Source: Roseobacter denitrificans OCh 114
GTDB taxonomy: Bacteria; Pseudomonadota; Alphaproteobacteria; Rhodobacterales; Rhodobacteraceae
Direction of reading: 5' to 3'
NCBI RefSeq assembly: GCF_000014045.1
Contig: NC_008209.1
Location: 310,001 to 374,000, forward strand
Length of the DNA: 64,000 nt
Position 1 is the first letter of the stretch. Each line of letters begins with the position of its first letter. The position numbers and the translations under genes were made by a program. Under the pieces are notes generated by a model. It was not told the DNA's origin. It ran no database searches and saw only the letters and a list, made by a program, of their open reading frames with translations. Positions 1-64,000 of the stretch are shown piece after piece.

Positions 1-372
1 TCACCCGTGATCGACCATTCCGTCAGGTTGATGAAGGCACTGCAGGACAAGGGGGTGCCGGTGTTTTCGCTGACGAATTTCGGCGTGGAAAGCTATGATT
101 TGGCAGCAACGCATTACCCATTCCTGCGCGCGTTTGACCGCGATTTCATCTCGGGCCATATGCGCATGATCAAGCCTGATCCTGCGATTTATGCGCAGGT
201 TGAGGCGACCGCAGGCATCAAGGGCGACGCGCTGCTGTTTACGGATGATCGCGATGACAATATCGCCGCCGCACAGGGTTTTGGCTGGCAAACCCATCTG
301 TTTGAAGGGCCGCAAGGCTGGGCCGACCGGCTGGTGGCATCCGGGCTCCTGACCCGCGCAGAAGCCGCATGA
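1..372 (+). CDS. HAD-superfamily hydrolase, C-terminal part (5' end outside window)
   Basis: The reading frame is open from base 1, so this is the 3' part of a gene that starts upstream. The visible ~123 residues carry HAD motif III (Lys in MIKPDPAIY) and motif IV (FTDDRDDN, the acidic pair that binds Mg2+), followed by the usual 'A-x-x-x-G-W/F-x-T' segment (AAAQGFGWQTHLF). That pattern is typical of the HAD-IA group (haloacid dehalogenase/phosphoglycolate-phosphatase-like). The substrate cannot be told. Its stop overlaps the start of the cyclodeaminase gene by 4 bases (ATGA), so the two are probably co-translated. Confidence 0.8.
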   Translation, partial: SPVIDHSVRLMKALQDKGVPVFSLTNFGVESYDLAATHYPFLRAFDRDFISGHMRMIKPDPAIYAQVEATAGIKGDALLFTDDRDDNIAAAQGFGWQTHLFEGPQGWADRLVASGLLTRAEAA

Positions 373-1292
373 GCCCCATTCCCATCATACCCTTTTCTGA
401 AGGCGAGGCAGTGCTGGACTGGATCGGTCTAACGGATGCCTTGGCCGCAGGCCACCTTTTGCCCAAGGCTGAAATTGCCGACACGTTTTTGTACCGCGAT
501 CCGGATACGCTGCTGAACCGCGCGGCGTGGATCGACGGTCTGGGCCTTGCGGTAAAATCCGCCACGATCTTTCCGGGCAACACGGCGCAGGGGCTGTCGA
601 GCGTCAATGGCGGCGTCACGCTCTATTGTGACAGGACCGGCACGCTGGAGGCGATTGTCGATTTCCACCTCGTGACCAAATGGAAAACCGCCGGAGACAG
701 CCTGTTGGCGGCGCGCCGTCTGGCACGGGCCGACAGCCGCACCATTCTGATCGTGGGCGCAGGCACACAGGCGCGTGCACTGCACAGCGCCTATTCGGCG
801 CTGTTCCCGCACGCGCAGTTTACCGTCTGGAACCGCACAGCGCAGAATGCAGAGCAGCTTGCCCGCGAGATCCCCGGCATTGCCATCGCTGAGGATCTGG
901 AAACAGCCGTCAGGGCCGCAGATATCGTCACGGCGGCGACCATGACGACCACGCCGCTGATCCATGGCGCATGGCTACAACCGGGTCAGCACATTGATCT
1001 GATCGGGGCCTATCGTCCCGATATGCGCGAGGTTGACGATGACGCCCTGCAGCGGACCCGCGTTTTTGTCGACAGCCTTGATACGACCGTCGATCACATT
1101 GGCGAGTTGAAAATTCCGATTGCGGCAGGCGCGTTCAGCGCCGATCAGATCGTAGCGGATTATTATGCGCCGGAATCGTTCAAACGCCAAGGCGACGATG
1201 AAATCACCCTGTTCAAGAATGGCGGTGGCGCGCATCTGGACCTCATGACCAGCCGCTTTATTCTGGAGCGCTGGCAGGCGCAGTCCGCATGA
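369..1292 (+). CDS. ornithine cyclodeaminase / mu-crystallin family protein
   Basis: A 307-residue protein of normal length for the ornithine cyclodeaminase/mu-crystallin family of NAD(P)-dependent enzymes. The dinucleotide-binding Rossmann motif is ILIVGAGTQARAL (around residue 122), preceded by the conserved K-W-K-T-A-G segment that contributes to substrate binding, and followed by a late 'DLIGAYRPDMREVDD' block conserved in the family. Members include ornithine cyclodeaminase, alanine dehydrogenase and ketimine reductases; which reaction this one performs cannot be decided from sequence. The ATG overlaps the upstream stop (ATGA), and the 3' end overlaps the next start in the same way, making a three-gene operon. 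Confidence 0.85.
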   Translation: MSPIPIIPFSEGEAVLDWIGLTDALAAGHLLPKAEIADTFLYRDPDTLLNRAAWIDGLGLAVKSATIFPGNTAQGLSSVNGGVTLYCDRTGTLEAIVDFHLVTKWKTAGDSLLAARRLARADSRTILIVGAGTQARALHSAYSALFPHAQFTVWNRTAQNAEQLAREIPGIAIAEDLETAVRAADIVTAATMTTTPLIHGAWLQPGQHIDLIGAYRPDMREVDDDALQRTRVFVDSLDTTVDHIGELKIPIAAGAFSADQIVADYYAPESFKRQGDDEITLFKNGGGAHLDLMTSRFILERWQAQSA

Positions 1293-2212
1293 TCTGGGCG
1301 CTGCTGCTACTGGCGGGCATTGCGGCAGCACCCTTTGTGATCGAGGCCCTGCGCCGCCCCATGAACGCCGCCGCGCGCAAATCGGCCCCCGGCGCGTTTG
1401 TTGATCTGTCGCAAGGGGTCACGCATTATCAATGGTCCGGCCCGGCAGAGGGCCCTGTCATCGTCTGCATCCACGGGCTGACAACGCCGAGCTTTGTCTG
1501 GCAGGCTCTGCGCCCTGCGCTTGAGCGGCGGGGGTTTCGTATCCTGTCCTATGACCTATACGGGCGCGGCTACTCCGACCGGCCCAAAGGCGTGCAGAAC
1601 CCGGCATTTTTCCTGCAACAGCTGAACGACCTGCTGGCCAGCCAAGACGTGCGAACGGATGTAACCGTGGTCGGCTATTCGATGGGCGGGACGATTGCGA
1701 CCCTTTTTGCGGCGGATCGACCGCAGGATATCCGACAGATGGTCCTGTTGGCCCCTGCCGGGATGCGCCCGGTCGGATCGGGCCTGTTCAAAGCGGCGGT
1801 GCAAAACGCCGTTCTGGGACGCTGGGTCATGCTGGCCCTTTACCCGTCGATCCTGCGCAAGGGCCTGCGCGCAGAGGCGCATGTGCCATCCAGCGTACCG
1901 GGGATCAACGCGCTGCAGCACGCCGAATTGACGTGGCGCGGCTTTGTCCCGGCGGTCCACTCCAGCCTGCTTGGTATGCTGAGCGATGGCCTTGCGGCGG
2001 AACATGCCTCACTGGCGCAGCGGAAGGTTCCGGTCATGGCGATCTGGGGTGCAGCGGATGATGTGATCCCCTTGGCCGCCAAGGATCAGCTTGCTGAATG
2101 GAACCCAAACGCGCAACAACAGGTGATCCCGGACGCGGGCCATGGGCTGACCTATACCCATTGCGATGAAATTGACGCCCTGCTTGCGCCTTTTCTTGCA
2201 AAGGATGCCTAA
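1289..2212 (+). CDS. alpha/beta-fold hydrolase with N-terminal membrane anchor
   Basis: A 307-residue alpha/beta hydrolase. Visible parts: an N-terminal hydrophobic segment (residues 2-20) that should anchor it in the inner membrane; the oxyanion-loop HG motif (CIHGLTTPSFVW); the nucleophile elbow GYSMGG with Ser as nucleophile; a late Asp in WGAADDVIPL; and the catalytic His in DAGHGLTY. The triad is therefore complete. The substrate is not predictable. It starts inside the preceding stop codon (ATGA) and its own stop overlaps tail-to-tail with the MFS gene on the other strand. Confidence 0.85.
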   Translation: MIWALLLLAGIAAAPFVIEALRRPMNAAARKSAPGAFVDLSQGVTHYQWSGPAEGPVIVCIHGLTTPSFVWQALRPALERRGFRILSYDLYGRGYSDRPKGVQNPAFFLQQLNDLLASQDVRTDVTVVGYSMGGTIATLFAADRPQDIRQMVLLAPAGMRPVGSGLFKAAVQNAVLGRWVMLALYPSILRKGLRAEAHVPSSVPGINALQHAELTWRGFVPAVHSSLLGMLSDGLAAEHASLAQRKVPVMAIWGAADDVIPLAAKDQLAEWNPNAQQQVIPDAGHGLTYTHCDEIDALLAPFLAKDA

Positions 2213-3450
2213 ACGGTCTGCAACCCTTCCAGCCGCCGTTCGCGGATCGGCAGATGGATGATTGCGCTGAAGGCCCCGACGGCCAGACCGATCCACCACA
2301 CCAGCGTATAATCCCCGTAGACATCATACATGCGCCCACCCAGCCAGATGCCCAGAAAGCCCCCCAACTGGTGGCTCAGGAACACGATACCATAAAGCGT
2401 GCCCATATAGCGCAGCCCGTAGATATGCGCGATCAGCCCCGAGGTCAGCGGAATGGTGGCCAACCACAATGACCCCATGGCGAGCGAGAAAAGAATGACG
2501 CTCGTCGGTGTAATCGGGAACATGATGAACAGCGCCCCGACAACCGTTCGCGCCGTATAAATTCCAGCCAGCAGGTATTTCTTGGAATAGTATTTGCCGG
2601 CCCACCCGGCCAGCAACGTCCCCGCGATATTGGCAAGGCCGATGAGGGAAATCGCCACCGCCCCCAATGCAGAGGTCGTGCTGATCCCCATATTGTCGAG
2701 CATCCCACCCGGCATGATCGGGCCACACAACTCGGTAACAAAGGCGGGCAAATGCGCCGTGATGAACCCCAGCTGATACCCGCAGGAAAAGAAGCCGAGG
2801 TAGATGAAGGTAAAAGACGGGTCCCGAAAGGCCTTGCCAAGGATCTCCTTGAGGCTTTCTTCAAGGTCGGTTTTTGTGGCCATGGCCGGTGCGCGCATCA
2901 TCGGAAGCGTCAAAAGAATGGCGAGGATCGCAATCGCAAAAACCACGAAAGTCGCCTGCCACGACATGAATGAAAGCAGCCATTCCGCGATGGGCGGTCC
3001 GAATATCTGCCCACCGCTGCCCGCCGCAGAGACAATCGCCAGCGACATGGACCGGTTTTCGGCAGAGGACGCACGCCCCACGACCGCAAGGATCACGCCA
3101 AACCCGGTGCCCGCAATCCCGAAACCAAGGAGCCACGCATAAAGCTGATGTTCGATCGGCGTGCTGGCCCCTGCCGACAGCAAAAGCCCCAGCGCGTAAA
3201 TGACCGCACCGAGCACGATCGACTTTCTGTCACCGATCTTTTCCGCCAGCGCACCGAAAAGCGGCTGGCCGATCCCCCAGGCGAGGTTCTGGATCGCTAT
3301 CGCAAGGGAAAATTCGGCCCGCAGCCACCCGAATTCGTCCGCAATTGGAATCTGGAACACGCCAAAGGTCGACCGGATCGCAAAGCTGACGATGATGATC
3401 GCGCAGCCAACAATCAAAACCGGCGTGAAAAGTGGGGCGGATTTGGGCAA
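2209..3450 (-). CDS. MFS transporter (12-TM permease)
   Basis: A major facilitator superfamily permease of about 413 residues with alternating hydrophobic segments through its length. The loop 2-3 signature is visible as GALAEKIGDRKSI. The longest open frame starts with TTG at 3501, but the TTG at 3450 has a much better ribosome binding site (AAGGA, 8 bases upstream) and puts the first membrane helix right after a short basic N-terminus, so I prefer it. The overall look resembles monocarboxylate/oxalate-formate-type MFS proteins; substrate unknown. Its 3' end overlaps the convergent hydrolase gene by 4 bases. Confidence 0.8.
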   Translation of the reverse strand: MPKSAPLFTPVLIVGCAIIIVSFAIRSTFGVFQIPIADEFGWLRAEFSLAIAIQNLAWGIGQPLFGALAEKIGDRKSIVLGAVIYALGLLLSAGASTPIEHQLYAWLLGFGIAGTGFGVILAVVGRASSAENRSMSLAIVSAAGSGGQIFGPPIAEWLLSFMSWQATFVVFAIAILAILLTLPMMRAPAMATKTDLEESLKEILGKAFRDPSFTFIYLGFFSCGYQLGFITAHLPAFVTELCGPIMPGGMLDNMGISTTSALGAVAISLIGLANIAGTLLAGWAGKYYSKKYLLAGIYTARTVVGALFIMFPITPTSVILFSLAMGSLWLATIPLTSGLIAHIYGLRYMGTLYGIVFLSHQLGGFLGIWLGGRMYDVYGDYTLVWWIGLAVGAFSAIIHLPIRERRLEGLQTV

Positions 3451-3583
3451 AATGTGATCCTTGATGTGTGGGCACACTACGATCTCGGATCGAAACGTCA
3501 ATTCAGGAGTTTTTATGCCCGCCGCACAATCCTTGATATGTGCCGCCTCTTTTCTCGCGCAGCCACAGTCGCTATTGGGGATT

Positions 3584-4642
3584 ATGACCAGCCTGTCGCA
3601 ACACTACATGAGCCTCACGCAGGACGGCACGCTCATCGCCGATCCGGCGCAGATTGCGGCTTTGCCCGAGTTCGAGCGCGTGCATGACGCCCTGTTGCAG
3701 CCCGTCAAAAAAGGGCTGTTCCGCAAGGTACCGGAACCGCCAAAGGGTGTCTATTTCTGGGGGGGCGTGGGACGCGGAAAATCCATGTTGATGGATCTGT
3801 TCGTGGAGCACCTTGACGGCATTCCAGCGCGCCGCGTGCATTTTCATGCCTTCATGCAGGAGATACATGCCGCCATGCATGAGGTGCGCAAATCCGGCGT
3901 CGAAGACGCGATCAGCCCAGTTGCCGCCGATGTCGCCGCCTCTGTGCGATTGCTCGCCTTTGATGAAATGCAGATCAGCGATATTACCGATGCGATGATC
4001 GTCGGACGTCTGTTTGAGGCGCTGTTCAACGCGGGCGTTGTGGTTATCACCACATCCAACCGGCACCCGGATGAGCTTTATAAGAACGGGTTGAACCGCG
4101 ATCTTTTCCTGCCGTTCATCGCCCTGATCAAAGAGCGCATGGTCATTCATGAACTGGTCAGCCCGACCGATTACCGACAGGACCGGCTCGGGGGGCAACA
4201 GGTCTATTTCACCCCGGTCAATTCTGACGCACGCAAGGCCATGGATGCGGTTTGGGACGATCTGGCCGGGGGGGCGGGCACGCCGCTTGTCCTCAAGGTC
4301 AAAGGGCGGGATGTCGAAATTCCAGCCTTCCGCAACAGCGTAGCGCGCGCCGGGTTTCACGACCTGTGCGGCAAGCCATTGGGGCCTGCCGATTACCTGA
4401 CGCTGGCCGAAGCTGTCAAAGTGCTGATGATCGACGGCATCCCCACTTTGTCCCGTTCGAACTTCAATGAGGCGAAGCGGTTCGTGACGCTGATTGATGC
4501 GCTTTACGAGGCCAAGGTGCGCCTGATCTGCTCGGCAGCGGCGAAACCGGAAATGCTATATGTCGAGGGCGAGGGCACGTTTGAGTTCGAACGCACGGCC
4601 TCAAGACTGCGCGAGATGCAGGGGAGCGACTGGGGGCAATAG
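3584..4642 (+). CDS. zapE: cell division ATPase ZapE (AFG1-like)
   Basis: A 352-residue AFG1/ZapE-family P-loop ATPase. The Walker A motif is WGGVGRGKSML, Walker B is LLAFDEMQISDITDA, and the sensor region TTSNRHPDELYKNGLNR is highly conserved in this family. In E. coli ZapE acts at the Z-ring under stress, and the mitochondrial homologue is involved in turnover of respiratory-complex subunits. The open frame extends to 3461, but the first ~41 codons are not family-like and overlap the divergent promoter region; the ATG at 3584 (MTSLSQHYMSL) gives the normal N-terminus. Confidence 0.92.
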   Translation: MTSLSQHYMSLTQDGTLIADPAQIAALPEFERVHDALLQPVKKGLFRKVPEPPKGVYFWGGVGRGKSMLMDLFVEHLDGIPARRVHFHAFMQEIHAAMHEVRKSGVEDAISPVAADVAASVRLLAFDEMQISDITDAMIVGRLFEALFNAGVVVITTSNRHPDELYKNGLNRDLFLPFIALIKERMVIHELVSPTDYRQDRLGGQQVYFTPVNSDARKAMDAVWDDLAGGAGTPLVLKVKGRDVEIPAFRNSVARAGFHDLCGKPLGPADYLTLAEAVKVLMIDGIPTLSRSNFNEAKRFVTLIDALYEAKVRLICSAAAKPEMLYVEGEGTFEFERTASRLREMQGSDWGQ

Positions 4643-4647
4643 CGCCC

Positions 4648-5922
4648 CTAACCGTTCTCGCGCAAGATCGCCCCGGCAAGATAGAGCGAGCCGCAAATCA
4701 ACACCCGCGCCTGTGGCGTGGTTGCGACGATTTTTGCCAGCGCTGCCCCCACATCATCCGCCACATCCGCCGAAAACCCCACATTGCGGGCCGCTTCGGC
4801 GGTGGCCTCGGCGGGTAAGGTGCTGGCTTCACCCGGGATCGACACGGCAGTCAGATCCTGCGTCACAGCGGCCAGCGGGCGCAGATACCCGTCGATATCC
4901 TTGGTGTTCAACATCCCGCAAATCAGATGCGTTGGCCGCTCGGGCAGGCTGTGCAGATGCGCGGCCAGTGCTTCACCGGCAGCGGGGTTATGCCCCCCAT
5001 CCAGCCAGAGTTCCGCCTGCGGTGCGGCATCCGTCAGAGGCCCGGTTTTCAGGCGCTGCATACGGGCGGGCCAGAAGGCGGTTGTGACCGCAGCTTCGGC
5101 GACGTGTTCGTCAAACCCGAGATAGCGCAGAGCGGTCAGTGCCGCGCCCGCGTTCATAATCTGATGCGCGCCGGGCAGGTTGGGCATCGGTAAATCCAGC
5201 AAGCCGGCATCATCCTGATAGCTGATCCGATCGCGATCAGGCCCCACGTGCCACTGCTGCCCATAGGCCAGCAGCGGCGCTGCGTGACGTTGTGCGACCT
5301 CTTCGATAACCTCCATGCCATCATCGGCCTGACGTGACACGATGCAGGGCACGCCCGGTTTGATGATGCCCGCCTTTTCAAAAGCAATCTTGCGCAGCGT
5401 ATCCCCAAGAAACTGCTCGTGGTCCATGGAGACCGGCGTGATCATGGTCAGCACCGGGTCATCCACCACATTCGTCGCATCCAGCCGCCCGCCCAGACCA
5501 ACCTCAAGCAGCGTAAAATCGGCGGGTGTGCGCGAAAACGCCAGCAGGGCGGCACAGGTTGTGATTTCGAAATAGGTGATGTCGCCACCCCCGTTCGCGG
5601 CGTAGCATTCATCGAGCACTGCCGTGAGGTCTGCTTCGGAAATCAAATCCCCCGCCACACGGATGCGTTCGTGAAAGCGCGCCAGATGCGGGCTGGTATA
5701 GGCGTGCACGGATTTGCCCGCAGCCTCCAGCCCGGCACGGATCATCGCCTGTGTCGAACCCTTGCCGTTCGTGCCTGCGATATGGATCACCGGCGGTAGG
5801 TTGCGTTGCGGATTGCCCAGCGCATCCAGCAGCCGCCACACACGGTCGAGCGTCAGGTCGATCACCTTGGGGTGCAACGCCATCATCCGCTCAAGAATGA
5901 CGTCGGACGATGTGCTGTTCAT
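4648..5922 (-). CDS. folC: bifunctional folylpolyglutamate synthase/dihydrofolate synthase
   Basis: A 424-residue Mur-ligase-like enzyme that adds glutamate to dihydropteroate and to folates. The ATP-binding loop [14 protein letters not shown] lies near residue 50, the [11 protein letters not shown] block ([12 protein letters not shown]) follows, and the metal/substrate motif [14 protein letters not shown] and the C-terminal DGGHNP loop are intact. The start overlaps the accD stop by 4 bases, the conserved accD-folC arrangement of many proteobacteria. Confidence 0.96.
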
Positions 5923-6863
5923 TTTTCGGCAGTATCCACAGGTGTTTCGGTCGCATCTTGTGTTGGCGCAGCATCGTCCGGTTGCGGCGCTGGTAGATCC
6001 CCGCGCACAGCCGGCGGCAGGCCGAGCAACATGCGCGTGATCGTGATCAATTCATCCCGCATCTTTGTGCGATGCGTCACGCGGTCCAGCATGCCATGAT
6101 CCAGCAGGTATTCCGCGCGCTGGAACCCCTCGGGCAGCTTTTCACGGATTGTCTGTTCGATCACACGTGGCCCGGCAAAACAAATCAGCGCATTGGGTTC
6201 GGCAATATGCACATCGCCCAGCATCGCATAGCTGGCCGTGACACCGCCCGTGGTCGGATGGGTCAATACAACGATATAGGGCAAGCCCGCTTCCTTGAGC
6301 ATCTGCACCGCGACCGTCGTGCGCGGCATCTGCATCAGCGACAGGATACCTTCCTGCATGCGCGCACCACCGGCGGCGGAAAACAGGATCAACGGGCGCT
6401 TGAGCCGGACCGCTTCCTGTGCGGCGGCAATGATGGCATTGCCCACATACATGCCCATCGACCCGGCCATGAAGGAAAAATCCTGCGCGGCGGCAACAAT
6501 CGGCGTGCGGCCGATTTCCCCGCAGCCCACCAGCATCGCCTCGACCTCTGATGTTTCTTTCTGGGCCGCTTTCAGACGATCCGGATACTTTTTCTGATCC
6601 CGAAAACCAAGCGGATCAGCGGTAGGCGGCGTGACATCGACTTCCGTGAAAATACCGCCATCGAACAACGCGGTCAACCGATCGCGGGCGGTGATGTTCA
6701 TGTGGTGATCGCAGTTGGTGCAGACATTTAGATTGTCCGACACTTCACGATGAAACAGCATCGTGCCGCATTCCGGGCATTTGGTCCAAAGGTTGTCCGG
6801 TGTTTCCCTGCGCGAAAAAATCGAGTTGATCCGCGGGCGGACGTAATTGGTGATCCAGTTCAT
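5919..6863 (-). CDS. accD: acetyl-CoA carboxylase carboxyltransferase subunit beta
   Basis: A 314-residue AccD. It forms the carboxyltransferase half of acetyl-CoA carboxylase with AccA, transferring CO2 from biotin to acetyl-CoA to give malonyl-CoA. The N-terminal four-cysteine zinc ribbon is present (CPECG ... CTNCDHHM, residues ~24-50), followed by the crotonase-fold carboxyltransferase domain with GGARMQEG and the [13 protein letters not shown] block. The C-terminal ~25 residues are low-complexity and acidic. It lies upstream of folC with a 4-base overlap. Confidence 0.96.
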
Positions 6864-6921
6864 AATGACGCCCCTGTGGCCTTGTTCAGCTTTAGATAAT
6901 CGCCCGCGCAGGAAAGTGCAA

Positions 6922-7821
6922 TCAGCGCCGGATCGCCAATCGGGCCGCCAGCCATGTGACCACCATCATCGCAAATTCCACCGGCAGCCAAGCGCGCAAT
7001 TCCTCGGTATCCGTCAGCGCAAAAGGGCTGAGGTACAGCGATAGACCAGACAGGCTGTCAGGCATGGAGACAAAAAGGATCGCCACGACATTATTGACGA
7101 AATGCACAGCGATGGCAGGTGCCAGCGTCCCTGCACGCGCCGTCAGGTCCGCCATGAGAACGCCGAAAATCACCGACCAGACCATGATGATGTCGGCGTT
7201 TTCCCCGGCCTCTTCCGGCATGTAATGGCCCAGACCAAAGAGTACGGATGGCACCAACAGCCAGGTCAGCGGCGATTTGAAACGTGCGGCCAGTTGTTGC
7301 TGCAGATACCCGCGAAACAGGATTTCCTCGGCACTGACCTGCACCATGATCGCCACAAGCGCAAAGGGGAGCACGACAAGCCACGCCCCGACAGTGACAT
7401 TGGGCACCAAAGGCGCCCCCATATCCCAGGGCGGCAGCGCGAACACCGCCGCATTCAGGATCACGAGCATCAGCAAAACCGCGACAAACTGGCTGCGAAA
7501 CGCGGCGGCGTCTCCGAATACGGCGGTGATGCCGCGGTTATGCGCGACCTTCAGGGCAACCATGACCGCCACCGCCAGCAAACCGAACGACAGCAGCAGA
7601 AACACAACCGACAGCTGCGACATGCGGCCATCCTGACCCGTCAAAGCCCCATAGGTTTCAGAGCCAAGCAGCGTAAAAAGCGACTGATGCAAAAACTGAT
7701 TGGCCAACAGGAAAACACCTGCGATCAGGATCACGCCAATGATCAGCCGCCAAACCTGCGCCTTGGGCCGCGCCGGTGCAACCAGCGCCTCATGCGCGCG
7801 GTATGCTCTGAACAGGGACAT
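6922..7821 (-). CDS. CPBP-family intramembrane metalloprotease
   Basis: A 299-residue multi-pass membrane protein of the CPBP/Abi (CAAX protease and bacteriocin-processing) family. The three catalytic motifs are in order: the glutamate pair with arginine ([14 protein letters not shown]), the second-helix Phe/His motif (LFGLGHY), and HFVNN. These form the membrane-embedded metal site. Substrate unknown; relatives process prenylated proteins or peptides or give bacteriocin immunity. The ATG at 7821 has GAGGA 7 bases upstream, and lies only 9 bases after the apparent original stop of the ABC-like gene, suggesting co-transcription. Confidence 0.85.
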
Positions 7822-7830
7822 GCGCGTCCT

Positions 7831-8010
7831 CTATTCCATCGCTTTTGATGGCTGCGGGGCAGCGCGCCCTGCAGCGCGCTGCTCTTCGGCCACTTCGCGA
7901 ATGCTCACACCCGACGCACGCAACACTTCCGCAGCCCCGGACAAATGGCTTGCCACCGTTTTCAAAAGGCTCATCAGCACATCGGGGTCATCCCCGATCA
8001 CGGCGCGAAA
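7831..8010 (-). pseudogene. severed C-terminal 59 codons of the ABC/cNMP-binding protein
   Basis: Directly after the TAG that ends the upstream open frame (8013-8011), the same frame stays open for 59 further codons with normal codon use and ends at TAG 7833-7831, 9 bases before the CPBP start. The translation (FRAVIGDDPDVLMSLLKTV, then ASHLSGAAEVLRASGVSIRE) continues the cyclic-nucleotide-binding-like domain naturally: it supplies the C-terminal helix expected after FLRIGAE. I infer that this was part of the ancestral gene and is now cut off by a nonsense mutation, a sequencing error or readthrough. Confidence 0.75.
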
Positions 8011-10953
8011 CTACTCTGCGCCGATCCGCAGGAACTGGCTGTCTGTCTGCGCGATCAGATCAAGCTGGCGCGGCTCATCCAGAATAATCGCAAGATCCCC
8101 GATCAAGCGTCCCGGTTCGACTGCCGTGACATCCTGGCGGGTCCCGTTGTTGTCGACATAGCTCATCATCGCAGTGCCGGAGAGACACAGATACACCGCA
8201 TCCGCCCGCTCCCCCATCGAGAATATCCGCTTGCCCTTGGGCGCATCATACCACTGTGCCGCAAAGGCCAGCAGCCGCTGGCTGCGCGCCTCAAGGTCAG
8301 CAAAAAGCTCTGTGCGCGAGATCACCCGGATCTTGCGCCGCAGATCATCCGAGCCCGAGGCATCATCCTCGACCTCTTCCACGTCATCTTCGCCATCAAT
8401 CCGGCCATTCTTGATTTCGATGTGCAGATCATAGGCTTGCGGGTTTTCGAAATTATCCTCAAGGAAAATCATGGTCGTCTTGGGCAGCAACTCCTGCAGG
8501 CGCGCGCGGGTGCGCTGGCGTGACGCCGCATCATGGCTGGCCAGAACCGTGTCGAGGATCAGAACATCGGGCCGTTTGATGCCCGCTCTGCTGAAGGCTG
8601 CGCGTTCCTGAAAGATATTCGCCATATTGGCCCCACCGAGACCCGTCGGCACATCAAGAACCGTCTCTGCGACAAGCCGTTTCAGACCTTTTTCCGCGAG
8701 CACGTCGGCGACGATATCCTCGATCAATTCACCCTGAACCCCGGCGATACCCGCAACCCGCCCATAAAGCACGTTTTCCATCAGCGTCATGCGCGGCAGG
8801 TAATTCTCGGGCGCGACGGGAACGAACAGGTCCTTCAGCCGGTTGCGGATTTCCTCGCTTTTGGTTTTGCGGATTTCAACGATTTCCTTTTTGAAACTTT
8901 CGGGAAAGCCGGGGCCAATCTGCTCTGCGGTGAAGGCGAAAGGCACCGTCAGCAACAGCGCGAATTCATCTTCGCTGATCGCCTGATCGCCCCTGTCCTT
9001 ACGGCGCATGGCAATATCCACCAGCTTTTCATAAAGCTCTTCTTCGATGCCCAATGCGGTAAACAAGGGGTGGCTGGTGCCATCCATGCCAAAGGTCTGG
9101 TGCAGCGTTTCGATCAGCGTCTGGGAAATGGCGATCCCCTGCTCTGCGAGGCCAATCTCTGTGAACAGCCGCAAAAAGTTGGCTTCCGACGCGAGGCTCT
9201 CCTGCGTGATGTGCCTTCTGGGTGCAGCAAACATCAGGTTACCGCCCAGCGGGATGGAAGGGTTGAACTCATCCGGATCAAAACGATTGACCATGGACGC
9301 AAGCCCCCGTTCCTGCAAGCGCACCTGCACCTCGTCGCGCAAATCCACCAGTTGCTGTGCCAGTTGCGGATGTTTTTCAGGGTCCATACGCGCATCGAGC
9401 ATGCGGCGGAACATGATGTCATCCGTGCCCATCGCCTCGACGAGGTGGAACCACCATCCGCGTATCTCATCGGCAGTATTCAGGCCGGCAAGCTGCGGGT
9501 CCAGCCAGTCCGCTTTGGTGCTGTCGGGGCTGTTGCCGGCGCGTTGCGCCTCGATAGCCGCTTTGTCTTTGTGTTTCGGGTCCCAAAGGACGGTCTTGGG
9601 ACTGGTCTTCAGCGGCATGAACAGATTGTCACCCAAGGTGCCATTAAACAGGTAGGGGCGCGAATGGGCATACCCGATACGCGCTGCGACAACCGCCTGA
9701 TGCAGGTCGTTCAGACGCCGGCCCGCAATGGTGATATCGCCGCGCGTCGGGATGACCTCCCGCGTCAAAAGTTCGGCAAAGGCGATGCGCTCGGACTGGT
9801 TGGTGGATTTCACCGCGACGCGCGCACCTGCCGGAATTTCAAGGTTGATGTTTTCCAGCACCGCATTGCCATCTGCGTTACGCACGGTCACATTCTTCAT
9901 CGAAATCGCGCCATCCAGACGGGGCATGTCATCCGGTTCGCCCTCGAAAAGGCTTTCCTCGATCATGCCCTTGGGCGCAAAACGCTCCACCACGATTTCC
10001 CAGCGCAAGGACATGTCCTGCACCTGATTATAATAAGTCAGCAGTTCCTTCCACGGCGAGCTGAGGTCCTTGTAGGCGGCCAGCGCCGCCACCAGCGCGC
10101 CGACGGTGATGTCACCGCGAATGGCCAGAAGCCCCCCGACCGAATAGAAAAAGAACGGCGTCAGTTGCGTGATGAAGTTGTTGAGAAACTTCATGAAGAA
10201 CTTTTTCTGGTAGATCTGAAAGCGGATGTCGAACAGGCGACCGAGCCGGTCGGTGAACCCTGCCAGACGGAAACGCCAGCCCCCGTTGGTTCGCAAATCC
10301 GTCACACCGGCAGCGGTTTCGCCGATTTCCGCCGCGAACTGGCGCACCTCGACTATCCGCTTTTTGTTCAGTTGATTGATCTGCCGTTGCAGCATGGGGA
10401 TCAACCATGCCTGCAGCGGGATCAGCGCGATTCCGGCAAGGCCGAACCAGACACTTTGCGCAAAAAGGAATGCCACGATGATCAGCATCTGCCCGGCCTG
10501 AAAGACCGGCTGCGCGACGGCATCCCCCATCAACCCGCCCATCGGCTCGGCCTCGGAGGTGACCATCGACACAAGCTCCCCCTGCGAGGTCGATCGGAAA
10601 TAGGCGCGCGGAAAGCGCATCATGCGGCCCACCAGCTGATAGCGGAACCGGCGCAACAGCCGCTCGGCAAGCACACCTTTCATGGTGTTCAGCCGCATCT
10701 TGAGCAAGCCATGGACCAGCACCGACAGCAGGTAGAGCCCGCACAGGATCATCAGGAATTCGGTTTGCGAAACTTCGATTCCATCCCAGATTTCAACGAT
10801 CGAAGACGTCGCCCCGATCGCATCGTTGATGATCCGCTTGGGCAGTTCCAGCGTGGCGTAAAGAAACGGGAACGTGAATATGGTGAAAAACAACAGAACA
10901 ATCTGCTGTCGTCTGGAATACTTCCAGATGAATGAGAAAATCGAGGGTTCCAT
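8011..10953 (-). CDS. giant ABC-exporter-like protein with degenerate ATPase and C-terminal cNMP-binding-like domain
   Basis: A 980-residue protein as it stands (1040 if the amber codon is ignored). Residues ~1-330 form an ABC exporter type-1 transmembrane domain. From ~345 an ABC nucleotide-binding fold begins (SMKNVTVRN...VLENINLEIPAG), but the Walker A loop reads AVKSTNQSER instead of GxxGxGKS/T. A ~300-residue insertion separates the first half from the signature-like segment (GLGGANMANIFQERAAFSRA, near 770) and a Walker B-like DVLILDTVLAS that lacks the catalytic Glu. Residues ~870-980 are a Crp-type cyclic-nucleotide-binding domain. Hydrolysis by this domain looks impossible, so it may be regulatory or structural. 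Function unknown. Confidence 0.8.
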   Translation of the reverse strand: MEPSIFSFIWKYSRRQQIVLLFFTIFTFPFLYATLELPKRIINDAIGATSSIVEIWDGIEVSQTEFLMILCGLYLLSVLVHGLLKMRLNTMKGVLAERLLRRFRYQLVGRMMRFPRAYFRSTSQGELVSMVTSEAEPMGGLMGDAVAQPVFQAGQMLIIVAFLFAQSVWFGLAGIALIPLQAWLIPMLQRQINQLNKKRIVEVRQFAAEIGETAAGVTDLRTNGGWRFRLAGFTDRLGRLFDIRFQIYQKKFFMKFLNNFITQLTPFFFYSVGGLLAIRGDITVGALVAALAAYKDLSSPWKELLTYYNQVQDMSLRWEIVVERFAPKGMIEESLFEGEPDDMPRLDGAISMKNVTVRNADGNAVLENINLEIPAGARVAVKSTNQSERIAFAELLTREVIPTRGDITIAGRRLNDLHQAVVAARIGYAHSRPYLFNGTLGDNLFMPLKTSPKTVLWDPKHKDKAAIEAQRAGNSPDSTKADWLDPQLAGLNTADEIRGWWFHLVEAMGTDDIMFRRMLDARMDPEKHPQLAQQLVDLRDEVQVRLQERGLASMVNRFDPDEFNPSIPLGGNLMFAAPRRHITQESLASEANFLRLFTEIGLAEQGIAISQTLIETLHQTFGMDGTSHPLFTALGIEEELYEKLVDIAMRRKDRGDQAISEDEFALLLTVPFAFTAEQIGPGFPESFKKEIVEIRKTKSEEIRNRLKDLFVPVAPENYLPRMTLMENVLYGRVAGIAGVQGELIEDIVADVLAEKGLKRLVAETVLDVPTGLGGANMANIFQERAAFSRAGIKRPDVLILDTVLASHDAASRQRTRARLQELLPKTTMIFLEDNFENPQAYDLHIEIKNGRIDGEDDVEEVEDDASGSDDLRRKIRVISRTELFADLEARSQRLLAFAAQWYDAPKGKRIFSMGERADAVYLCLSGTAMMSYVDNNGTRQDVTAVEPGRLIGDLAIILDEPRQLDLIAQTDSQFLRIGAE

Positions 10954-11156
10954 AAACCGGCTTTCGTCATAGGCCTGAGGACAGGCCGACTGGACCCGCA
11001 GGGCGACGGCAGTGATTGCCTCTGCCTGAGGTGCAACTTAGGTCTGCGGGCAGATCAATACAAGGACGCATCTGCGCGCTGCCGATACGCTTGAGCCTTG
11101 CGGCCCGCAGGGCGGTTGGCTATGCCTGACAGAGGTTTTTGTTACGGAGAAACACC
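10954..11156. other. divergent intergenic region between the ABC-like gene and ilvD
   Basis: About 200 bases that must hold promoters for both flanking genes. No clear -35/-10 pair or attenuator (no run of branched-chain codons) could be supported. The ilvD ribosome site (ACGGAGA) lies at its right edge. Confidence 0.5.
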
Positions 11157-12920
11157 ATGTCCAGCCAGCGCTTTGATAAATCCAAGCTGCCCAGCCGCCA
11201 TGTGACCGAGGGACCCTCACGGGCGCCGCATCGGTCCTACTATTACGCGATGGGCATGACGGAGGAAGAAATCCATCAACCGCTTGTTGGCGTGGCCACT
11301 TGCTGGAACGAGGCCGCCCCCTGCAACATCGCGCTGAACCGCCAGGCGCAATCGGTCAAGATGGGCGTGAAACGCGAAAGCGGCACGCCACGTGAATTCA
11401 CCACCATCACCGTCACCGACGGCATCGCGATGGGCCACGAGGGCATGCGGTCGTCACTGGCGTCACGCGAGGCAATTGCCGATACGGTGGAACTGACCAT
11501 GCGCGGGCATTGCTATGACGCACTTGTGGGGCTGGCGGGCTGCGACAAATCCCTGCCGGGCATGATGATGGCGATGATCCGTCTGAATGTGCCATCGGTT
11601 TTCCTTTATGGCGGGTCAATCCTGCCGGGACGTGCGCCCAAGGGGGCGTCGGTGCCTGCCGAATACGCCGACCGCGACCTGACCGTTCAGGACATGTTCG
11701 AAGCTGTTGGGCATCAACAGAACGGCACCCTGAGCGAGGCAGAACTCGAAGTGCTCGAACGCGTCGCCTGCCCTTCTGCCGGGGCTTGTGGCGGGCAGTT
11801 TACCGCCAACACCATGGCCTGTGTATCCGAGGCCATCGGTCTGGCGTTGCCCAATTCCGCCGGGGCACCTGCGCCGTACGAATCCCGCGACGCCTATGCC
11901 GAAGCCTCGGGTGCGGCGGTCATGAACCTGATCGAAAAGAACATCCGTGCGCGCGACATCTGCACGCGGGAGGCCTTCGAGAATGCCGCGCGCATCGTCG
12001 CTTGTACGGGCGGGTCGACCAACGCCGGTCTGCACCTGCCTGCCATGGCGCATGAAGCGGGCATCGATTTCTTCCTCGAAGACGTCTGCGAGATCTTCCG
12101 CGACACGCCCTATTTCGTCGATCTGAAACCGGGCGGGCAGTATGTCGCCAAGGACATGTACGAAGCCGGCGGCGTGCCCGTGGTAATGAAAGAGCTGCGC
12201 AAGGCAGGCCTGTTGCACGAGGACTGCATGACCGTCACCGGCTATTCCATCGGCGAGGAACTGGACAAGGTCAGCCTTGAGGCGGATGGCCGAGTTGTCT
12301 ATCCGATTGAAACACCGCTGTCGAAAACCGGTGGCGTCGTCGGCCTCAAGGGCAACCTTGCCCCCGAAGGAGCCATCGTGAAAATCGCCGGAATGGAGCC
12401 GCAGCATTTGCTGTTCACCGGCCCTGCGCGAATCTTTGAGTGTGAGCAGGACGCGTTTGAAGCCGTCCAGAACCGCACCTACAAAGAGGGCGATGTCTTT
12501 GTCATCCGCAACGAGGGCCCTGCTGGCGGCCCCGGCATGCGCGAGATGCTGGCAACGACGGCGGCGCTTTCGGGTCAGGGCATGGGCAAGAAAGTCGCGC
12601 TGATCACGGATGGACGTTTCTCGGGGGCGACACGCGGGTTCTGCGTCGGCCATGTGGGTCCCGAGGCCGCGCACGGAGGCCCCATCGCCTTGCTCAAGGA
12701 TGGCGATATGATCACGCTTAACGCGATCGAGGGGACCATCACCGTCGATGTGTCCGACGAGGAGATGGCCGAGCGTAAAGCCAATTGGAAAGGGGCGCGT
12801 CCAACGATCTATGGTGCTGGTGCCTTGTGGAAATACGCGCAACTTGTGGGGCCAACCTATCTCGGGGCCGTGACCCATCCGGGCGGTAAAGACGAAGGCC
12901 ACGCGTACATGGAACTGTAA
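11157..12920 (+). CDS. ilvD: dihydroxy-acid dehydratase
   Basis: A 587-residue IlvD/Edd-family dehydratase that converts 2,3-dihydroxy-3-methylbutanoate (or the pentanoate) to the 2-oxo acid in valine, leucine and isoleucine synthesis. The Fe-S ligand motifs are visible: LAGCDKSLPGM and PSAGACGGQFTANTM. The C-terminal ALITDGRFSGATRG block is typical. The ATG at 11157 (MSSQRFDKS) has GGAGA 7 bases upstream and is preferred over an in-frame start 18 bases earlier. The gene stands alone and is followed by a strong bidirectional terminator. Confidence 0.96.
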   Translation: MSSQRFDKSKLPSRHVTEGPSRAPHRSYYYAMGMTEEEIHQPLVGVATCWNEAAPCNIALNRQAQSVKMGVKRESGTPREFTTITVTDGIAMGHEGMRSSLASREAIADTVELTMRGHCYDALVGLAGCDKSLPGMMMAMIRLNVPSVFLYGGSILPGRAPKGASVPAEYADRDLTVQDMFEAVGHQQNGTLSEAELEVLERVACPSAGACGGQFTANTMACVSEAIGLALPNSAGAPAPYESRDAYAEASGAAVMNLIEKNIRARDICTREAFENAARIVACTGGSTNAGLHLPAMAHEAGIDFFLEDVCEIFRDTPYFVDLKPGGQYVAKDMYEAGGVPVVMKELRKAGLLHEDCMTVTGYSIGEELDKVSLEADGRVVYPIETPLSKTGGVVGLKGNLAPEGAIVKIAGMEPQHLLFTGPARIFECEQDAFEAVQNRTYKEGDVFVIRNEGPAGGPGMREMLATTAALSGQGMGKKVALITDGRFSGATRGFCVGHVGPEAAHGGPIALLKDGDMITLNAIEGTITVDVSDEEMAERKANWKGARPTIYGAGALWKYAQLVGPTYLGAVTHPGGKDEGHAYMEL

Positions 12921-12929
12921 AGCACTTTG

Positions 12930-12949
12930 CCTGTGATCTCGATCACAGG
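12930..12949. promoter_or_regulatory. perfect CRP-type palindrome downstream of ilvD
   Basis: CCTGTGATC-TC-GATCACAGG: perfect 9-base arms around 2 bases. The core is TGTGA-N6-TCACA, identical to the E. coli CRP consensus half-sites. It sits 9 bases after the ilvD stop. It could be an operator for a Crp/Fnr-family regulator, or simply a stem in the ilvD 3' UTR. No coding gene starts downstream before the terminator. Confidence 0.45.
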
Positions 12950-13005
12950 TGGCTGCCTTTCGCTTCGGGCGCGCGTCTTGCGATACGAATGCCCAGGATA
13001 CAACG

Positions 13006-13044
13006 AAAAAGCCTCACGCGGCCCGGTGCTGCGTGAGGCTTTTT
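13006..13044. terminator. bidirectional intrinsic terminator between ilvD and ctpA
   Basis: AAAAA-GCCTCACGC, an 11-base loop, then GCGTGAGGC-TTTTT. The 9-bp GC-rich stem is perfect, with an A-tract on one side and a T-tract on the other, so it works in both directions and serves the convergent ilvD and ctpA transcripts. Confidence 0.92.
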
Positions 13045-13219
13045 CAGGGATCAGGGCCGGTTAACAGCAGGATTCAATCCGGCGTATTGCGGCAAAACAA
13101 TGTGCCAACTCAACACTCAATGCGTCGAAACCTGTTTCTCGCAAAATCACAGGTCCAATATCTGCGCTGTATAATGCGCCTGAACCGCCCCGCCTGAAAA
13201 GGCGGGGCAGTTCAGTGAC

Positions 13220-14560
13220 CTATCGGTTGCTGGTGCCGATGGCCGACAGGCCTTTCAGGATATCAATGGCATAGGCCAGTTGGTAATCCTCTTCGCGCAG
13301 CGCTGCTGCGGCTTCGGCCTTGGCACGGTCGGCTTCGATCTGCTTGATCTCATCTTCCGACAGGCTGTCGTTGTTCAAAGATCCGCGCAGATCCGCTTCG
13401 GAGCGGGACGGACGGTTTGTCGACTCATCCTCTTCTTCATCGGCCAGACTGCGGCGCGGCTGTTCGACAACGATATCAGGGGAAACCCCGAGCGACTGGA
13501 TCGAGCGACCTGATGGCGTGTAATACCGCGCGGTTGTCAGGCGCATCGCGCCGTCACTGCGCAGGGGCATCACGGTCTGCACCGACCCTTTGCCGAAACT
13601 CTTGGTGCCGACAACGATGGCCCGGCGGTGGTCCTGCAAAGCACCGGCAACGATCTCGGAGGCAGAGGCAGAGCCACCGTTGATCAAAACCACAATCGGT
13701 TTGCCCTGCGCCAGATCGCCAGCGGTTGCGTTGAACCGCTCACCGTCCTGAATTTCTCGCCCGCGGGTGGAAACGATCTCGCCCTTTTCAAGGAAAGCAT
13801 CCGACACGCGGATCGCCTGGGTCAGCAAGCCACCGGGGTTGTTGCGCAGGTCAATAACGATGCCGTTGATCTCATCAATGCCACCGGCTTCTGCGATCTG
13901 CTCTTCGAGGCCGGATTGCAGGTTGGTGTAGGTCTGGTCGTTGAAGGTCGTAACCCGCAGCACAACCGTATCGCCTTCGGTGCGCGTGCGCACGGCGGTC
14001 AGTTTGATCGTGTCACGAATGATGGAGACATCAAACGGCTCCGGCTCGCCTTCGCGCACCAGCGTGATGATGATCTCGGACCCGACGGGGCCGCGCATCA
14101 TGGTGACCGCTTCGTCCAGCGACAGGCCCAGCACGGATTCGCCATCCACGTGGGTGATGAAATCGCCCGCTTCGACGCCCGCCTCATCCGCAGGGGTGCC
14201 ATCAATCGGCGAGACCACTTTGACAAAGCCTTCTTCCTGTGTGACCTCAATCCCAAGGCCACCGAATTCACCGCGTGTCTGCACCCGCATCTGTGCCGCA
14301 TCATCCGGGCTGAGATAGCTGGAATGCGGATCAAGCGAGGTCAGCATACCATCAATCGCAGCTTCGATCAGTTCACCGGGATCGACCTCTTCGACGTATT
14401 GCGCACGAATGCGTTCAAAAATATCACCGAAAAGATCAAGTTGCTCGTAAACGTTGCTCGACCTTGCGGAGTCCTGCGCAAGCAAGGGACCTGCGATCTG
14501 GGTTGTCGCGACAACACCTGCAAGGGTTCCACCCAATGCCGCCATGGCAAATTTTTTCAT
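13220..14560 (-). CDS. ctpA: carboxy-terminal processing peptidase (S41 family)
   Basis: A 446-residue periplasmic serine protease. The N-terminal signal peptide is visible (MKKFAMAALGGTLAGVVATT..., cleavage likely after LLAQ). A PDZ domain (VTQEEGFVKVVSPIDGTPAD region, ~residues 95-180) is followed by the S41 catalytic domain: Ser in GGSASASEIVAG and the general-base Lys in GTKSFGKGS. Family members trim C-termini and control peptidoglycan hydrolases. It is 6 bases downstream of the EnvC-like gene, which suits a role in cell-wall enzyme regulation. Confidence 0.94.
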   Translation of the reverse strand: MKKFAMAALGGTLAGVVATTQIAGPLLAQDSARSSNVYEQLDLFGDIFERIRAQYVEEVDPGELIEAAIDGMLTSLDPHSSYLSPDDAAQMRVQTRGEFGGLGIEVTQEEGFVKVVSPIDGTPADEAGVEAGDFITHVDGESVLGLSLDEAVTMMRGPVGSEIIITLVREGEPEPFDVSIIRDTIKLTAVRTRTEGDTVVLRVTTFNDQTYTNLQSGLEEQIAEAGGIDEINGIVIDLRNNPGGLLTQAIRVSDAFLEKGEIVSTRGREIQDGERFNATAGDLAQGKPIVVLINGGSASASEIVAGALQDHRRAIVVGTKSFGKGSVQTVMPLRSDGAMRLTTARYYTPSGRSIQSLGVSPDIVVEQPRRSLADEEEDESTNRPSRSEADLRGSLNNDSLSEDEIKQIEADRAKAEAAAALREEDYQLAYAIDILKGLSAIGTSNR

Positions 14561-14566
14561 AAATCT

Positions 14567-15709
14567 CTATCCATCCTTATATGTCCGGAACCAATCGCTC
14601 GGATCCTCAGGCGTATTGTTCACTCTTACCTCTATATAGAGCGTTTCTGAACGCCCTGTACCAGTCTGATCACCATCTGTTGACAGCTCTGCGGCAATTT
14701 TATCGTCAACACCACCCATAAGGCCCAGTGGCGCATCCGCTTCGATCACATCACCCGCGGCGCCATAGACGGTTTCGAGCCCCGCAAAGACAAAGAGAAC
14801 GTCGGCCTGCGGTTCGAGAATCACCACCTGCCCAAAATCAAGCAAAGGCCCGACATAGCGGAGTGTGGCAGGCACGGGACTGGTGACAAGGGCGGCGGGC
14901 CGCGTGGCCAAAATGATGCCCGGGCGGCGGATACCAGCCGCATCCGCCGCGCCGGACGCGCGCAAAAGGTGACCCCGGACGGGCAGATCGAGCGCGCCTT
15001 TCTCCCCGACCAGATCGGGCGGGACGATGGCGATCTCTTCGAGGATAACGCGGTCAAGACCTGCCGCGAAGTCATCCAGCGTTTCAGCCGTGTCGATAAG
15101 AATGGCCTCATTGACTGGATCGCTGACAAATCGTTTGGGCAATTCGGTTCGCTCTGCCATGGCTTGATTGAGCGCGGCGCGTGCGTCCTGCACCTGTTGC
15201 AGGGCCGCTTCCAGGCGGGCAGATGCATCCGTTTGAAGGGCCGCCAGCGCCTGCATCTCCTCAAGGTCCCGGCGCACCTCAGCCGCCTTGGCGCTGAGCG
15301 CCGGGGTCACTTCGGCCACCAGCATCCCGGCGCGTGCCGCCCCTGTCGGGCCACCGGGGTGAAGCAGTATGACCGGCGAGGACGCGCCCCCAACCCGCTG
15401 CAATACCGCCAAGAGCGACGCGATCTCGCGTTCCTGCGCGATGAGTTGCGCGGATAACTGCGCCTCACGGGCTGTGGCCTGCCGCAAACCGCTGCGCAAG
15501 GCACCAAGGCCTTCTTCGAACGCGATAACGGTTTCGCTCAGGGCGCGCACCCGGTCACGCGCAGATTGGGCGGTTTCCAGTTTTTCACTGGCCTCATCCA
15601 GCATTTGCACGGCCAGCCGCGCACGCTCCGCAGGCGCGGTTTGTGCGACAGCCAATGCAGGCAGCAATAGCGCCGTCAAAAGGGCCAGCAGTTTTATGAA
15701 ATGAGGCAT
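14567..15709 (-). CDS. envC: EnvC-like murein hydrolase activator (LytM/M23 fold)
   Basis: A 380-residue secreted protein: signal peptide (MPHFIKLLALLTALLLPALA), a long Ala/Glu/Gln-rich coiled coil (~residues 25-230), then a C-terminal M23/LytM-like domain (~260-370). The domain lacks the zinc ligands of active M23 peptidases: where HxxxD and HxH would stand the sequence reads ATRPAALVT and ILEPQADVLFVFAG. Inactive LytM domains are the rule in EnvC, which activates amidases rather than cutting peptidoglycan. Its start overlaps the gpmI stop by 16 bases, and ctpA follows at once, the usual alphaproteobacterial gpmI-envC-ctpA order. Confidence 0.85.
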   Translation of the reverse strand: MPHFIKLLALLTALLLPALAVAQTAPAERARLAVQMLDEASEKLETAQSARDRVRALSETVIAFEEGLGALRSGLRQATAREAQLSAQLIAQEREIASLLAVLQRVGGASSPVILLHPGGPTGAARAGMLVAEVTPALSAKAAEVRRDLEEMQALAALQTDASARLEAALQQVQDARAALNQAMAERTELPKRFVSDPVNEAILIDTAETLDDFAAGLDRVILEEIAIVPPDLVGEKGALDLPVRGHLLRASGAADAAGIRRPGIILATRPAALVTSPVPATLRYVGPLLDFGQVVILEPQADVLFVFAGLETVYGAAGDVIEADAPLGLMGGVDDKIAAELSTDGDQTGTGRSETLYIEVRVNNTPEDPSDWFRTYKDG

Positions 15710-17211
15710 TTGCCGGTCATTTCCTTTGGTGATTCCAATCCCATCAGATGCAGGATGGTGGGGGCCAGATCGGCCAGCCGCCCGTCACGGAGGGTCGCAC
15801 CGTCAGGCGCGCCAACCACGACCACAGGCACAGGGTTCAGGGTATGGGCGGTATGCGGCCCACCCGTTTCCGGGTCAATCATCACATCGCAATTGCCATG
15901 ATCCGCCGTGACGATCATCGCACCACCCGCCTTTTCCAGCGCCGCCAGAACCCGGCCAAGCCCCTGATCAACCGCCTCGCAGGCTTTCATCGCGGCCTGC
16001 AAATCGCCTGTATGCCCGACCATGTCCGGGTTGGCGTAGTTCACGACGATCAGGTCATAGCCTTCCTCAATCGCCGCGACAAAGGCATCCGTGACCTCTT
16101 TGGATGACATCTCAGGCTGTAGATCATAGGTCGCCACATCGGGGGACTTCGGCATCAAACGGTCCTCACCGTCGAAAGAGACCTCTTCGCCGCCGTTCAG
16201 GAAAAACGTCACATGCGGGTATTTTTCAGTCTCCGCCAGCCGGTATTGGCGCAAGCCCTGTTGCGCCACCCAATCCCCCAAGGTGTTCACGATTTCCGGC
16301 TTGGGATACATTGTCGTCATATAGTTGGCATGCGCCTCGGAATACTGCGCCATGCCCATCAAGCTGGCCCATTTCGGGCGGGCCCCCGTTTCAAAGGCGG
16401 TAAAATCGGGATCGCCGATTGCGGCCATGATTTCGCGGGCGCGGTCGGCGCGAAAGTTCAGGCAAAAGAACCCGTCGTTGTCTTTTGCACCTGTGTACCC
16501 GCCCAGAACCGTGGGTGAGATGAATTCATCGTTTTCACCCTGCCCGTAGGCCTGATCCACCGCATCCGATGCGGACGCGGCCTTGCGCCCTGTGCCCGTG
16601 ACGATGGCCTGATATGCCTTGGATACCCTGTCCCAGCGATTGTCGCGGTCCATGGCAAAATAGCGCCCGGTGACGGTTGCAATCTCGACGCCGTCCGGCA
16701 AAGCCGCCTGAAGAGTCTCAAAATACCCAAGGGCAGAGCGTGGGGCCACGTCGCGCCCGTCTGTCAGCGCATGAATGACCACGGGAATATTTTCATCAGC
16801 GAGGGCCTTGGCGGCGGCAATCATATGGTTGATGTGCCCATGCACCCCACCGTCCGAGACGACGCCCATCAGATGCGCCGTGCCGCCGCTGTCTTGAAGG
16901 GTCACGATAAAGGCCCTGAGACGGGAGTTTTGCGCAAAAAGCCCCTCTTCGATCGCCAGGTCAATCTGGCCTAGGTCCATGGCCACCACGCGGCCTGCGC
17001 CAATATTGGTATGACCGACCTCGGAATTTCCCATTTGCCCGCTGGGCAGCCCGACATCGGGGCCAAAGGTCGTCAGCGTCGCGTGCGGGCAGGTCGCCAT
17101 GAGGCGGTCCATATTGGGGGTATCGGCCAGCAAGGGTGCGTTACCTTCGCGCCGCTCGCTCAGCCCCCAGCCATCAAGGATGCATAGTGCCACGGGTTTG
17201 GGTCTGGTCAT
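15694..17211 (-). CDS. gpmI: 2,3-bisphosphoglycerate-independent phosphoglycerate mutase
   Basis: A 505-residue cofactor-independent phosphoglycerate mutase, which interconverts 3- and 2-phosphoglycerate in glycolysis and gluconeogenesis through a phosphoserine intermediate. The alkaline-phosphatase-fold metal motifs are complete: LCILDGWGL at the N-terminus, the catalytic Ser in QMGNSEVGHTNIGAGR (near residue 62), VNYANPDMVGHTG, and TADHGNCD near the C-terminus. First gene of the gpmI-envC-ctpA unit. Confidence 0.97.
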   Translation of the reverse strand: MTRPKPVALCILDGWGLSERREGNAPLLADTPNMDRLMATCPHATLTTFGPDVGLPSGQMGNSEVGHTNIGAGRVVAMDLGQIDLAIEEGLFAQNSRLRAFIVTLQDSGGTAHLMGVVSDGGVHGHINHMIAAAKALADENIPVVIHALTDGRDVAPRSALGYFETLQAALPDGVEIATVTGRYFAMDRDNRWDRVSKAYQAIVTGTGRKAASASDAVDQAYGQGENDEFISPTVLGGYTGAKDNDGFFCLNFRADRAREIMAAIGDPDFTAFETGARPKWASLMGMAQYSEAHANYMTTMYPKPEIVNTLGDWVAQQGLRQYRLAETEKYPHVTFFLNGGEEVSFDGEDRLMPKSPDVATYDLQPEMSSKEVTDAFVAAIEEGYDLIVVNYANPDMVGHTGDLQAAMKACEAVDQGLGRVLAALEKAGGAMIVTADHGNCDVMIDPETGGPHTAHTLNPVPVVVVGAPDGATLRDGRLADLAPTILHLMGLESPKEMTGKCLIS

Positions 17212-17285
17212 ATCTGCGCCTGCTGCTCTGCCTTGTTGCGGGCCTTGTAACGCTTGGCGGGCGCGGGGTGAAGGGCGCAGATGCC

Positions 17286-20261
17286 CTAGTCCGGATTACC
17301 GCGCGTATAGCTGAGTTTGGACAGATCGGGTGCTTTGCCCTCTGCGGGTGCAAGGGGCGCGGGGCTGGCCCCCGGCTGTGGGGTCAACCGGTGCCTGAGC
17401 AGCGCCATCGGATGCGCCCTGAGCGTCAGGCGCATGGCGACATAATCCTCGACCACCTCTTCGCCCAATGTCATTTCGGGCAACAGGGCTGCGGGTTCAT
17501 CAATGGCTTCTCCGTCGATATCGCCTGCAAACAGCGGCAGCGGCGCGCCCGGCACCAGCGCCTTGGCCTCCCAGAGGGCAGCGCGGCGATTAAGGTCGAG
17601 GGCGGCAAAAACATCTGCCTCGGCAAGACGTTCGATCATCACTGGCTGCAGCCCGGCCCGTCGCCATACATCGCGCACGGAGCGATAGCCGTTGCCGCGC
17701 GCCGCTGTCAGCCACGTGGCGTCCTCTTCGCTGATGCCCTTGATCTGCCGAAACCCCAGCCGCAGGGCGAGACCGCCGCGCCCGTCCGGCTCCATCACAT
17801 TATCCCAGAAACTGGCGTTGATGCAGATGGGCCGCACATCGACCCCATGCTCGCGTGCGTCCCGCACGATCTGGGCGGGGGCGTAAAACCCCATGGGCTG
17901 CGAATTCAGCAGCGCGCAGGCAAAGATGCCGGGGTGGTGGCATTTGATCCAGGACGAAGCATAGACCAACAGCGCAAAACTGGCCGCGTGGCTTTCGGGA
18001 AACCCATAGGATCCAAAGCCTTCGATCTGGCTGAAGCAGCGTTCGGCAAAATCATCATCATAGCCTTTGCGTTTCATGCCCCGCAGAAACAGGTTCTTGA
18101 ATTCACTGACGTTCCCGTGCTTCTTGAAGGTCGCCAGCGAACGGCGCAGACGGTCCGCCTGATCGGGGGTAAAGCCCGCGCCGACAATGGCGATCTGCAT
18201 CGCCTGTTCCTGAAACAGCGGCACGCCCAGCGTCTTGCCCAGCACCTCGCCCAACTCGTCGGAAGGAAAGGAGACCTCTTCTTCGCCATTGCGGCGGCGG
18301 ATGTAGGGATGCACCATATCGCCCTGAATGGGGCCGGGGCGGATGATCGCGACCTCAATCACCAGATCATAGAAACAACGCGGGCGCATGCGCGGCAGGA
18401 AATTCATCTGCGCGCGGCTTTCCACCTGAAACACCCCGATGCTGTCCGCGCGGCACAGCATATCGTAAACTGCTGGATCCTCGGGCGGCAGCGAGGCCAG
18501 CGTGTGGCTGACATTATGGTGCATCTGCATCAGATCAAACGCCTTGCGGATACAGGTGAGCATGCCCAGTGACAGCACATCAACCTTGAGGATACCGAGC
18601 GCCTCGATGTCATCCTTGTCCCAGCAGATAACGGTGCGCCCTTCCATCGTGGCGTTTTCAATGGGGACCAGTTCGTCAAGCCGCCCTTCGGTGATGACAA
18701 ATCCGCCGACGTGTTGGCTGAGGTGGCGGGGAAAGCCGTTGATCTCATGGACGAGTGCAAGGGTCTGCTGCAGGCGGCGGTCATTCGCATCCAGCCCGAT
18801 TTCGGCCATGCGTTCCGCTTCGATCCCCTTGGTGGAAAAGAACCCCCAAAGCTGTGAGGAGAGGGCAGAGATCGTATCTTCGCTCAGCCCCATGGCGCGG
18901 CCCACCTCGCGGATGGCGCGTTTGACCCGGTAGTGCACGACCGTCGCGCAAAGCCCCGCGCGGTGGCGGCCATAGCGTTCATAGATGTGCTGGATGACTT
19001 CTTCGCGGCGCTCATGTTCGAAATCCACGTCGATGTCCGGGGGTTCGTTGCGCGCCTCTGACACGAAACGCTCAAACACCATCGTGCCGATTTCGGGGGA
19101 GACGGAGGTGACACCCAGACAATAACAAACCACCGAATTGGCCGCGGACCCGCGCCCCTGACACAGGATGTCACGCGACCGGGCAAAGGCCACAATGTCG
19201 CGCACGGTCAGGAAATAGGGTTCGTATTTCAACTTGCCGATGAGGGTGAGTTCATGTTCCAGCAAGCGGTGAACCTTGTCGGAGGCCCCTGCCGGGTAGC
19301 GCCATGCGAGCCCCTCATAGGCCAGACGGCGCAACCGGCCCGATGGGGTTTCATTCTCCGCAATCTCTGACGGGTATTCATAGCGCAGTTCATCCAGTGA
19401 GAATTGCAGGCTTTGGGCAAGGGTGTGGGCGCGGTCCACGGCGGAATCAAACCCTTTGAAAAGGCGGCGCATCTCGGCCTCTGAACGCAGGCGTGCCTCG
19501 CTGTTGGGCAAGGCGTCGCGGCCCAGATCATCAACGCGGCAGCCCGCGCGGATGGCGGTTACAACATCTGCAAGCTTGCGGCGCGCACCGTGATGCATGA
19601 CAGGAGCCGCACTGGCCACTGTCGGCAAGCCGAGACGCCGCGCCTGTTCGGTGAGGTCTGCAAAGCGCTGAGGGTCACGGCCATCATACTGTGGGAAAAG
19701 GCCGATATGAATTTTCCCGCCAAAACGGTGCGTCAGCTGTCGCGCGGTTTGCACCCATCCACCCGCGCCGCACGGCACCCCCTGCGCCTGTGGCCAGAGG
19801 ATCAATTGCAGCCCGCATCCCCCTTCCAGCAGGTCTTGCTGGCGCAAGTCACAGGCCCCTTTTTCGGCTCGCTGCCGTCCCGTTGAAAGCAGGCGGCACA
19901 GGGCGCCCCATCCTGCGCGGTTTTCCGGCAGGGCCGTGATGTCGCAAGCATCCGCGAAAACCAGCCGGGCTGCCGGGATCAGGCGCGGCGTTGCGTAAAG
20001 GGTCGCAGGCGCCACACGCAGCCCCGCCGGCAGGGCCGGGCCGATCTGATCATTTGCGGCCTCCCACGCCTGCCGCTCGCGCACCTGCCGGGCAATGTCA
20101 CGCGCCTGCGCATAGGCGCGGACAATGCCTGCAACCGTGTTTTCATCCGCAATCGCAATGGCTTCGATACCCAGTGCCGCTGCACGGGACATGTATTCCT
20201 CCGGGTGGGACGCCCCTTTGAGGAAGGAAAAATTAGAGGTGATATTGAGTTCAGCAAACAT
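17286..20261 (-). CDS. dnaE2: error-prone DNA polymerase DnaE2 (lacks C-terminal OB domain)
   Basis: A 991-residue C-family polymerase. The PHP domain is at the N-terminus (MFAELNITSNFSFLKGASHP), the palm contains GRGSAANSVVCYCLG and the catalytic aspartates PDIDVDFEHERREE, and the fingers/thumb region follows. DnaE2 is the damage-inducible translesion polymerase that normally works with ImuA' and ImuB. After the helix-hairpin-helix region (EDYVAMRLTLRAHPMALLRHRL) most family members continue with an OB-fold of ~110 residues; here only a ~30-residue Pro/Ala-rich tail follows, and no remnant is visible in any frame before gpmI. No imuA or imuB is adjacent. Confidence 0.92.
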   Translation of the reverse strand: MFAELNITSNFSFLKGASHPEEYMSRAAALGIEAIAIADENTVAGIVRAYAQARDIARQVRERQAWEAANDQIGPALPAGLRVAPATLYATPRLIPAARLVFADACDITALPENRAGWGALCRLLSTGRQRAEKGACDLRQQDLLEGGCGLQLILWPQAQGVPCGAGGWVQTARQLTHRFGGKIHIGLFPQYDGRDPQRFADLTEQARRLGLPTVASAAPVMHHGARRKLADVVTAIRAGCRVDDLGRDALPNSEARLRSEAEMRRLFKGFDSAVDRAHTLAQSLQFSLDELRYEYPSEIAENETPSGRLRRLAYEGLAWRYPAGASDKVHRLLEHELTLIGKLKYEPYFLTVRDIVAFARSRDILCQGRGSAANSVVCYCLGVTSVSPEIGTMVFERFVSEARNEPPDIDVDFEHERREEVIQHIYERYGRHRAGLCATVVHYRVKRAIREVGRAMGLSEDTISALSSQLWGFFSTKGIEAERMAEIGLDANDRRLQQTLALVHEINGFPRHLSQHVGGFVITEGRLDELVPIENATMEGRTVICWDKDDIEALGILKVDVLSLGMLTCIRKAFDLMQMHHNVSHTLASLPPEDPAVYDMLCRADSIGVFQVESRAQMNFLPRMRPRCFYDLVIEVAIIRPGPIQGDMVHPYIRRRNGEEEVSFPSDELGEVLGKTLGVPLFQEQAMQIAIVGAGFTPDQADRLRRSLATFKKHGNVSEFKNLFLRGMKRKGYDDDFAERCFSQIEGFGSYGFPESHAASFALLVYASSWIKCHHPGIFACALLNSQPMGFYAPAQIVRDAREHGVDVRPICINASFWDNVMEPDGRGGLALRLGFRQIKGISEEDATWLTAARGNGYRSVRDVWRRAGLQPVMIERLAEADVFAALDLNRRAALWEAKALVPGAPLPLFAGDIDGEAIDEPAALLPEMTLGEEVVEDYVAMRLTLRAHPMALLRHRLTPQPGASPAPLAPAEGKAPDLSKLSYTRGNPD

Positions 20262-20277
20262 GGTTACAGATCATCAT

Positions 20278-20292
20278 ATTCTTTTTTTGTTC
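20278..20292. promoter_or_regulatory. LexA (SOS) box candidate for dnaE2
   Basis: ATTC-N7-GTTC on the plus strand, where N7 is seven T's; read towards dnaE2 it is GAAC-N7-GAAT. The alphaproteobacterial LexA site is the direct repeat GTTC-N7-GTTC, so this is one mismatch away, and lies 17 bases upstream of the dnaE2 ATG, where repressor would block transcription or initiation. Confidence 0.6.
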
Positions 20293-20367
20293 TCATTTGG
20301 AGTCTCATTTGCGAGCCACGAAAACAGATTTCATCAAAAAGAATGACGCCCGCCCTGTCAGGCCCAT

Positions 20368-20372
20368 GCAGG
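20368..20372. repeat. left target-site duplication candidate (GCAGG)
   Basis: GCAGG just outside the left end, repeated at 28944-28948 just outside the right end. Mu-type transposition makes 5-bp duplications. Five bases can match by chance, so the call rests on the symmetric spacing of the flanking transposase sites. Confidence 0.5.
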
Positions 20373-20380
20373 TGAGCGCG

Positions 20381-20395
20381 ATCACATGGTTTGAT
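20381..20395 (+). repeat. Mu-like left-end transposase site L1
   Basis: ATCACATGGTTTGAT, 13 of 15 identical to the inner sites. It is the outermost site at the left end; its mate L2 lies 65 bases further in, a wide L1-L2 spacing as in phage Mu attL. Confidence 0.65.
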
Positions 20396-20445
20396 AACTC
20401 TGAAAAATCAGATGCAATGATTTCAATGGGTTATGTGGGGTGATT

Positions 20446-20460
20446 ATCACTTGGTTTGGT
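20446..20460 (+). repeat. Mu-like left-end transposase site L2
   Basis: ATCACTTGGTTTGGT, identical over all 15 bases to the inverted site at 28899-28913. Both are preceded by TGGGGT(N)A, so the repeat extends outward imperfectly. Confidence 0.75.
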
Positions 20461-20563
20461 GCGTTTGGGCGTCAAATGCGGATTTGGTGCAAATCAGGCG
20501 GAAAATTATCTAATAAAATCAATGTGGGACATAGCGGAAGAGCAACTCAATAGTTGCCAGTTG

Positions 20564-21076
20564 CTACTTCCATTCTTTGAGATGTGGATTGTCTTTCAGG
20601 TCTTCTTCCAACTGGTTGGCCACCCTATCCAGAGTAGCCTGTGGATCACGCAAATCCTCTTGCATCAAAAGGGCCTGCGCAGTTTTCAAGTCTACCTTCA
20701 ACGCCTCCATTTTTAGCCTTAGCTCATGCACCGCGCGATGCATCACCAACCAAAACGGCAGCAAGTCCAAAAAGACTGGTAGCGCTGTATCTACGTCACC
20801 GCTGGAAGCTATTTTTTGTCTAAGAATTGTGAAGCGCACTAAAGCAATAGACTGGCCCCGCTCCTCAAGTTCTGGCCAACTTTGTGTAGCGTTCTTTGAC
20901 ACGCCCTCTTTTGGAGGCTCAAGCATTTGAACAAATCGGTTTGGTACACGACCCCGCGAACGCCAAGACGATATTGTGCTTTGATCAATACCCAATTTTC
21001 TAGCCAACTCGGCATTATTTTGGGCGCTTAGCACAGACCTTAAGCCTGCAATCGTTTCATCAACTACGTTTTCCAT
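20564..21076 (-). CDS. Mu-like c repressor (CI-type helix-turn-helix)
   Basis: A 170-residue protein divergent from the early operon. The N-terminal ~55 residues (AELARKLGIDQSTISSWRSR) are a helix-turn-helix of the phage CI repressor type; the rest is helical with no obvious domain and no LexA-type Ser/Lys protease motif. The ATG at 21076 has GAGGG 5 bases upstream; the open frame includes one extra TTG codon. Position and direction match the Mu repressor c, so I infer it represses the transposition operon through sites in the 67-base divergent gap. Confidence 0.75.
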   Translation of the reverse strand: MENVVDETIAGLRSVLSAQNNAELARKLGIDQSTISSWRSRGRVPNRFVQMLEPPKEGVSKNATQSWPELEERGQSIALVRFTILRQKIASSGDVDTALPVFLDLLPFWLVMHRAVHELRLKMEALKVDLKTAQALLMQEDLRDPQATLDRVANQLEEDLKDNPHLKEWK

Positions 21077-21143
21077 CAAGCCCTCTTGACTTCGTTATAT
21101 GCAGCGCTCATACTTTGCATGTAAAGTTTTGTATGGATGCGCA
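21077..21143. promoter_or_regulatory. divergent operator/promoter region between repressor and Ner-like gene
   Basis: A 67-base gap holding dyads: ACTTT-GCATGT-AAAGT centred near 21119 and, around it, CATAC (21109-21113) with GTATG (21131-21135). This is the expected place for repressor and Ner binding in a Mu-type switch. Confidence 0.45.
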
Positions 21144-21356
21144 ATGTCTGATGTAAAGATACCAGATCACCTTCGGCAACGCCATAGGCAAGTCCGTGCG
21201 GGGTTTATCGTTCAGGGCACTAGCCTTCAAGAGTGGTGCAGGAGCGCAGGTGTAAAACGGCAAAACGCCGATAAGGCGCTACTTGGGCAATGGCAGGGTG
21301 AGAAGGCCAGCAATCTGGTACAGCGCATTTTGGCCGCTGCGACGTCCATAGAATGA
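21144..21356 (+). CDS. Ner-like small DNA-binding regulator
   Basis: A 70-residue basic protein (MSDVKIPDHLRQRHRQVR...) with a helix-turn-helix-like centre (SLQEWCRSAGVKRQNADKAL). It occupies the position of Mu Ner, immediately before the transposase, and its stop overlaps the transposase start by 4 bases. Ner turns down early transcription in Mu. An in-frame start 45 bases upstream exists but lies in the operator region. Confidence 0.65.
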   Translation: MSDVKIPDHLRQRHRQVRAGFIVQGTSLQEWCRSAGVKRQNADKALLGQWQGEKASNLVQRILAAATSIE

Positions 21357-23293
21357 ACCTTTCTGTTACATCAATTGTCGGCTTGCCGGGAATGCCAACA
21401 ACTACTTTTGGGACACGAAAGTGGTTGAAATGCAGAAACGTTGCACATGAGAAGCAAGGCAAGAGATTTGTATTCAACCTCTGCGACCTGCCCGAAGATA
21501 TCCGCACCGCGTACCTGACCCGCCAAATCGAACTGGCTGGGCTTGATACTGGCACCTATGATGAAGCGGCGCATGACCAGTTGCGCGCGGCCCCTGCGTC
21601 GATGCAGACCGCCGCAGAACGGCGCGCAGCCATTACACGGCTGCTGGTAAAGCTGGGTGACAGTGTGAGTTGGAAAGACCGGCGCGCGCTGGTTTGCAAA
21701 GAGTTCGGCACCAAGGGCAATTCGATCCAGAGCCTTAAACGCCTGTTCAAAGAGGTCGAGAATACTGACCCGATCAACTTCGCGCCTGCGTTACTGCAAG
21801 GCCATAAGGGTCGCACGGTCAAGGCTGATATCGCGGATGAACTTTGGGAGTTGTGGCTTGGTATCATTCAGAAGTCCGCGCCCTCCCATGCGCTGACGGC
21901 GGTTTATGACGATGTTCAGTTGATTGCAGACAAGAAGGGGCTGGCATGGCCCAGCTACCCGACGATCCTGCGGCGCTGGAACGCCTTGCCAGAGATCGAG
22001 CGCACTACCCTTCGCCACGGTGGCAAGCACGCAGCCAAAGAGCTTTATCAGCCGCAACGGCGCAGTGTTGCCAAGGTTCAGGCCATGCAAGTCGTTGAAA
22101 TGGATGGCCGAACGCTGGATATCTGGGCGGAGTTCGAGGACGGCACGATAGCGCGCCCCACCATGATCGCGCTGGTGGATCGCGCCTCTTTCAAGGGCCT
22201 GCACTTCGTAATTGGTAAGGGCGAAACGGCCCTGCTTACCCGCGACCTTATCCTTGAAACCTGTGATCGCTATGGCATTTTTGATCAGTTGTTGACGGAT
22301 AACAGCCGCTCATTTTCTGGCCTTTTGGTCGCCGGTGGCGTCAAGCACAAGTTCCGCAACTCCGGGTCTCGCTTGCCTGAGTGGGAACCGCCCGGTGTCT
22401 GTGAACACTTGGGCATCGAATTGAAGTTCACCTTGCCGCACAATCCGGGTGCTAAGATACCGGAAAGCAAATTCGCAAAATGGTCACGTCGCATTGACAC
22501 CCGGCCTGAATTTGCCGGTGCGCATTCAGGGCACAACCCGCTCGACAAACCTAACGGCAACGAAACACCGGTTCCAATCGCTTTGGTGCGTGAAATTTAT
22601 GCACGCGAGATGGCCCGCGACAATGCCAAGGCGGGCCGTCGCACGCAGAATGCGCGCAAGGGTGAGAGCTATGACCAGACCTTTAATCGGCTGTTGCAGA
22701 GCCGCATTCACAGGCCCATGCAACCCAAGCAGCGCTGGCGCGCATCCTTGCTCTATCAGGTGCGCACCGTGGATCGTCTGGGGCAGATTAGGGTCAACGG
22801 CTGGGTTTATGGCAAGGACAGCCTGGACGGCTCACAAGAGCGGCTTTTGCCCTATGCAGGCCTGCCGGTTTTGATCGGCACGGATCCGTCGAACTATGCA
22901 GCGCCCGCGATTGCCTTCGATATGGACACAAGGCGCGAGATCATGGCCGGTATCCAGCCCGATCTGGAAGGTGACTACATGGATCAGGACGGTGCCCGTG
23001 AGGCCAGCAAGGAACGCGCGCGATTGCGCAAGATCACCCGCGAGATTGAAACCCGGCACAGCCGCGACTTGTCCGATTTCTACGCCGATCTGAACGACGG
23101 CCGGGACCTTGGGTGCTTGGATGATCCGGCCCGCGCCAATGTCGTCAAACCCAACTTTAAAGACCCGATCCGCGCGAAAGCCAATGCCAAATCTGAGGCA
23201 ACGGAACGCGCGGAACGTCAGGAATTCTTGGTCCGCATGAAGGCGGAACAGAATGAACGAAAGGCCAGCGGTGGCACCCGCCAGCCTTTCTGA
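21353..23293 (+). CDS. Mu-type transposase A (DDE integrase)
   Basis: A 646-residue MuA homologue. The DDE triad can be placed from sequence: Asp251 (VVEMDGRTLD), Asp316 (LLTDNSRSF) and Glu371 (AKIPESKF), with spacings of 65 and 55 residues against 67 and 55-56 in phage Mu. The N-terminal winged-helix end-binding domain precedes it and the C-terminal ~130 residues (ERARLRKITREIE...) are the charged region that in Mu contacts MuB and ClpX. Length is close to MuA (663) and there is no frameshift, so the enzyme appears intact. Confidence 0.92.
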   Translation: MNLSVTSIVGLPGMPTTTFGTRKWLKCRNVAHEKQGKRFVFNLCDLPEDIRTAYLTRQIELAGLDTGTYDEAAHDQLRAAPASMQTAAERRAAITRLLVKLGDSVSWKDRRALVCKEFGTKGNSIQSLKRLFKEVENTDPINFAPALLQGHKGRTVKADIADELWELWLGIIQKSAPSHALTAVYDDVQLIADKKGLAWPSYPTILRRWNALPEIERTTLRHGGKHAAKELYQPQRRSVAKVQAMQVVEMDGRTLDIWAEFEDGTIARPTMIALVDRASFKGLHFVIGKGETALLTRDLILETCDRYGIFDQLLTDNSRSFSGLLVAGGVKHKFRNSGSRLPEWEPPGVCEHLGIELKFTLPHNPGAKIPESKFAKWSRRIDTRPEFAGAHSGHNPLDKPNGNETPVPIALVREIYAREMARDNAKAGRRTQNARKGESYDQTFNRLLQSRIHRPMQPKQRWRASLLYQVRTVDRLGQIRVNGWVYGKDSLDGSQERLLPYAGLPVLIGTDPSNYAAPAIAFDMDTRREIMAGIQPDLEGDYMDQDGAREASKERARLRKITREIETRHSRDLSDFYADLNDGRDLGCLDDPARANVVKPNFKDPIRAKANAKSEATERAERQEFLVRMKAEQNERKASGGTRQPF

Positions 23294-23327
23294 ATGTCAC
23301 CAAACCTTAGCAAAGGATCACGATAAC

Positions 23328-24092
23328 ATGAGAGAAACCATACAACCCATCGACACCACGGTCTACACGACTTTGGATTGGCAGGTCAGGAACCTGCTTA
23401 AAACGGCCGGGCTTGGCATTGCGCGCGGCCCGGTCGGCATCGGAAAGAGCTATTCGATCAACCGGCTACATGATGAGTTGGAAGCGGAAGGCGTGAAAGT
23501 CATCTTGGCGACCTGCGCGCCCAGCACGGAAGGCAGCTATCAGGCTTTCGTGAAGACCATTCTTGCAGAACGCAACGTCTACCATACAGGCATAGTGGAC
23601 TGCATGGAGGCGTTCGAGACCCTGATAATGGGCAACCCGCACGGCTATATTCCGCAGCCTTCCATCTTAATCGTGGACGAATGTCAGGGGATGCGTGCGC
23701 CGGTTCTGACCATGTTGCGCCAGCTTTGGGATATTGGCGATCCCGCACGACTGAACGGCAAGGGAACAGCCTTTGCGATGCTGCTTTGCGGCAACAATAC
23801 CTTCCTGAACCGAAGCGGTATCGTGCGTGAAATGGACCTGCACCCGTTGCGCGACCGTCTCACCATGAAAGTCCGTCTTGATGCGCCTGACACCGCGGAG
23901 TTGGACAGTATCGCGCAAAGTTTCTGCCCGCATGATGCAAACGCCTTGGCAGAACTGCGGAAATACGGGCGCAAGCGTAGCAACGTCCGGGCGATTGCAC
24001 AGGCCTACCGCATGGCGGGAACGCTGTCGGGTGCAGCACCGGTATCCGCTCAGAACGTTCGGGACGCGATTAAAATGATGGAGGGTGTGTAA
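23328..24092 (+). CDS. MuB-like AAA+ target-capture ATPase
   Basis: A 254-residue AAA ATPase. Walker A is RGPVGIGKSYSI, Walker B SILIVDECQGM, followed by a polar sensor-like AMLLCGNNTF. MuB captures target DNA, stimulates MuA and gives target immunity. The open frame continues upstream to 23253, overlapping the transposase, but the ATG at 23328 has AAAGGA ahead and gives a normal N-terminus. The stop overlaps the next start (TAATG). Confidence 0.88.
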   Translation: MRETIQPIDTTVYTTLDWQVRNLLKTAGLGIARGPVGIGKSYSINRLHDELEAEGVKVILATCAPSTEGSYQAFVKTILAERNVYHTGIVDCMEAFETLIMGNPHGYIPQPSILIVDECQGMRAPVLTMLRQLWDIGDPARLNGKGTAFAMLLCGNNTFLNRSGIVREMDLHPLRDRLTMKVRLDAPDTAELDSIAQSFCPHDANALAELRKYGRKRSNVRAIAQAYRMAGTLSGAAPVSAQNVRDAIKMMEGV

Positions 24093-24430
24093 TGCCGGAA
24101 GTCATCATATCCATCCCGATGTCGGACGAGGAAGCACAGAAAACAGTCGGCAAGCAGATCATGGTTTTGTTTGTGTCGGATGATCAGCGCGCGGCGATAA
24201 GCGCCACCATGGGTCAGACCCATGAGTTTCTGAGCCTCACACATCAGAACCTTAACACACTGGGCGAAATCGCGGAAACCCGTGGCGCCGGCGAAACGGA
24301 CCTGACCAAAACCATCGGACAGTTGCGCGACCCGTCCCGCAAGGTGCTGGGCGCGTTCGAGGGGCTCATGAAGTTTTTAGGACAGGCGCATTTCATCAAG
24401 CCCGGATCGAACGGGGAGAGACTGCAATGA
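24092..24430 (+). CDS. small phage protein of unknown function
   Basis: A 112-residue hydrophilic protein with mixed helical segments and no motif I recognise. It overlaps the MuB stop by one base and the next gene by 4 bases, so it belongs to the early operon. In Mu this interval carries semi-essential early genes (kil, gam and others), but no similarity to them is visible. Confidence 0.7.
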   Translation: MPEVIISIPMSDEEAQKTVGKQIMVLFVSDDQRAAISATMGQTHEFLSLTHQNLNTLGEIAETRGAGETDLTKTIGQLRDPSRKVLGAFEGLMKFLGQAHFIKPGSNGERLQ

Positions 24431-24750
24431 ACGTATCCACACACCACGTTGCAGTTGCCGTTCCCGCCGATAAGCTTGCTGCGCTCTATGATGCGATGAA
24501 CGAAAGCCCTTACTATCTTGTGCGTGCGGCTGAGGTGCTGCGCCTGATTTCAGCGGCTATACACGACGTAACATCTGACGAGGACAACGCACCTCCCGAA
24601 ATCTGGAAATATGCCGGAACCGCCGAGCTGTGCGCCATCGGGCTTGAACAGATCATGCATCAACATGGTGAGCTGCTGATCGTTATGAGTTCACAGGTCA
24701 GGGAAGCCATCAATTTCAACGATCACATAGGACAGGGGCAAGACCAATGA
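24427..24750 (+). CDS. small phage protein of unknown function
   Basis: A 107-residue acidic protein, probably all-helical (KLAALYDAMNESPYYLVRAAEVLRL). No recognised domain. Overlaps both neighbours by 4 bases (ATGA), confirming the frame and the early operon. Confidence 0.7.
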   Translation: MNVSTHHVAVAVPADKLAALYDAMNESPYYLVRAAEVLRLISAAIHDVTSDEDNAPPEIWKYAGTAELCAIGLEQIMHQHGELLIVMSSQVREAINFNDHIGQGQDQ

Positions 24751-25157
24751 AGCTGACGAACAAACAGATGGCCCTTTTGCACGTGGCCAAGTCCAAGCTG
24801 GACCTGTCGGAGCATCAATACCGCGCCACGCTGGTGCAGATCGCCGAGGTGACCAGCGCCACCGAACTGGATCAGGACGGCTTTGACGCCATCATGGGCT
24901 TTTTCGAGTATCTTGGCTTTACGCCGCTCACACCGCGCGCCAAGGACTACGGCACCCGCCCCGGCATGGCGAGCTTTGCGCAGATCGAGCTGATACTGGC
25001 CCTGTGGCACGAATACACGGGCGGCAAGGCGGGGGAAGCCGAGTTGAACAAATGGCTTTTGCGGACGTGGAAAATATCCAGCCTGCGGTTCCTGAGCAAA
25101 GCCATGGCACCCAAGGCCATTACAGCGCTGAAATCCATGAAGGCCCGCGCGGCCTGA
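24747..25157 (+). CDS. GemA/gp16-family phage regulatory protein
   Basis: A 136-residue protein matching the Mu gp16/GemA family (DUF1018): N-terminal LTNKQMALLHVAKSKLDLSEHQYR, the central FEYLGF segment, and the C-terminal WLLRTWKISSLRFLSKAMA block. In Mu, GemA affects host gene expression and DNA supercoiling. It is the last recognisable gene of the early operon before a 452-base stretch without genes. Confidence 0.85.
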   Translation: MKLTNKQMALLHVAKSKLDLSEHQYRATLVQIAEVTSATELDQDGFDAIMGFFEYLGFTPLTPRAKDYGTRPGMASFAQIELILALWHEYTGGKAGEAELNKWLLRTWKISSLRFLSKAMAPKAITALKSMKARAA

Positions 25158-25609
25158 CCAGCCTGAGCAAGGATGCAGAGGGGCGGTGCGCGGTGCGTGC
25201 CGCCCCTTGCTTTTGAACAGGGGCGGGAAAACGGCCCGCTGAGCGCCTTTAAAGCCCAATTGGCCCCGGTCCCCCACGATACCGCCTAACGGCCCGCAAA
25301 ACCGTTTAAGAATTGAGCTACGGCCTTTAAATCCATCCGGGCTTCGTGACGTTCCCAGAACGAAGCTCAATTTGACCGTAAAATAATGGCATGCTACCAA
25401 TTCGGCGCTGGTCGGGCATAAGACACCGCAGTTCGGTTGTGGCTCGTTTCGGACGTTTCGTTGTGGGACGATCAGCACTCTGAAACACCGTGCTGCATGG
25501 CCCTCCGCAAGAGGCTTGCGGATGTACCGACTTCCGGCACTTTCCTAGATTGTTGGTATTCGCCCGGAACGCTTCCGACAGGCTCAACATCACGTCAGGA
25601 AATTGCACC
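25158..25609. other. 452-base gap between early and head genes; no gene recognised
   Basis: No convincing ORF. Composition is less GC-biased and lacks codon periodicity. It holds AATTGAGCT (near 25313) and its perfect inverse AGCTCAATT (near 25366), with a second nested pair CTTCGT...ACGAAG between them. In Mu this interval would contain Mor, lysis, terminase, portal and head-assembly genes. A ribosome site (CAGGA) for gpT is at the right edge. Confidence 0.6.
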
Positions 25610-26506
25610 TTGTTTCTAGATACAAAAACACTCGAACTTGTCTTCAAAGGCTTCCAAACAGTCTATTCAGACGCCTATCTCAAGGCGACTGTTCATTGGG
25701 ACAAGATTGCCATGCAGGTGCCAAGCGCCAGCGCGGAAGAAACCTATGGCTGGCTTGGGGATTTTCCGCAGATACGCGAATGGCTTGGCTCGCGTATCGT
25801 GAACGGTCTGGAGGCGCACAGCTTCAAGATACTCAACCGCGAATTCGAAAGCACAGTTTCAGTCGGCCGCAGTCACCTTGCAGATGACAAGCTGGGCATC
25901 TTCAAGCCCGCCTTTTCTGAAATGGGCCATTTGGCCCGCAACCATCCCGAAGAACTGATCTTCAACCTGTTGGCCTCCGGGTTTGATACGCCATGTTACG
26001 ACGGGCAGAATTTTTTTGATACGGACCACCAGATCAAGGCACCGGATGGCAGTTCCACCAGCGTCAGCAACATGCAGGATGGGTCCGGACCCGCGTGGTT
26101 CCTGCTGGACACCTCTCGCGCTGTGCGACCCATCATCTGGCAAGAACGCGAAAGCTATAAATTCGAGGCGCTGGACCGCCCGGGTGACTACAATGCGTTC
26201 TTTCACAACGAATACATCTATGGGGTGCGCGCGCGTGTCAACGCGGGCTTCGGTCTATGGCAGTTGGCCTATGGCAGTAAAGACATATTGGGCAGCGATA
26301 ACTATGCCGCTGCCCGTGCCGCCATGATGGGCTTTCGCAGCGATGGTGGACGCATTCTGGGCGTCAAACCGATGATGCTGGTCGTGCCGCCGGAACTGGA
26401 AGAAAGAGCGCTTCAGATCGTCAACACTGAATTCAGTACGGGCGGCGGCACCAACCCTTGGCGCGGCACCGCTGAATTGATCGTCACCCCATTTCTGGCG
26501 GGCTGA
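25610..26506 (+). CDS. Mu-like major head subunit gpT
   Basis: A 298-residue major capsid protein of the Mu gpT family: LVFKGFQTVYSDAYLKA, then ETYGWLGDFPQIREWLG, LNREFESTVSV, HPEELIFNLLASGF and CYDGQNFFDTDH, all characteristic. The open frame begins at 25490, but the extra 40 residues are not family-like; the TTG at 25610 has AGGA nine bases upstream and starts exactly where gpT should. The protein looks full-length and uninterrupted. Next gene begins 2 bases after the stop. Confidence 0.85.
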   Translation: MFLDTKTLELVFKGFQTVYSDAYLKATVHWDKIAMQVPSASAEETYGWLGDFPQIREWLGSRIVNGLEAHSFKILNREFESTVSVGRSHLADDKLGIFKPAFSEMGHLARNHPEELIFNLLASGFDTPCYDGQNFFDTDHQIKAPDGSSTSVSNMQDGSGPAWFLLDTSRAVRPIIWQERESYKFEALDRPGDYNAFFHNEYIYGVRARVNAGFGLWQLAYGSKDILGSDNYAAARAAMMGFRSDGGRILGVKPMMLVVPPELEERALQIVNTEFSTGGGTNPWRGTAELIVTPFLAG

Positions 26507-26508
26507 TC

Positions 26509-27429
26509 GTGGCTGACCTGAGCACCAGCTTGCAGGCCGCACCACTGGCGGCGGAGGCACCGGAGTGGGTGCATCTGATGCCATCGGGTGCCATATCCGG
26601 GCGCGATGGGCGCAGCTACACCGTGAGCAACCCGGACGCCTTGGTCGCGGCCTTTCACGCCCGTGGCGTCGATCTGCCCATCGACTACGAGCATCAATCC
26701 GAGACGCACAAGGAAACGCGCGTCGGGCCGGTGCCTGTGGCGGGCTGGATCAAGGACATGAAGGCCCGCGCGGATGGCATCTGGGGCCGTGTTGAATGGA
26801 CCGCAGCCGCGCGCGACCTGATCAGCCAGAAAGCCTATCGCTATCTCAGCCCGGTGATGATGCACCGCAAGGATGACAAAGAAGTGCTGCGTCTGAAGGG
26901 CGCGGGCCTTGTGCATCACCCCAACCTTACCCTTACCGCTCTTGCGTCTCAGGAGGACACCATGGACGATACACGCCCTTTCATGCACAAGATTGCAAAG
27001 CGTCTCGGCCTTGCGGATGGTGCCAGCGAAGACGAGATCATGCAGACGCTCGAAGACGCGCTTGGCAAGACGCCTGACCCGGAAAAATATGTGCCCATCG
27101 CGGCGATGCAAAGCCTGATGGATGACCGTGCCCAGACGGCTACTGCCATGTCTGAAAGCCGTGCCCTGGCAAAGGTCGAGGACGCGCTTGAAAAGGGCCA
27201 CATAACGCCGGGGATGAAAGACTGGGCCACGTCGCTTTGCCGCCAGAACGAGGCCAGTTTTGACGCCTTCCTTGAGCGCTCAGGCAAGGTGTTTTCCAAG
27301 CTGCTGGAACCGACACACACCACGGCCCACCCGCCCAGTGTTCAGACCAGCACCGCGCGCGCCGAAAGCGAGATGGCGGTGTCGATCTGCCGCCAACTGG
27401 GGCTGGAAGAAACGGCTCTGAATTCATGA
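26509..27429 (+). CDS. Mu-like head protease gpI with C-terminal scaffold
   Basis: A 306-residue homologue of Mu gpI, the procapsid maturation protease. The N-terminal ~150 residues (EWVHLMPSGAISGRDGR, LPIDYEHQSE, GWIKDMKARADGIWGRVEWT, YRYLSPVM) are the protease; the rest is helical, charged scaffold. GTG start just after the gpT stop. In Mu the order is I then T; here T precedes I. A strong internal start at 26962 probably makes the scaffold alone. Confidence 0.82.
   Translation: MADLSTSLQAAPLAAEAPEWVHLMPSGAISGRDGRSYTVSNPDALVAAFHARGVDLPIDYEHQSETHKETRVGPVPVAGWIKDMKARADGIWGRVEWTAAARDLISQKAYRYLSPVMMHRKDDKEVLRLKGAGLVHHPNLTLTALASQEDTMDDTRPFMHKIAKRLGLADGASEDEIMQTLEDALGKTPDPEKYVPIAAMQSLMDDRAQTATAMSESRALAKVEDALEKGHITPGMKDWATSLCRQNEASFDAFLERSGKVFSKLLEPTHTTAHPPSVQTSTARAESEMAVSICRQLGLEETALNS
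26962..27429 (+). CDS. nested scaffold protein (gpZ-like), internal start within gpI
   Basis: In frame within the protease gene, the ATG at 26962 (MDDTRPFMHK) is preceded by AGGAGG at a 5-base spacing. In Mu the scaffold gpZ is made from an internal start in gene I, and this arrangement is reproduced here. The product would be 155 residues, mostly helical, sharing the C-terminus of gpI. Confidence 0.65.
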   Translation: MDDTRPFMHKIAKRLGLADGASEDEIMQTLEDALGKTPDPEKYVPIAAMQSLMDDRAQTATAMSESRALAKVEDALEKGHITPGMKDWATSLCRQNEASFDAFLERSGKVFSKLLEPTHTTAHPPSVQTSTARAESEMAVSICRQLGLEETALNS

Positions 27430-27565
27430 CATTCGCCGGGGCTGCTGTTGGTGACGGCCCCGGCGATGTGTGCGGCGTGTTCACTCATGCCCCGCACCCC
27501 GGCCCTCTGGCGTTCGTTCATTCCGTCAGAGGGCTGCATTTCAAACGCTGGCCATATACATTTCA

Positions 27566-27591
27566 AATAGAGGTATTATAATACCTCTATT
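27566..27591. promoter_or_regulatory. 26-bp perfect palindrome containing TATAAT upstream of Mor-like gene
   Basis: AATAGAGGTATTA followed directly by its reverse complement TAATACCTCTATT. The centre contains TATAAT (27577-27582), a perfect -10 hexamer, with no good -35 at 17-18 bases (ATATAC). Lies 22 bases before the ATG of the Mor-like gene. Likely an operator overlapping an activator-dependent or autoregulated promoter. Confidence 0.65.
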
Positions 27592-27613
27592 GTGTTAGAT
27601 TAAGGTTTGCCCA

Positions 27614-27979
27614 ATGTCGGAAATCCAGCCTCTCTGCCCACTGCCGCCAGCGCATGTCGCAACCTATGTAAATGCTATGGGTGTTGAGACGGCGATTGAA
27701 TTCCTGCTGAACTTCGGCGGGGCAGAAATCCACCTCACGACGAAGCCGAGCCGCGGAGGGATGGTGGAACGTGTCATTGGCTACGAGAAAACCAAGCGCC
27801 TTGTAGAAGTGTCAATCAACAGCAAGCACCGTGTGCCGCTGGCGAACAAATGGCTGGCGCAATGCCTCTACTGCCAAGGCCTTTCAATCGCGGCCATCGC
27901 CCGCCGCGTGCGCCGTTCCGACACGACGGTGCGCAAGTATCTCAGGGGCACCAACACGCCAAGGTCAATGAAAAGGTAG
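27614..27979 (+). CDS. Mor-like transcription activator (helix-turn-helix)
   Basis: A 121-residue protein. The N-terminal half (YVNAMGVETAIEFLLNFGGAEIHL) has the pattern of the Mor/C activator dimerisation domain of Mu-like phages. The C-terminal half ends in a helix-turn-helix (QGLSIAAIARRVRRSDTTVRKYLRG). Mor switches on middle transcription in Mu. Here it lies among head genes rather than after gp16, preceded by its own palindromic promoter region. Ribosome site TAAGG. The family call is from pattern only. Confidence 0.6.
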   Translation: MSEIQPLCPLPPAHVATYVNAMGVETAIEFLLNFGGAEIHLTTKPSRGGMVERVIGYEKTKRLVEVSINSKHRVPLANKWLAQCLYCQGLSIAAIARRVRRSDTTVRKYLRGTNTPRSMKR

Positions 27980-27984
27980 CTGCC

Positions 27985-28479
27985 ATGATTGAAATCCAAA
28001 TTGACCAAGATGAAATTCGCGAGGCTCTATTGGATCTGGGTGAAAAACTCAATGATATGACGCCTGTGTTTCAGAACATCGGAGAAGCTCTGCTTGCCAG
28101 TACGGAGGATCGCTTTCGGGAAGGCGTTTCGCCGGACGGTGTTCCTTGGGCACCGAAATCTCAAACCACCATCGATGCCTATACCGCCAAAGGCTTTGCA
28201 GTGGACTTCCGTCCGCTCTGGGGCACGAACCCTAAAGGCACCGCTTTGAGAGATAGTTTGTTCTTTCAAGCCGGTCCTGACTATGCCGAGATAGCGACTG
28301 GTCAAGCATACTCCGCCGCAATGCAGTTCGGTGCGCAAAAAGGGGAGTTTACAAAAAGCGGATCGGCAAGCTCCGTTCCTTGGGGTGATATTCCTGCGCG
28401 ACCGTTTCTGGGCGTAAGTGACGAGGATGAACACAACATTCTGGCCGACCTGAAAGAATGGCTGGACGTCGCGACGTGA
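27985..28479 (+). CDS. phage virion morphogenesis protein (Mu gpG / P2 gpS type)
   Basis: A 164-residue protein of the phage virion-morphogenesis family: a helical N-terminus (EIREALLDLGEKLNDMTPVFQNIGEALLASTEDRF), the central PDGVPWAPKSQTT, the LRDSL and AMQFGAQKG segments, and the C-terminal IPARPFLGVSDED, all typical. In Mu gpG associates with head-tail joining. Start ATG 27985 with AAAAGGT upstream; a longer open frame to 27850 overlaps the Mor-like gene and is not supported. Confidence 0.82.
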   Translation: MIEIQIDQDEIREALLDLGEKLNDMTPVFQNIGEALLASTEDRFREGVSPDGVPWAPKSQTTIDAYTAKGFAVDFRPLWGTNPKGTALRDSLFFQAGPDYAEIATGQAYSAAMQFGAQKGEFTKSGSASSVPWGDIPARPFLGVSDEDEHNILADLKEWLDVAT

Positions 28480-28871
28480 CTGGGAATGAAATAAGCGTCC
28501 GGGTGGCAGCACTTGAAGAGCTTGAACGACAGATCAAATCAAGTATCGACTTGCTTGCCGAGATTGACAGGTCCCTAAGCCTTTTGAACGGCACTGAGAG
28601 GCCCGTTCAAACACCATTTGAAACCCCTTTAAAGCCGGTTGCAAACGCTGCCCAGCATCTGCGCGAACACCGCCCCGGCCGGCCATCTAAGATTGACAAC
28701 GACCCGGAACTACGAGCATTCATCGTCGCGAGGATCAACACGACGACATTCACGGCGCTGGAAAGAGAAGTTGCCGAGGCTTTTCCCCCGGATCGAAGGA
28801 TCGGTAAAAGCGCCATTCACAACTGGTGGGAACGCAATCTGAAAAGCATCCCCAAATCTGATCCCGAATAG
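28476..28871 (+). CDS. helix-turn-helix protein of unknown function at right end of element
   Basis: About 131 residues if started at the GTG that overlaps the gpG stop (GTGA); an in-frame ATG at 28458 would add six. N-terminal 40 residues are a coiled coil (VAALEELERQIKSSIDLLAEID). After a linker comes a basic stretch (HRPGRPSKID) and a helical DNA-binding-like domain (AEAFPPDRRIGKSAIHNWWERN) resembling homeodomain-like transposase N-termini. No partner nuclease is present. It is the last gene before the right end; possibly a late regulator or a small-terminase-like DNA binder, which I cannot distinguish. Confidence 0.6.
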   Translation: MTGNEISVRVAALEELERQIKSSIDLLAEIDRSLSLLNGTERPVQTPFETPLKPVANAAQHLREHRPGRPSKIDNDPELRAFIVARINTTTFTALEREVAEAFPPDRRIGKSAIHNWWERNLKSIPKSDPE

Positions 28872-28898
28872 CCCGGAGACACCCGTCCACTTCCGGAT

Positions 28899-28913
28899 AC
28901 CAAACCAAGTGAT
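28899..28913 (-). repeat. Mu-like right-end transposase site R2
   Basis: Reverse complement is ATCACTTGGTTTGGT, identical to L2 over 15 bases. Confidence 0.75.
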
Positions 28914-28920
28914 TACCCCA

Positions 28921-28935
28921 TCCAAACCATGTGAA
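28921..28935 (-). repeat. Mu-like right-end transposase site R1
   Basis: Reverse complement TTCACATGGTTTGGA shares TCACATGGTTTG with L1. R1 and R2 start 22 bases apart, matching the adjacent R1-R2 layout of phage Mu attR. Confidence 0.68.
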
Positions 28936-28943
28936 CACTACTA

Positions 28944-28948
28944 GCAGG
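28944..28948. repeat. right target-site duplication candidate (GCAGG)
   Basis: Matches 20368-20372 exactly. See the mobile-element entry for the alternative boundary with canonical terminal CA. Confidence 0.5.
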
Positions 28949-29038
28949 CACGGGATTGCGGATCGCTGTTCAGATGGGCTTGCCCCGCGACGCGGGTTTG
29001 GCCATAAAGCAGCCGTGTCGAGTCAAGGAAACCTCCCC

Positions 29039-29215
29039 ATGCAGCAGCCTCCCGAGACAAAGATTGTCGATCGCTTTCGTATTGCCTGCGACGGCGGCGA
29101 AGGTGCGCTTGGGCATCCGCGCGTCTGGCTGCAGATTCCAAAAGACACCGGCTGGGTGGAATGTGGCTATTGCGATTGCAAATATATCCACGAGGACTAC
29201 GCAGAAAAAACATGA
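29039..29215 (+). CDS. zinc-finger domain-containing protein (zf-CHCC)
   Basis: A 58-residue protein with a C-x(n)-H-x(n)-C-x2-C zinc-binding pattern: [17 protein letters not shown] followed by [11 protein letters not shown]. This is the CHCC type related to the mitochondrial complex I subunit NDUFS6, common as a stand-alone gene in Rhodobacteraceae. ATG with AAGGAAA upstream. The prophage inserted ~90 bases upstream, between this gene and the divergent dnaE2, and may have separated it from its promoter. Confidence 0.85.
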
Positions 29216-29312
29216 GCGCCTGCATGTGTTGCACCTGTAATCGGTGCTATGTGCAAGCCAAGGACATGTGACGCATTTGTCATGTCTTGAGACATCTTGA
29301 GGGAGCGGTTCG

Positions 29313-32114
29313 ATGACAAACACTTTTGGCAAAGGGCATCACCTTCACCTCATCGACGGGTCGGCGTTTATCTTTCGGGCCTACCATGCGCTGCCCCCTC
29401 TGACGCGCAAATCAGACGGGCTGCCCATTGGGGCGGTGTCGGGGTTTTGCAACATGCTGCACCGCTATGTCGAAGGAAACACCGGCCCTGATGCGCCCAC
29501 CCATGTCGCCGTTATTTTCGACAAGGGCAGCCATACGTTCCGCAACGACATGTATGATCTCTACAAGGCCAACCGGGACGCCATGCCCGAAGACCTGCGC
29601 CCGCAGATCCCCCTGACACGACGCGCGACCGAAGCCTTCAACATCGCCTGCAAGGAAAAGGAAGGCTATGAGGCGGATGACATCATCGCGACACTGGCCG
29701 TTCAGGCACGGGCCGCTGGCGGGCGCTGCACCATCATCAGTTCCGACAAGGATCTGATGCAACTCGTCGGGGACGGCGTCGAGATGTTGGATGCGATGAA
29801 AAACAAGCGGATCGACCGCGATGGGGTCTTTGAGAAGTTCGGCGTTTATCCCGAACGGGTGGTAGATGTTCAGGCGCTGGCCGGCGATTCTGTCGATAAC
29901 GTACCGGGCGCACCCGGGATCGGCATCAAGACCGCCGCACTGCTGATCAATGAATTTGGCGATCTGGATGCGCTGCTGGAGCGTGCCGCGGAGATAAAAC
30001 AGCCGAAGAGACGCCAGACGCTGATCGACCATGCCGATCAGATCCGCCTGTCGCGCAGGCTGGTTCTGCTGGACGAGGCCACGCCGCTGGATTTCACGCT
30101 GGAAGACCTTGAGGTGCGCACCCCCGACCCGGATCAGTTGATGCCGTTTCTGGCCGAAATGGAGTTCAGAACGCTGACCAAACGCATTGCCGACCAGCTC
30201 AAGGTCGAGATGCCGGAAATCAACGACACGCCCGCAAATGCGCCCGCCGCCCCTGAAATCGCCGATGTGCCTTTTGACAAGGCGGGATATTCTCAGGTCG
30301 ACAGCGCAGAGGCCCTGCAAGGGTGGATAGATCAGATTTACGAGCGTGGCTATGTCGCCGTGGACACCGAAACGACGGGTCTGAATGAGATGACCGCAGA
30401 GCTTGTCGGCATTTCGCTCTGCGTTGAACCGGGCACGGCCTGCTATATCCCGCTTATCCACAAAGCGGCTGGCAGCGACGATCTGTTCGGCTCCGATGAT
30501 CTGGCGGAAGGGCAAATGCCGCTGGAGACGGCGCTGGAAATGCTCAAACCCGTTCTGGAGGATGAGAGCATCCTCAAGATCGGGCAGAACATGAAATATG
30601 ATGCCAAGGTATTCGCGCAGGTGGGGATCACCGTTGCGCCCATTGATGACACGATGCTGATGTCTTACGCCATGCACGGTGGTCTGCACGGGCATGGTAT
30701 GGACGCCTTGTCGGAACGGTATCTGGGCCACACGCCGCTGCCCATAAAGCCGCTGTTGGGCTCTGGAAAATCCGCGATCACCTTTGACAAGGTGCCGCTC
30801 AGCGAGGCGGTGCCCTATGCCGCCGAGGATGCAGATGTCACGCTGCGTTTATGGCAGCAGTTCAAACCGGCGCTTCACCGCGCGCAGGTCACGAAGGTCT
30901 ATGAAACGCTTGAGCGTCCGATGGTGGCCGTGCTTGCGGATATGGAACGTGCCGGTATCAAGGTGGACCGCGACACGCTCAGCCGGATGTCCAATGCGTT
31001 CAGCCAGAAAATGGCGGCGCTGGAAGATGAGGTTTACACGCTGGTCGGGCGTAAATTCAATGTGGGCAGCCCCAAGCAATTGGGTGAAATCCTCTTTGAC
31101 GAGATGGGATTGCAGGGCGGCAAGAAGGGTAAGACCGGGGCCTATGCAACCGGTGCCGATGTGCTTGAGGATTTGGCGACCGAACACGAATTGCCGCGCC
31201 GCATCCTAGACTGGCGGCAACTGTCCAAGCTGAAATCGACCTATACGGACGCGCTGCAGGACCACATCAACCCGGATACGGGCCGTGTGCATACGTCTTA
31301 TTCGATTGCCGGGGCCTCGACGGGGCGGCTCGCCTCAACCGACCCGAACCTGCAGAATATCCCCATTCGCTCTGAAGAAGGCCGCCGCATCCGCGAAGCC
31401 TTTGTCGCCGAGGAAGGCAAAACGCTGGTAGCGCTCGACTACAGCCAGATTGAATTGCGCATCCTTGCGCATATCGCCGACATTCCGGCCCTGAAAACCG
31501 CCTTTGACGACGGGCAGGACATCCACGCCATGACCGCGTCTGAGATGTTCGACGTGCCGCTCGATGAAATGACACCGGAGATTCGCAGGCAGGCCAAGGC
31601 GATCAACTTTGGCGTCATTTACGGGATCTCGGGCTTTGGTCTGGCGCGCAACCTGCGTATCCCCCGCAGCGAGGCGCAGGGCTTTATCGACCGGTATTTC
31701 GAACGATTCCCCGGCATCCGCGCCTATATGGACGACACCAAGGCATTTGCCAAAGAACACGGCTATGTCGAGACGCTGTTTGGCCGCCGGATTCACACGC
31801 CCAATATCGGGGCAAAGGGGCCGCAGGCCGGGTTTGCCGCGCGCGCTGCGATCAACGCCCCGATACAGGGCACCGCCGCCGATGTGATCCGCCGGGCGAT
31901 GATCCGCATGCCCGCCGCCATCGCGGAATTGCCCGCAAAGATGCTGTTGCAGGTGCATGATGAGCTGTTGTTTGAGGTCGATCAGGGGGCGCAGGACGCG
32001 TTGATCGAGGCTGCACGCAGCGTCATGGAAAGCGCCGCCGACCCGGTTGTACACCTTGACGTGAAACTGACCGTGGATGCGGGGCAGGGGCCGAACTGGG
32101 CCGTCGCGCATTAA
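29313..32114 (+). CDS. polA: DNA polymerase I
   Basis: A 933-residue Pol I with all three domains. Residues 1-~300: 5' nuclease (GSAFIFRAYHALPP, AGDSVDNVPGAPGIGIKTA). ~310-510: 3'-5' exonuclease with the DxE motif intact (VAVDTETTGL), so proofreading is expected. ~540-933: polymerase with motif A (LVALDYSQIELRILAHI), motif B (RRQAKAINFGVIYGISGFGL) and motif C (LLQVHDELLFEV). It processes Okazaki fragments and fills repair gaps. ATG at 29313 with GAGGGAG upstream. Confidence 0.97.
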   Translation: MTNTFGKGHHLHLIDGSAFIFRAYHALPPLTRKSDGLPIGAVSGFCNMLHRYVEGNTGPDAPTHVAVIFDKGSHTFRNDMYDLYKANRDAMPEDLRPQIPLTRRATEAFNIACKEKEGYEADDIIATLAVQARAAGGRCTIISSDKDLMQLVGDGVEMLDAMKNKRIDRDGVFEKFGVYPERVVDVQALAGDSVDNVPGAPGIGIKTAALLINEFGDLDALLERAAEIKQPKRRQTLIDHADQIRLSRRLVLLDEATPLDFTLEDLEVRTPDPDQLMPFLAEMEFRTLTKRIADQLKVEMPEINDTPANAPAAPEIADVPFDKAGYSQVDSAEALQGWIDQIYERGYVAVDTETTGLNEMTAELVGISLCVEPGTACYIPLIHKAAGSDDLFGSDDLAEGQMPLETALEMLKPVLEDESILKIGQNMKYDAKVFAQVGITVAPIDDTMLMSYAMHGGLHGHGMDALSERYLGHTPLPIKPLLGSGKSAITFDKVPLSEAVPYAAEDADVTLRLWQQFKPALHRAQVTKVYETLERPMVAVLADMERAGIKVDRDTLSRMSNAFSQKMAALEDEVYTLVGRKFNVGSPKQLGEILFDEMGLQGGKKGKTGAYATGADVLEDLATEHELPRRILDWRQLSKLKSTYTDALQDHINPDTGRVHTSYSIAGASTGRLASTDPNLQNIPIRSEEGRRIREAFVAEEGKTLVALDYSQIELRILAHIADIPALKTAFDDGQDIHAMTASEMFDVPLDEMTPEIRRQAKAINFGVIYGISGFGLARNLRIPRSEAQGFIDRYFERFPGIRAYMDDTKAFAKEHGYVETLFGRRIHTPNIGAKGPQAGFAARAAINAPIQGTAADVIRRAMIRMPAAIAELPAKMLLQVHDELLFEVDQGAQDALIEAARSVMESAADPVVHLDVKLTVDAGQGPNWAVAH

Positions 32115-32170
32115 TACGTCATGGCAAAAACCTGACTTACATAGCACTGACTGAAAAAAAATGATTTCAA

Positions 32171-32212
32171 TGCGTAACGTGATACGCGGTATTTCAGGTA
32201 TTTGGTCAGACG
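32171..32212. repeat. 42-base dispersed repeat, copy 1
   Basis: Aligned without gaps to 62982-63023 with 34 of 42 identical bases; the core TTTCAGGTATTT is shared, followed by GGTCAGACG here and CGTCAAACG there. This copy lies in the convergent gap after polA and overlaps the last two codons and stop of the minus-strand gene. Confidence 0.5.
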
Positions 32213-32967
32213 TTCTGGGTCTGGAACAGGGCCATCCAGTCCAGATGTTCTTCGGTGCGCCCATCAACGGTGTAATCGGCAACCAGCCACCCGGCATATT
32301 GCGCGCGGCTGATCGCAGCCGCGAGGGCTTCGAAATCCATCGCGCCGCTGCCGGGCGCAGCGCCGTTTGTGTCCGCCAGTTGGATATGCCGGATGAGGTC
32401 GGCGTAGGTCTCGAACACCGACACGGCATCGCCGCCCAGAGCTGCGGCGTGTTGGCTGTGAAACTGCAAACCAAGGTTGGGCGCACCAACATCACGGATC
32501 ACCCCCGCCGTGACCTCAAAATCGGACAGAAATGCATCGGCTTGTGCCTTGGGTTCCAGCGTCAGCATGATCCCGTCGGGTGCTGCGTCACAGGCATGGC
32601 GCAGGTTTGCCACAAGCGTTTGGCGCGCTGCCGCGCCAGAGGCGACACCCGCGATGATGTGCAGCACTGGCACCCGCAGCGCCTCACAATAGCGCAGCGC
32701 GCGGCGCAGATCATATTCAAACCGCTTTTCCAGGCCCGGTACGGCGGCAAACCCACGCTCCCCACCGGTATAATTGGGGGGCGGTGCGCAGATATGCACA
32801 ACGGGCAGGCCGGACCGCAGGGCGGCGCGCTGCGTCTCCTTGGCGGGCATTTCGTAGGGAAGCGGCACCGCGACACCTTCAAACCCTGCCGCCTGCGCCG
32901 CCTCGAAACGGTCCAGATAGGGCAACTCAGCCCAAAGCGTGCTGAGGTTGGCGGCAAGTTTCGGCAT
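32206..32967 (-). CDS. hydroxypyruvate isomerase-like TIM-barrel protein
   Basis: A 253-residue AP-endonuclease-2/xylose-isomerase-like TIM barrel close to hydroxypyruvate isomerases and OtnI. The pattern is typical: MPKLAANLSTLW at the N-terminus (others start M-x-F-A-A-N-L-S-x-L-F), a central VPVLHIIAGV, the metal Glu in LTLEPKAQAD, and the later QFHSQHA, IQLADTNG and DYTVDGRTEEHLDW. Hydroxypyruvate isomerase interconverts hydroxypyruvate and tartronate semialdehyde. The substrate is inferred only. Confidence 0.8.
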   Translation of the reverse strand: MPKLAANLSTLWAELPYLDRFEAAQAAGFEGVAVPLPYEMPAKETQRAALRSGLPVVHICAPPPNYTGGERGFAAVPGLEKRFEYDLRRALRYCEALRVPVLHIIAGVASGAAARQTLVANLRHACDAAPDGIMLTLEPKAQADAFLSDFEVTAGVIRDVGAPNLGLQFHSQHAAALGGDAVSVFETYADLIRHIQLADTNGAAPGSGAMDFEALAAAISRAQYAGWLVADYTVDGRTEEHLDWMALFQTQNV

Positions 32968-33042
32968 GTTCGTTCTCCCCCTCGGATCACGCTACCAATC
33001 GCGACCACAAGACCCAAGCGCAAAGCCCGTAAAATGCCAACG

Positions 33043-33630
33043 TCAGGGCAATTCCGCGCTGGGAATGACTGGAAAGAAAGCTCCGGACGACCACAGGCCG
33101 AACCAGCCCTCATGATGCGCGCCCAGATCAACGAGCCGGTAAAAGCTCTTGCGGTCGATCAACGCGTCCAGATTGCTGCGCACCCGGACATAGGGCGAAG
33201 GTTCGCCGGTTTTGGGATCACGTTCCACCCGGATGGGCAGGTCAGCGCTTGCAACCGCGCTGTCATCCACATGGGTGAAGAATTTCAAAACCTGATCCGT
33301 GCCACTGCCGCGCGCTTCGAAGTCGATGGCGACAAAGGGCGCGTCATCCACGGTGATCCCGACCTTTTCCACAGGGGTCACGAGGAAATAATCTTCGGCC
33401 TCTTTCTTGAGAATCGACGAGAACAATTTCACCAAACCGGGCCTGCCAATCGGCGTGCCCTCGTAAAACCACGTACCATCGCGGGCAATGCGCATGTCCA
33501 GATCGCCACAAAACGGCGGGTTCCACAAATGAACAGGCGGTAAGCCGCGTGTTTTTGCTGCATTTATTGACGCAGCAAGGCCCTCTGCGGAGGGGGTAAC
33601 GGTTTTTTGTCCACTCATTGCTTTTGCCAT
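33043..33630 (-). CDS. DUF1285 domain protein
   Basis: A 195-residue protein of the DUF1285 family, conserved in alphaproteobacteria and of unknown biochemical role. Family landmarks: LPPVHLWNPPFCGDLDMRIA, GTWFYEGTPIGRPGLVKLFSS, DYFLVTPVEKVGI and the C-terminal DALIDRKSFYRLVDLG. The frame opens at 33747, but the first part overlaps the divergent moxR gene; starts at 33630 or 33618 (MSGQKTV) are more plausible. Divergent from, and 57 bases away from, the moxR operon. Confidence 0.85.
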   Translation of the reverse strand: MAKAMSGQKTVTPSAEGLAASINAAKTRGLPPVHLWNPPFCGDLDMRIARDGTWFYEGTPIGRPGLVKLFSSILKKEAEDYFLVTPVEKVGITVDDAPFVAIDFEARGSGTDQVLKFFTHVDDSAVASADLPIRVERDPKTGEPSPYVRVRSNLDALIDRKSFYRLVDLGAHHEGWFGLWSSGAFFPVIPSAELP

Positions 33631-33687
33631 TTCATCATAGCGCCATAGATTTACACTGAAGCATATAACCCAACGGAGCGCATTGTC

Positions 33688-34695
33688 ATGAGTGAAGCAG
33701 AGGATTTGGTCGCCGAGATCGAGGCACTGGGCGAGAAATTGGCGCAAGCCAAGTCATCCATCACCAAGCGCTTTATCGGACAGGAGCGCGTGGTTGAGTT
33801 GACGCTGACGGCATTGCTCTGCGGGGGCCATGGGCTGTTGATCGGTTTGCCGGGTCTGGGCAAGACCCGTCTGGTTGAGACACTGTCGACCGTCATGGGG
33901 CTGCATGGCAACCGCGTGCAGTTCACGCCTGACCTGATGCCAGCGGATATCCTCGGCTCCGAAGTGCTGGATACGGCATCGGACGGCAGCCGCGCGTTTC
34001 GTTTCATCGAAGGGCCGATCTTTTGCCAGCTGTTGATGGCGGATGAAATCAACCGCGCCTCGCCGCGCACGCAATCCGCCCTGTTGCAGGCGATGCAGGA
34101 GAAGACCGTCACCGTGGCCGGTGAAAACCGCACCCTTGGGACGCCGTTCCACGTTTTGGCGACGCAAAACCCGATCGAGCAGGAAGGCACCTATCCTCTG
34201 CCCGAAGCCCAGCTTGACCGCTTCCTCGTACAGATCGATGTGGCCTATCCGGACCGCGACACGGAACGCGACATTCTGCTGGCGACCACCGGCGAGGTTG
34301 AGGAAGCCTCCACCGAAGTCTTTTCCGCCGCCGATCTGCTGGCCGCGCAGAAATTGCTGCGCCGCATGCCAGTGGGCGAAAGCGTGGTCGAGATGATCCT
34401 TGATCTGGTGCGGGCCTTCCGTCCCGAAGAGGACAGCGCCAGCCAGCAGGTGCGTGAAACCGTGGCATGGGGCCCCGGCCCGCGCGCGGCACAGGCGCTG
34501 ATGCTGACCGTGCGCGCCAAGGCCCTGCTTGAAGGGCGACTCGCGCCTTCGGCCGAAGATGTGATCGACATGGCCCGCCCCGTGCTCAGCCACCGTATGG
34601 CGCTGAATTTCGCGGCACGGGCACGTGGGGACAGCCTCACGGATCTGATTGAAAGTACTGCGGTGACACTTTCCGGGACAAAGGCCGCCGCGTGA
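33688..34695 (+). CDS. MoxR-family AAA+ ATPase
   Basis: A 335-residue MoxR ATPase, a chaperone-like AAA+ that usually works with von Willebrand/DUF58 proteins. Walker A is LIGLPGLGKTRLVE, Walker B ILLMADEINRASPRTQ (reads LLMADEINRASPR), followed by the sensor ATQNPIEQEGTYPLPEAQLDRF. First gene of a four-gene operon (moxR, DUF58, BatA/DUF4159, membrane protein) with 4-base overlaps throughout, an arrangement tied to envelope-protein maturation or stress tolerance in alphaproteobacteria. Confidence 0.93.
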   Translation: MSEAEDLVAEIEALGEKLAQAKSSITKRFIGQERVVELTLTALLCGGHGLLIGLPGLGKTRLVETLSTVMGLHGNRVQFTPDLMPADILGSEVLDTASDGSRAFRFIEGPIFCQLLMADEINRASPRTQSALLQAMQEKTVTVAGENRTLGTPFHVLATQNPIEQEGTYPLPEAQLDRFLVQIDVAYPDRDTERDILLATTGEVEEASTEVFSAADLLAAQKLLRRMPVGESVVEMILDLVRAFRPEEDSASQQVRETVAWGPGPRAAQALMLTVRAKALLEGRLAPSAEDVIDMARPVLSHRMALNFAARARGDSLTDLIESTAVTLSGTKAAA

Positions 34696-35597
34696 GTTCC
34701 CTGTCTTCCCTGCCACAAGACGCGCGCCCGACGGCGCTGCGCGCGAGTGCCGAAACACAGGCCGCGATGCTGCCTGCCTTGCTCGCGCGGGCTGAGCATC
34801 TGGCGGGCGCTGTGCTGCTGGGCGATCACGGTCGGCGTCGCGCCGGTATGGGAGACGACTTTTGGCAATACCGCCCGGCGCAACCCGGTGACAGCCGCCG
34901 CCTGATCGATCACCGCCGCTCAGCTATGGGGGACACGCAGTTCGTGCGCGAACGCGAATGGCAGATTGCGCAGTCGGTCATGCTCTGGGTGGATCAGGGC
35001 GCATCCATGCGGTTCTCCAGCGCCAGCGATGTGCCCGAAAAGGCGGACCGCGCGCGGGTCCTGGCGCTGGCCATTGCGATCCTGCTGGTGCGCGGGGGCG
35101 AACGCGTGGGCCTGACCGGCACGACATTGCCGCCACGGCGGGGAAATGCGCAGATCCTGCGCCTTGCGGAAATGTTCACCAAGGATGCCGAGGAGGATTA
35201 CGCCCCCCCCGAGCATCGCGCGATGATTCCGTCGGCCCGTGCCGTGTTTATCTCCGATTTCATGGGCGATGTGGCAGAGGTGAAACTGGCGCTGACCAAG
35301 GCTGCGGACCGGGGCGTGCGCGGGGTACTGTTGCATGTGCTTGACCCATCGGAAGAGGAGTTTCCCTTTTCAGGGCGCACCATTTTCGAAAGCGTCGGTG
35401 GCACGATCAGCCACGAGACGCTGAAGGCGAATGATCTGCGCACGCGCTATCTGGACAGACTGGCCGCGCGCAAGGAAGAACTGCAGCACCTGTGCACTGT
35501 GACGGGCTGGCAATACGGGCAGCATCATACGAATATGTCTGCGCAATCGGCCTTGCTGTGGCTTTACTCTGCGCTGGATACAGGTGGGTTTCGATGA
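34692..35597 (+). CDS. DUF58 domain protein
   Basis: A 301-residue cytosolic DUF58 protein with a von Willebrand A-like fold. The DUF58 signature is MGDDFWQYRPAQPGDSRRLIDHRRSA (R-x-Y-x-P-G-D-x-x-R-x-I-D-W-like), followed by VMLWVDQGASM (MIDAS-like Asp with Ser) and a later ISDFMG. It overlaps MoxR and the next gene by 4 bases each. Probably the MoxR partner. Confidence 0.88.
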   Translation: MSSLSSLPQDARPTALRASAETQAAMLPALLARAEHLAGAVLLGDHGRRRAGMGDDFWQYRPAQPGDSRRLIDHRRSAMGDTQFVREREWQIAQSVMLWVDQGASMRFSSASDVPEKADRARVLALAIAILLVRGGERVGLTGTTLPPRRGNAQILRLAEMFTKDAEEDYAPPEHRAMIPSARAVFISDFMGDVAEVKLALTKAADRGVRGVLLHVLDPSEEEFPFSGRTIFESVGGTISHETLKANDLRTRYLDRLAARKEELQHLCTVTGWQYGQHHTNMSAQSALLWLYSALDTGGFR

Positions 35598-38371
35598 CTG
35601 TTCTGGGTGGGATAGGGTTCACCGCTCCGTGGCTTTTGCTCGCGCTTCTGGCCTTGCCGATACTCTGGCTCATTCTGCGGGCGATCCCGCCAGCGCCGAT
35701 CAAGCGCATGTTTCCCGGTGTTGCCCTGCTCTTGGGCTTGCAGGATGATGAAAGCGTGTCAGACCGCACGCCGTGGTGGCTGTTGTTGCTGCGGATGCTG
35801 GCGGTTGCCGCGATCATTCTTGGCCTTGCCGGGCCGGTTCTGAACCCGAATGAGGATCAGGCACAGGGCGATGGCCCGCTGATGATCGTGCTGGATGGCA
35901 GCTGGGCCGGTGCCACCCGCTGGGACGAGCAGATGGAAGCCATTGATGCGCAGTTGAGCCGCGCCAGCCGTGCGGCCCGTCCGGTCGCATTCCTTGATCT
36001 GGCCAGACCCGAAGCCCCCGTTTTTCAGGCCGCCGATACATGGCGCAGCCGTTTACCCGGATTTACGCCCTCCGGATGGCAACCGGATGCCGCCCGCATC
36101 GCGGAGGCGACCTCGCTTTTGAACGAAACCGGTGCCTTCGATACGTTGTGGTTCAGTGATGGGCTGGATTATCCGGGCCGCGATGAGGCACTGGCGGCCT
36201 TTGAGGCGAAAGGCATGGTCGACGTATATCAAACCGCCGCCAATGTCGTGGCCCTTGCCCCCGCCGGGTTTGAGGATGGCGCCATCCAGCTATCGGCGCT
36301 GCGCGCCACACCCGGCCCGGAGCGTGAGGTAGTGCTGCAGGTGCAGGGCCGTGACCCGGTGGGCAATGCGACATTGCTCGCCACGGCGACGGCCACCTTT
36401 CAGGCCGGAGAGACAAACGCGGACACCGCATTGACGCTGCCCGCCGAGTTGCGCGCGCGGATCACGCGGTTTGACATTCAGGGCCAGCGTTCTGCCGGGG
36501 CGACGACACTGGCGGATGATGCGCTGCGCCGCCGTGAAATCGCGCTGATTGCCGGGCGCGAAGACCGCGAGGGGTTGGAGCTTTTATCCCCGCTGCATTA
36601 TCTTGAACAAGCACTCGCCCCCAGTGCTGATCTGATCAAGGGCAGCCTGTCCGATATCCTGCCCGCCAACCCGGATGTGATCATTCTGGCGGACATTGCC
36701 ACCCTGTCAGGTGGCGAGGCCGAGGATCTGGGCGAATGGCTGGATCAGGGCGGTATGCTGGTGCGCTTTGCCGGACCCCGCGTTGCCGCGAGCGATGTCA
36801 GCCGCGTGGACGAAGACCCGCTGATGCCCGTGCGGCTGCGCACCGGTGGTCGGACCGTCGGCGGTGCCATGAGTTGGGGCGAGCCCAAGACCCTCGCCCC
36901 GTTCCGCGAAAACTCACCGTTCTTTGGCCTGCCCATCCCGGATGATGTTCAGGTCACAAGCCAGATCATGGCGCAACCCGACCCGACACTCGCCGAACGC
37001 GTGATTGCGGAACTGACGGATGGCACGCCGCTGGTGACGCGCAAGACCCGTGAGCAAGGACAGATCGTGCTCTTTCACGTGACGGCCACGGCGGATTGGT
37101 CTACGTTGCCGCTTTCGGGTCTGTTTGTGCAGATGCTGGAACGTCTGGCCGTCGCCTCCTCGGGCACCCGGCCTGATGCGACCCAATTGGACGGCACAAC
37201 ATGGACACCAGAACAGGTTATGGATGGATTTGGAACACTTTCGGACGCGGGCAATCTGCCCGGTGTGCCCGGCCCCGACCTTGTCACGGCCCCGCCCAGC
37301 CCCGAGATGCAGCCCGGCATCTATGCCTCCGGTGATCGTCGCCTCGCGCGCAACGTCGTGACGGATGAAACCGCGCTTGAACCCGCCGTCTGGCCTGCGC
37401 GCATTCCCGTGCGCGGGTTTTCCGTGCCACCCGAACAACCCATCGCGGGTTTGCTGCTGAGCCTTGCGCTGCTGACCCTCATTGCCGATGTGATCGCATC
37501 ACTGGCCCTGACGGGGCGTCTAAAGGGCGCGGCCGGACGCACCGCAGCCATTGTTATCGCCTTGGGCATACCGCTCGCCATACCCTCGCAAAGCGCTGCG
37601 CAAAGCAGTGAACTTGACGAATTTGCCCTGCAATCCACCGAAGAGATGGTGCTGGCCTATGTCATCACCAGCGATCAAAGCGTCGATGATCTGTCGCGCG
37701 CCGGGCTGTTCGGATTGTCGCAAACACTGACGTTCCGCACCTCGGTCGAACCTGCAAGCCCCGTCGGTGTAGACCTTGAACGCGATGAATTGGCATTCTT
37801 CCCGATACTCTACTGGCCGATCACGGTGGAACAGCCCCGCCCCTCGTCAGAGGCCTACGCCAAGCTGAACGCCTACCTGCGCTCGGGCGGTCTGATCCTG
37901 TTTGACACCAAGGATGCGGATATTGCCCGTTTTGGCACGTCCAGCCCGAACGGTCGCAAACTGCGCGATCTGGCAGCACCACTCGATATACCGCCGCTGG
38001 AACCGCTGCCTGCGGATCACGTTCTGACCCGCACGTTCTACCTGTTGCAGGACTATCCGGGACGCCACACCAGCCGCGATGTCTGGGTCGAAGCGGCCCC
38101 TCCGGATGCGGAACAGATCGAAGGGATGCCGTTTCGCAACCTCAATGACGGTGTGACACCCGTCGTGATCGGTGGCAACGACTGGGCCGCGGCCTGGGCC
38201 ATGGCGGAGAACGGCGCACCTTTGGTGCCGATCGGGCGCGGTTTTACCGGCGAGCGGCAACGGGAACTGGCCTACCGCTTTGGCGTAAACCTCGTGATGC
38301 ATGTGCTGACCGGCAATTACAAATCAGATCAGGTACATGTACCCGCACTGCTCGATAGGTTGGGCCAATGA
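35594..38371 (+). CDS. BatA/DUF4159 domain membrane protein
   Basis: A 925-residue inner-membrane protein. N-terminus: two hydrophobic helices of the BatA (aerotolerance) type (FTAPWLLLALLALPILWLI and the RMLAVAAIILGLAG segment), then a vWA-like domain (LMIVLDGSWAGATRW). Near residue 640 lies another membrane helix pair, and the last ~220 residues form DUF4159, a glutamine-amidotransferase-like fold (LAYVITSDQSVDDLSRAGL, LAFFPILYWPI, YLRSGGLILFDTKD). The frame opens at 35492 but the ATG at 35594 overlaps the DUF58 stop (ATGA) and starts at the first helix. Confidence 0.88.
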   Translation: MTVLGGIGFTAPWLLLALLALPILWLILRAIPPAPIKRMFPGVALLLGLQDDESVSDRTPWWLLLLRMLAVAAIILGLAGPVLNPNEDQAQGDGPLMIVLDGSWAGATRWDEQMEAIDAQLSRASRAARPVAFLDLARPEAPVFQAADTWRSRLPGFTPSGWQPDAARIAEATSLLNETGAFDTLWFSDGLDYPGRDEALAAFEAKGMVDVYQTAANVVALAPAGFEDGAIQLSALRATPGPEREVVLQVQGRDPVGNATLLATATATFQAGETNADTALTLPAELRARITRFDIQGQRSAGATTLADDALRRREIALIAGREDREGLELLSPLHYLEQALAPSADLIKGSLSDILPANPDVIILADIATLSGGEAEDLGEWLDQGGMLVRFAGPRVAASDVSRVDEDPLMPVRLRTGGRTVGGAMSWGEPKTLAPFRENSPFFGLPIPDDVQVTSQIMAQPDPTLAERVIAELTDGTPLVTRKTREQGQIVLFHVTATADWSTLPLSGLFVQMLERLAVASSGTRPDATQLDGTTWTPEQVMDGFGTLSDAGNLPGVPGPDLVTAPPSPEMQPGIYASGDRRLARNVVTDETALEPAVWPARIPVRGFSVPPEQPIAGLLLSLALLTLIADVIASLALTGRLKGAAGRTAAIVIALGIPLAIPSQSAAQSSELDEFALQSTEEMVLAYVITSDQSVDDLSRAGLFGLSQTLTFRTSVEPASPVGVDLERDELAFFPILYWPITVEQPRPSSEAYAKLNAYLRSGGLILFDTKDADIARFGTSSPNGRKLRDLAAPLDIPPLEPLPADHVLTRTFYLLQDYPGRHTSRDVWVEAAPPDAEQIEGMPFRNLNDGVTPVVIGGNDWAAAWAMAENGAPLVPIGRGFTGERQRELAYRFGVNLVMHVLTGNYKSDQVHVPALLDRLGQ

Positions 38372-40410
38372 CCGGACAGATGATATTTGACCCGCTGATC
38401 CCATGGACACTTTTGGCGGCGATTGCCGTCCTTGCCATGGCGGGTGTGGTTTTTGCCGCCCTGCGCGGGCTGAGCGGTTGGGCCCTGCGCGGTCTTGCGG
38501 CTCTCGTCGTGATCGCGGCGCTGACAGGCCCAAGCTACCAGCAGGAGGACCGCGCAGAACTCAGCGATATCGTGCTGCTGCTCGAAGATGAAAGCGCCAG
38601 TCAGAACCTGTCGGACCGCGCCGAACAGACCCAAAGCGCTGCCGATGAACTGGCCGACCGTATCGCCGCGCGCAGCAATACCGAAGTGCGGCGGATAACC
38701 GTCACCGATGGTGACGGCGACACGGGTACACAACTCATGACAGCACTGTCCAAGGCCCTCGCCGAGGAGCCGCGCAGCCGGGTGGCCGGCATCATCGCCG
38801 TATCGGATGGCCGTGTGCATGACGCGGACTTACCGGTAAATTTGCCTGCACCTATGCACCTGCTTATGACCGGCAAGAGCACCGACTGGGACCGTCGGCT
38901 CAGCATCAAAAACGCGCCCGCCTTTGCGATCATTGGCGAACCTGTCACCCTGACCCTGCGGATCGAGGATATGGGGAATGCCCCGGCAGGAGCCACGGCC
39001 GCGCCCTTGCTGATCTCGGTCGATGGGGCGGAACCGCAGGAGTTTCAGGTGCCGCTGGGTCAGGACATCGACCTGCCCGTGACCTTGCCCCACGGTGGGC
39101 GCAATGTGATCGAATTCACCGTGCCGGAGGCTGACGGCGAATTGACGGACCGCAACAACAAAGCCCTGATCCAGATGAATGGCGTGCGCGACCGGCTGCG
39201 CGTGCTGCTGGTCTCGGGTGAACCACACCCAGGTGGGCGCACATGGCGCAACCTGCTGAAATCCGACAGTTCCGTGGATCTGGTGCATTTCACGATCCTG
39301 CGTCCGCCGGAAAAGCAGGATGGCGTGCCGGTCAGCGAATTGTCCCTGATCGCTTTCCCCACACGCGAATTGTTTTTGGAAAAGATAGACGATTTTGATC
39401 TGATCATCTTTGACCGCTACAAACGCCGGGGCATCCTGCCCGCGCTTTATCTCGACAATGTCGCCAATTATATCCGGCAAGGCGGTGCCGTTCTGGTTGC
39501 AGCAGGCCCTGATTTTGCGGGCGCGGATAGCATCTATCGCTCGCCTCTCGGTCCGGTGCTGCCTGCGTCCCCGACCGCCCGCGTCCTTGATCAGCCGTTT
39601 CGACCCACCGTGACGGAAATCGGTAACCGCCATCCCGTGTCGACCGGCCTGCCCGGTGGCGGGGATTGGGGACCTTGGTTGCGCCACATCGACATCACCG
39701 ACCCAAGAGGCAATGTCGTCATGGCCGGTGCCGGCGACAGGCCCCTGCTCGTGCTTGATCGTGTTGGTGAGGGGCGCGTTGCTTTGCTGGCCTCCGACCA
39801 CGCTTGGCTATGGAACCGCGGGTACGAGGGCGGCGGCCCGCAATTGGAATTGCTGCGCAGGCTGGCGCATTGGATGATGCGTGAACCCGAACTCGAAGAA
39901 GAAGCACTGACAGCGGATGCCACGGGGCAGACCATGCGCATTTTGCGCCGTACCTTGCAGGAAACCGTGCCGCCGGTCGTGATCACCGACCCCTTGGGGA
40001 ACGTCACCGAATTGCCTCTGTTACAATCCGGCCCCGGTGTTTTCGAGACCGTTTTCGACGGCCCGGAAATCGGCCTTTACCGGTTGGAAAATGGCGATCA
40101 GATGGCCGTCATCGGCCTTGGCCCTGCTGCCCCGCGCGAGTTTGAGCAAACCATAGCGACGCCGGATATTCTGGCACCGGTTCTGGCAGCCCTGCGCGGT
40201 GGCACGGTGATGCTGGAAGACGGGTTGCCCCGACTGCGCGAGGTGCGTGAAGGACGTCCCGCCGCCGGGCGCGGCTGGATCGGACTGACGCCGCGCAATG
40301 CCTATGAGACGCGCGACGTGCGCCAGACCGCCATTCTGCCCGGGTGGTTGGTTTTGTTGCTCTCTGCCGGTCTGATAACCGCCGCGTGGCTGCGCGAAGG
40401 GCGTCGCTAA
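38368..40410 (+). CDS. large membrane protein of the MoxR/DUF58 operon
   Basis: A 680-residue protein with two N-terminal membrane helices (residues ~8-52), a long periplasmic part, and a C-terminal helix (ILPGWLVLLLSAGLITAAWL). The part after the helices resembles a vWA domain (SDIVLLLEDESASQ) and the middle a class-I glutamine-amidotransferase-like domain (DLIIFDRYKRRGILPALYL, YIRQGGAVLVAAGPDF) without an obvious catalytic Cys. Overlaps the upstream gene by 4 bases. Function unknown; probably acts with MoxR and DUF58. Confidence 0.82.
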   Translation: MTGQMIFDPLIPWTLLAAIAVLAMAGVVFAALRGLSGWALRGLAALVVIAALTGPSYQQEDRAELSDIVLLLEDESASQNLSDRAEQTQSAADELADRIAARSNTEVRRITVTDGDGDTGTQLMTALSKALAEEPRSRVAGIIAVSDGRVHDADLPVNLPAPMHLLMTGKSTDWDRRLSIKNAPAFAIIGEPVTLTLRIEDMGNAPAGATAAPLLISVDGAEPQEFQVPLGQDIDLPVTLPHGGRNVIEFTVPEADGELTDRNNKALIQMNGVRDRLRVLLVSGEPHPGGRTWRNLLKSDSSVDLVHFTILRPPEKQDGVPVSELSLIAFPTRELFLEKIDDFDLIIFDRYKRRGILPALYLDNVANYIRQGGAVLVAAGPDFAGADSIYRSPLGPVLPASPTARVLDQPFRPTVTEIGNRHPVSTGLPGGGDWGPWLRHIDITDPRGNVVMAGAGDRPLLVLDRVGEGRVALLASDHAWLWNRGYEGGGPQLELLRRLAHWMMREPELEEEALTADATGQTMRILRRTLQETVPPVVITDPLGNVTELPLLQSGPGVFETVFDGPEIGLYRLENGDQMAVIGLGPAAPREFEQTIATPDILAPVLAALRGGTVMLEDGLPRLREVREGRPAAGRGWIGLTPRNAYETRDVRQTAILPGWLVLLLSAGLITAAWLREGRR

Positions 40411-40509
40411 GGCGTGACTTGACGGTTATCGTGTCGGGTTAAACAGATATTCACCCAAAACCCGCAGATTGCGGCGCAAACCGGTGTTTTAATCCATGCG
40501 TATATCTGA

Positions 40510-42768
40510 ATGAGCATTGCCAATAAACTGGCCCAGGAAAGGCGCAGTCGACTTGCTGCGGAGCGTTTGCTTGAACTCAAGCAGGCCGAACTCTTTGCCG
40601 CGAATCGAAAACTGGGGCTCCATGCGCGCCAACTGTCGAACGAGATCGTCGAAACGCGCGCCGAAGTCGCCAATGTGCGGGATGAAAACAAACGCGTCAA
40701 ATCGGACCTTTCCGCCGCCCACAAACAGATCGAGCGTGTGGAACGCAGGCTGTGGCAGTCCATTGAAACGATAAATGACGGGTTCGCGTTTTATTCGCCT
40801 GATCTGGAACTTATCATGGCAAATAATTCCTATCTTGCTGTCTTTGACGGGCTCGAAGACATGCAACCCGGCGTCAGCTATGTGACCGTGCTGCAGTTTC
40901 TCACAGAGGAAGGCATCGTGAATACGGGTGACTTGCGCCCGGCTGAATGGCGTCAGAAAATGATTGAACGTGTCCAGTCGCCCGAACCCGAAGCTGTCGT
41001 TATTCAACTTTGGAACAATGAATACATTCGGATGATTGATCGGCGCGGACCTGACGGGGATATAATCTCCCTTGGCATCAACATCACCGCTGCCGTGCGA
41101 TACGAGGAGAAACTCGAGGCCGCGCGCGCCAGTGCGGAGGCGGCAAGTCGAGCGAAATCCGCCTTCCTCGCCAATATGAGCCATGAAATCAGAACCCCCA
41201 TGAATGGTGTCGTCGGCATGGCGGATGTTCTGACGGAAACACCGCTGAGCGAAGAGCAAAGGCTCTATGTCGACACCATCAAGAACTCTGGTGAGGCGCT
41301 GCTCGTCATCATCAATGACGTGCTGGACTATTCCAAGATCGAAGCGGAAAAACTCCAGTTGCACCCCGAACCTTTCAACCTTGAAAAATCCATTCACGAA
41401 GTGTTGCGCCTGTTGCAGTCAATCGCGCGCGACAAGGGTATTTTGCTGAGCGTTGATTACGCGCTGTTTTTGTCCTCTGACTTCATTGGCGATCCGGGCC
41501 GTTTGCGTCAGATCCTGACCAATCTGCTTGGCAATGCCGTAAAATTTACGACTGAAGGGTCCGTGACAGTGCGCGTCTCGGGCAAACCTGACGAAGCGAC
41601 GGGCAAAGTGATCTTGCAAATCAGGGTCGAAGATACCGGCATCGGCATTCCAGAGGATATGATTGATCACGTCTTTGGCGAGTTCAATCAGGTTGAAAGC
41701 GAACGGAACCGCCAGTTTGACGGTACCGGTCTGGGTCTGGCGATCACCAAAAAGCTGATTAAGATGATGAATGGGCAGATTTGGCTCACTTCCGAAGAAG
41801 GCGTTGGCTCTTGCTTCGGGTTTGAGATTGCGCTCGAACCTACGGGCCCTGTCACACTGGCCCACCCGGCGCTCGACCCTGGATTGCGCCACGTCATGGT
41901 TGTTGATGATTTTCCGCTCAACCGCGACATACTTCAGCGACAACTGGAAGAGATTGGCCTAAAGGTGACGGCCTGCCAGGATGCAGCCACTGCGCTTGCC
42001 ATGCTCGATAGCTCGGTTGATCTTGTGATGGTTGATCACATCATGGCCGACGTGAACGGCCTGCAGTTTGCGCAAACAGCGCGCAAGGCTGGTCATACGC
42101 AGCAGATCATTTTGCTCAGCAGTAACCACGGTTATGCCAGTAAGGACCCGCTGAGCGACAGTGTCGATATCATTGCGCAACGACCCTATCTGCGCAGTGA
42201 CCTGTTTGGCTGGCTCGAAACGGTCAAGCCGGTGAGCAATAACAACGCAGCACCGGATAAGGCTGATGGTGCCGCATCACCAGCCGTCTTTTCACACCGC
42301 AAAACCGTCTCGCCGTCTGATGCACAACCCGTTGAGCCGACAGCACCCCGCAAGATGCGCATACTCGCCGCCGAGGATAACAAGACCAATCGGCTGGTCT
42401 TTGGCAAGATGATCAAAGCGCTTGATATCGAACTGCAATTTGCAAATGACGGTCAGGAAGCCGTCGATGCCTACCCGGAATTCCAGCCTGATCTGATTTT
42501 CATGGATATCTCAATGCCGCGTCTGGATGGCAAACAGGCGACCCGCGCGATCCGCGAAATTGAAAAAAGCACTAGTGCCCATGTGCCGATCATCGCTTTG
42601 ACCGCCCACGCGATGAGCGGGGATGACAAGGATATTCTTGAGGCTGGCCTCGACCATTACATGACCAAGCCACTGCGCAAGAACGAAATCATCGGCAAAA
42701 TCATGGACTTCCGGCCCAGCGATGCCGCGCACCCCTGCCCCGATGACATGGATCAGGAAGCGGGATAG
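40510..42768 (+). CDS. hybrid sensor histidine kinase with two receiver domains
   Basis: A 752-residue cytoplasmic hybrid kinase. N-terminal coiled coil (~5-80), a PAS-like domain (~85-195: SIETINDGFAFYSPDLELIM), the HisKA box with His225 (MSHEIRTPMNG), an HATPase domain (LLGNAVKFT, DTGIGIPEDM, GTGLGLAITKKL), then two receivers. REC1 has Asp509 (VMVDHIM) but Arg558 where the invariant Lys should be; REC2 is complete, with Asp666 (FMDISMP) and Lys720 (MTKPL). No transmembrane helices, so it senses an internal signal. No response-regulator gene is adjacent. Its 3' end overlaps the convergent yaaA by 16 bases. Confidence 0.9.
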   Translation: MSIANKLAQERRSRLAAERLLELKQAELFAANRKLGLHARQLSNEIVETRAEVANVRDENKRVKSDLSAAHKQIERVERRLWQSIETINDGFAFYSPDLELIMANNSYLAVFDGLEDMQPGVSYVTVLQFLTEEGIVNTGDLRPAEWRQKMIERVQSPEPEAVVIQLWNNEYIRMIDRRGPDGDIISLGINITAAVRYEEKLEAARASAEAASRAKSAFLANMSHEIRTPMNGVVGMADVLTETPLSEEQRLYVDTIKNSGEALLVIINDVLDYSKIEAEKLQLHPEPFNLEKSIHEVLRLLQSIARDKGILLSVDYALFLSSDFIGDPGRLRQILTNLLGNAVKFTTEGSVTVRVSGKPDEATGKVILQIRVEDTGIGIPEDMIDHVFGEFNQVESERNRQFDGTGLGLAITKKLIKMMNGQIWLTSEEGVGSCFGFEIALEPTGPVTLAHPALDPGLRHVMVVDDFPLNRDILQRQLEEIGLKVTACQDAATALAMLDSSVDLVMVDHIMADVNGLQFAQTARKAGHTQQIILLSSNHGYASKDPLSDSVDIIAQRPYLRSDLFGWLETVKPVSNNNAAPDKADGAASPAVFSHRKTVSPSDAQPVEPTAPRKMRILAAEDNKTNRLVFGKMIKALDIELQFANDGQEAVDAYPEFQPDLIFMDISMPRLDGKQATRAIREIEKSTSAHVPIIALTAHAMSGDDKDILEAGLDHYMTKPLRKNEIIGKIMDFRPSDAAHPCPDDMDQEAG

Positions 42769-43532
42769 GGCCGAATGAAAACGGGCTTGTCCGGCGTCGA
42801 CAACTCCGGTTGATACGCATAGCCACCGGTGTCGAAACCGGTAAGTGCGTCCGGATCAGAAAGCCTGTTCTGGATCACAAAGCGGGCCATGGCGCCACGG
42901 GCCTTCTTGGCGAAGAAGCTGACGATCTTCGGCCCCTTGCCATCGTTTTTGTCTTCCATGAACGCCGGGGTAATCACCCGCAACTTCAGGGCCTTGGGCG
43001 CAACGGCGCCGAAATATTCCTGACTTGCACAATTGATCAGCACATCTGTCCCGACGCTTTGTGCCTGCGCGTTCAGCGCCTTTGAGAGATCATCGCGCCA
43101 ATACTCATACAGGTTCGACCCGCGCCGCGTTTTCAGACGGCTGCCCATTTCAAGCCGGTACGGTTGAATGGCGTCCAGCGGGCGTAAAACCCCGTAAAGA
43201 CCTGACAAAATCCGCAGATGATCCTGCGCCCATGCGCGTTCATTTTCATCTAGGCTGGTCGCTTCCAGACCCTGATATGTATCCCCGGCGAAAGCCAAAG
43301 CCGCCGGTCTCGTGGCCTCTGGCGCGGGGTCTTCTGCGAATGCATTGAACCGGTCACGGTTGAGACGCGCCAGATCATCGCTTAGCCCCATCAGTGATTT
43401 CAAACTCCCAAGGGTGAGATTGCGGGCAGTCTTTGACAGACGCACTGCGTCTTCCTGAAAATCAGGCTGCGTGACCGGAACATCCCGCTCCGCCCAGTCC
43501 AGCCGCTTTGCAGGTGAAATCACCACCAACAT
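42753..43532 (-). CDS. yaaA: peroxide stress protein YaaA
   Basis: A 259-residue YaaA/DUF328 protein with the N-terminal LVVISPAKRLDW motif, the central DHLRILSGLYGVLRPLDAIQPYRLEMGSRL-like block (split here: LRILSGLYGVLRPLD then IQPYRLEMG), and the late ASQEYFGAV and FFAKKARGAMARF segments. In E. coli YaaA limits free iron during H2O2 stress. It converges with the hybrid kinase gene and overlaps its last 16 bases. Confidence 0.93.
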   Translation of the reverse strand: MLVVISPAKRLDWAERDVPVTQPDFQEDAVRLSKTARNLTLGSLKSLMGLSDDLARLNRDRFNAFAEDPAPEATRPAALAFAGDTYQGLEATSLDENERAWAQDHLRILSGLYGVLRPLDAIQPYRLEMGSRLKTRRGSNLYEYWRDDLSKALNAQAQSVGTDVLINCASQEYFGAVAPKALKLRVITPAFMEDKNDGKGPKIVSFFAKKARGAMARFVIQNRLSDPDALTGFDTGGYAYQPELSTPDKPVFIRPYPAS

Positions 43533-43566
43533 TTGTCATCCCCCGAAAAAGTCTCTGCTGTCGTAT

Positions 43567-45609
43567 CTAGCCCGCCTCCCGCAGGACGTCCAGAAAGGCC
43601 GACCCAAAACGTGCCGCACGACGATCGCCCAGCAGATTTTCAACGGCTTTTTCATCGGCGTTGTGCATCTGCGCGAGTTTTGCCAGCTGCGAAGACGAAC
43701 AACTCAGCGGCTTGTCCTGCCCCGCCTCACCACGGGCCAACACGGCCTGCACTTCGAGAAGGCGGTCGTAGACTGTGCCGGCGGTTTTGCCCGCCAGCTT
43801 CCGTCGGTTCGGGTGCATATGCTCCGCTTCGCCATTGATCACTTCGAGAAAGGCCGCGCCGTAACGTTCGAGCTTCTTGGCCCCCACCCCGCCGATACCT
43901 GCCAGATCATCAAGGGTCCGGGGCCGGTTTTCCGCCATTTCGATCAGGGTCCGGTCGGTAAAGATGATATATGCCGGCACCTTGGCATTCTCGGCGAAGG
44001 CGCGCCGCTTGGCCTTGAGCGCGGAAAGCAGTGGTGCGTCTTCTTCGCCAACCATGGATTTCACCGCAGGACGCCGCGTGCTTGCGTTGCGGATACTGTC
44101 GCGCCGCAATTCAATCGTCGCCTGATCGCGCAGGATCGGCAGCGCTGCATCCGTCATCTTCAACGCACCATGGCGCGCGGGGTCAGGGCGCACCAGATCA
44201 TGCCCCATCATTTGCCGGAAAACGGCTTGCCACTGGCGTTTGTCATATTCCTTGCCGACACCGAAAGTGGGTAACTTGTCGTGGCCGCGTTGCATGATTT
44301 TGTCGGTGGAAATGCCCAACAGGATGTCGATCAGATGCCCCGCCCCGAACCATTCATCTGTGCGCAGGATGGCCGACAGCGCCTTGCGCACCGCGATGGT
44401 GCCATCAAATGTTTCGGGCGGCGCATCGCAGAGATCACATTTGCCGCAAGTGATATCGGTCTCACCAAAGTAGCCAAGGAGCGTCGCGCGGCGGCACTTC
44501 ATCGCTTCGGCCAACCCCAGTAACGCGTTGAGCCGGGCATGATCAGCCGCGCGGCGTTCGGGGGGCGCCAGCCCTTCGTCGATCTGGTTACGCCGCAGGC
44601 GGATATCATCCGGACCAAAGAGGGTCAGCGTTTCCGCCGGTGCGCCATCGCGCCCGGCCCGGCCGATTTCCTGATAATAGGCCTCGATCGACTTTGGCAG
44701 GTCCGCATGCGCCACCCAGCGGATATCCGGTTTATCAATGCCCATGCCAAAAGCGACGGTTGCCACAACGATCAGCCCGTCCTCCTGTTGAAAGCGGCGC
44801 TCCGCGATCCGGCGATCCTCCGCCTCCATTCCGCCGTGATAGTGCAACGAGGTGCGCCCCGCTTCGCGCAGGGCCGCAGAGAGGCTTTCGGTTTTGGCAC
44901 GCGTTCCGCAGTAGACGATGCCGGATTGCCCGGGACGTGCCGCCGCAAAATCCAAAATCTGCCGTCGGGGACCATCCTTGGCCGCAAAGGAAAGATGGAT
45001 GTTCGGGCGATCAAACCCCCTGAGGAATATCTGTGGATCGGTGTCGTCAAAAAGTTTCCGAACGATTTCGGTGCGGGTGTCCGCATCTGCCGTGGCCGTA
45101 AATGCAGCCAATGGCACCCCCAACACACGCCGCAATTCACCAATGCGCAGGTAATCAGGCCGGAAATCATGGCCCCACTGACTTACGCAATGCGCTTCAT
45201 CCACCGCGATGAGGGACACACCGATGCGCCGCAGCAGACCCAGCGCCGAGCCTGCCGCCAGACGCTCGGGCGCCATATACAACAGCTTGAGCCGCCCCTG
45301 ATCCAACGCATCGAATACCGCGTCGGTTTCCTCGGGCGTATTGCCGGAGGTAAGCGCCCCGGCAGCGACACCGGCCTCCTGAAGGGCGCGCACCTGATCG
45401 CGCATCAGGGCGATGAGGGGTGAGATCACAACCGTCACGCCATCGCGCAAAATTGCAGGCAATTGAAAACAAAGCGATTTACCGCCACCCGTTGGCATGA
45501 TCGCCAGCACGTTTTCGCCCGCAGTCACAGCATCGACAATTTCTTTTTGCCCGGGTCGAAATGCATCAAACCCAAAGACATCGCGAAGCATCTGGGGCGC
45601 GCCGGTCAT
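43567..45609 (-). CDS. recQ: ATP-dependent DNA helicase RecQ
   Basis: A 680-residue RecQ with all domains: helicase motif I (MPTGGGKSLCFQLPA), the DEAH box (AVDEAHCVSQWGHDFRPDY), motif VI (YYQEIGRAGRDGAPAE), the four-Cys zinc domain (MKCRRATLLGYFGE, CGKCDLC), winged helix, and a C-terminal HRDC domain (RTLDDLAGIGGVGAKKLERYG). It unwinds recombination and stalled-fork intermediates. The frame opens at 45672, but ATG 45609 (MTGAPQMLRDVFG) has AGGA six bases upstream and is family-like. Confidence 0.95.
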   Translation of the reverse strand: MTGAPQMLRDVFGFDAFRPGQKEIVDAVTAGENVLAIMPTGGGKSLCFQLPAILRDGVTVVISPLIALMRDQVRALQEAGVAAGALTSGNTPEETDAVFDALDQGRLKLLYMAPERLAAGSALGLLRRIGVSLIAVDEAHCVSQWGHDFRPDYLRIGELRRVLGVPLAAFTATADADTRTEIVRKLFDDTDPQIFLRGFDRPNIHLSFAAKDGPRRQILDFAAARPGQSGIVYCGTRAKTESLSAALREAGRTSLHYHGGMEAEDRRIAERRFQQEDGLIVVATVAFGMGIDKPDIRWVAHADLPKSIEAYYQEIGRAGRDGAPAETLTLFGPDDIRLRRNQIDEGLAPPERRAADHARLNALLGLAEAMKCRRATLLGYFGETDITCGKCDLCDAPPETFDGTIAVRKALSAILRTDEWFGAGHLIDILLGISTDKIMQRGHDKLPTFGVGKEYDKRQWQAVFRQMMGHDLVRPDPARHGALKMTDAALPILRDQATIELRRDSIRNASTRRPAVKSMVGEEDAPLLSALKAKRRAFAENAKVPAYIIFTDRTLIEMAENRPRTLDDLAGIGGVGAKKLERYGAAFLEVINGEAEHMHPNRRKLAGKTAGTVYDRLLEVQAVLARGEAGQDKPLSCSSSQLAKLAQMHNADEKAVENLLGDRRAARFGSAFLDVLREAG

Positions 45610-45716
45610 GTCGGTCCTGTTCGTTAATTCCGCTTTGTGGCGCAGACTCCCACAGTCACGATTCGCGGACAAGGGCTATCCGGTGCATTTGTGAAAAATG
45701 CCCCGCCAGCCGACCG

Positions 45717-46004
45717 CTAAATGAAGAGCGCGTAGTTGTTCACAAGTACAATGCGCAGGATCGCAACGATCAACAGGACGGCCAGAGGTGCCAGATCAAT
45801 CCCGCCCATTTGCGGTAAAACCCGGCGCACTGGGCCATAAATCGGTTCCAGCAAGCGGTTCAGCCCATACCATATTTGCGCAACCAGCGATTGCTGCGTG
45901 TTCAGCACCTGAAAATTGATCAGCCAGCTCATGATCACATGCGCGATGATAAAGAACCACACGACATTCAGCAGGAGCATCAGAATTTCAAAGATCGATT
46001 GCAT
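45717..46004 (-). CDS. YggT-family membrane protein
   Basis: A 95-residue YggT protein with two hydrophobic segments separated by the conserved NRLLEPIYGPVRRVLPQMGGIDLAP-type loop (core RLLEPIYGPVRRVLP). The family is linked to osmotic stress and cell-division or photosystem assembly proteins; its role is not settled. The longer frame to 46052 adds 16 non-family residues. Confidence 0.88.
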   Translation of the reverse strand: MQSIFEILMLLLNVVWFFIIAHVIMSWLINFQVLNTQQSLVAQIWYGLNRLLEPIYGPVRRVLPQMGGIDLAPLAVLLIVAILRIVLVNNYALFI

Positions 46005-46160
46005 CAAAATACCTTTCGTTGGGCCTTGTTCAGTTAAGCAAGCAGCATCCAAAGGGCAAGGCTGCGCCTGTCCTAGAGGGTGCGATTTAACAAAGCTTTA
46101 CTTGCCTGACAGCGGCGGGCCTGTTCTACCTTAAGGAAACAAGGCAGAGCAGGCAGGCGG

Positions 46161-47525
46161 ATGAGCTCGACGCGTCAACGCATTTGGGGTTGGTATTTCT
46201 TTGACTGGGCAAGCCAGCCCTACAACACCCTGTTGCTGACCTTCATTTTCGGCCCCTATTTCGCGCAGACGGCAACCGAAACATTGATCGCTGATGGCAT
46301 GGCGGCAAACGCGGCACGTGCACAGGCGCAGGCCTATTGGGGCTATGGGCTGACGGCGGCAGGGATCGCAATCGCCGTGCTGGCGCCCCTTTTGGGTTCA
46401 ATCGCGGATGGCAGCGGGCGACGCATGCCGTGGATTGTCCTGTTCAGCACGCTTTACGTGGTGGGCGCCGCGGGCCTGTGGTGGACAGCACCTGCCGATT
46501 TTTCGATACTCTGGGCGCTGTTCTTCTTCGGGATTGGCCTGATCGGCATGGAGTTTGCGACCATTTTCACGAACTCCTTCCTGCCGGAGCTGCACCCCAA
46601 CAGCAATGAACGGGGGCGCATCTCCGGCTCCGGATGGGCGTTTGGCTACCTCGGCGGTGTGGTCGCGCTTGCCATCATGCTGGTGCTTTTTCAGGCCGGT
46701 GACACCGGACGCACGATTGCGGGCCTTTCGCCCTTGTTCGGTCTGGACCCGGACACAGGCGCAGACACGCGCATCGTCGGGCCGCTGACCGCTGCGTGGT
46801 TCATGGTTTTCATCATCCCTTTCTTTTTGCATTTCCGCGACATCGCCCCAAGGCATACGCCGCAAAACCATCTGCGCATCGGCCTGATCGGCTTGCGCGA
46901 CACGCTTGTGAAACTCCCCCGAACGCCGTCCTTACTCGCCTATCTGGGATCGTCGATGTTTTATCGCGACGCCCTGAACGGCCTTTATACATTCGGCGGC
47001 ATCTATGCGTTGGGCGTGCTCGGCTGGAGCATCATGGACATCGGCATTTTCGGCATTCTCGCCGCCATCAGCGGTGCGGTTTTCTGTTGGATCGGCGGGC
47101 ATGCAGATCGCCGCATCGGCCCGATGCCGGTGATCATTTTCTGCTGTGTCACGCTGATTTTGACCTCGGGTCTCATTTTGTCACTGACGCCCCGGTCCAT
47201 TCTGGGCATCGCACTGGCCGACGGCTCTGCCATCCCTGACGTTACATTCTACATCGCGGGCGCGCTCATCGGGGCGGCAGGCGGCGCGTTGCAGTCATCG
47301 TCCCGCACGATGATGACGCATCAGGCCAACCCGGACCGCATGACAGAAGGCTTCGGGCTTTATGCGCTCTCCGGCAAGGCGACATCATTTCTTGCACCGG
47401 CATCCATCGCAATCGTATCAGACCTCACCGGCAGCCAGCGTATGGGGATCACACCGATTGTTGTGCTTTTCATTCTGGGCCTGATCCTGCTCATATGGGT
47501 CAAACCCAAAGGGGACTACGCATGA
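46161..47525 (+). CDS. MFS transporter, UMF1 family
   Basis: A 454-residue permease beginning RIWGWYFFDWASQPYNTLLLTFIFGPYFA-like, the hallmark N-terminus of the UMF1/Atg22-like MFS group (core GWYFFDWASQPYNTLL). About 12 membrane segments; the conserved FTNSFLPEL and QSSSRTMM regions are present. Relatives may export amino acids from vacuoles in yeast; bacterial substrates unknown. Its stop overlaps the mepA start (ATGA). Confidence 0.88.
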   Translation: MSSTRQRIWGWYFFDWASQPYNTLLLTFIFGPYFAQTATETLIADGMAANAARAQAQAYWGYGLTAAGIAIAVLAPLLGSIADGSGRRMPWIVLFSTLYVVGAAGLWWTAPADFSILWALFFFGIGLIGMEFATIFTNSFLPELHPNSNERGRISGSGWAFGYLGGVVALAIMLVLFQAGDTGRTIAGLSPLFGLDPDTGADTRIVGPLTAAWFMVFIIPFFLHFRDIAPRHTPQNHLRIGLIGLRDTLVKLPRTPSLLAYLGSSMFYRDALNGLYTFGGIYALGVLGWSIMDIGIFGILAAISGAVFCWIGGHADRRIGPMPVIIFCCVTLILTSGLILSLTPRSILGIALADGSAIPDVTFYIAGALIGAAGGALQSSSRTMMTHQANPDRMTEGFGLYALSGKATSFLAPASIAIVSDLTGSQRMGITPIVVLFILGLILLIWVKPKGDYA

Positions 47526-48451
47526 AAACGTCACATTTCATCCTGATATCCGTGCTTGCAGTCGGCCTGATGGCCTGTTCCGAACAAAGCGCGCCACCTG
47601 CGCAGGTCGCGCCATTGCCGACGATCGGCACCTCCGGGCATAAAGACAGCCTGAAACCGGCAAAACAGCTTTTCGGGGCGAAATCAGCAGCCTCGCAAAG
47701 CCCGCCCGCTCCCTTCGGCAGCTATGCGAAAGGGTGCGTCGCAGGGGCCGCACAACTGCCTGAAACAGGCCCCACATGGCAGGCGATGCGGCTGTCGCGC
47801 AACCGCAACTGGGCACACCCCGAAACGGTGAGCTTTGTGAAAGACCTCAGCCGGATCGCAGCGCAGCAACCGGGATGGAATGGTCTCTATGTCGGGGATT
47901 TGAGCCAGCCGCGCGGGGGTCCGATGCTGTCGGGTCATGCCAGTCACCAGATCGGGCTGGACGCAGACATCTGGCTGCGCCCTGCCACAAACCTGTCGCT
48001 GAGCGTGGCGGAACGCGAAAACATCTCCTCCATTTCACTGCGGCGCAATGCCGGGGCCTTTGTCAACGACAACTGGACCCCTCAACATGCCGCGATTCTC
48101 AAGGCCGCCGCATCGGACCCGCGCGTCGCGCGCATCTTCATCTTTCCCGGCGCAAAGGTTCAGCTTTGCAACACAGCGACAGGTGACCGGTCATGGTTGC
48201 GCAAGATCAGACCGTGGTTCGGGCATCACTATCATTTCCATGTGCGCCTGTCCTGTCCGAGCGGATCGACCGGCTGTGTGGATCAAACCCCGCCACCCGC
48301 AGGGGACGGATGCGCGGATGCGCAGGCGTGGGTCAATAATATCCTGAACCCGCCCCCACCTGATCCCAATGCGAAACCTCGAAAGCCAAGGCCGCCCGTG
48401 CGCCTTGCTGATCTGCCTGCACAATGCGCCGACGTTTTACAATCGCAATAA
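47522..48451 (+). CDS. mepA: penicillin-insensitive murein endopeptidase (lipoprotein)
   Basis: A 309-residue LAS-family zinc endopeptidase that cuts DD- and LD-cross-links in peptidoglycan. The metal-binding core is complete: SGHASHQIGLDADIWL and HHYHFHVRLSCP. The N-terminus (MKTSHFILISVLAVGLMACSEQ, with lipobox LMAC) predicts an outer- or inner-membrane lipoprotein rather than the plain signal peptide of E. coli MepA. Six later cysteines suggest disulfides. The ATG at 47522 overlaps the transporter stop. Confidence 0.94.
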   Translation: MKTSHFILISVLAVGLMACSEQSAPPAQVAPLPTIGTSGHKDSLKPAKQLFGAKSAASQSPPAPFGSYAKGCVAGAAQLPETGPTWQAMRLSRNRNWAHPETVSFVKDLSRIAAQQPGWNGLYVGDLSQPRGGPMLSGHASHQIGLDADIWLRPATNLSLSVAERENISSISLRRNAGAFVNDNWTPQHAAILKAAASDPRVARIFIFPGAKVQLCNTATGDRSWLRKIRPWFGHHYHFHVRLSCPSGSTGCVDQTPPPAGDGCADAQAWVNNILNPPPPDPNAKPRKPRPPVRLADLPAQCADVLQSQ

Positions 48452-49344
48452 TCAGCGCCGTGGCCCTCGCGCCGTGGTTCTGGTTCAAGCCTGTCGCGCC
48501 GCCGGATCAACCCGCTCACCTGTTGGCAGTAACCGACATCCCCCGCGACGAGGACTGGATCGGCGGCCTGTCCGGCATTGATCTGACACCTGATGGCACG
48601 GAATTTGTCTTTGTCACGGACCGGGGGCATGTGGCGCGCGGTCAGCTCCTGCGCAGGGACGGGCAACTGACGGGAATCGAGATCGACACGAAACGCGTGT
48701 TGGTCGACCCGCGCGGCCGTGTCTGGGAAACACTGCAAACGGACGCGGAAGGGGTCGCATGGGCCGCGTCTGGTGCGATTTTCGTGTCCTTTGAGCACGC
48801 CCACCGCGTGCACGCCTACCCGACGCTGGACACGCCGGAGAAACTCCCAAGCTACACCCGTGCATGGGGCGCATTCAAACAAAACGGCGGGCTTGAAGCG
48901 CTCGCCATTCAGGACGGCGGATCGCTGTTCGCGATCCCCGAGCATGTCCATCCCGGCGCTTGGGCCGCACTGGTCTATCGCCGCAAACCGGGGGAGGCGT
49001 GGCAACAGGCCTTTACCCTTCCGGTCACCGACGAATTCTCCCCGGTTGGGGCCGATTTTGGCCCCGATGGACGGCTCTATGTGCTTGAGCGCGGCCTGTA
49101 TCCCTTCGGCTTTTACAGCCGCGTGCGGGCGATGAGAGTGCAGGAAGACAGTGTGACGGATATCGAAACTGTTCTGCAAACCAAACTGGGGACGCATGGC
49201 AACCTCGAAGGCCTCGCAGTCTGGCGCGACGCTGCCGGGACGATCAGGCTGACCATGGTGTCTGACGATAATTTCTATCCCTTCATGCGCGGTGAAATTG
49301 TCGAATACGCTCTGACGCAAAGGGTTGCCACGCAGCCGCAATAG
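48424..49344 (+). CDS. esterase-like-activity-of-phytase family protein
   Basis: A 306-residue secreted or membrane-anchored beta-propeller-like protein of the phytase-esterase-like family. N-terminal signal anchor (FTIAIISAVALAPWFWF), then GGLSGIDLTPDGTEFVFVTDRG, TDAEGVAW, NGGLEALAIQ and the C-terminal NLEGLAVWRD with LTMVSDDNF, the repeated D-x-E/D-G motif of this family. The start overlaps mepA by 28 bases. Substrate unknown. Confidence 0.82.
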   Translation: MRRRFTIAIISAVALAPWFWFKPVAPPDQPAHLLAVTDIPRDEDWIGGLSGIDLTPDGTEFVFVTDRGHVARGQLLRRDGQLTGIEIDTKRVLVDPRGRVWETLQTDAEGVAWAASGAIFVSFEHAHRVHAYPTLDTPEKLPSYTRAWGAFKQNGGLEALAIQDGGSLFAIPEHVHPGAWAALVYRRKPGEAWQQAFTLPVTDEFSPVGADFGPDGRLYVLERGLYPFGFYSRVRAMRVQEDSVTDIETVLQTKLGTHGNLEGLAVWRDAAGTIRLTMVSDDNFYPFMRGEIVEYALTQRVATQPQ

Positions 49345-49359
49345 GCCTAAAGACGCGGC

Positions 49360-49378
49360 GTCGGCGATGGTTGCCGAC
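49360..49378 (+). other. hairpin in the leader of the queuosine-precursor transporter gene
   Basis: GTCGGC-GATGGTT-GCCGAC, a perfect 6-bp stem 35 bases before the ATG, with no T-tract. I looked for a preQ1-I aptamer (A-rich tail and AGGTTC loop) and did not find a match. Confidence 0.4.
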
Positions 49379-49413
49379 CAAGTGCCGCACCCTTGCCAAA
49401 ACGGATTATTCAC

Positions 49414-50034
49414 ATGACACGCGCTCACCTCCCCGGCATCATTGCCATGGCTGCAATCGTTGTTGCCTCCAATATTCTTGTCCAGTTCCTGTTCGGAAAC
49501 TGGCTGACGTGGGGGGCCTTCACCTACCCGCTCGCCTTTCTCGTTACGGACATCATGAACCGCGTCTACGGTGCGCAGGCTGCCCGGCGCGTTGTGTTCA
49601 CCGGCTTTATCGTCGGGATCATCTGTTCGCTGATCGGCACACAGATCATGGGCGAATATGGGCCGCTGGTTACGCTTCGGATCGCAATCGGGTCCGGCAT
49701 CGCCTTCCTGACGGCGCAGTTGCTGGATGTGTCGATCTTTTCCGCACTTCGGGGAGGAACATGGTGGCGCGCGCCGCTGGCCTCTACGCTGATCGGCAGC
49801 ACCGTCGATACTGCCTTATTTTTCAGCATCGCCTTTTCAGCAAGCCTCAGCTTCATCGAGCCTGCCAATGACGTATCCTGGGCGGGGGAGGTTCTGCCGA
49901 TCCTTGGATTTGGCCCGCAGGCCCCGCTGTGGGTGTCGCTTGCGATTGCAGATTGGGGCGTCAAGCTGAGCCTTGCGCTGCTGGCGCTGGTGCCGTTCCG
50001 CCTGATCACCGGGCGGATGACCGCCGCGCAGTAA
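49414..50034 (+). CDS. queuosine precursor transporter (YhhQ/VUT family)
   Basis: A 206-residue six-helix membrane protein of the VUT-1/YhhQ family, importing 7-cyano-7-deazaguanine (preQ0) or preQ1 for tRNA queuosine. The family landmarks are visible: VASNILVQFLFG, FTYPLAFLVTDIMNRVYGAQAAR and IGSTVDTALFFSIAF. The ATG at 49414 (MTRAHLPG) is preferred over an in-frame start 21 bases upstream. Confidence 0.88.
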   Translation: MTRAHLPGIIAMAAIVVASNILVQFLFGNWLTWGAFTYPLAFLVTDIMNRVYGAQAARRVVFTGFIVGIICSLIGTQIMGEYGPLVTLRIAIGSGIAFLTAQLLDVSIFSALRGGTWWRAPLASTLIGSTVDTALFFSIAFSASLSFIEPANDVSWAGEVLPILGFGPQAPLWVSLAIADWGVKLSLALLALVPFRLITGRMTAAQ

Positions 50035-50123
50035 CACATCTTTAACGAAAAAAAGCTTGGCAAATTTCTGAACCTATGCAACGATTCTGATATCAGAAAC
50101 AGATAGGTAAAGGAGGTGATCCA

Positions 50124-50180
50124 GTGTCAAGAAAGGTATTGGAGAGAGGTGTCGGAACAGCTTTGGAGGTCGCCTGCTAA
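50124..50180 (+). CDS. 18-residue leader-type peptide ORF
   Basis: GTG start with perfect Shine-Dalgarno at optimal spacing; product MSRKVLERGVGTALEVAC. Basic N-terminus, no run of one amino acid that would suggest classical attenuation. The same frame has two more TAA stops before the terminator. Translation is plausible from the ribosome site alone, function unknown. Confidence 0.4.
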   Translation: MSRKVLERGVGTALEVAC

Positions 50181-50253
50181 GGCAGCCCTTACCGGGCAGA
50201 CCACAGGGTGGACGTGATCGTCTAACCGATCCCACCTCCGCAACCATTCGATT

Positions 50254-50283
50254 GGGCCGCACTGTAAATGTGCGGCCCTTTTT
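50254..50283 (+). terminator. intrinsic terminator upstream of arfB
   Basis: GGGCCGCAC-TGTAAAT-GTGCGGCCC followed by TTTTT: a perfect 9-bp stem with a 7-base loop and T-tract. It closes the short unit and separates it from arfB. Confidence 0.92.
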
Positions 50284-50367
50284 GATAGGCGTGGCCGCGC
50301 GAACACCTGAGCGGAAACCCATCCGCCCATTCAGTCAGCGTTTGAGGGCGGTTTGCCCGAGGTCATC

Positions 50368-50784
50368 ATGAGAATAAGCGACAACATCACCATCGAGGAT
50401 TGGGAACTGACCGAGAGCTTCATGCGCTCCTCCGGTCCCGGCGGGCAGAACGTCAACAAGGTTTCATCCGCCGTTGAACTGCGGTTTGAGGCCGCGCGTT
50501 CACCAAATTTGCCCGCACCGGTCAAAACCCGCCTGAAACGGCTGGCCGGGCGGCGCTGGACAACCGATGGCGCGCTGGTTCTGCAATGCGAGGAAACCCG
50601 CAGTCAGGCGCGCAATCGGGAAATTATCCGCGAGCGCCTGGCAGAGCTTATCCGCAAGGCGCTGGTGGCCCCCAAACGGCGGATCGCAACGCGCCCCACG
50701 CTGGGGTCTAAAAAGCGGCGGCTCAAGGCCAAGAAGCAACGCGGCGAGGTCAAATCCCTGCGCGGTCGGGTGGATCCGGAATAA
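50368..50784 (+). CDS. arfB: alternative ribosome-rescue factor ArfB (peptidyl-tRNA hydrolase)
   Basis: A 138-residue class-I release-factor-like protein. The catalytic GGQ motif is in SSGPGGQNVNKVSS near the N-terminus, and the C-terminal basic tail (KKRRLKAKKQRGEVKSLRGR) is the part that enters the empty mRNA channel of stalled ribosomes. It hydrolyses peptidyl-tRNA on non-stop ribosomes. ATG 50368 preceded by GAGG; an in-frame TTG 15 bases upstream is less likely. Confidence 0.95.
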   Translation: MRISDNITIEDWELTESFMRSSGPGGQNVNKVSSAVELRFEAARSPNLPAPVKTRLKRLAGRRWTTDGALVLQCEETRSQARNREIIRERLAELIRKALVAPKRRIATRPTLGSKKRRLKAKKQRGEVKSLRGRVDPE

Positions 50785-50989
50785 TGCCGGCAGTACGCGC
50801 AACATCCTTGCGAGAGGTCCAAGGGCGCGCCGCAGGGCAACCGGTCAAGATCTGCCAATGGAAACTGGTGCTGATGCGATCACGACATGTGCCGCAGCCT
50901 TGTGCGATACGATTTACAGGGCTAACACGCAGCACAAGGAAACGCCGAACAGGCTTTGGCGACGTCTTGCAGAAGAATATAGGAAACCC

Positions 50990-51604
50990 ATGACCCACAA
51001 CGTGTATAAGAACGATCTGCCTGATGGGCTTGACCTCGGCCCGATGGTGGCAATTGATTGCGAGACGATGGGCCTGCACCCGCATCGCGACCGTCTGTGC
51101 GTCGTGCAGCTTTCGGGCGGGGACGGCAAGGCGCATCTGATCCAGATCGCAAAGGGCCAGACCGAGGCGCCGAACCTGTGCAAGCTGCTCGAAGATCCCA
51201 AGGTGCTCAAGCTGTTTCATTTCGGGCGTTTTGACATCGCGGCCATGCTCAATGCTTTTGGCGCAACGGCGGCGCCGGTATATTGCACGAAAATCGCCAG
51301 CCGTTTGGTACGCACCTATACGGACCGCCACGGTCTGGCCAAACTGCTGCAAGAACTCTTGGCGATCGACATTTCGAAACAGCAACAATCCAGCGACTGG
51401 GGTGCGGAGACGCTCACAGACGCGCAGATTGAATATGCCGCATCGGATGTTCTCTATCTGCACCAATTACGCGAGGCCCTGAACAAGATGCTGGAACGGG
51501 AGGGCCGCATGGAAACAGCGCAGGCCTGTTTTGACTTTCTGCCGATGCGCGCGAAACTGGACTTGATGGGGTGGCCTGACACGGACATTTTTGCGCACTC
51601 ATGA
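50990..51604 (+). CDS. rnd: ribonuclease D
   Basis: A 204-residue 3'-5' exoribonuclease of the short, HRDC-less type seen in alphaproteobacteria. DEDD residues are visible: VAIDCETMGL (D, E), LFHFGRFDIAAM (D) and the last Asp in YAASDVLYLHQL with the preceding Tyr. Involved in tRNA 3' maturation. ATG at 50990 with AGGAA upstream; the longer open frame to 50567 overlaps arfB and is not family-like. Stop overlaps the kdsD start (ATGA). Confidence 0.92.
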   Translation: MTHNVYKNDLPDGLDLGPMVAIDCETMGLHPHRDRLCVVQLSGGDGKAHLIQIAKGQTEAPNLCKLLEDPKVLKLFHFGRFDIAAMLNAFGATAAPVYCTKIASRLVRTYTDRHGLAKLLQELLAIDISKQQQSSDWGAETLTDAQIEYAASDVLYLHQLREALNKMLEREGRMETAQACFDFLPMRAKLDLMGWPDTDIFAHS

Positions 51605-52563
51605 GCGGGATATTTCAAGATACCGCGCGCCGTGTAATCCGGATCGAGATCGACGCCCTGCAACAGCTGGAGCAGAGCATCGACGACAGCTTTGCCAAGG
51701 CTGTTGAACTGATGATTGCCGCGACCGGGCGCATTATCGTCTGCGGCATGGGAAAATCGGGCCATATCGCGCGCAAGATCGCCGCGACCTTGGCCAGCAC
51801 CGGCACACCTGCGCATTTCGTACACCCGGCCGAAGCCAGCCATGGCGATCTTGGGATGATGGGGGCCGGCGATGTGGTGATCGTCCTGTCCAACTCCGGC
51901 GAAACCCCGGAACTGGCCGATGTCATTGCATATACGCGCCGCTTTTCCATTCCGATGATCGGGGTGGCAAGCCGCCCTGAGTCCACGCTGCTGCGGCAGT
52001 CTGATGTGGCCCTGGTTCTGCCGCGCGCGCAGGAGGCCTGTGGCACGGGCATCGTTCCGACCTCATCGACAACCATGACGCTGGCGCTCGGCGATGCGCT
52101 GGCCGTCGCCTTGATGGAACACCGTAAATTCACGCCAGAACACTTCCGCGCGTTTCATCCTGGCGGAAAACTTGGCGCCCAGTTGAGCAAGGTCTCGGAC
52201 CTCATGCACACGGGGCGCGCTGTCCCGGTCGTGCCGGGCGACGCCCCAATGTCCGAAGCACTGCGCGAAATCGGCCAGAAAGGATTTGGAGTCGTCGCGG
52301 TATCTGACCCGCAAGGGCTGTTGCAAGGGATCATCACAAACGGGGACATCAGCCGACATATGGACGGCTTGGCCTCCTTTGAGGCGCATAACGTCATGAC
52401 ACCATCACCCGTGACGATCCCGCCTGATGCCTTGGCCGAACAGGCAGTCGGCATCATGAATGACAAGAAGATCACCTGCCTGCTGGTCGTCGATCCGCAG
52501 GAACCCCGGAAACTGGTCGGGCTGATCCATATCCACGACTGCCTGCGTATTGGCCTGGGGTGA
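51601..52563 (+). CDS. kdsD: arabinose-5-phosphate isomerase (KpsF/KdsD)
   Basis: A 320-residue enzyme with an N-terminal SIS domain (IIVCGMGKSGHIARKIAATL, HPAEASHGDLGM, LSNSGETPELADVI) and two C-terminal CBS domains (from ~205). It isomerises ribulose-5-P to arabinose-5-P, the first step to Kdo. It heads the LPS-export cluster lptC-lptA-lptB with 4-base overlaps. Confidence 0.95.
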   Translation: MSGIFQDTARRVIRIEIDALQQLEQSIDDSFAKAVELMIAATGRIIVCGMGKSGHIARKIAATLASTGTPAHFVHPAEASHGDLGMMGAGDVVIVLSNSGETPELADVIAYTRRFSIPMIGVASRPESTLLRQSDVALVLPRAQEACGTGIVPTSSTTMTLALGDALAVALMEHRKFTPEHFRAFHPGGKLGAQLSKVSDLMHTGRAVPVVPGDAPMSEALREIGQKGFGVVAVSDPQGLLQGIITNGDISRHMDGLASFEAHNVMTPSPVTIPPDALAEQAVGIMNDKKITCLLVVDPQEPRKLVGLIHIHDCLRIGLG

Positions 52564-53177
52564 TCTTGATGCATGCTGATCGCTACTCTCGAATGGTGGC
52601 ATGGTTGAAGGTGACCCTGCCTCTCGTAGCGCTTGGTATGTTGTCGACGCTCTTTCTGATTTCGCGTGCGGTTGATCCGCCCAGCACGATTCCTTTTGCC
52701 GACAGCGAAGTGCAGGAACGCCTGACCAACCAGCAAGTCACAGGACCTTATTACACCAGCATGTCCGCGAATGGGGATCAGATCGCCGTGATTGCTGAAA
52801 CCATGACCGGGCCAACGGGTGTCGGCGGAACAAACAAAGGCAAGAACGTCGATATCGAGATGAAGATGGCCAGCGGTACAAACATTACCGCCTATGGAAA
52901 TGATGCCCTGCTTGACATTGCGAATGACCTGTCACGGCTGACCGGCGATGTCAGGATTACCACCTCCACCGGTTATGTACTGCTGTCCGATGAGTTGTTG
53001 ATGCGCATGTCTGCCATGGATGTGACCTCACCCGGTGCGGTGTCTGCCACCACGCCTTTGGGGGATCTGCAGGCCGGCGCGATGCGCTTCTTTGTCCCGG
53101 AGGGAAAAGAAGATGGCCAATGGGTTTTTACAAACGGCGTAAAACTGGTACACACGCCGGATAAAACGAAAGAATAA
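52560..53177 (+). CDS. lptC: LPS export ABC transporter periplasmic protein LptC
   Basis: A 205-residue bitopic protein: a single N-terminal membrane helix (WLKVTLPLVALGMLSTLFLI) followed by a beta-jellyroll OstA-like periplasmic domain. LptC links the LptBFG transporter to the LptA bridge. The GTG start at 52560 overlaps the kdsD stop; ATG at 52569 is an alternative. Identity rests on position between kdsD and lptA plus topology. Confidence 0.85.
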   Translation: MILMHADRYSRMVAWLKVTLPLVALGMLSTLFLISRAVDPPSTIPFADSEVQERLTNQQVTGPYYTSMSANGDQIAVIAETMTGPTGVGGTNKGKNVDIEMKMASGTNITAYGNDALLDIANDLSRLTGDVRITTSTGYVLLSDELLMRMSAMDVTSPGAVSATTPLGDLQAGAMRFFVPEGKEDGQWVFTNGVKLVHTPDKTKE

Positions 53178-53180
53178 GCT

Positions 53181-53672
53181 GTGACTGTTTTCAGAAATCT
53201 CATTTTATCCCTGCCGCTTGTTTTTGCGGCCACCGGTCTGTTGGCACAGGGCACGCAGGTGGCTTTTGGCACGATTCAGGACAACAGCGGACTGCCCGTT
53301 GAGGTCACCGCCGACAGTCTCGCTGTCGATCAGAACGCGGGAACGGCGCTGTTTACGGACAATGTGATCGTGATTCAGGGCGAAATGCGCTTGTCGGCCG
53401 ACAATGTGCTGGTGGTCTATGACACGACGGCACAGGCCATTGACCGCATTGAGGCCACGGGCAATGTCGTGCTGATTTCCGGACAGGATGCCGCCGAATC
53501 CGAGCGGGCAGACTATAATGTCGATGACGGGACAATCGTGATGAGCGGCAGTGTTCTTGTCGCGCAGGGCCCCTCGGCAATCAGTGCTGACACAATGACT
53601 GTTCAGATATCCGACGGCACCGCGCAAATGTCAGGCCGGGTCAAAACCGTGCTGCAAACCGGTGATCAGTAG
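53181..53672 (+). CDS. lptA: LPS transport periplasmic protein LptA
   Basis: A 163-residue OstA-domain protein with a signal peptide (LILSLPLVFAATGLLAQG) and the beta-strand pattern of LptA: VTADSLAVDQNAGTALFTDNV, MRLSADNVLVVYD, IEATGNVVLISG. It forms the periplasmic bridge carrying LPS to the outer membrane. GTG start 3 bases after lptC; the lptB ATG follows its stop directly. Confidence 0.92.
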   Translation: MTVFRNLILSLPLVFAATGLLAQGTQVAFGTIQDNSGLPVEVTADSLAVDQNAGTALFTDNVIVIQGEMRLSADNVLVVYDTTAQAIDRIEATGNVVLISGQDAAESERADYNVDDGTIVMSGSVLVAQGPSAISADTMTVQISDGTAQMSGRVKTVLQTGDQ

Positions 53673-54431
53673 ATGGCACGCCCCAGGCTGACAGTCGCAG
53701 AGGGCTCTGCCGGGTTACGGGTTGAGCATTTGCGCAAATCCTATCGCAAGAAAACTGTCATCCGCGATTTTTCGATGGAGTTAGACAGGGGCGAAGTCGT
53801 CGCTTTGCTGGGGCCGAACGGGTCGGGCAAGACAACGACCTTTTACGCCATTGCCGGGCTGGTGACGCCCGAGGGCGGCAGCGTGCAGATTGATGGGCAG
53901 GATGTGACGACCTTTCCCATGTATCGCCGTGCGCAACTGGGGATCGGATATCTGCCGCAGGAGATGAGCATCTTTCGCGGCCTTTCCGTACAGGATAACA
54001 TCGCCGCGATCCTCGATATTACCGAACCGGACCGCCACAAGCGGCGCGAGCGGCTCGAAGAGTTGCTATCAGAGTTTTCGATCGAGCACCTGCGCCGCGC
54101 TCCCGCGCTTGCCCTGTCCGGCGGTGAGCGACGGCGTGTGGAAATCGCCCGATGCCTCGCGGCAAACCCACGGTATCTGCTGCTGGACGAACCCTTTGCG
54201 GGTGTCGATCCGATTTCGGTCGATGATATCCGCACCCTTGTGGCCGACCTCAAGAAACGCAGCATCGGCGTGCTGATCACCGACCACAACGTGCGGGAAA
54301 CGCTGGAAATCGTGGATCGCGCCTATATTCTGCACGAAGGCAAGGTGCTGATGTCAGGCACGCCACAAGATGTCGTAGAGAACGAAAACGTGCGTCGGGT
54401 TTATCTGGGCGATAAATTCAGGATTTCCTGA
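53673..54431 (+). CDS. lptB: LPS export ABC transporter ATP-binding protein LptB
   Basis: A 252-residue ABC ATPase. Walker A is LLGPNGSGKTT, Q-loop in LGIGYLPQEMSIF, signature LSGGERRRVEIARCLA, Walker B YLLLDEPFAGVDP, and the H-loop in ITDHNVRETL. Powers LPS extraction with LptF/LptG, which are not in this window. Confidence 0.96.
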   Translation: MARPRLTVAEGSAGLRVEHLRKSYRKKTVIRDFSMELDRGEVVALLGPNGSGKTTTFYAIAGLVTPEGGSVQIDGQDVTTFPMYRRAQLGIGYLPQEMSIFRGLSVQDNIAAILDITEPDRHKRRERLEELLSEFSIEHLRRAPALALSGGERRRVEIARCLAANPRYLLLDEPFAGVDPISVDDIRTLVADLKKRSIGVLITDHNVRETLEIVDRAYILHEGKVLMSGTPQDVVENENVRRVYLGDKFRIS

Positions 54432-54677
54432 TATACCCTTTGTTAACCTTTACAATTTTTCCGCTTATGCGCGTTTCTTTTGTTTGACTCTTTCCCCAAT
54501 AGTCGGGCTCAATGGAACCATGGCGAAGATCAGTCCTTGTGTTTCACCGTGTGCGACAGCTCGTCAGAGCACAGAAAACATCAACCTGAACGGTAGCCAT
54601 TTTCCATAACCTGTCATCACTTAAGCACGTCGCGAAAGCGTGCGCTTTTGGCAGTGTCTGACTTAAAAGGAGAACCC
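54432..54677 (+). other. intergenic region before hpf
   Basis: 246 bases, AT-richer at the left (TTTGTTAACCTTTACAATTTTT). A weak hairpin, GCACG...CGTGC, followed by GCTTTT lies near 54627-54650. No gene. The hpf promoter probably lies here but I could not support a specific -35/-10 or -24/-12 pair. Confidence 0.4.
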
Positions 54678-55244
54678 ATGCGGTATCAAATCAGCGGCAA
54701 ACAGATCGATATTGGTGAAGCACTTCAGACCCACGTACGCGAGGAACTCAGCGAAGCGGTCAAGAAGTATGCCGAGCGCCCGACCGAGGCCGTTGTTGTT
54801 TTCTCCAAATCGGCCCATGAGTTTGTTTGCGAGGCAACGGTACATCTGTCGACCGGGCTGACGGCACAGGCCAAGGCGCATCAGACGGAGATATACGCAG
54901 CATTTGATGCCTGTCGCGAGAAAATGGAAAAGCAGCTGCGTCGCTACAAGCGTAGGTTGAAAGATCATCATAAAGATCGGGCCGAGCCTGTTGAAATCTA
55001 CGGCGCGTCCTCATATATCCTCGCATCAGAAGTTGAGTCGGAGGATCAGGAGCCCGAAACGCTGCAACCGATCATTGTGGCTGAAATGGAGACGAAGATC
55101 CCCTCTCTTTCCGTGGGCGAGGCCGTCATGCAAATGGAGCTTCAAGGTGCTCCTGTTCTGGTGTTTCGCAACGAAGGCAAGGAAGGCGTGAATGTTGTAT
55201 ACCGTCGGGATGATGGGAACATCGGCTGGATCGATCCTAAGTAG
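54678..55244 (+). CDS. hpf: ribosome hibernation promoting factor, long form
   Basis: A 188-residue long HPF. Residues 1-~100 are the S30AE/YfiA ribosome-binding domain (MRYQISGKQIDIGEALQTHV, AKAHQTEIYAAFDACREKMEKQLRRYKRRLKDH). After a linker the C-terminal ~55 residues form the dimerisation domain (SLSVGEAVMQMEL, APVLVFRNE, VVYRRDDGNIGWI) that joins 70S ribosomes into 100S dimers. ATG 54678 with AAAGGAGAA upstream. Confidence 0.95.
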   Translation: MRYQISGKQIDIGEALQTHVREELSEAVKKYAERPTEAVVVFSKSAHEFVCEATVHLSTGLTAQAKAHQTEIYAAFDACREKMEKQLRRYKRRLKDHHKDRAEPVEIYGASSYILASEVESEDQEPETLQPIIVAEMETKIPSLSVGEAVMQMELQGAPVLVFRNEGKEGVNVVYRRDDGNIGWIDPK

Positions 55245-55284
55245 AGTATAACGGCGCAGGCTGCGTCAAAAAAGTGCGAGCGAT

Positions 55285-55749
55285 ATGGAATTTTCTGAAC
55301 TCCTGAAGCCGGAGGCCGTAAAGGTGCTGAACTCGGCCTCCAGCAAGAAACGCTTGATGCAAGACATCAGCGATCTTTCTGCACAAGTCTATGATTTGAA
55401 CGCAGATGTGGTCCTTGATGCGATGCTGGCGCGCGAAGCGCTTGGGCCGACGGGTGTGGGGCATGGCATCGCCTTGCCGCATGCCCGGTTGAGCGATCTT
55501 GACTCCGTTCTGGGTGTTTTTGTTCTTCTCGACAAACCGATTGATTTCGGCTCCGTTGACCGCCAACCGGTTGATATCGCCTTTGCCCTTTTCGCGCCCG
55601 AGGATGCAGGTGTCGATCACCTCAAGGCGCTGGCGCTGGTCTCGCGCACCCTGCGTGATGCGTCCGTGTGTGCGAAACTGCGGGCCAACCGCAACCCGGC
55701 CACACTCTATACAATTCTGACATCGGCAGAAGCAGAACAAGCCGCCTGA
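55285..55749 (+). CDS. ptsN: PTS IIA-like nitrogen regulatory protein PtsN
   Basis: A 154-residue EIIA-Ntr protein. The phosphorylatable His is in GIALPHARL, with the typical MLAREALGPTGVGHG segment before it. Part of the regulatory nitrogen PTS, linked to K+ transport and stress responses. It follows hpf by 40 bases, the common lptB-(rpoN)-hpf-ptsN order but without rpoN. Confidence 0.94.
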   Translation: MEFSELLKPEAVKVLNSASSKKRLMQDISDLSAQVYDLNADVVLDAMLAREALGPTGVGHGIALPHARLSDLDSVLGVFVLLDKPIDFGSVDRQPVDIAFALFAPEDAGVDHLKALALVSRTLRDASVCAKLRANRNPATLYTILTSAEAEQAA

Positions 55750-55800
55750 CCGGTGAAAACTGGTCAGGCGGCTGCAACGTCTGGTGATGTTTCGGTCGCT

Positions 55801-56694
55801 TTACTGTGCGGCTTTGCTCATGCTGACGATTTCGTGGATATATCTCGAAAGATCATCCCGCAGGTCATCTCGCGCCAGCCCGAATGAAACCGTCGCCTGC
55901 AGGAAGCCCGACTTTGAGCCGCAATCAAACCTCTGGCCCTGAAAGCGATACCCATAGACCCCATGGTCTTTTTCGATCTCGGTTGCGATGGCATCTGTCA
56001 GTTGCACCTCGCCTCCGGCACCTTTTTTCATGTCGTTGAGGTTCGACAAGACGGACGGGGCAAGAATGTAACGGCCAATGACCGCAAGGTTTGACGGTGC
56101 TTTACCCTCTGGTGGTTTTTCAACCATCCCTTTGACGCGCACCATCGACCCCATATCCGTTTCGATGTCCAACATGCCGTAAGAAGACGCCTTTTCCGGT
56201 GGCACTTCCATCGCGGCCACCATATTGCCGCCCGTTTCCTCGTATGCCTCAACCATTTGCTGCAGACACGGTTTGTCCCCTGCAATGACATCATCCGGCA
56301 GGATCACCGCAAAAGGTTCGTCCGCGATCAGACGGCGCGCGCACCAAACGGCGTGACCCAGCCCCAGCGCTTTGTGTTGGCGGATATAGGCGATTGCGCC
56401 GCTTTCCATATTGGTGTTTTCGAGCATTTCCAGCAGCTTTGTCTTGCCCTTGTCACGCAAGGATTGCTCAAGCTGCGGGGCATGATCGAAGTAGTCTTCG
56501 AGCGCACCTTTGCCGCGCGAGGTTACAAAGATGAACTCCTTGATCCCGGCGGCGCGCGCTTCATCAATGGCGTATTGAATGAGCGGTCGGTCCACCAGCG
56601 TCATGATTTCCTTCGGGACGGATTTTGTTGCTGGTAAAAACCGCGTCCCCATACCTGCGACAGGAAAAATAGCCTTCGTTACTTTGCGCGTCAT
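55801..56694 (-). CDS. galU: UTP-glucose-1-phosphate uridylyltransferase
   Basis: A 297-residue nucleotidyltransferase: N-terminal KAIFPVAGMGTRFLPATKS with the activating Lys in VPKEIMTLVDRP, and later VILPDDVI and VEKPPEGKAPSNLAVIGRYI. It makes UDP-glucose for LPS and exopolysaccharide. ATG 56694 (MTRKVTKA) with GAGGGTGG upstream is preferred to the ATG at 56715. Confidence 0.95.
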   Translation of the reverse strand: MTRKVTKAIFPVAGMGTRFLPATKSVPKEIMTLVDRPLIQYAIDEARAAGIKEFIFVTSRGKGALEDYFDHAPQLEQSLRDKGKTKLLEMLENTNMESGAIAYIRQHKALGLGHAVWCARRLIADEPFAVILPDDVIAGDKPCLQQMVEAYEETGGNMVAAMEVPPEKASSYGMLDIETDMGSMVRVKGMVEKPPEGKAPSNLAVIGRYILAPSVLSNLNDMKKGAGGEVQLTDAIATEIEKDHGVYGYRFQGQRFDCGSKSGFLQATVSFGLARDDLRDDLSRYIHEIVSMSKAAQ

Positions 56695-56907
56695 CTCGCC
56701 ACCCTCGTTTGCCATATTCGTTCTTTCTTACCAGTTTTCATCCTAGCCGAAGGGCCGTGCAGGATGTCTGTTTACCGTTCCGCTGATCCACTCTTACAGT
56801 ACCTTTTAGGTTGAAACACGCAGATTACAGGCATCGCGTGGGCTTTACCCTAGGTTATCCGCTTCCAAATGACCACCGCTCAGAGACAAGAGGGTAAACA
56901 CTCCGAA

Positions 56908-57708
56908 TCATTCCAACCCCATCGCTGCCATCATTGCCTCAAGGCGCGGCACGTCCTCAGGGTTGTTGAGTTCCCAGAATTGCCGGCCCTTTGCCTCAAC
57001 CTCGACGCATAAAACCGACCTGCCGTTTTCCATGAACCGAAGCTGCTCAAGCCCTTCCAGCTGTTCCAGCGGGCCGACCTGCCAGCCCGGATAGGCCGCA
57101 AGGGCCGCAGGGCGGTACGCATAGACGCCCACATGATGGAAAACCGGCGTTTGCGCATCTTCGGAATAGTCTCGGGACGTGAAGGGGATAACCTCCTTGG
57201 AAAAGTAGAGCGCATGGTTGTCTTGCGCAAAAACCGCCGTGGTGCCACCGACCCGGCCTGCCTTGCGGTCGTTCAAAAGTCCCTGCAGCGTTTCACCATC
57301 ACATCGCAACACGGGCGTCGCGATTTCGGCCGTGGGCGCGTTCAAAAGACCTGCGACCAGATCCTCGATAAACCACGCGGGGGTAAGCGGCGCATCCCCT
57401 TGCAGATTGACGACGATGTCATATCCCCCGCCCAGCGCTGCGTGCACTTCGGCACATCTTTCGGTGCCATTGGCGCAGTAAGGCGACGTCATCACGACCT
57501 CTGCCCCGAAAGCCTGCGCCGCGTCCTGAATACGGGTATCATCCGTGGCCACCACAACGCGGTCGATGCCCGACACCTCCATGGCTGCGCGCCAGCTGCG
57601 TTCAATCAGACTGAGCGTTTGACCGGAAGCGCCACGCAAACCGACCAGCGGCTTGCCGGGATACCGCGACGAGGCATAGCGCGCTGGGATTGCGATCAGG
57701 ACAGACAT
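56908..57708 (-). CDS. kdsB: 3-deoxy-manno-octulosonate cytidylyltransferase (CMP-Kdo synthetase)
   Basis: A 266-residue sugar cytidylyltransferase with the N-terminal IAIPARYASSRYPGKPL motif, VVATDDTRI, NGTERCAEV and VNLQGDAPL. It activates Kdo for lipid A inner core, complementing kdsD elsewhere in the window. The ATG at 57708 shares one base with the cysQ stop (TGATG); the longer open frame overlaps cysQ. Confidence 0.94.
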   Translation of the reverse strand: MSVLIAIPARYASSRYPGKPLVGLRGASGQTLSLIERSWRAAMEVSGIDRVVVATDDTRIQDAAQAFGAEVVMTSPYCANGTERCAEVHAALGGGYDIVVNLQGDAPLTPAWFIEDLVAGLLNAPTAEIATPVLRCDGETLQGLLNDRKAGRVGGTTAVFAQDNHALYFSKEVIPFTSRDYSEDAQTPVFHHVGVYAYRPAALAAYPGWQVGPLEQLEGLEQLRFMENGRSVLCVEVEAKGRQFWELNNPEDVPRLEAMMAAMGLE

Positions 57709-58508
57709 CAGGCTTTGGTCAACTCGACACCGGGCGCATAGGCAATGAAGAACGGGTTCGCATACCCGGATTTGCCATAGCGCAGCGGTGACAGATCGTC
57801 GAACCGCACAACATGCCCACCTGCACCTGCAAGCACCGCATGACCCGCAGCGGTATCCCATTCCATCGTGCGACCCAGACGGGGATACAAATCTGCCTCG
57901 CCCGTCGCAACGAGACAGAACTTCAGTGAACTCCCCGCACTTTTCATATCACGCACGGCGTATTTGTTGATGTAGTCATCCGTCGCCTGATCCCGATGGG
58001 ATTTTGATGCAACGACCATCAAGGCGGCATTGTCCGGGGCCGAAACGGACATCGCCTTGGTCTCGCCAACGGTTTCAGGCGCAAAACTTCCCGTTTCCTC
58101 GACAGACTGGCCACTTGCATCCGTAAAGAACATCCGTTGACGGGCGGGGGCGTAGACCACGCCGCGTGTCGGCACGCCATCCTCGACCAGCGCGATGTTG
58201 ACGGTGAAATCGCCGCGGCGCTGGATGAATTCCTTGGTGCCATCCAGCGGGTCCACGATCAGGAATGTATCACCCGTCTGACTGTGGGATGCCGCCTGTT
58301 CCTCGGTGATCAGCAAAACGTCCGGGAAGGCTGCGCGGAGTCCCGCCGATATGATGGCATCGGCGGCCTCATCGGCGGCTGTAACGGGGCTTTGGTCTGA
58401 TTTGGTCTGCACATCAAAGTCATCTGACTCGTAAATTTCCATGATCTTTGCGCCCGCCTCAATGGAAAGACGTCGCATAACCTGTGTCAGCTTATTGTAA
58501 TCAAACAT
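57708..58508 (-). CDS. cysQ: 3'(2'),5'-bisphosphate nucleotidase
   Basis: A 266-residue Li+-sensitive phosphatase of the inositol-monophosphatase fold. Metal-binding motifs: LITEEQA, the D-P-L-D-G-T motif (IVDPLDGTKEF) and the late W-D motif (MEWDTAAGHAVL). It removes 3'-phosphoadenosine 5'-phosphate in sulfur assimilation and RNA degradation. Translationally coupled to kdsB downstream. Confidence 0.93.
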   Translation of the reverse strand: MFDYNKLTQVMRRLSIEAGAKIMEIYESDDFDVQTKSDQSPVTAADEAADAIISAGLRAAFPDVLLITEEQAASHSQTGDTFLIVDPLDGTKEFIQRRGDFTVNIALVEDGVPTRGVVYAPARQRMFFTDASGQSVEETGSFAPETVGETKAMSVSAPDNAALMVVASKSHRDQATDDYINKYAVRDMKSAGSSLKFCLVATGEADLYPRLGRTMEWDTAAGHAVLAGAGGHVVRFDDLSPLRYGKSGYANPFFIAYAPGVELTKA

Positions 58509-58843
58509 GAATTTACCTTTTCGCGGCCCTGGCGTGTAACTTTATGCCGCCCCTTATGCGGCGAGTGTTGCGGAACAGCAAGAATTCCATGACACGGCGG
58601 CGCGATTGTAAGGGTCAACCGCTCATGTTGCACAGTTTGCACTCACGAAAAGGCGGTTGGAGCTCGGCACCGACGATGGCCGATCTGATCTGCCGTGCGG
58701 TCAGTGCGCAAGAGCCACAGCAGCGCAACCGCTGCGCTTGCGATGGACATTCTGAAAACTCTTCTGCCTGTTCTGATGTTTTCGGTGGTTGGCCCAAACG
58801 GTCCGATGATCTGTGGTAATCGTGCTGCACCGCCACAAAGGGG
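58509..58843. other. 335-base intergenic region, no gene recognised
   Basis: Several short open frames exist on both strands (up to 91 codons) but none has a convincing ribosome site, recognisable sequence, or conserved context. A small imperfect hairpin around GCGCAACCGCTGCGC (near 58723) is the only structure noted. Confidence 0.5.
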
Positions 58844-59443
58844 TCACGTCACAACGCGCAGCGTCAAATTCAACCGCCCGCCGTTTTCAAGAAGCGTGGA
58901 GGAGCCAAAGCGAATCCGGTCAACCCCGTGATAGGCCAGCCGCGCCGCACCGCCCATAACAACGACATCGCCCGATTGCAGCCAGACAGATTGCGTTTTG
59001 CTGCCCCGTTCGCTGTGGCCCATTCGAAACAGCCCATCGTCCCCCAGTGAAATCGACAGCACCGGCCATTCAAGGCTGCCTTCGTCCTTGTCTTGATGCA
59101 GCCCCATGCGCGCGCCTTCACCATAGAAGTTCACAAGGCAGCATTCCGGATCACGCGCGGATCCGCTCAGGTCTTTCCACACCCGCAACACCGATTCCGG
59201 GATCGCGGGCCAGTCCTGCCCGCCCGGATGCGTCCTTGCATGGCGATAGCCCTGCCGATCCGTGACCCACCCATAGGCCCCCGCCGCTGTCATGCGCACT
59301 GACATTTTGTTTCCACGGGGGGTTATCGGCTGCACCAGCGGCGCGGATCGGACGATGTCGCGCACATCATCCAGAACACGCTGTTGCGCGGCCAGATCAA
59401 GGTAACCTTTGTAAATATCAAAGCCCAAAACACTCAAATGCAT
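58844..59443 (-). CDS. alkB: alpha-ketoglutarate-dependent dioxygenase AlkB
   Basis: A 199-residue AlkB that oxidatively removes methyl groups from 1-methyladenine and 3-methylcytosine. The Fe(II) ligands are in MGLHQDKDE (H-x-D) and AYHGVDRI (distal His); the 2-oxoglutarate-binding Arg is in LNLTLRVV at the C-terminus. ATG 59443 (MHLSVLGFDIYKG) with AGGTG ahead; a GTG 12 bases upstream is an alternative. Confidence 0.93.
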   Translation of the reverse strand: MHLSVLGFDIYKGYLDLAAQQRVLDDVRDIVRSAPLVQPITPRGNKMSVRMTAAGAYGWVTDRQGYRHARTHPGGQDWPAIPESVLRVWKDLSGSARDPECCLVNFYGEGARMGLHQDKDEGSLEWPVLSISLGDDGLFRMGHSERGSKTQSVWLQSGDVVVMGGAARLAYHGVDRIRFGSSTLLENGGRLNLTLRVVT

Positions 59444-59515
59444 GGCGCAATTCACCTAAGTTGCCGCAATCGGAAAAATTACACGTAGAATCCGCCTGCA
59501 TAAAGAAGTGAAAGG

Positions 59516-59544
59516 TTGCAGCATAGGAACCCCCTCCTTATATA
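59516..59544 (+). promoter_or_regulatory. sigma70-type promoter of dnaK
   Basis: TTGCAG, 17-base spacer, TATATA, 110 bases upstream of the dnaK ATG. The C-rich segment before the -10 (CCCCCTCC) might also serve a heat-shock sigma factor, but a full RpoH -35 was not seen. Confidence 0.6.
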
Positions 59545-59653
59545 CGCTGCGAACCACATGAAGCGTAGCGCTTTGATGTGATCAAATATGGGGCAGCGGC
59601 GCCATAACGGGCCAACGCTCCGTGTCTTCGCCTTAAGAAAAAGGGATCAAAAA

Positions 59654-61564
59654 ATGTCAAAAGTTATCGGTATCGACCTCGGAACCACAAACAGTTGCAT
59701 CGCCATCATGGATGGATCGCAGCCCCGTGTCGTCGAAAACGCGGAAGGGGCGCGCACTACGCCCTCCATCGTTGCCTTCACGGATGATGAGCGTCTGGTG
59801 GGACAGCCTGCGAAACGGCAGGCCGTGACCAACCCGGACAACACAATTTTCGGTGTCAAGCGCCTGATCGGTCGTCGCAATGACGACGCGGCCCTCGCCA
59901 AGGATAAGAAGAACCTGCCCTTTGCCGTGATTGACGGTGGCAATGGTGATGCATGGGTCGAAGCCAAGGGCGAGAAATATTCACCCAGCCAGATTTCAGC
60001 CTTTATCCTCGGCAAGATGAAAGAAACCGCCGAGAGCTATCTTGGCGAAGACGTCACGCAAGCGGTCATCACGGTGCCTGCCTATTTCAATGACGCACAA
60101 CGTCAGGCCACCAAGGACGCCGGCAAAATCGCCGGTCTCGAAGTGTTGCGGATCATCAACGAGCCGACGGCGGCTGCGCTGGCCTACGGTCTGGACAAAG
60201 AGCAGACACAAACCATCGCGGTTTATGACCTTGGCGGCGGTACATTCGACGTCACCATTCTGGAAATCGACGACGGTCTGTTCGAGGTGAAGTCAACCAA
60301 CGGCGACACGTTCCTTGGCGGTGAAGACTTTGACATGCGGATCGTGAATTACCTCGCGGATACGTTCAAGAAAGAGCATTCGGTCGACCTGACGCAGGAC
60401 AAAATGGCGTTGCAGCGCCTGAAAGAGGCGGCAGAGAAGGCCAAGATCGAACTGTCTTCTTCCAGCCAGACAGAAATCAACCAGCCGTTCATCTCGATGG
60501 GTTCAAACGGGCAGCCGCTGCACATGGTGATGAAGCTGACCCGCTCCAAGCTGGAAAGCCTGGTCGGTGATCTGATCAAAGCGTCGCTCAAGCCGTGCAA
60601 AGACGCGCTGAAGGATGCGGGCCTGTCCGCCTCCGACATCGACGAGATTGTTCTGGTCGGTGGTATGACTCGGATGCCAAAAGTGGTCGAGGAAGTCACA
60701 AAGTTCTTCGGCAAGGAGCCGCATAAAGGCGTGAACCCGGATGAAGTCGTGGCCATGGGTGCCGCGATCCAGGCGGGTGTTCTGCAGGGCGACGTCAAGG
60801 ATGTTGTGTTGCTTGATGTGACGCCACTGTCGCTTGGGATCGAAACGCTGGGCGGTGTTTTCACCCGCCTGATTGATCGCAACACGACCATCCCGACGAA
60901 GAAATCGCAGATCTTTTCCACAGCCGAGGACAATCAGAACGCGGTGACGATCCGCGTCTTCCAGGGTGAGCGTGAAATGGCTGCGGACAATAAAATCCTC
61001 GGCGCGTTCAATCTGGAAAACATCCCTCCGGCCCCACGCGGCATGCCGCAGATCGAAGTAACCTTCGACATTGACGCCAACGGCATCGTTTCGGTTGGCG
61101 CGATGGACAAGGGCACCGGTAAGGAACAGAAGATCACGATCCAGGCGTCTGGCGGTCTGTCCGATGAGGACATCGAAAAGATGGTCAAGGATGCCGAGGA
61201 AAACGCCGATGCGGACAAGGCGCGTCGCGAGTTGATCGAGGCGAAAAACCAGGCGGAAAGCCTCATCCACTCGACTGAGAAGTCCTTGGAAGAGCATTCC
61301 GACAAGGTTGATCCAACCACGGTTGAAGCGATCGAATTGGCAATTGCCGCGCTGAAGGACGAGATGGAAAGCGAAAATGCCGACAAGATCAAGTCCGGCA
61401 TCCAGAACGTCACCGAAGCGGCCATGAAACTGGGCGAGGCGATCTACAATGCCTCTCAGGAAGAAAACGACGACGTCGCCGAACCTGCCGACGGGCCACA
61501 TGATGATCAGGATGACATCGTGGACGCCGAGTTCGAGGATCTCGACAACGACAAACGGGCCTAA
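59654..61564 (+). CDS. dnaK: molecular chaperone DnaK
   Basis: A 636-residue Hsp70. N-terminal ATPase ([53 protein letters not shown]), the linker [19 protein letters not shown], the beta substrate domain, helical lid and an acidic C-terminal tail ending in [18 protein letters not shown] DAEFEDL. Works with DnaJ downstream. ATG 59654 (MSKVIGID); the frame upstream to 59588 is leader. Confidence 0.98.
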
Positions 61565-61590
61565 GGCTCTGCGAAACCCGGAACCACTGA

Positions 61591-61617
61591 ACGGGCCGGC
61601 CTTACGGGCCGGCCCGT
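61591..61617 (+). other. dnaK-dnaJ intercistronic hairpin
   Basis: ACGGGCCGGCC-TTACG-GGCCGGCCCGT: a perfect 11-bp stem with a 5-base loop and no T-tract. Too strong to be accidental; likely a partial terminator or mRNA 3'-end stabiliser that keeps DnaK above DnaJ. Confidence 0.8.
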
Positions 61618-61642
61618 CACGTTCCATCTAGGGGATATTTTC

Positions 61643-62797
61643 ATGGCAAAACGTGATTATTACGAGGTGCTTGGCGTCTCCAAGGGCGCTTCGAGCGATG
61701 ACATAAAAAAGGGGTATCGCCGCAAAGCCAAAGAGCTGCACCCTGACCGGAACAAGGATGATCCAAACGCAGAAGCCCAGTTCAAAGAAGCGAACGAAGC
61801 CTATGAAGTGTTGAAGGATGCCGACAAGAAGGCTGCATATGACCGCTATGGCCACGCAGCCTTTGAAGGCGGTATGGGCGGCGGCGGTGGCGGCCGCCCC
61901 GGTGGCGGTTTTGGCGGCGGTCAGGACTTTTCGTCGGCGTTTTCAGATGTGTTTGACGATCTGTTCGGAAACTTCGCGGGCGGTGGTCAACGCGGTGGTG
62001 GAAATCGAGCATCGCGCGGCTCCGATCTGCGCTACAACTTGCAGATCAACCTTGAAGACGCCTTTAGCGGCTTGCAGAAAACCATTAATGTCCCGACATC
62101 CATAGGGTGCAAAACCTGTAACGGTTCGGGCGCCGAGGGCGGTTCCGAGCCGAGCTCCTGCCCAACCTGCTCGGGCATGGGTAAGGTACGCGCACAGCAA
62201 GGTTTTTTCACAGTCGAACGCACCTGCCCGACATGTTCCGGCCTTGGCCAGATCATCAAGAATCCCTGCAAAAGCTGTCAGGGGGCGGGCCGTGTTGAAA
62301 AAGATCGCGCGCTATCCGTCAATATCCCGGCTGGGGTCGAGACAGGAACCCGCATCAGGCTCGCCGGTGAGGGTGAAGCGGGCATGCGCGGCGGCCCGTC
62401 GGGCGATCTTTACATTTTTATCGAAGTGGCAGAACATGAATTGTTTCAACGCGATGGGACAAACCTGTTTTGTCGCGTGCCTGTGTCCATGGCCAAGGCG
62501 GCGCTCGGTGGTTCGATAGAAGTGCCGACGATCGACGGTGGCCGCGGCCGCGTCCAGATCCCGTCCGGCAGCCAGTCAGGACGTCAGATGCGGTTGCGCG
62601 GCAAGGGCATGCCAGCCCTCAGAGGTGGGTCTTCGGGTGATATGTTCATAGAGCTCGCGGTTGAAACACCGGTCAACCTGACATCCCGCCAAAAGGAACT
62701 GTTGGCAGAATTCGATGAGTTATCCGAGAACAACAACCCGGAATCATCTAGCTTTTTCTCGTCTGTCAAAAGCTTTTGGGACAGCATGAAGGGCTAG
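61643..62797 (+). CDS. dnaJ: co-chaperone DnaJ
   Basis: A 384-residue type-I DnaJ: J-domain with HPD (KELHPDRN), a Gly-rich/Phe linker (~75-115), four CxxCxGxG-type zinc repeats ([34 protein letters not shown]) and the C-terminal substrate domains. Stimulates DnaK ATPase. ATG with GGGGAT upstream. Confidence 0.97.
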
Positions 62798-62818
62798 GGT
62801 TAAAAGCCATATGATCTG

Positions 62819-62839
62819 GGCGGGCCAGTCAGGCCCGCC
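62819..62839 (+). terminator. hairpin downstream of dnaJ
   Basis: GGCGGGCC-AGTCA-GGCCCGCC, a perfect 8-bp stem. The following bases (AGCAAAACC) do not form a T-tract, so it is a weak or factor-dependent terminator. Confidence 0.6.
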
Positions 62840-62981
62840 AGCAAAACCCCATCAGGCATGGCGGATATCGACAACGGTTACGGTCCCGTTTTGATGGAGG
62901 GCGGCATACGCCCCGTGCCCGATCTTAAGCTGCTGCCATCAGGGCCGCGCAACGGTTTTTCAGCGCCGAAGACAGCAGTCC

Positions 62982-63023
62982 TGCGTTACCTGATACCTGA
63001 TGTTTCAGGTATTTCGTCAAACG
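62982..63023. repeat. 42-base dispersed repeat, copy 2
   Basis: Matches 32171-32212 at 34 of 42 positions. This copy contains an inverted repeat, ATACCTGA-TG-TTTCAGGTAT, and lies between the dnaJ 3' end and the convergent secA stop. Confidence 0.5.
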
Positions 63024-63053
63024 CTCAAAGATGGGACCATTCCGTTCGATGGT

Positions 63054-64000
63054 TCAGATCAAACGGCCGTGACAGTGTTTGAACTTCTTGCCTGACTGAC
63101 AGGGACAAGGCTCGTTACGTCCCGGGTTGCCCCAGGTAGATGGGTCATTTTCGTCAAAGGCTACAGCTGCGTCCGCCGGCCCGGCAACCGGTCCGGCTTG
63201 TGCGGATACGGTCGGGCCTGCTGCCGCCGCTTGGGCAGCCGCCTGCTGGGCGCGGATCTGTTCGATCATCGCCTGTTGTTCTTCCTCCGTCATCGGACGG
63301 ATTTGCGAGAGCTTTTGCGTCACATCTTCGCGCAGGCTGTCCAGCATGGATTCAAACAGTTGGAACGATTCGTTCTTATACTCGTTGAGCGGATCGCGCT
63401 GTGCATACCCACGAAACCCGACGACCGAACGCAGATGCTCCAGCGTCAACAGGTGTTCACGCCATTTCGTATCAATCGCCTGCAACAAAAGCTGTTTTTC
63501 GATGTTGCGCATGTTTTCCGCACCGAATTGACCGGCTTTTTCGGTCATCAGCTTGTCGGTCGCCTCGACCAGACGTTCGCGGATGGCTTCGTCGTCGACG
63601 CCCTCTTCCTCGACCCAATCCATCACGGGCACGTCAATGCCCAGTTGCTCCTGAACCGCGGCATACAGGCCTTCTGCATCCCATTGATCGGCGTAGGTGT
63701 TCGGCGGCAGATATTGTTCGATGAAATCGTCGATGACCTGATGGCGCATATCCGTCGTGATCTCGGACAGGTCCTTGGCTTCCATGATCTCGCGACGCTG
63801 ACCAAAGATCACCTTGCGCTGCTCATTCATGACGTCGTCGAACTTCAGCAACTGTTTGCGGATGTCAAAGTTGCGGCCTTCGACCTTTGACTGCGCGCGC
63901 TCAAGAGATTTGTTGACCCAAGGGTGCACAATCGCCTCACCCTCTTTGAGGCCAAGGGTCTTGAGGACTTTCTCCAACCGTTCCGACCCGAAGATACGCA
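63054..64000 (-). CDS. secA: preprotein translocase ATPase SecA, C-terminal part
   Basis: The frame enters from the right edge ([17 protein letters not shown]...) and is the last ~314 residues of SecA: the helical scaffold/wing region ([33 protein letters not shown], core [14 protein letters not shown]), the linker, an Ala/Gln-rich stretch, and the C-terminal SEC-C zinc motif ([17 protein letters not shown]) that binds SecB. SecA drives Sec-dependent export. The 5' part lies beyond the window. Confidence 0.97.

Follow-up and report, generated by a model that had tools for sequence, protein, structure and literature searches.

Satellites of the P4-like and SaPI types integrate site-specifically, and P4 has its own late activator. 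No P4-like, PICI, cfPICI, PLE, PICMI, VEIME or Tycheposon element is known to transpose in the manner of Mu, and the literature searched describes no satellite combining Mu-type transposition with a head of its own. The available portion of one account (PMC10690885) relates that P4-like satellites and SaPIs reshape the capsid protein of their helper and that some SaPIs carry their own TerS. It adds that cfPICIs encode portal, connectors, both terminase subunits and an HNH nuclease, and that the Mulch and Flayer satellites of Streptomyces phages carry small and large terminase, portal and scaffold (PMC10690885, in part). Full-length Mu-like phages are represented by the Rhodobacterales siphophages RS1, RC1 and vB_ThpS-P1 and by the JBD25 type, which measure ~36-40 kb and encode terminase, portal and tail genes.

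The window analysed here is a stretch of 64,000 nucleotides from Roseobacter denitrificans OCh 114, and all positions below count from its first letter. It contains an element of 8571 bp (20373-28943) that is probably a Mu-type satellite: it would transpose unaided, assemble a head of its own and label its own DNA for packaging, with portal, motor, tail and lysis functions supplied by a Mu-like helper. The element is flanked by 5-bp GCAGG duplications (left copy 20368..20372, right copy 28944..28948). The left end (20373..20463, plus strand) begins with TG and carries MuA-type sites L1 (20380) and L2 (20445), spaced by 65 bp compared with 64-66 bp in the other bounded elements of the family, while the right end (28892..28943, minus strand) carries R1 (28936) and R2 (28914), spaced by 22 bp. 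The original prediction of two proper ends holds for the paired sites and the duplications but not for the right terminus, which is TA; the 15 other bounded elements have TG at both termini, and this departure counts against a satellite reading.

A CI-like repressor gene on the minus strand (20564..21079; PF07022) precedes the remaining genes, all on the plus strand. These encode a Ner-like HTH protein (21144..21356; phrog_15281 and phrog_925, scanned as a longer frame from 21099), the MuA transposase (21353..23293; Pfam DDE_2), a MuB-like AAA protein (23253..24092 as the frame is listed; AAA_22, phrog_296), two small proteins of no assigned function and without Pfam or PHROG matches (24092..24430 and 24427..24750), and GemA/gp16 (24747..25157; PF06252). 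The MuB-like frame has an internal ATG at 23328 as a possible alternative start. The DDE residues of MuA at 251/316/371 are conserved, D251, D316 and E371 being among the invariant columns in an alignment of five relatives. The repressor, Ner-like, MuA, MuB and gp16 assignments, first made by eye, are each borne out by a profile match, as is the claim of uninterrupted genes: for MuA, MuB, GemA, gpT, gpI and the last gene, a single open frame spans 96-100% of the profile. The integrase and att site of PICIs and P4-like elements find no counterpart, in that no window protein matched a tyrosine or serine recombinase in Pfam and PHROG searches and target duplications differ between elements. Judged from its complete transposition unit (MuA, MuB, repressor, Ner and two ends) and the 5-bp duplications, the family transposes, and it probably also replicates by transposition.

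An intergenic region (25158..25609, plus strand) with a counterpart in relatives lies upstream of the capsid genes. By eye, it holds a terminator-like hairpin after gemA and then a late promoter region, with a -10-like TCCTAGAT at 25543-25550 (plus strand). In 17/17 relatives compared with the window, gemA is followed by a stretch of 179-838 nt, measured as far as the Mor-type gene in those where this gene comes first; the stretch includes a decoration gene in L093 and an HTH frame in L127. The gap 25157-25610 was considered as a deletion scar and rejected because all 17 relatives have an equivalent stretch. Downstream lie gpT, the major head protein (25610..26506; PF10124, E 1.3e-126), and gpI, the head maturation protease (26509..27429; PF10123, phrog_328), whose H62 and S114 are conserved in 15/16 aligned sequences, the exception (L110) having been entered in the wrong frame. 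Within the gpI frame, an ATG at 26962 preceded 5 nt upstream by AGGAGG gives a nested frame (26962..27429) with its own ribosome-binding site, a putative Z-like scaffold by likeness to Mu Z; a Met at or adjoining this position occurs in most aligned relatives and is absent in JBD25. gpG (27985..28479; PF05069, and phrog_26 for a longer frame), a virion morphogenesis protein of tail completion or neck, completes a set of virion genes that the profiles and the visible nested start confirm as proposed. gpI is slightly shorter in satellites (median 304 vs 318 residues, Mann-Whitney p 8e-5), a small difference on which we do not rely.

The original prediction was wrong in denying the element a Mor gene: 27614..27979 encodes a Mor/C-type late transcription activator (phrog_836, E 3.5e-19) that is 40% identical to the Mor proteins of phages P1 and RS1. 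Each of the 16 bounded elements has a single Mor-type activator, located after gpI in 9 and before gpT in 7. A dyad CCGCAA-N5-TTGCGG (25505..25521, plus strand) is a candidate Mor operator. With N4/5 spacing and at least 10 of 12 positions matched, the dyad precedes gpT in 10/12 elements with the first Mor type and 0/9 with the second, figures to be read with the point, counted against a satellite reading, that the consensus was derived by inspecting the same upstream regions later scored. The same dyad (at least 10/12) lies behind mor in 6/7 Mu-like phages; in 4/6 phages a run of at least four T follows, a terminator-like arrangement that again counts against. Rfam returned no structured-RNA match before the second Mor type (five loci) or in the window.

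The last gene (28458..28871) encodes a long helix followed by an HTH that matches the DNA-binding domain of one Mu-like small-terminase type. Comparisons with hhalign gave 94.5% against the JBD25 type and 89.5% against pooled small terminases, with eight control profiles at 0.1-3.6%; the small terminases of two supposed helper types gave 16.6% (P1 type) and 0.4% (RS1 type), which speaks against the link. An HMM of the last gene matched the small terminase of phage contig L080 (2.3e-5), its sole match in 90 phage loci. The domain is C-terminal in the last gene and N-terminal in the small terminase. On the negative side, a Foldseek search of PDB and BFVD with the last protein gave no hit reaching E 0.001. 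The gene may serve as a small terminase, and the view that the element lacks packaging genes stands for large terminase and portal, which find no match, but has to be qualified for this small-terminase-like domain.

Sixteen elements with both ends placed, of 7.5-9.1 kb (8393 +/- 422 bp) and mostly from Rhodobacterales, define an element family that is conserved in marine and related bacteria. MuA, MuB, GemA, gpT, the last gene and one Mor-type activator occur in 16/16 and gpI in 15/16, so that, as in cfPICIs, a major head protein and protease are present. Multiple MuA-type sites mark each end, and the 5-bp duplication is exact in 13 of the 15 elements having both flanks (inexact in L111 and L180; L011, without a right flank, was left out). 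The 13 exact duplications comprise 12 different sequences, and the reduced gene set, which the original prediction had proposed to look for elsewhere, recurs in the 15 further bounded elements. Profiles for TerL, portal, F30 (gp30), tail tube and amidase matched 0/16, and the set of an autonomous Mu-like phage is accordingly missing, as is the portal plus large terminase of cfPICIs; for comparison, 90 phage loci gave TerL 60, portal 68, F30 70, tube 35 and amidase 1, the amidase being a weak test and the sole lysis profile used. The window element was likewise matched by none of the profiles for TerL, portal, gp30/F, tail tube, tape measure and amidase, in line with the absence of terminase, portal, gp30 and tail first noted. 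Ten other proteins of relatives gave one weak PHROG match of unassigned function and no lysis or packaging gene, and seven of them gave zero Pfam matches. The family has an incomplete set of particle genes but is both conserved and mobile, which agrees with a satellite in the functional sense.

In the satellite scheme, a Mu-like helper, probably an RS1/P1-like siphophage, would multiply in a cell that carries the element. A Mor-type activator from either the satellite or the helper would turn on gpT and gpI, and the gpT protein would assemble with the gpI scaffold into the satellite's own head, probably small and suited to the ~8.4 kb element plus host flanks; the small-terminase-like domain of the last gene would mark satellite DNA; and the helper would supply large terminase, portal, tail and lysis functions to complete and release the particle. 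Helper dependence is predicted from gene content. Roseobacter denitrificans OCh 114 itself has no Mu-type portal, which counts against the scheme, and co-occurrence of satellite and portal is weak and not significant (5/20 vs 45/374, Fisher p 0.094, family sample). The carrier of L119, labelled Rhodobacter capsulatus SP108, also holds Mu-type portals, and a workable host may therefore exist.

It is unlikely that the element is instead a Mu-type transposon that moves by itself, is not packaged, and retains head genes in order to sabotage or misdirect particle assembly in rival Mu-like phages, in a role of defence or exclusion. In favour, head genes lacking a portal and motor might work as decoys or as dominant-negative components, and gpT is always present whereas the genes that accompany it change (decoration 3/16, gpG 4/16, tape measure 1/16). 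Against this, a PADLOC search matched none of eight proteins (six from the window), and packaging is a better fit for the narrow spread of element lengths, the terminase-like domain and the open protease with its nested scaffold.

Decay of a Mu-like prophage through internal deletion is very improbable. It can point to shorter damaged derivatives (L097, L116, L124 and L189) and to broken copies in 2/16 (gpT in L100, a stop in gpI of L093), the latter two also weighing against a satellite; single open frames span MuA, MuB, GemA and the last gene in 16/16, gpT in 15/16 and gpI in 14/15. Satellites place T before I whereas ordinary Mu-like phages have G-I-T, an order from which the former cannot arise by deletion alone. 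The gpT tree separates 18 satellites plus contig L034 from 80 others (100% SH-aLRT), and the MuA tree separates 25 satellites from 13 others (100%). The proposed dN/dS check gave 0.18-0.23 for gpT in five pairs, 0.32 in a sixth, near-identical pair, and 0.12 for gpI in its single tested pair, values well below 1; both genes evolve under purifying selection. A single-sequence MuA search of viral contigs found no relative and an alignment-based search three; no full-length phage with satellite-type MuA and T-I order was among the loci examined. Between the two possibilities first raised, gene order, the 16 members and selection reject a simple deletion and favour the selected compact element, and the case envisaged against it, a deletion with the reduced set in no other genome, gave way to the 15 other bounded elements. 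Equally improbable is a helper-free maker of tail-less capsids or gene-transfer-agent-like particles, which would have head genes and late regulation but, with portal, large terminase and the single amidase profile unmatched in 16/16, no known route to fill or release its heads.

Returning to the satellite, a fuller version, which we offer tentatively as slightly short of an even chance, is a class of Mu-transposing satellites with a small gpT/gpI-scaffold head, a rearranged TerS-like protein that retargets the helper motor, and a Mor operator shared with the helper. The element may indeed build its own, smaller head. If so, head, motor and tail would prove divisible between two Mu-like elements, and a natural test of head-size determination and a packaging-specificity factor would be available for study. 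Among roseobacter Mu prophages that look defective, some may be parasites maintained by selection.

These elements are related to the Rhodobacterales Mu-like siphophages and JBD25 type in gpT (43-46% identical), gpI and gpG, and in some cases Mor and MuA, but their gpT and MuA occupy other branches. Like P4, they carry their own late activator; unlike P4-like satellites and SaPIs, they bring their own capsid protein. The Mulch and Flayer satellites likewise have head genes of their own, and their descriptions, in the portion available, mention no Mu transposase (PMC10690885). The cfPICIs resemble the family in having their own major head protein and head protease and no tail set; in place of their portal, connectors, terminase subunits and nuclease, the family has only a small-terminase-like domain and, in 4/16, gpG, and it moves by MuA and MuB.

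The compact Mu-like element of the window spans 20373-28943 (8571 bp) and lies between a dnaE2/imuC-like gene (17286-20261, minus strand) and a polA-like gene (from 29313 on, plus strand), both named from their translations. GCAGG immediately flanks it on both sides, and its terminal site pairs are close to TTTCANNNGGTTTGATACC, with a spacing of 65 bp at the left end and 22 bp at the right. In a genome of the same genus (G012), 285 nt align at 92% from the right flank through the junction; as evidence for an empty site this is modest, because only 18 nt align left of the junction and the remaining left flank aligns weakly, ~470 nt away. Pfam and PHROGs profiles named a repressor, MuA, MuB, GemA, the major head protein gpT, the head maturation protease gpI, a Mor/C-type activator and gpG; the original prediction, which reported Mor as lacking, had overlooked the activator. 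Paired TTTAA-containing repeats (e.g. CCCGTTTAA) follow a terminator-like hairpin 3' of gemA at 25158-25609, as in many relatives.

Elements of this kind, proposed here as Mu-type phage satellites, recur. A MuA profile built from five elements matched 27 loci in GTDB contigs and 3 in viral contigs. Of the 27, 14 carry gpT downstream, 9 are cut short by a contig edge ahead of that position, and four (L113, L116, L118 and L124) are internally deleted or truncated; queries from three reference phages detected no terminase, portal, gp30 or tail tube at any of the 27 within the stretch compared. The profile matched 24 of 394 same-family genomes at E 1e-60 or better. Two of these matches sit in full-length phages (L197, L198), and in another two genomes (G173, G420) a Mu portal lies on the same contig, ~9-12 kb off. 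The remaining 20 carriers include 16 with gpT; of the others, G058 has an internal deletion, G396 and G284 stop at contig edges, and G439 (locus L193) lacks gpT and carries a tape-measure match. The two collections are partly redundant (e.g. L181 is L100). In one carrier genome, ~2.6 kb of other DNA splits the MuA matches (L190). Two metagenome contigs labelled Burkholderiaceae (L106) and Verrucomicrobiales (L111) may be misbinned.

Sixteen elements could be bounded at both ends, the right end of L011 being the contig end; they measure 8393 +/- 422 bp (range 7496-9102). MuA, MuB, GemA, gpT and the last gene, which encodes a long helix and a helix-turn-helix (HTH; window 28458..28871, plus strand), are each present in all 16. 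gpI is present in 15; L011 instead has a tape-measure protein of 700 residues at that place (L011:6597-8699), and its contig stops precisely where the element ends on the right, as though the adjoining DNA varied. A Mor-type activator lies after gpI in nine and before gpT in seven (two of these calls, L182 and L191, are weak at E 2e-6), and no element has both. A decoration protein (phrog_1731) occurs in 3 of 16 and gpG in 4 of 16. Profiles for TerL, portal, F30, full TerS, tube, gp37, DUF1320 and amidase matched none of the 16, nor any of 16 further partial or damaged members; on 90 phage loci the same profiles found 60, 68, 70, 57, 35, 38, 80 and 1, respectively. Of these partial members, L193 is without gpT, L121 is without gpI, neither Mor profile matched L104 or L127, and several are missing genes through contig edges or damage. 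A gene was counted as intact if one open frame covers at least 90% of its profile; by this measure MuA, MuB, GemA and the last gene are intact in 16/16, gpT in 15/16 (L100 fails) and gpI in 14/15 (L093 fails). An exact 5-bp duplication flanks 13 of 15 elements (CCCCC in two; exceptions L111 and L180), that of L107 having been placed by eye. The right terminus of the window copy (28937-28943) has TA, the other 15 bounded elements TG, and its transposition may be impaired. Three ~4.1-4.6 kb derivatives with internal losses were also seen (L124, L116, L097); L124 keeps an exact target duplication, and the left end of L097 begins TC.

In an AlphaFold2 model (mean pLDDT 84.6, pTM 0.47), the product of the last gene has a long helix at its N-terminus and an HTH at its C-terminus. 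Its profile scored 89.5% against pooled Mu-like small terminases, 94.5% against the JBD25 type, 16.6% against the P1 type and 0.4% against the RS1 type, with eight controls, four of them HTH regulators, at 0.1-3.6%. Run on the frames of the 90 phage loci, its HMM gave a single match (2.3e-5), the JBD25-type small terminase of contig L080 (L080:1524-2096). The matched domain is N-terminal in TerS but C-terminal in the last gene, whose product may act in packaging. A scan with the last-gene profile reached five viral contigs, three of them new (L209-L211), with the same late genes. A protein cluster at 99% identity to the window's last-gene product (P0001) holds 3 member sequences from 56 contigs.

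A dyad, CCGCAA-N4/5-TTGCGG, lies ~80-110 nt 5' of gpT and scores at least 10 of 12 in 10 of the 12 elements assigned to the RS1-type Mor (the type after gpI), a comparison that is not independent because the consensus was drawn up after viewing these upstream regions. L093 and L180 fall below threshold; L106, whose contig ends before the Mor gene, was grouped with its sister L105. Among the ten positives, 0-8% of control stretches also passed the threshold (0 for the window, where the dyad is perfect, 25505-25521). None of nine elements with the second Mor type reached it, scored 5' of the Mor-type gene in seven and 5' of gpT in L182 and L191, which are counted here because the bounded-element profile count places them there. 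In the window, ~33 nt separate the dyad centre from a -10-like box, a spacing that fits a Mor/C-type promoter. Identity between the best satellite Mor and the Mor of each of seven Mu-like phages is 42-58%, and six of the seven have the dyad at 10 or better 3' of mor (controls 0.7-4.3%; P1 fails at 85%). Since at least four consecutive T follow in four of these six, a terminator is a real alternative. Upstream of the Mor-type gene, L095, L103 and L121 share a similar hairpin-like motif, GAGCCAAGT..TCCCGTC then GGGGGA(A/T)GTGACGTCCCCCC, which matches nothing in Rfam.

A Mu-type portal was found in 7 of 23 genomes searched, as a fragment in one (G108), and not in the window's own genome, which is among the 23. 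In the family sample, 5/20 carriers of the compact type and 45/374 others have one (p 0.094), and there is no firm association.

Mu-like head genes are reported from >130 genera (PMC5488378), and the accessible part of that paper does not single out compact elements of the present type. The literature searched, mostly outside subscription journals, yielded no paper on a Mu-type satellite; this absence is not proof.

In a tree of 99 gpT rows made by a quick method (rows under ~240 aligned residues, the duplicate L109, and L180 and later omitted), a 100% branch sets off 18 satellites plus contig L034; the phage rows of the tree are those nearest to the window gpT within one collection, and full-length relatives closer than these may therefore exist elsewhere. 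A MuA tree of 38 rows, three pairs identical, separates 25 satellites from 13 others, also at 100%. The gpT of viral contig L034 groups among the satellites, and the contig is possibly a divergent relative; at 249-5828 it encodes a tail protein, tape measure, HTH, gpT, gpI and a small HTH. dN/dS is 0.18-0.23 for gpT in five pairs (0.32 in the near-identical L104/L127), 0.12 for gpI in one pair, 0.19-0.45 for MuA, 0.15-0.31 for GemA and 0.27-0.42 for the last gene, with high dS in several pairs. In the three ordinary Mu-like phages compared, with RS1 and JBD25 genes partly identified by sequence search, terminase and portal come first and are followed by G-I-T, whereas in the window element and its relatives T precedes I, and gpG, if any, comes later.
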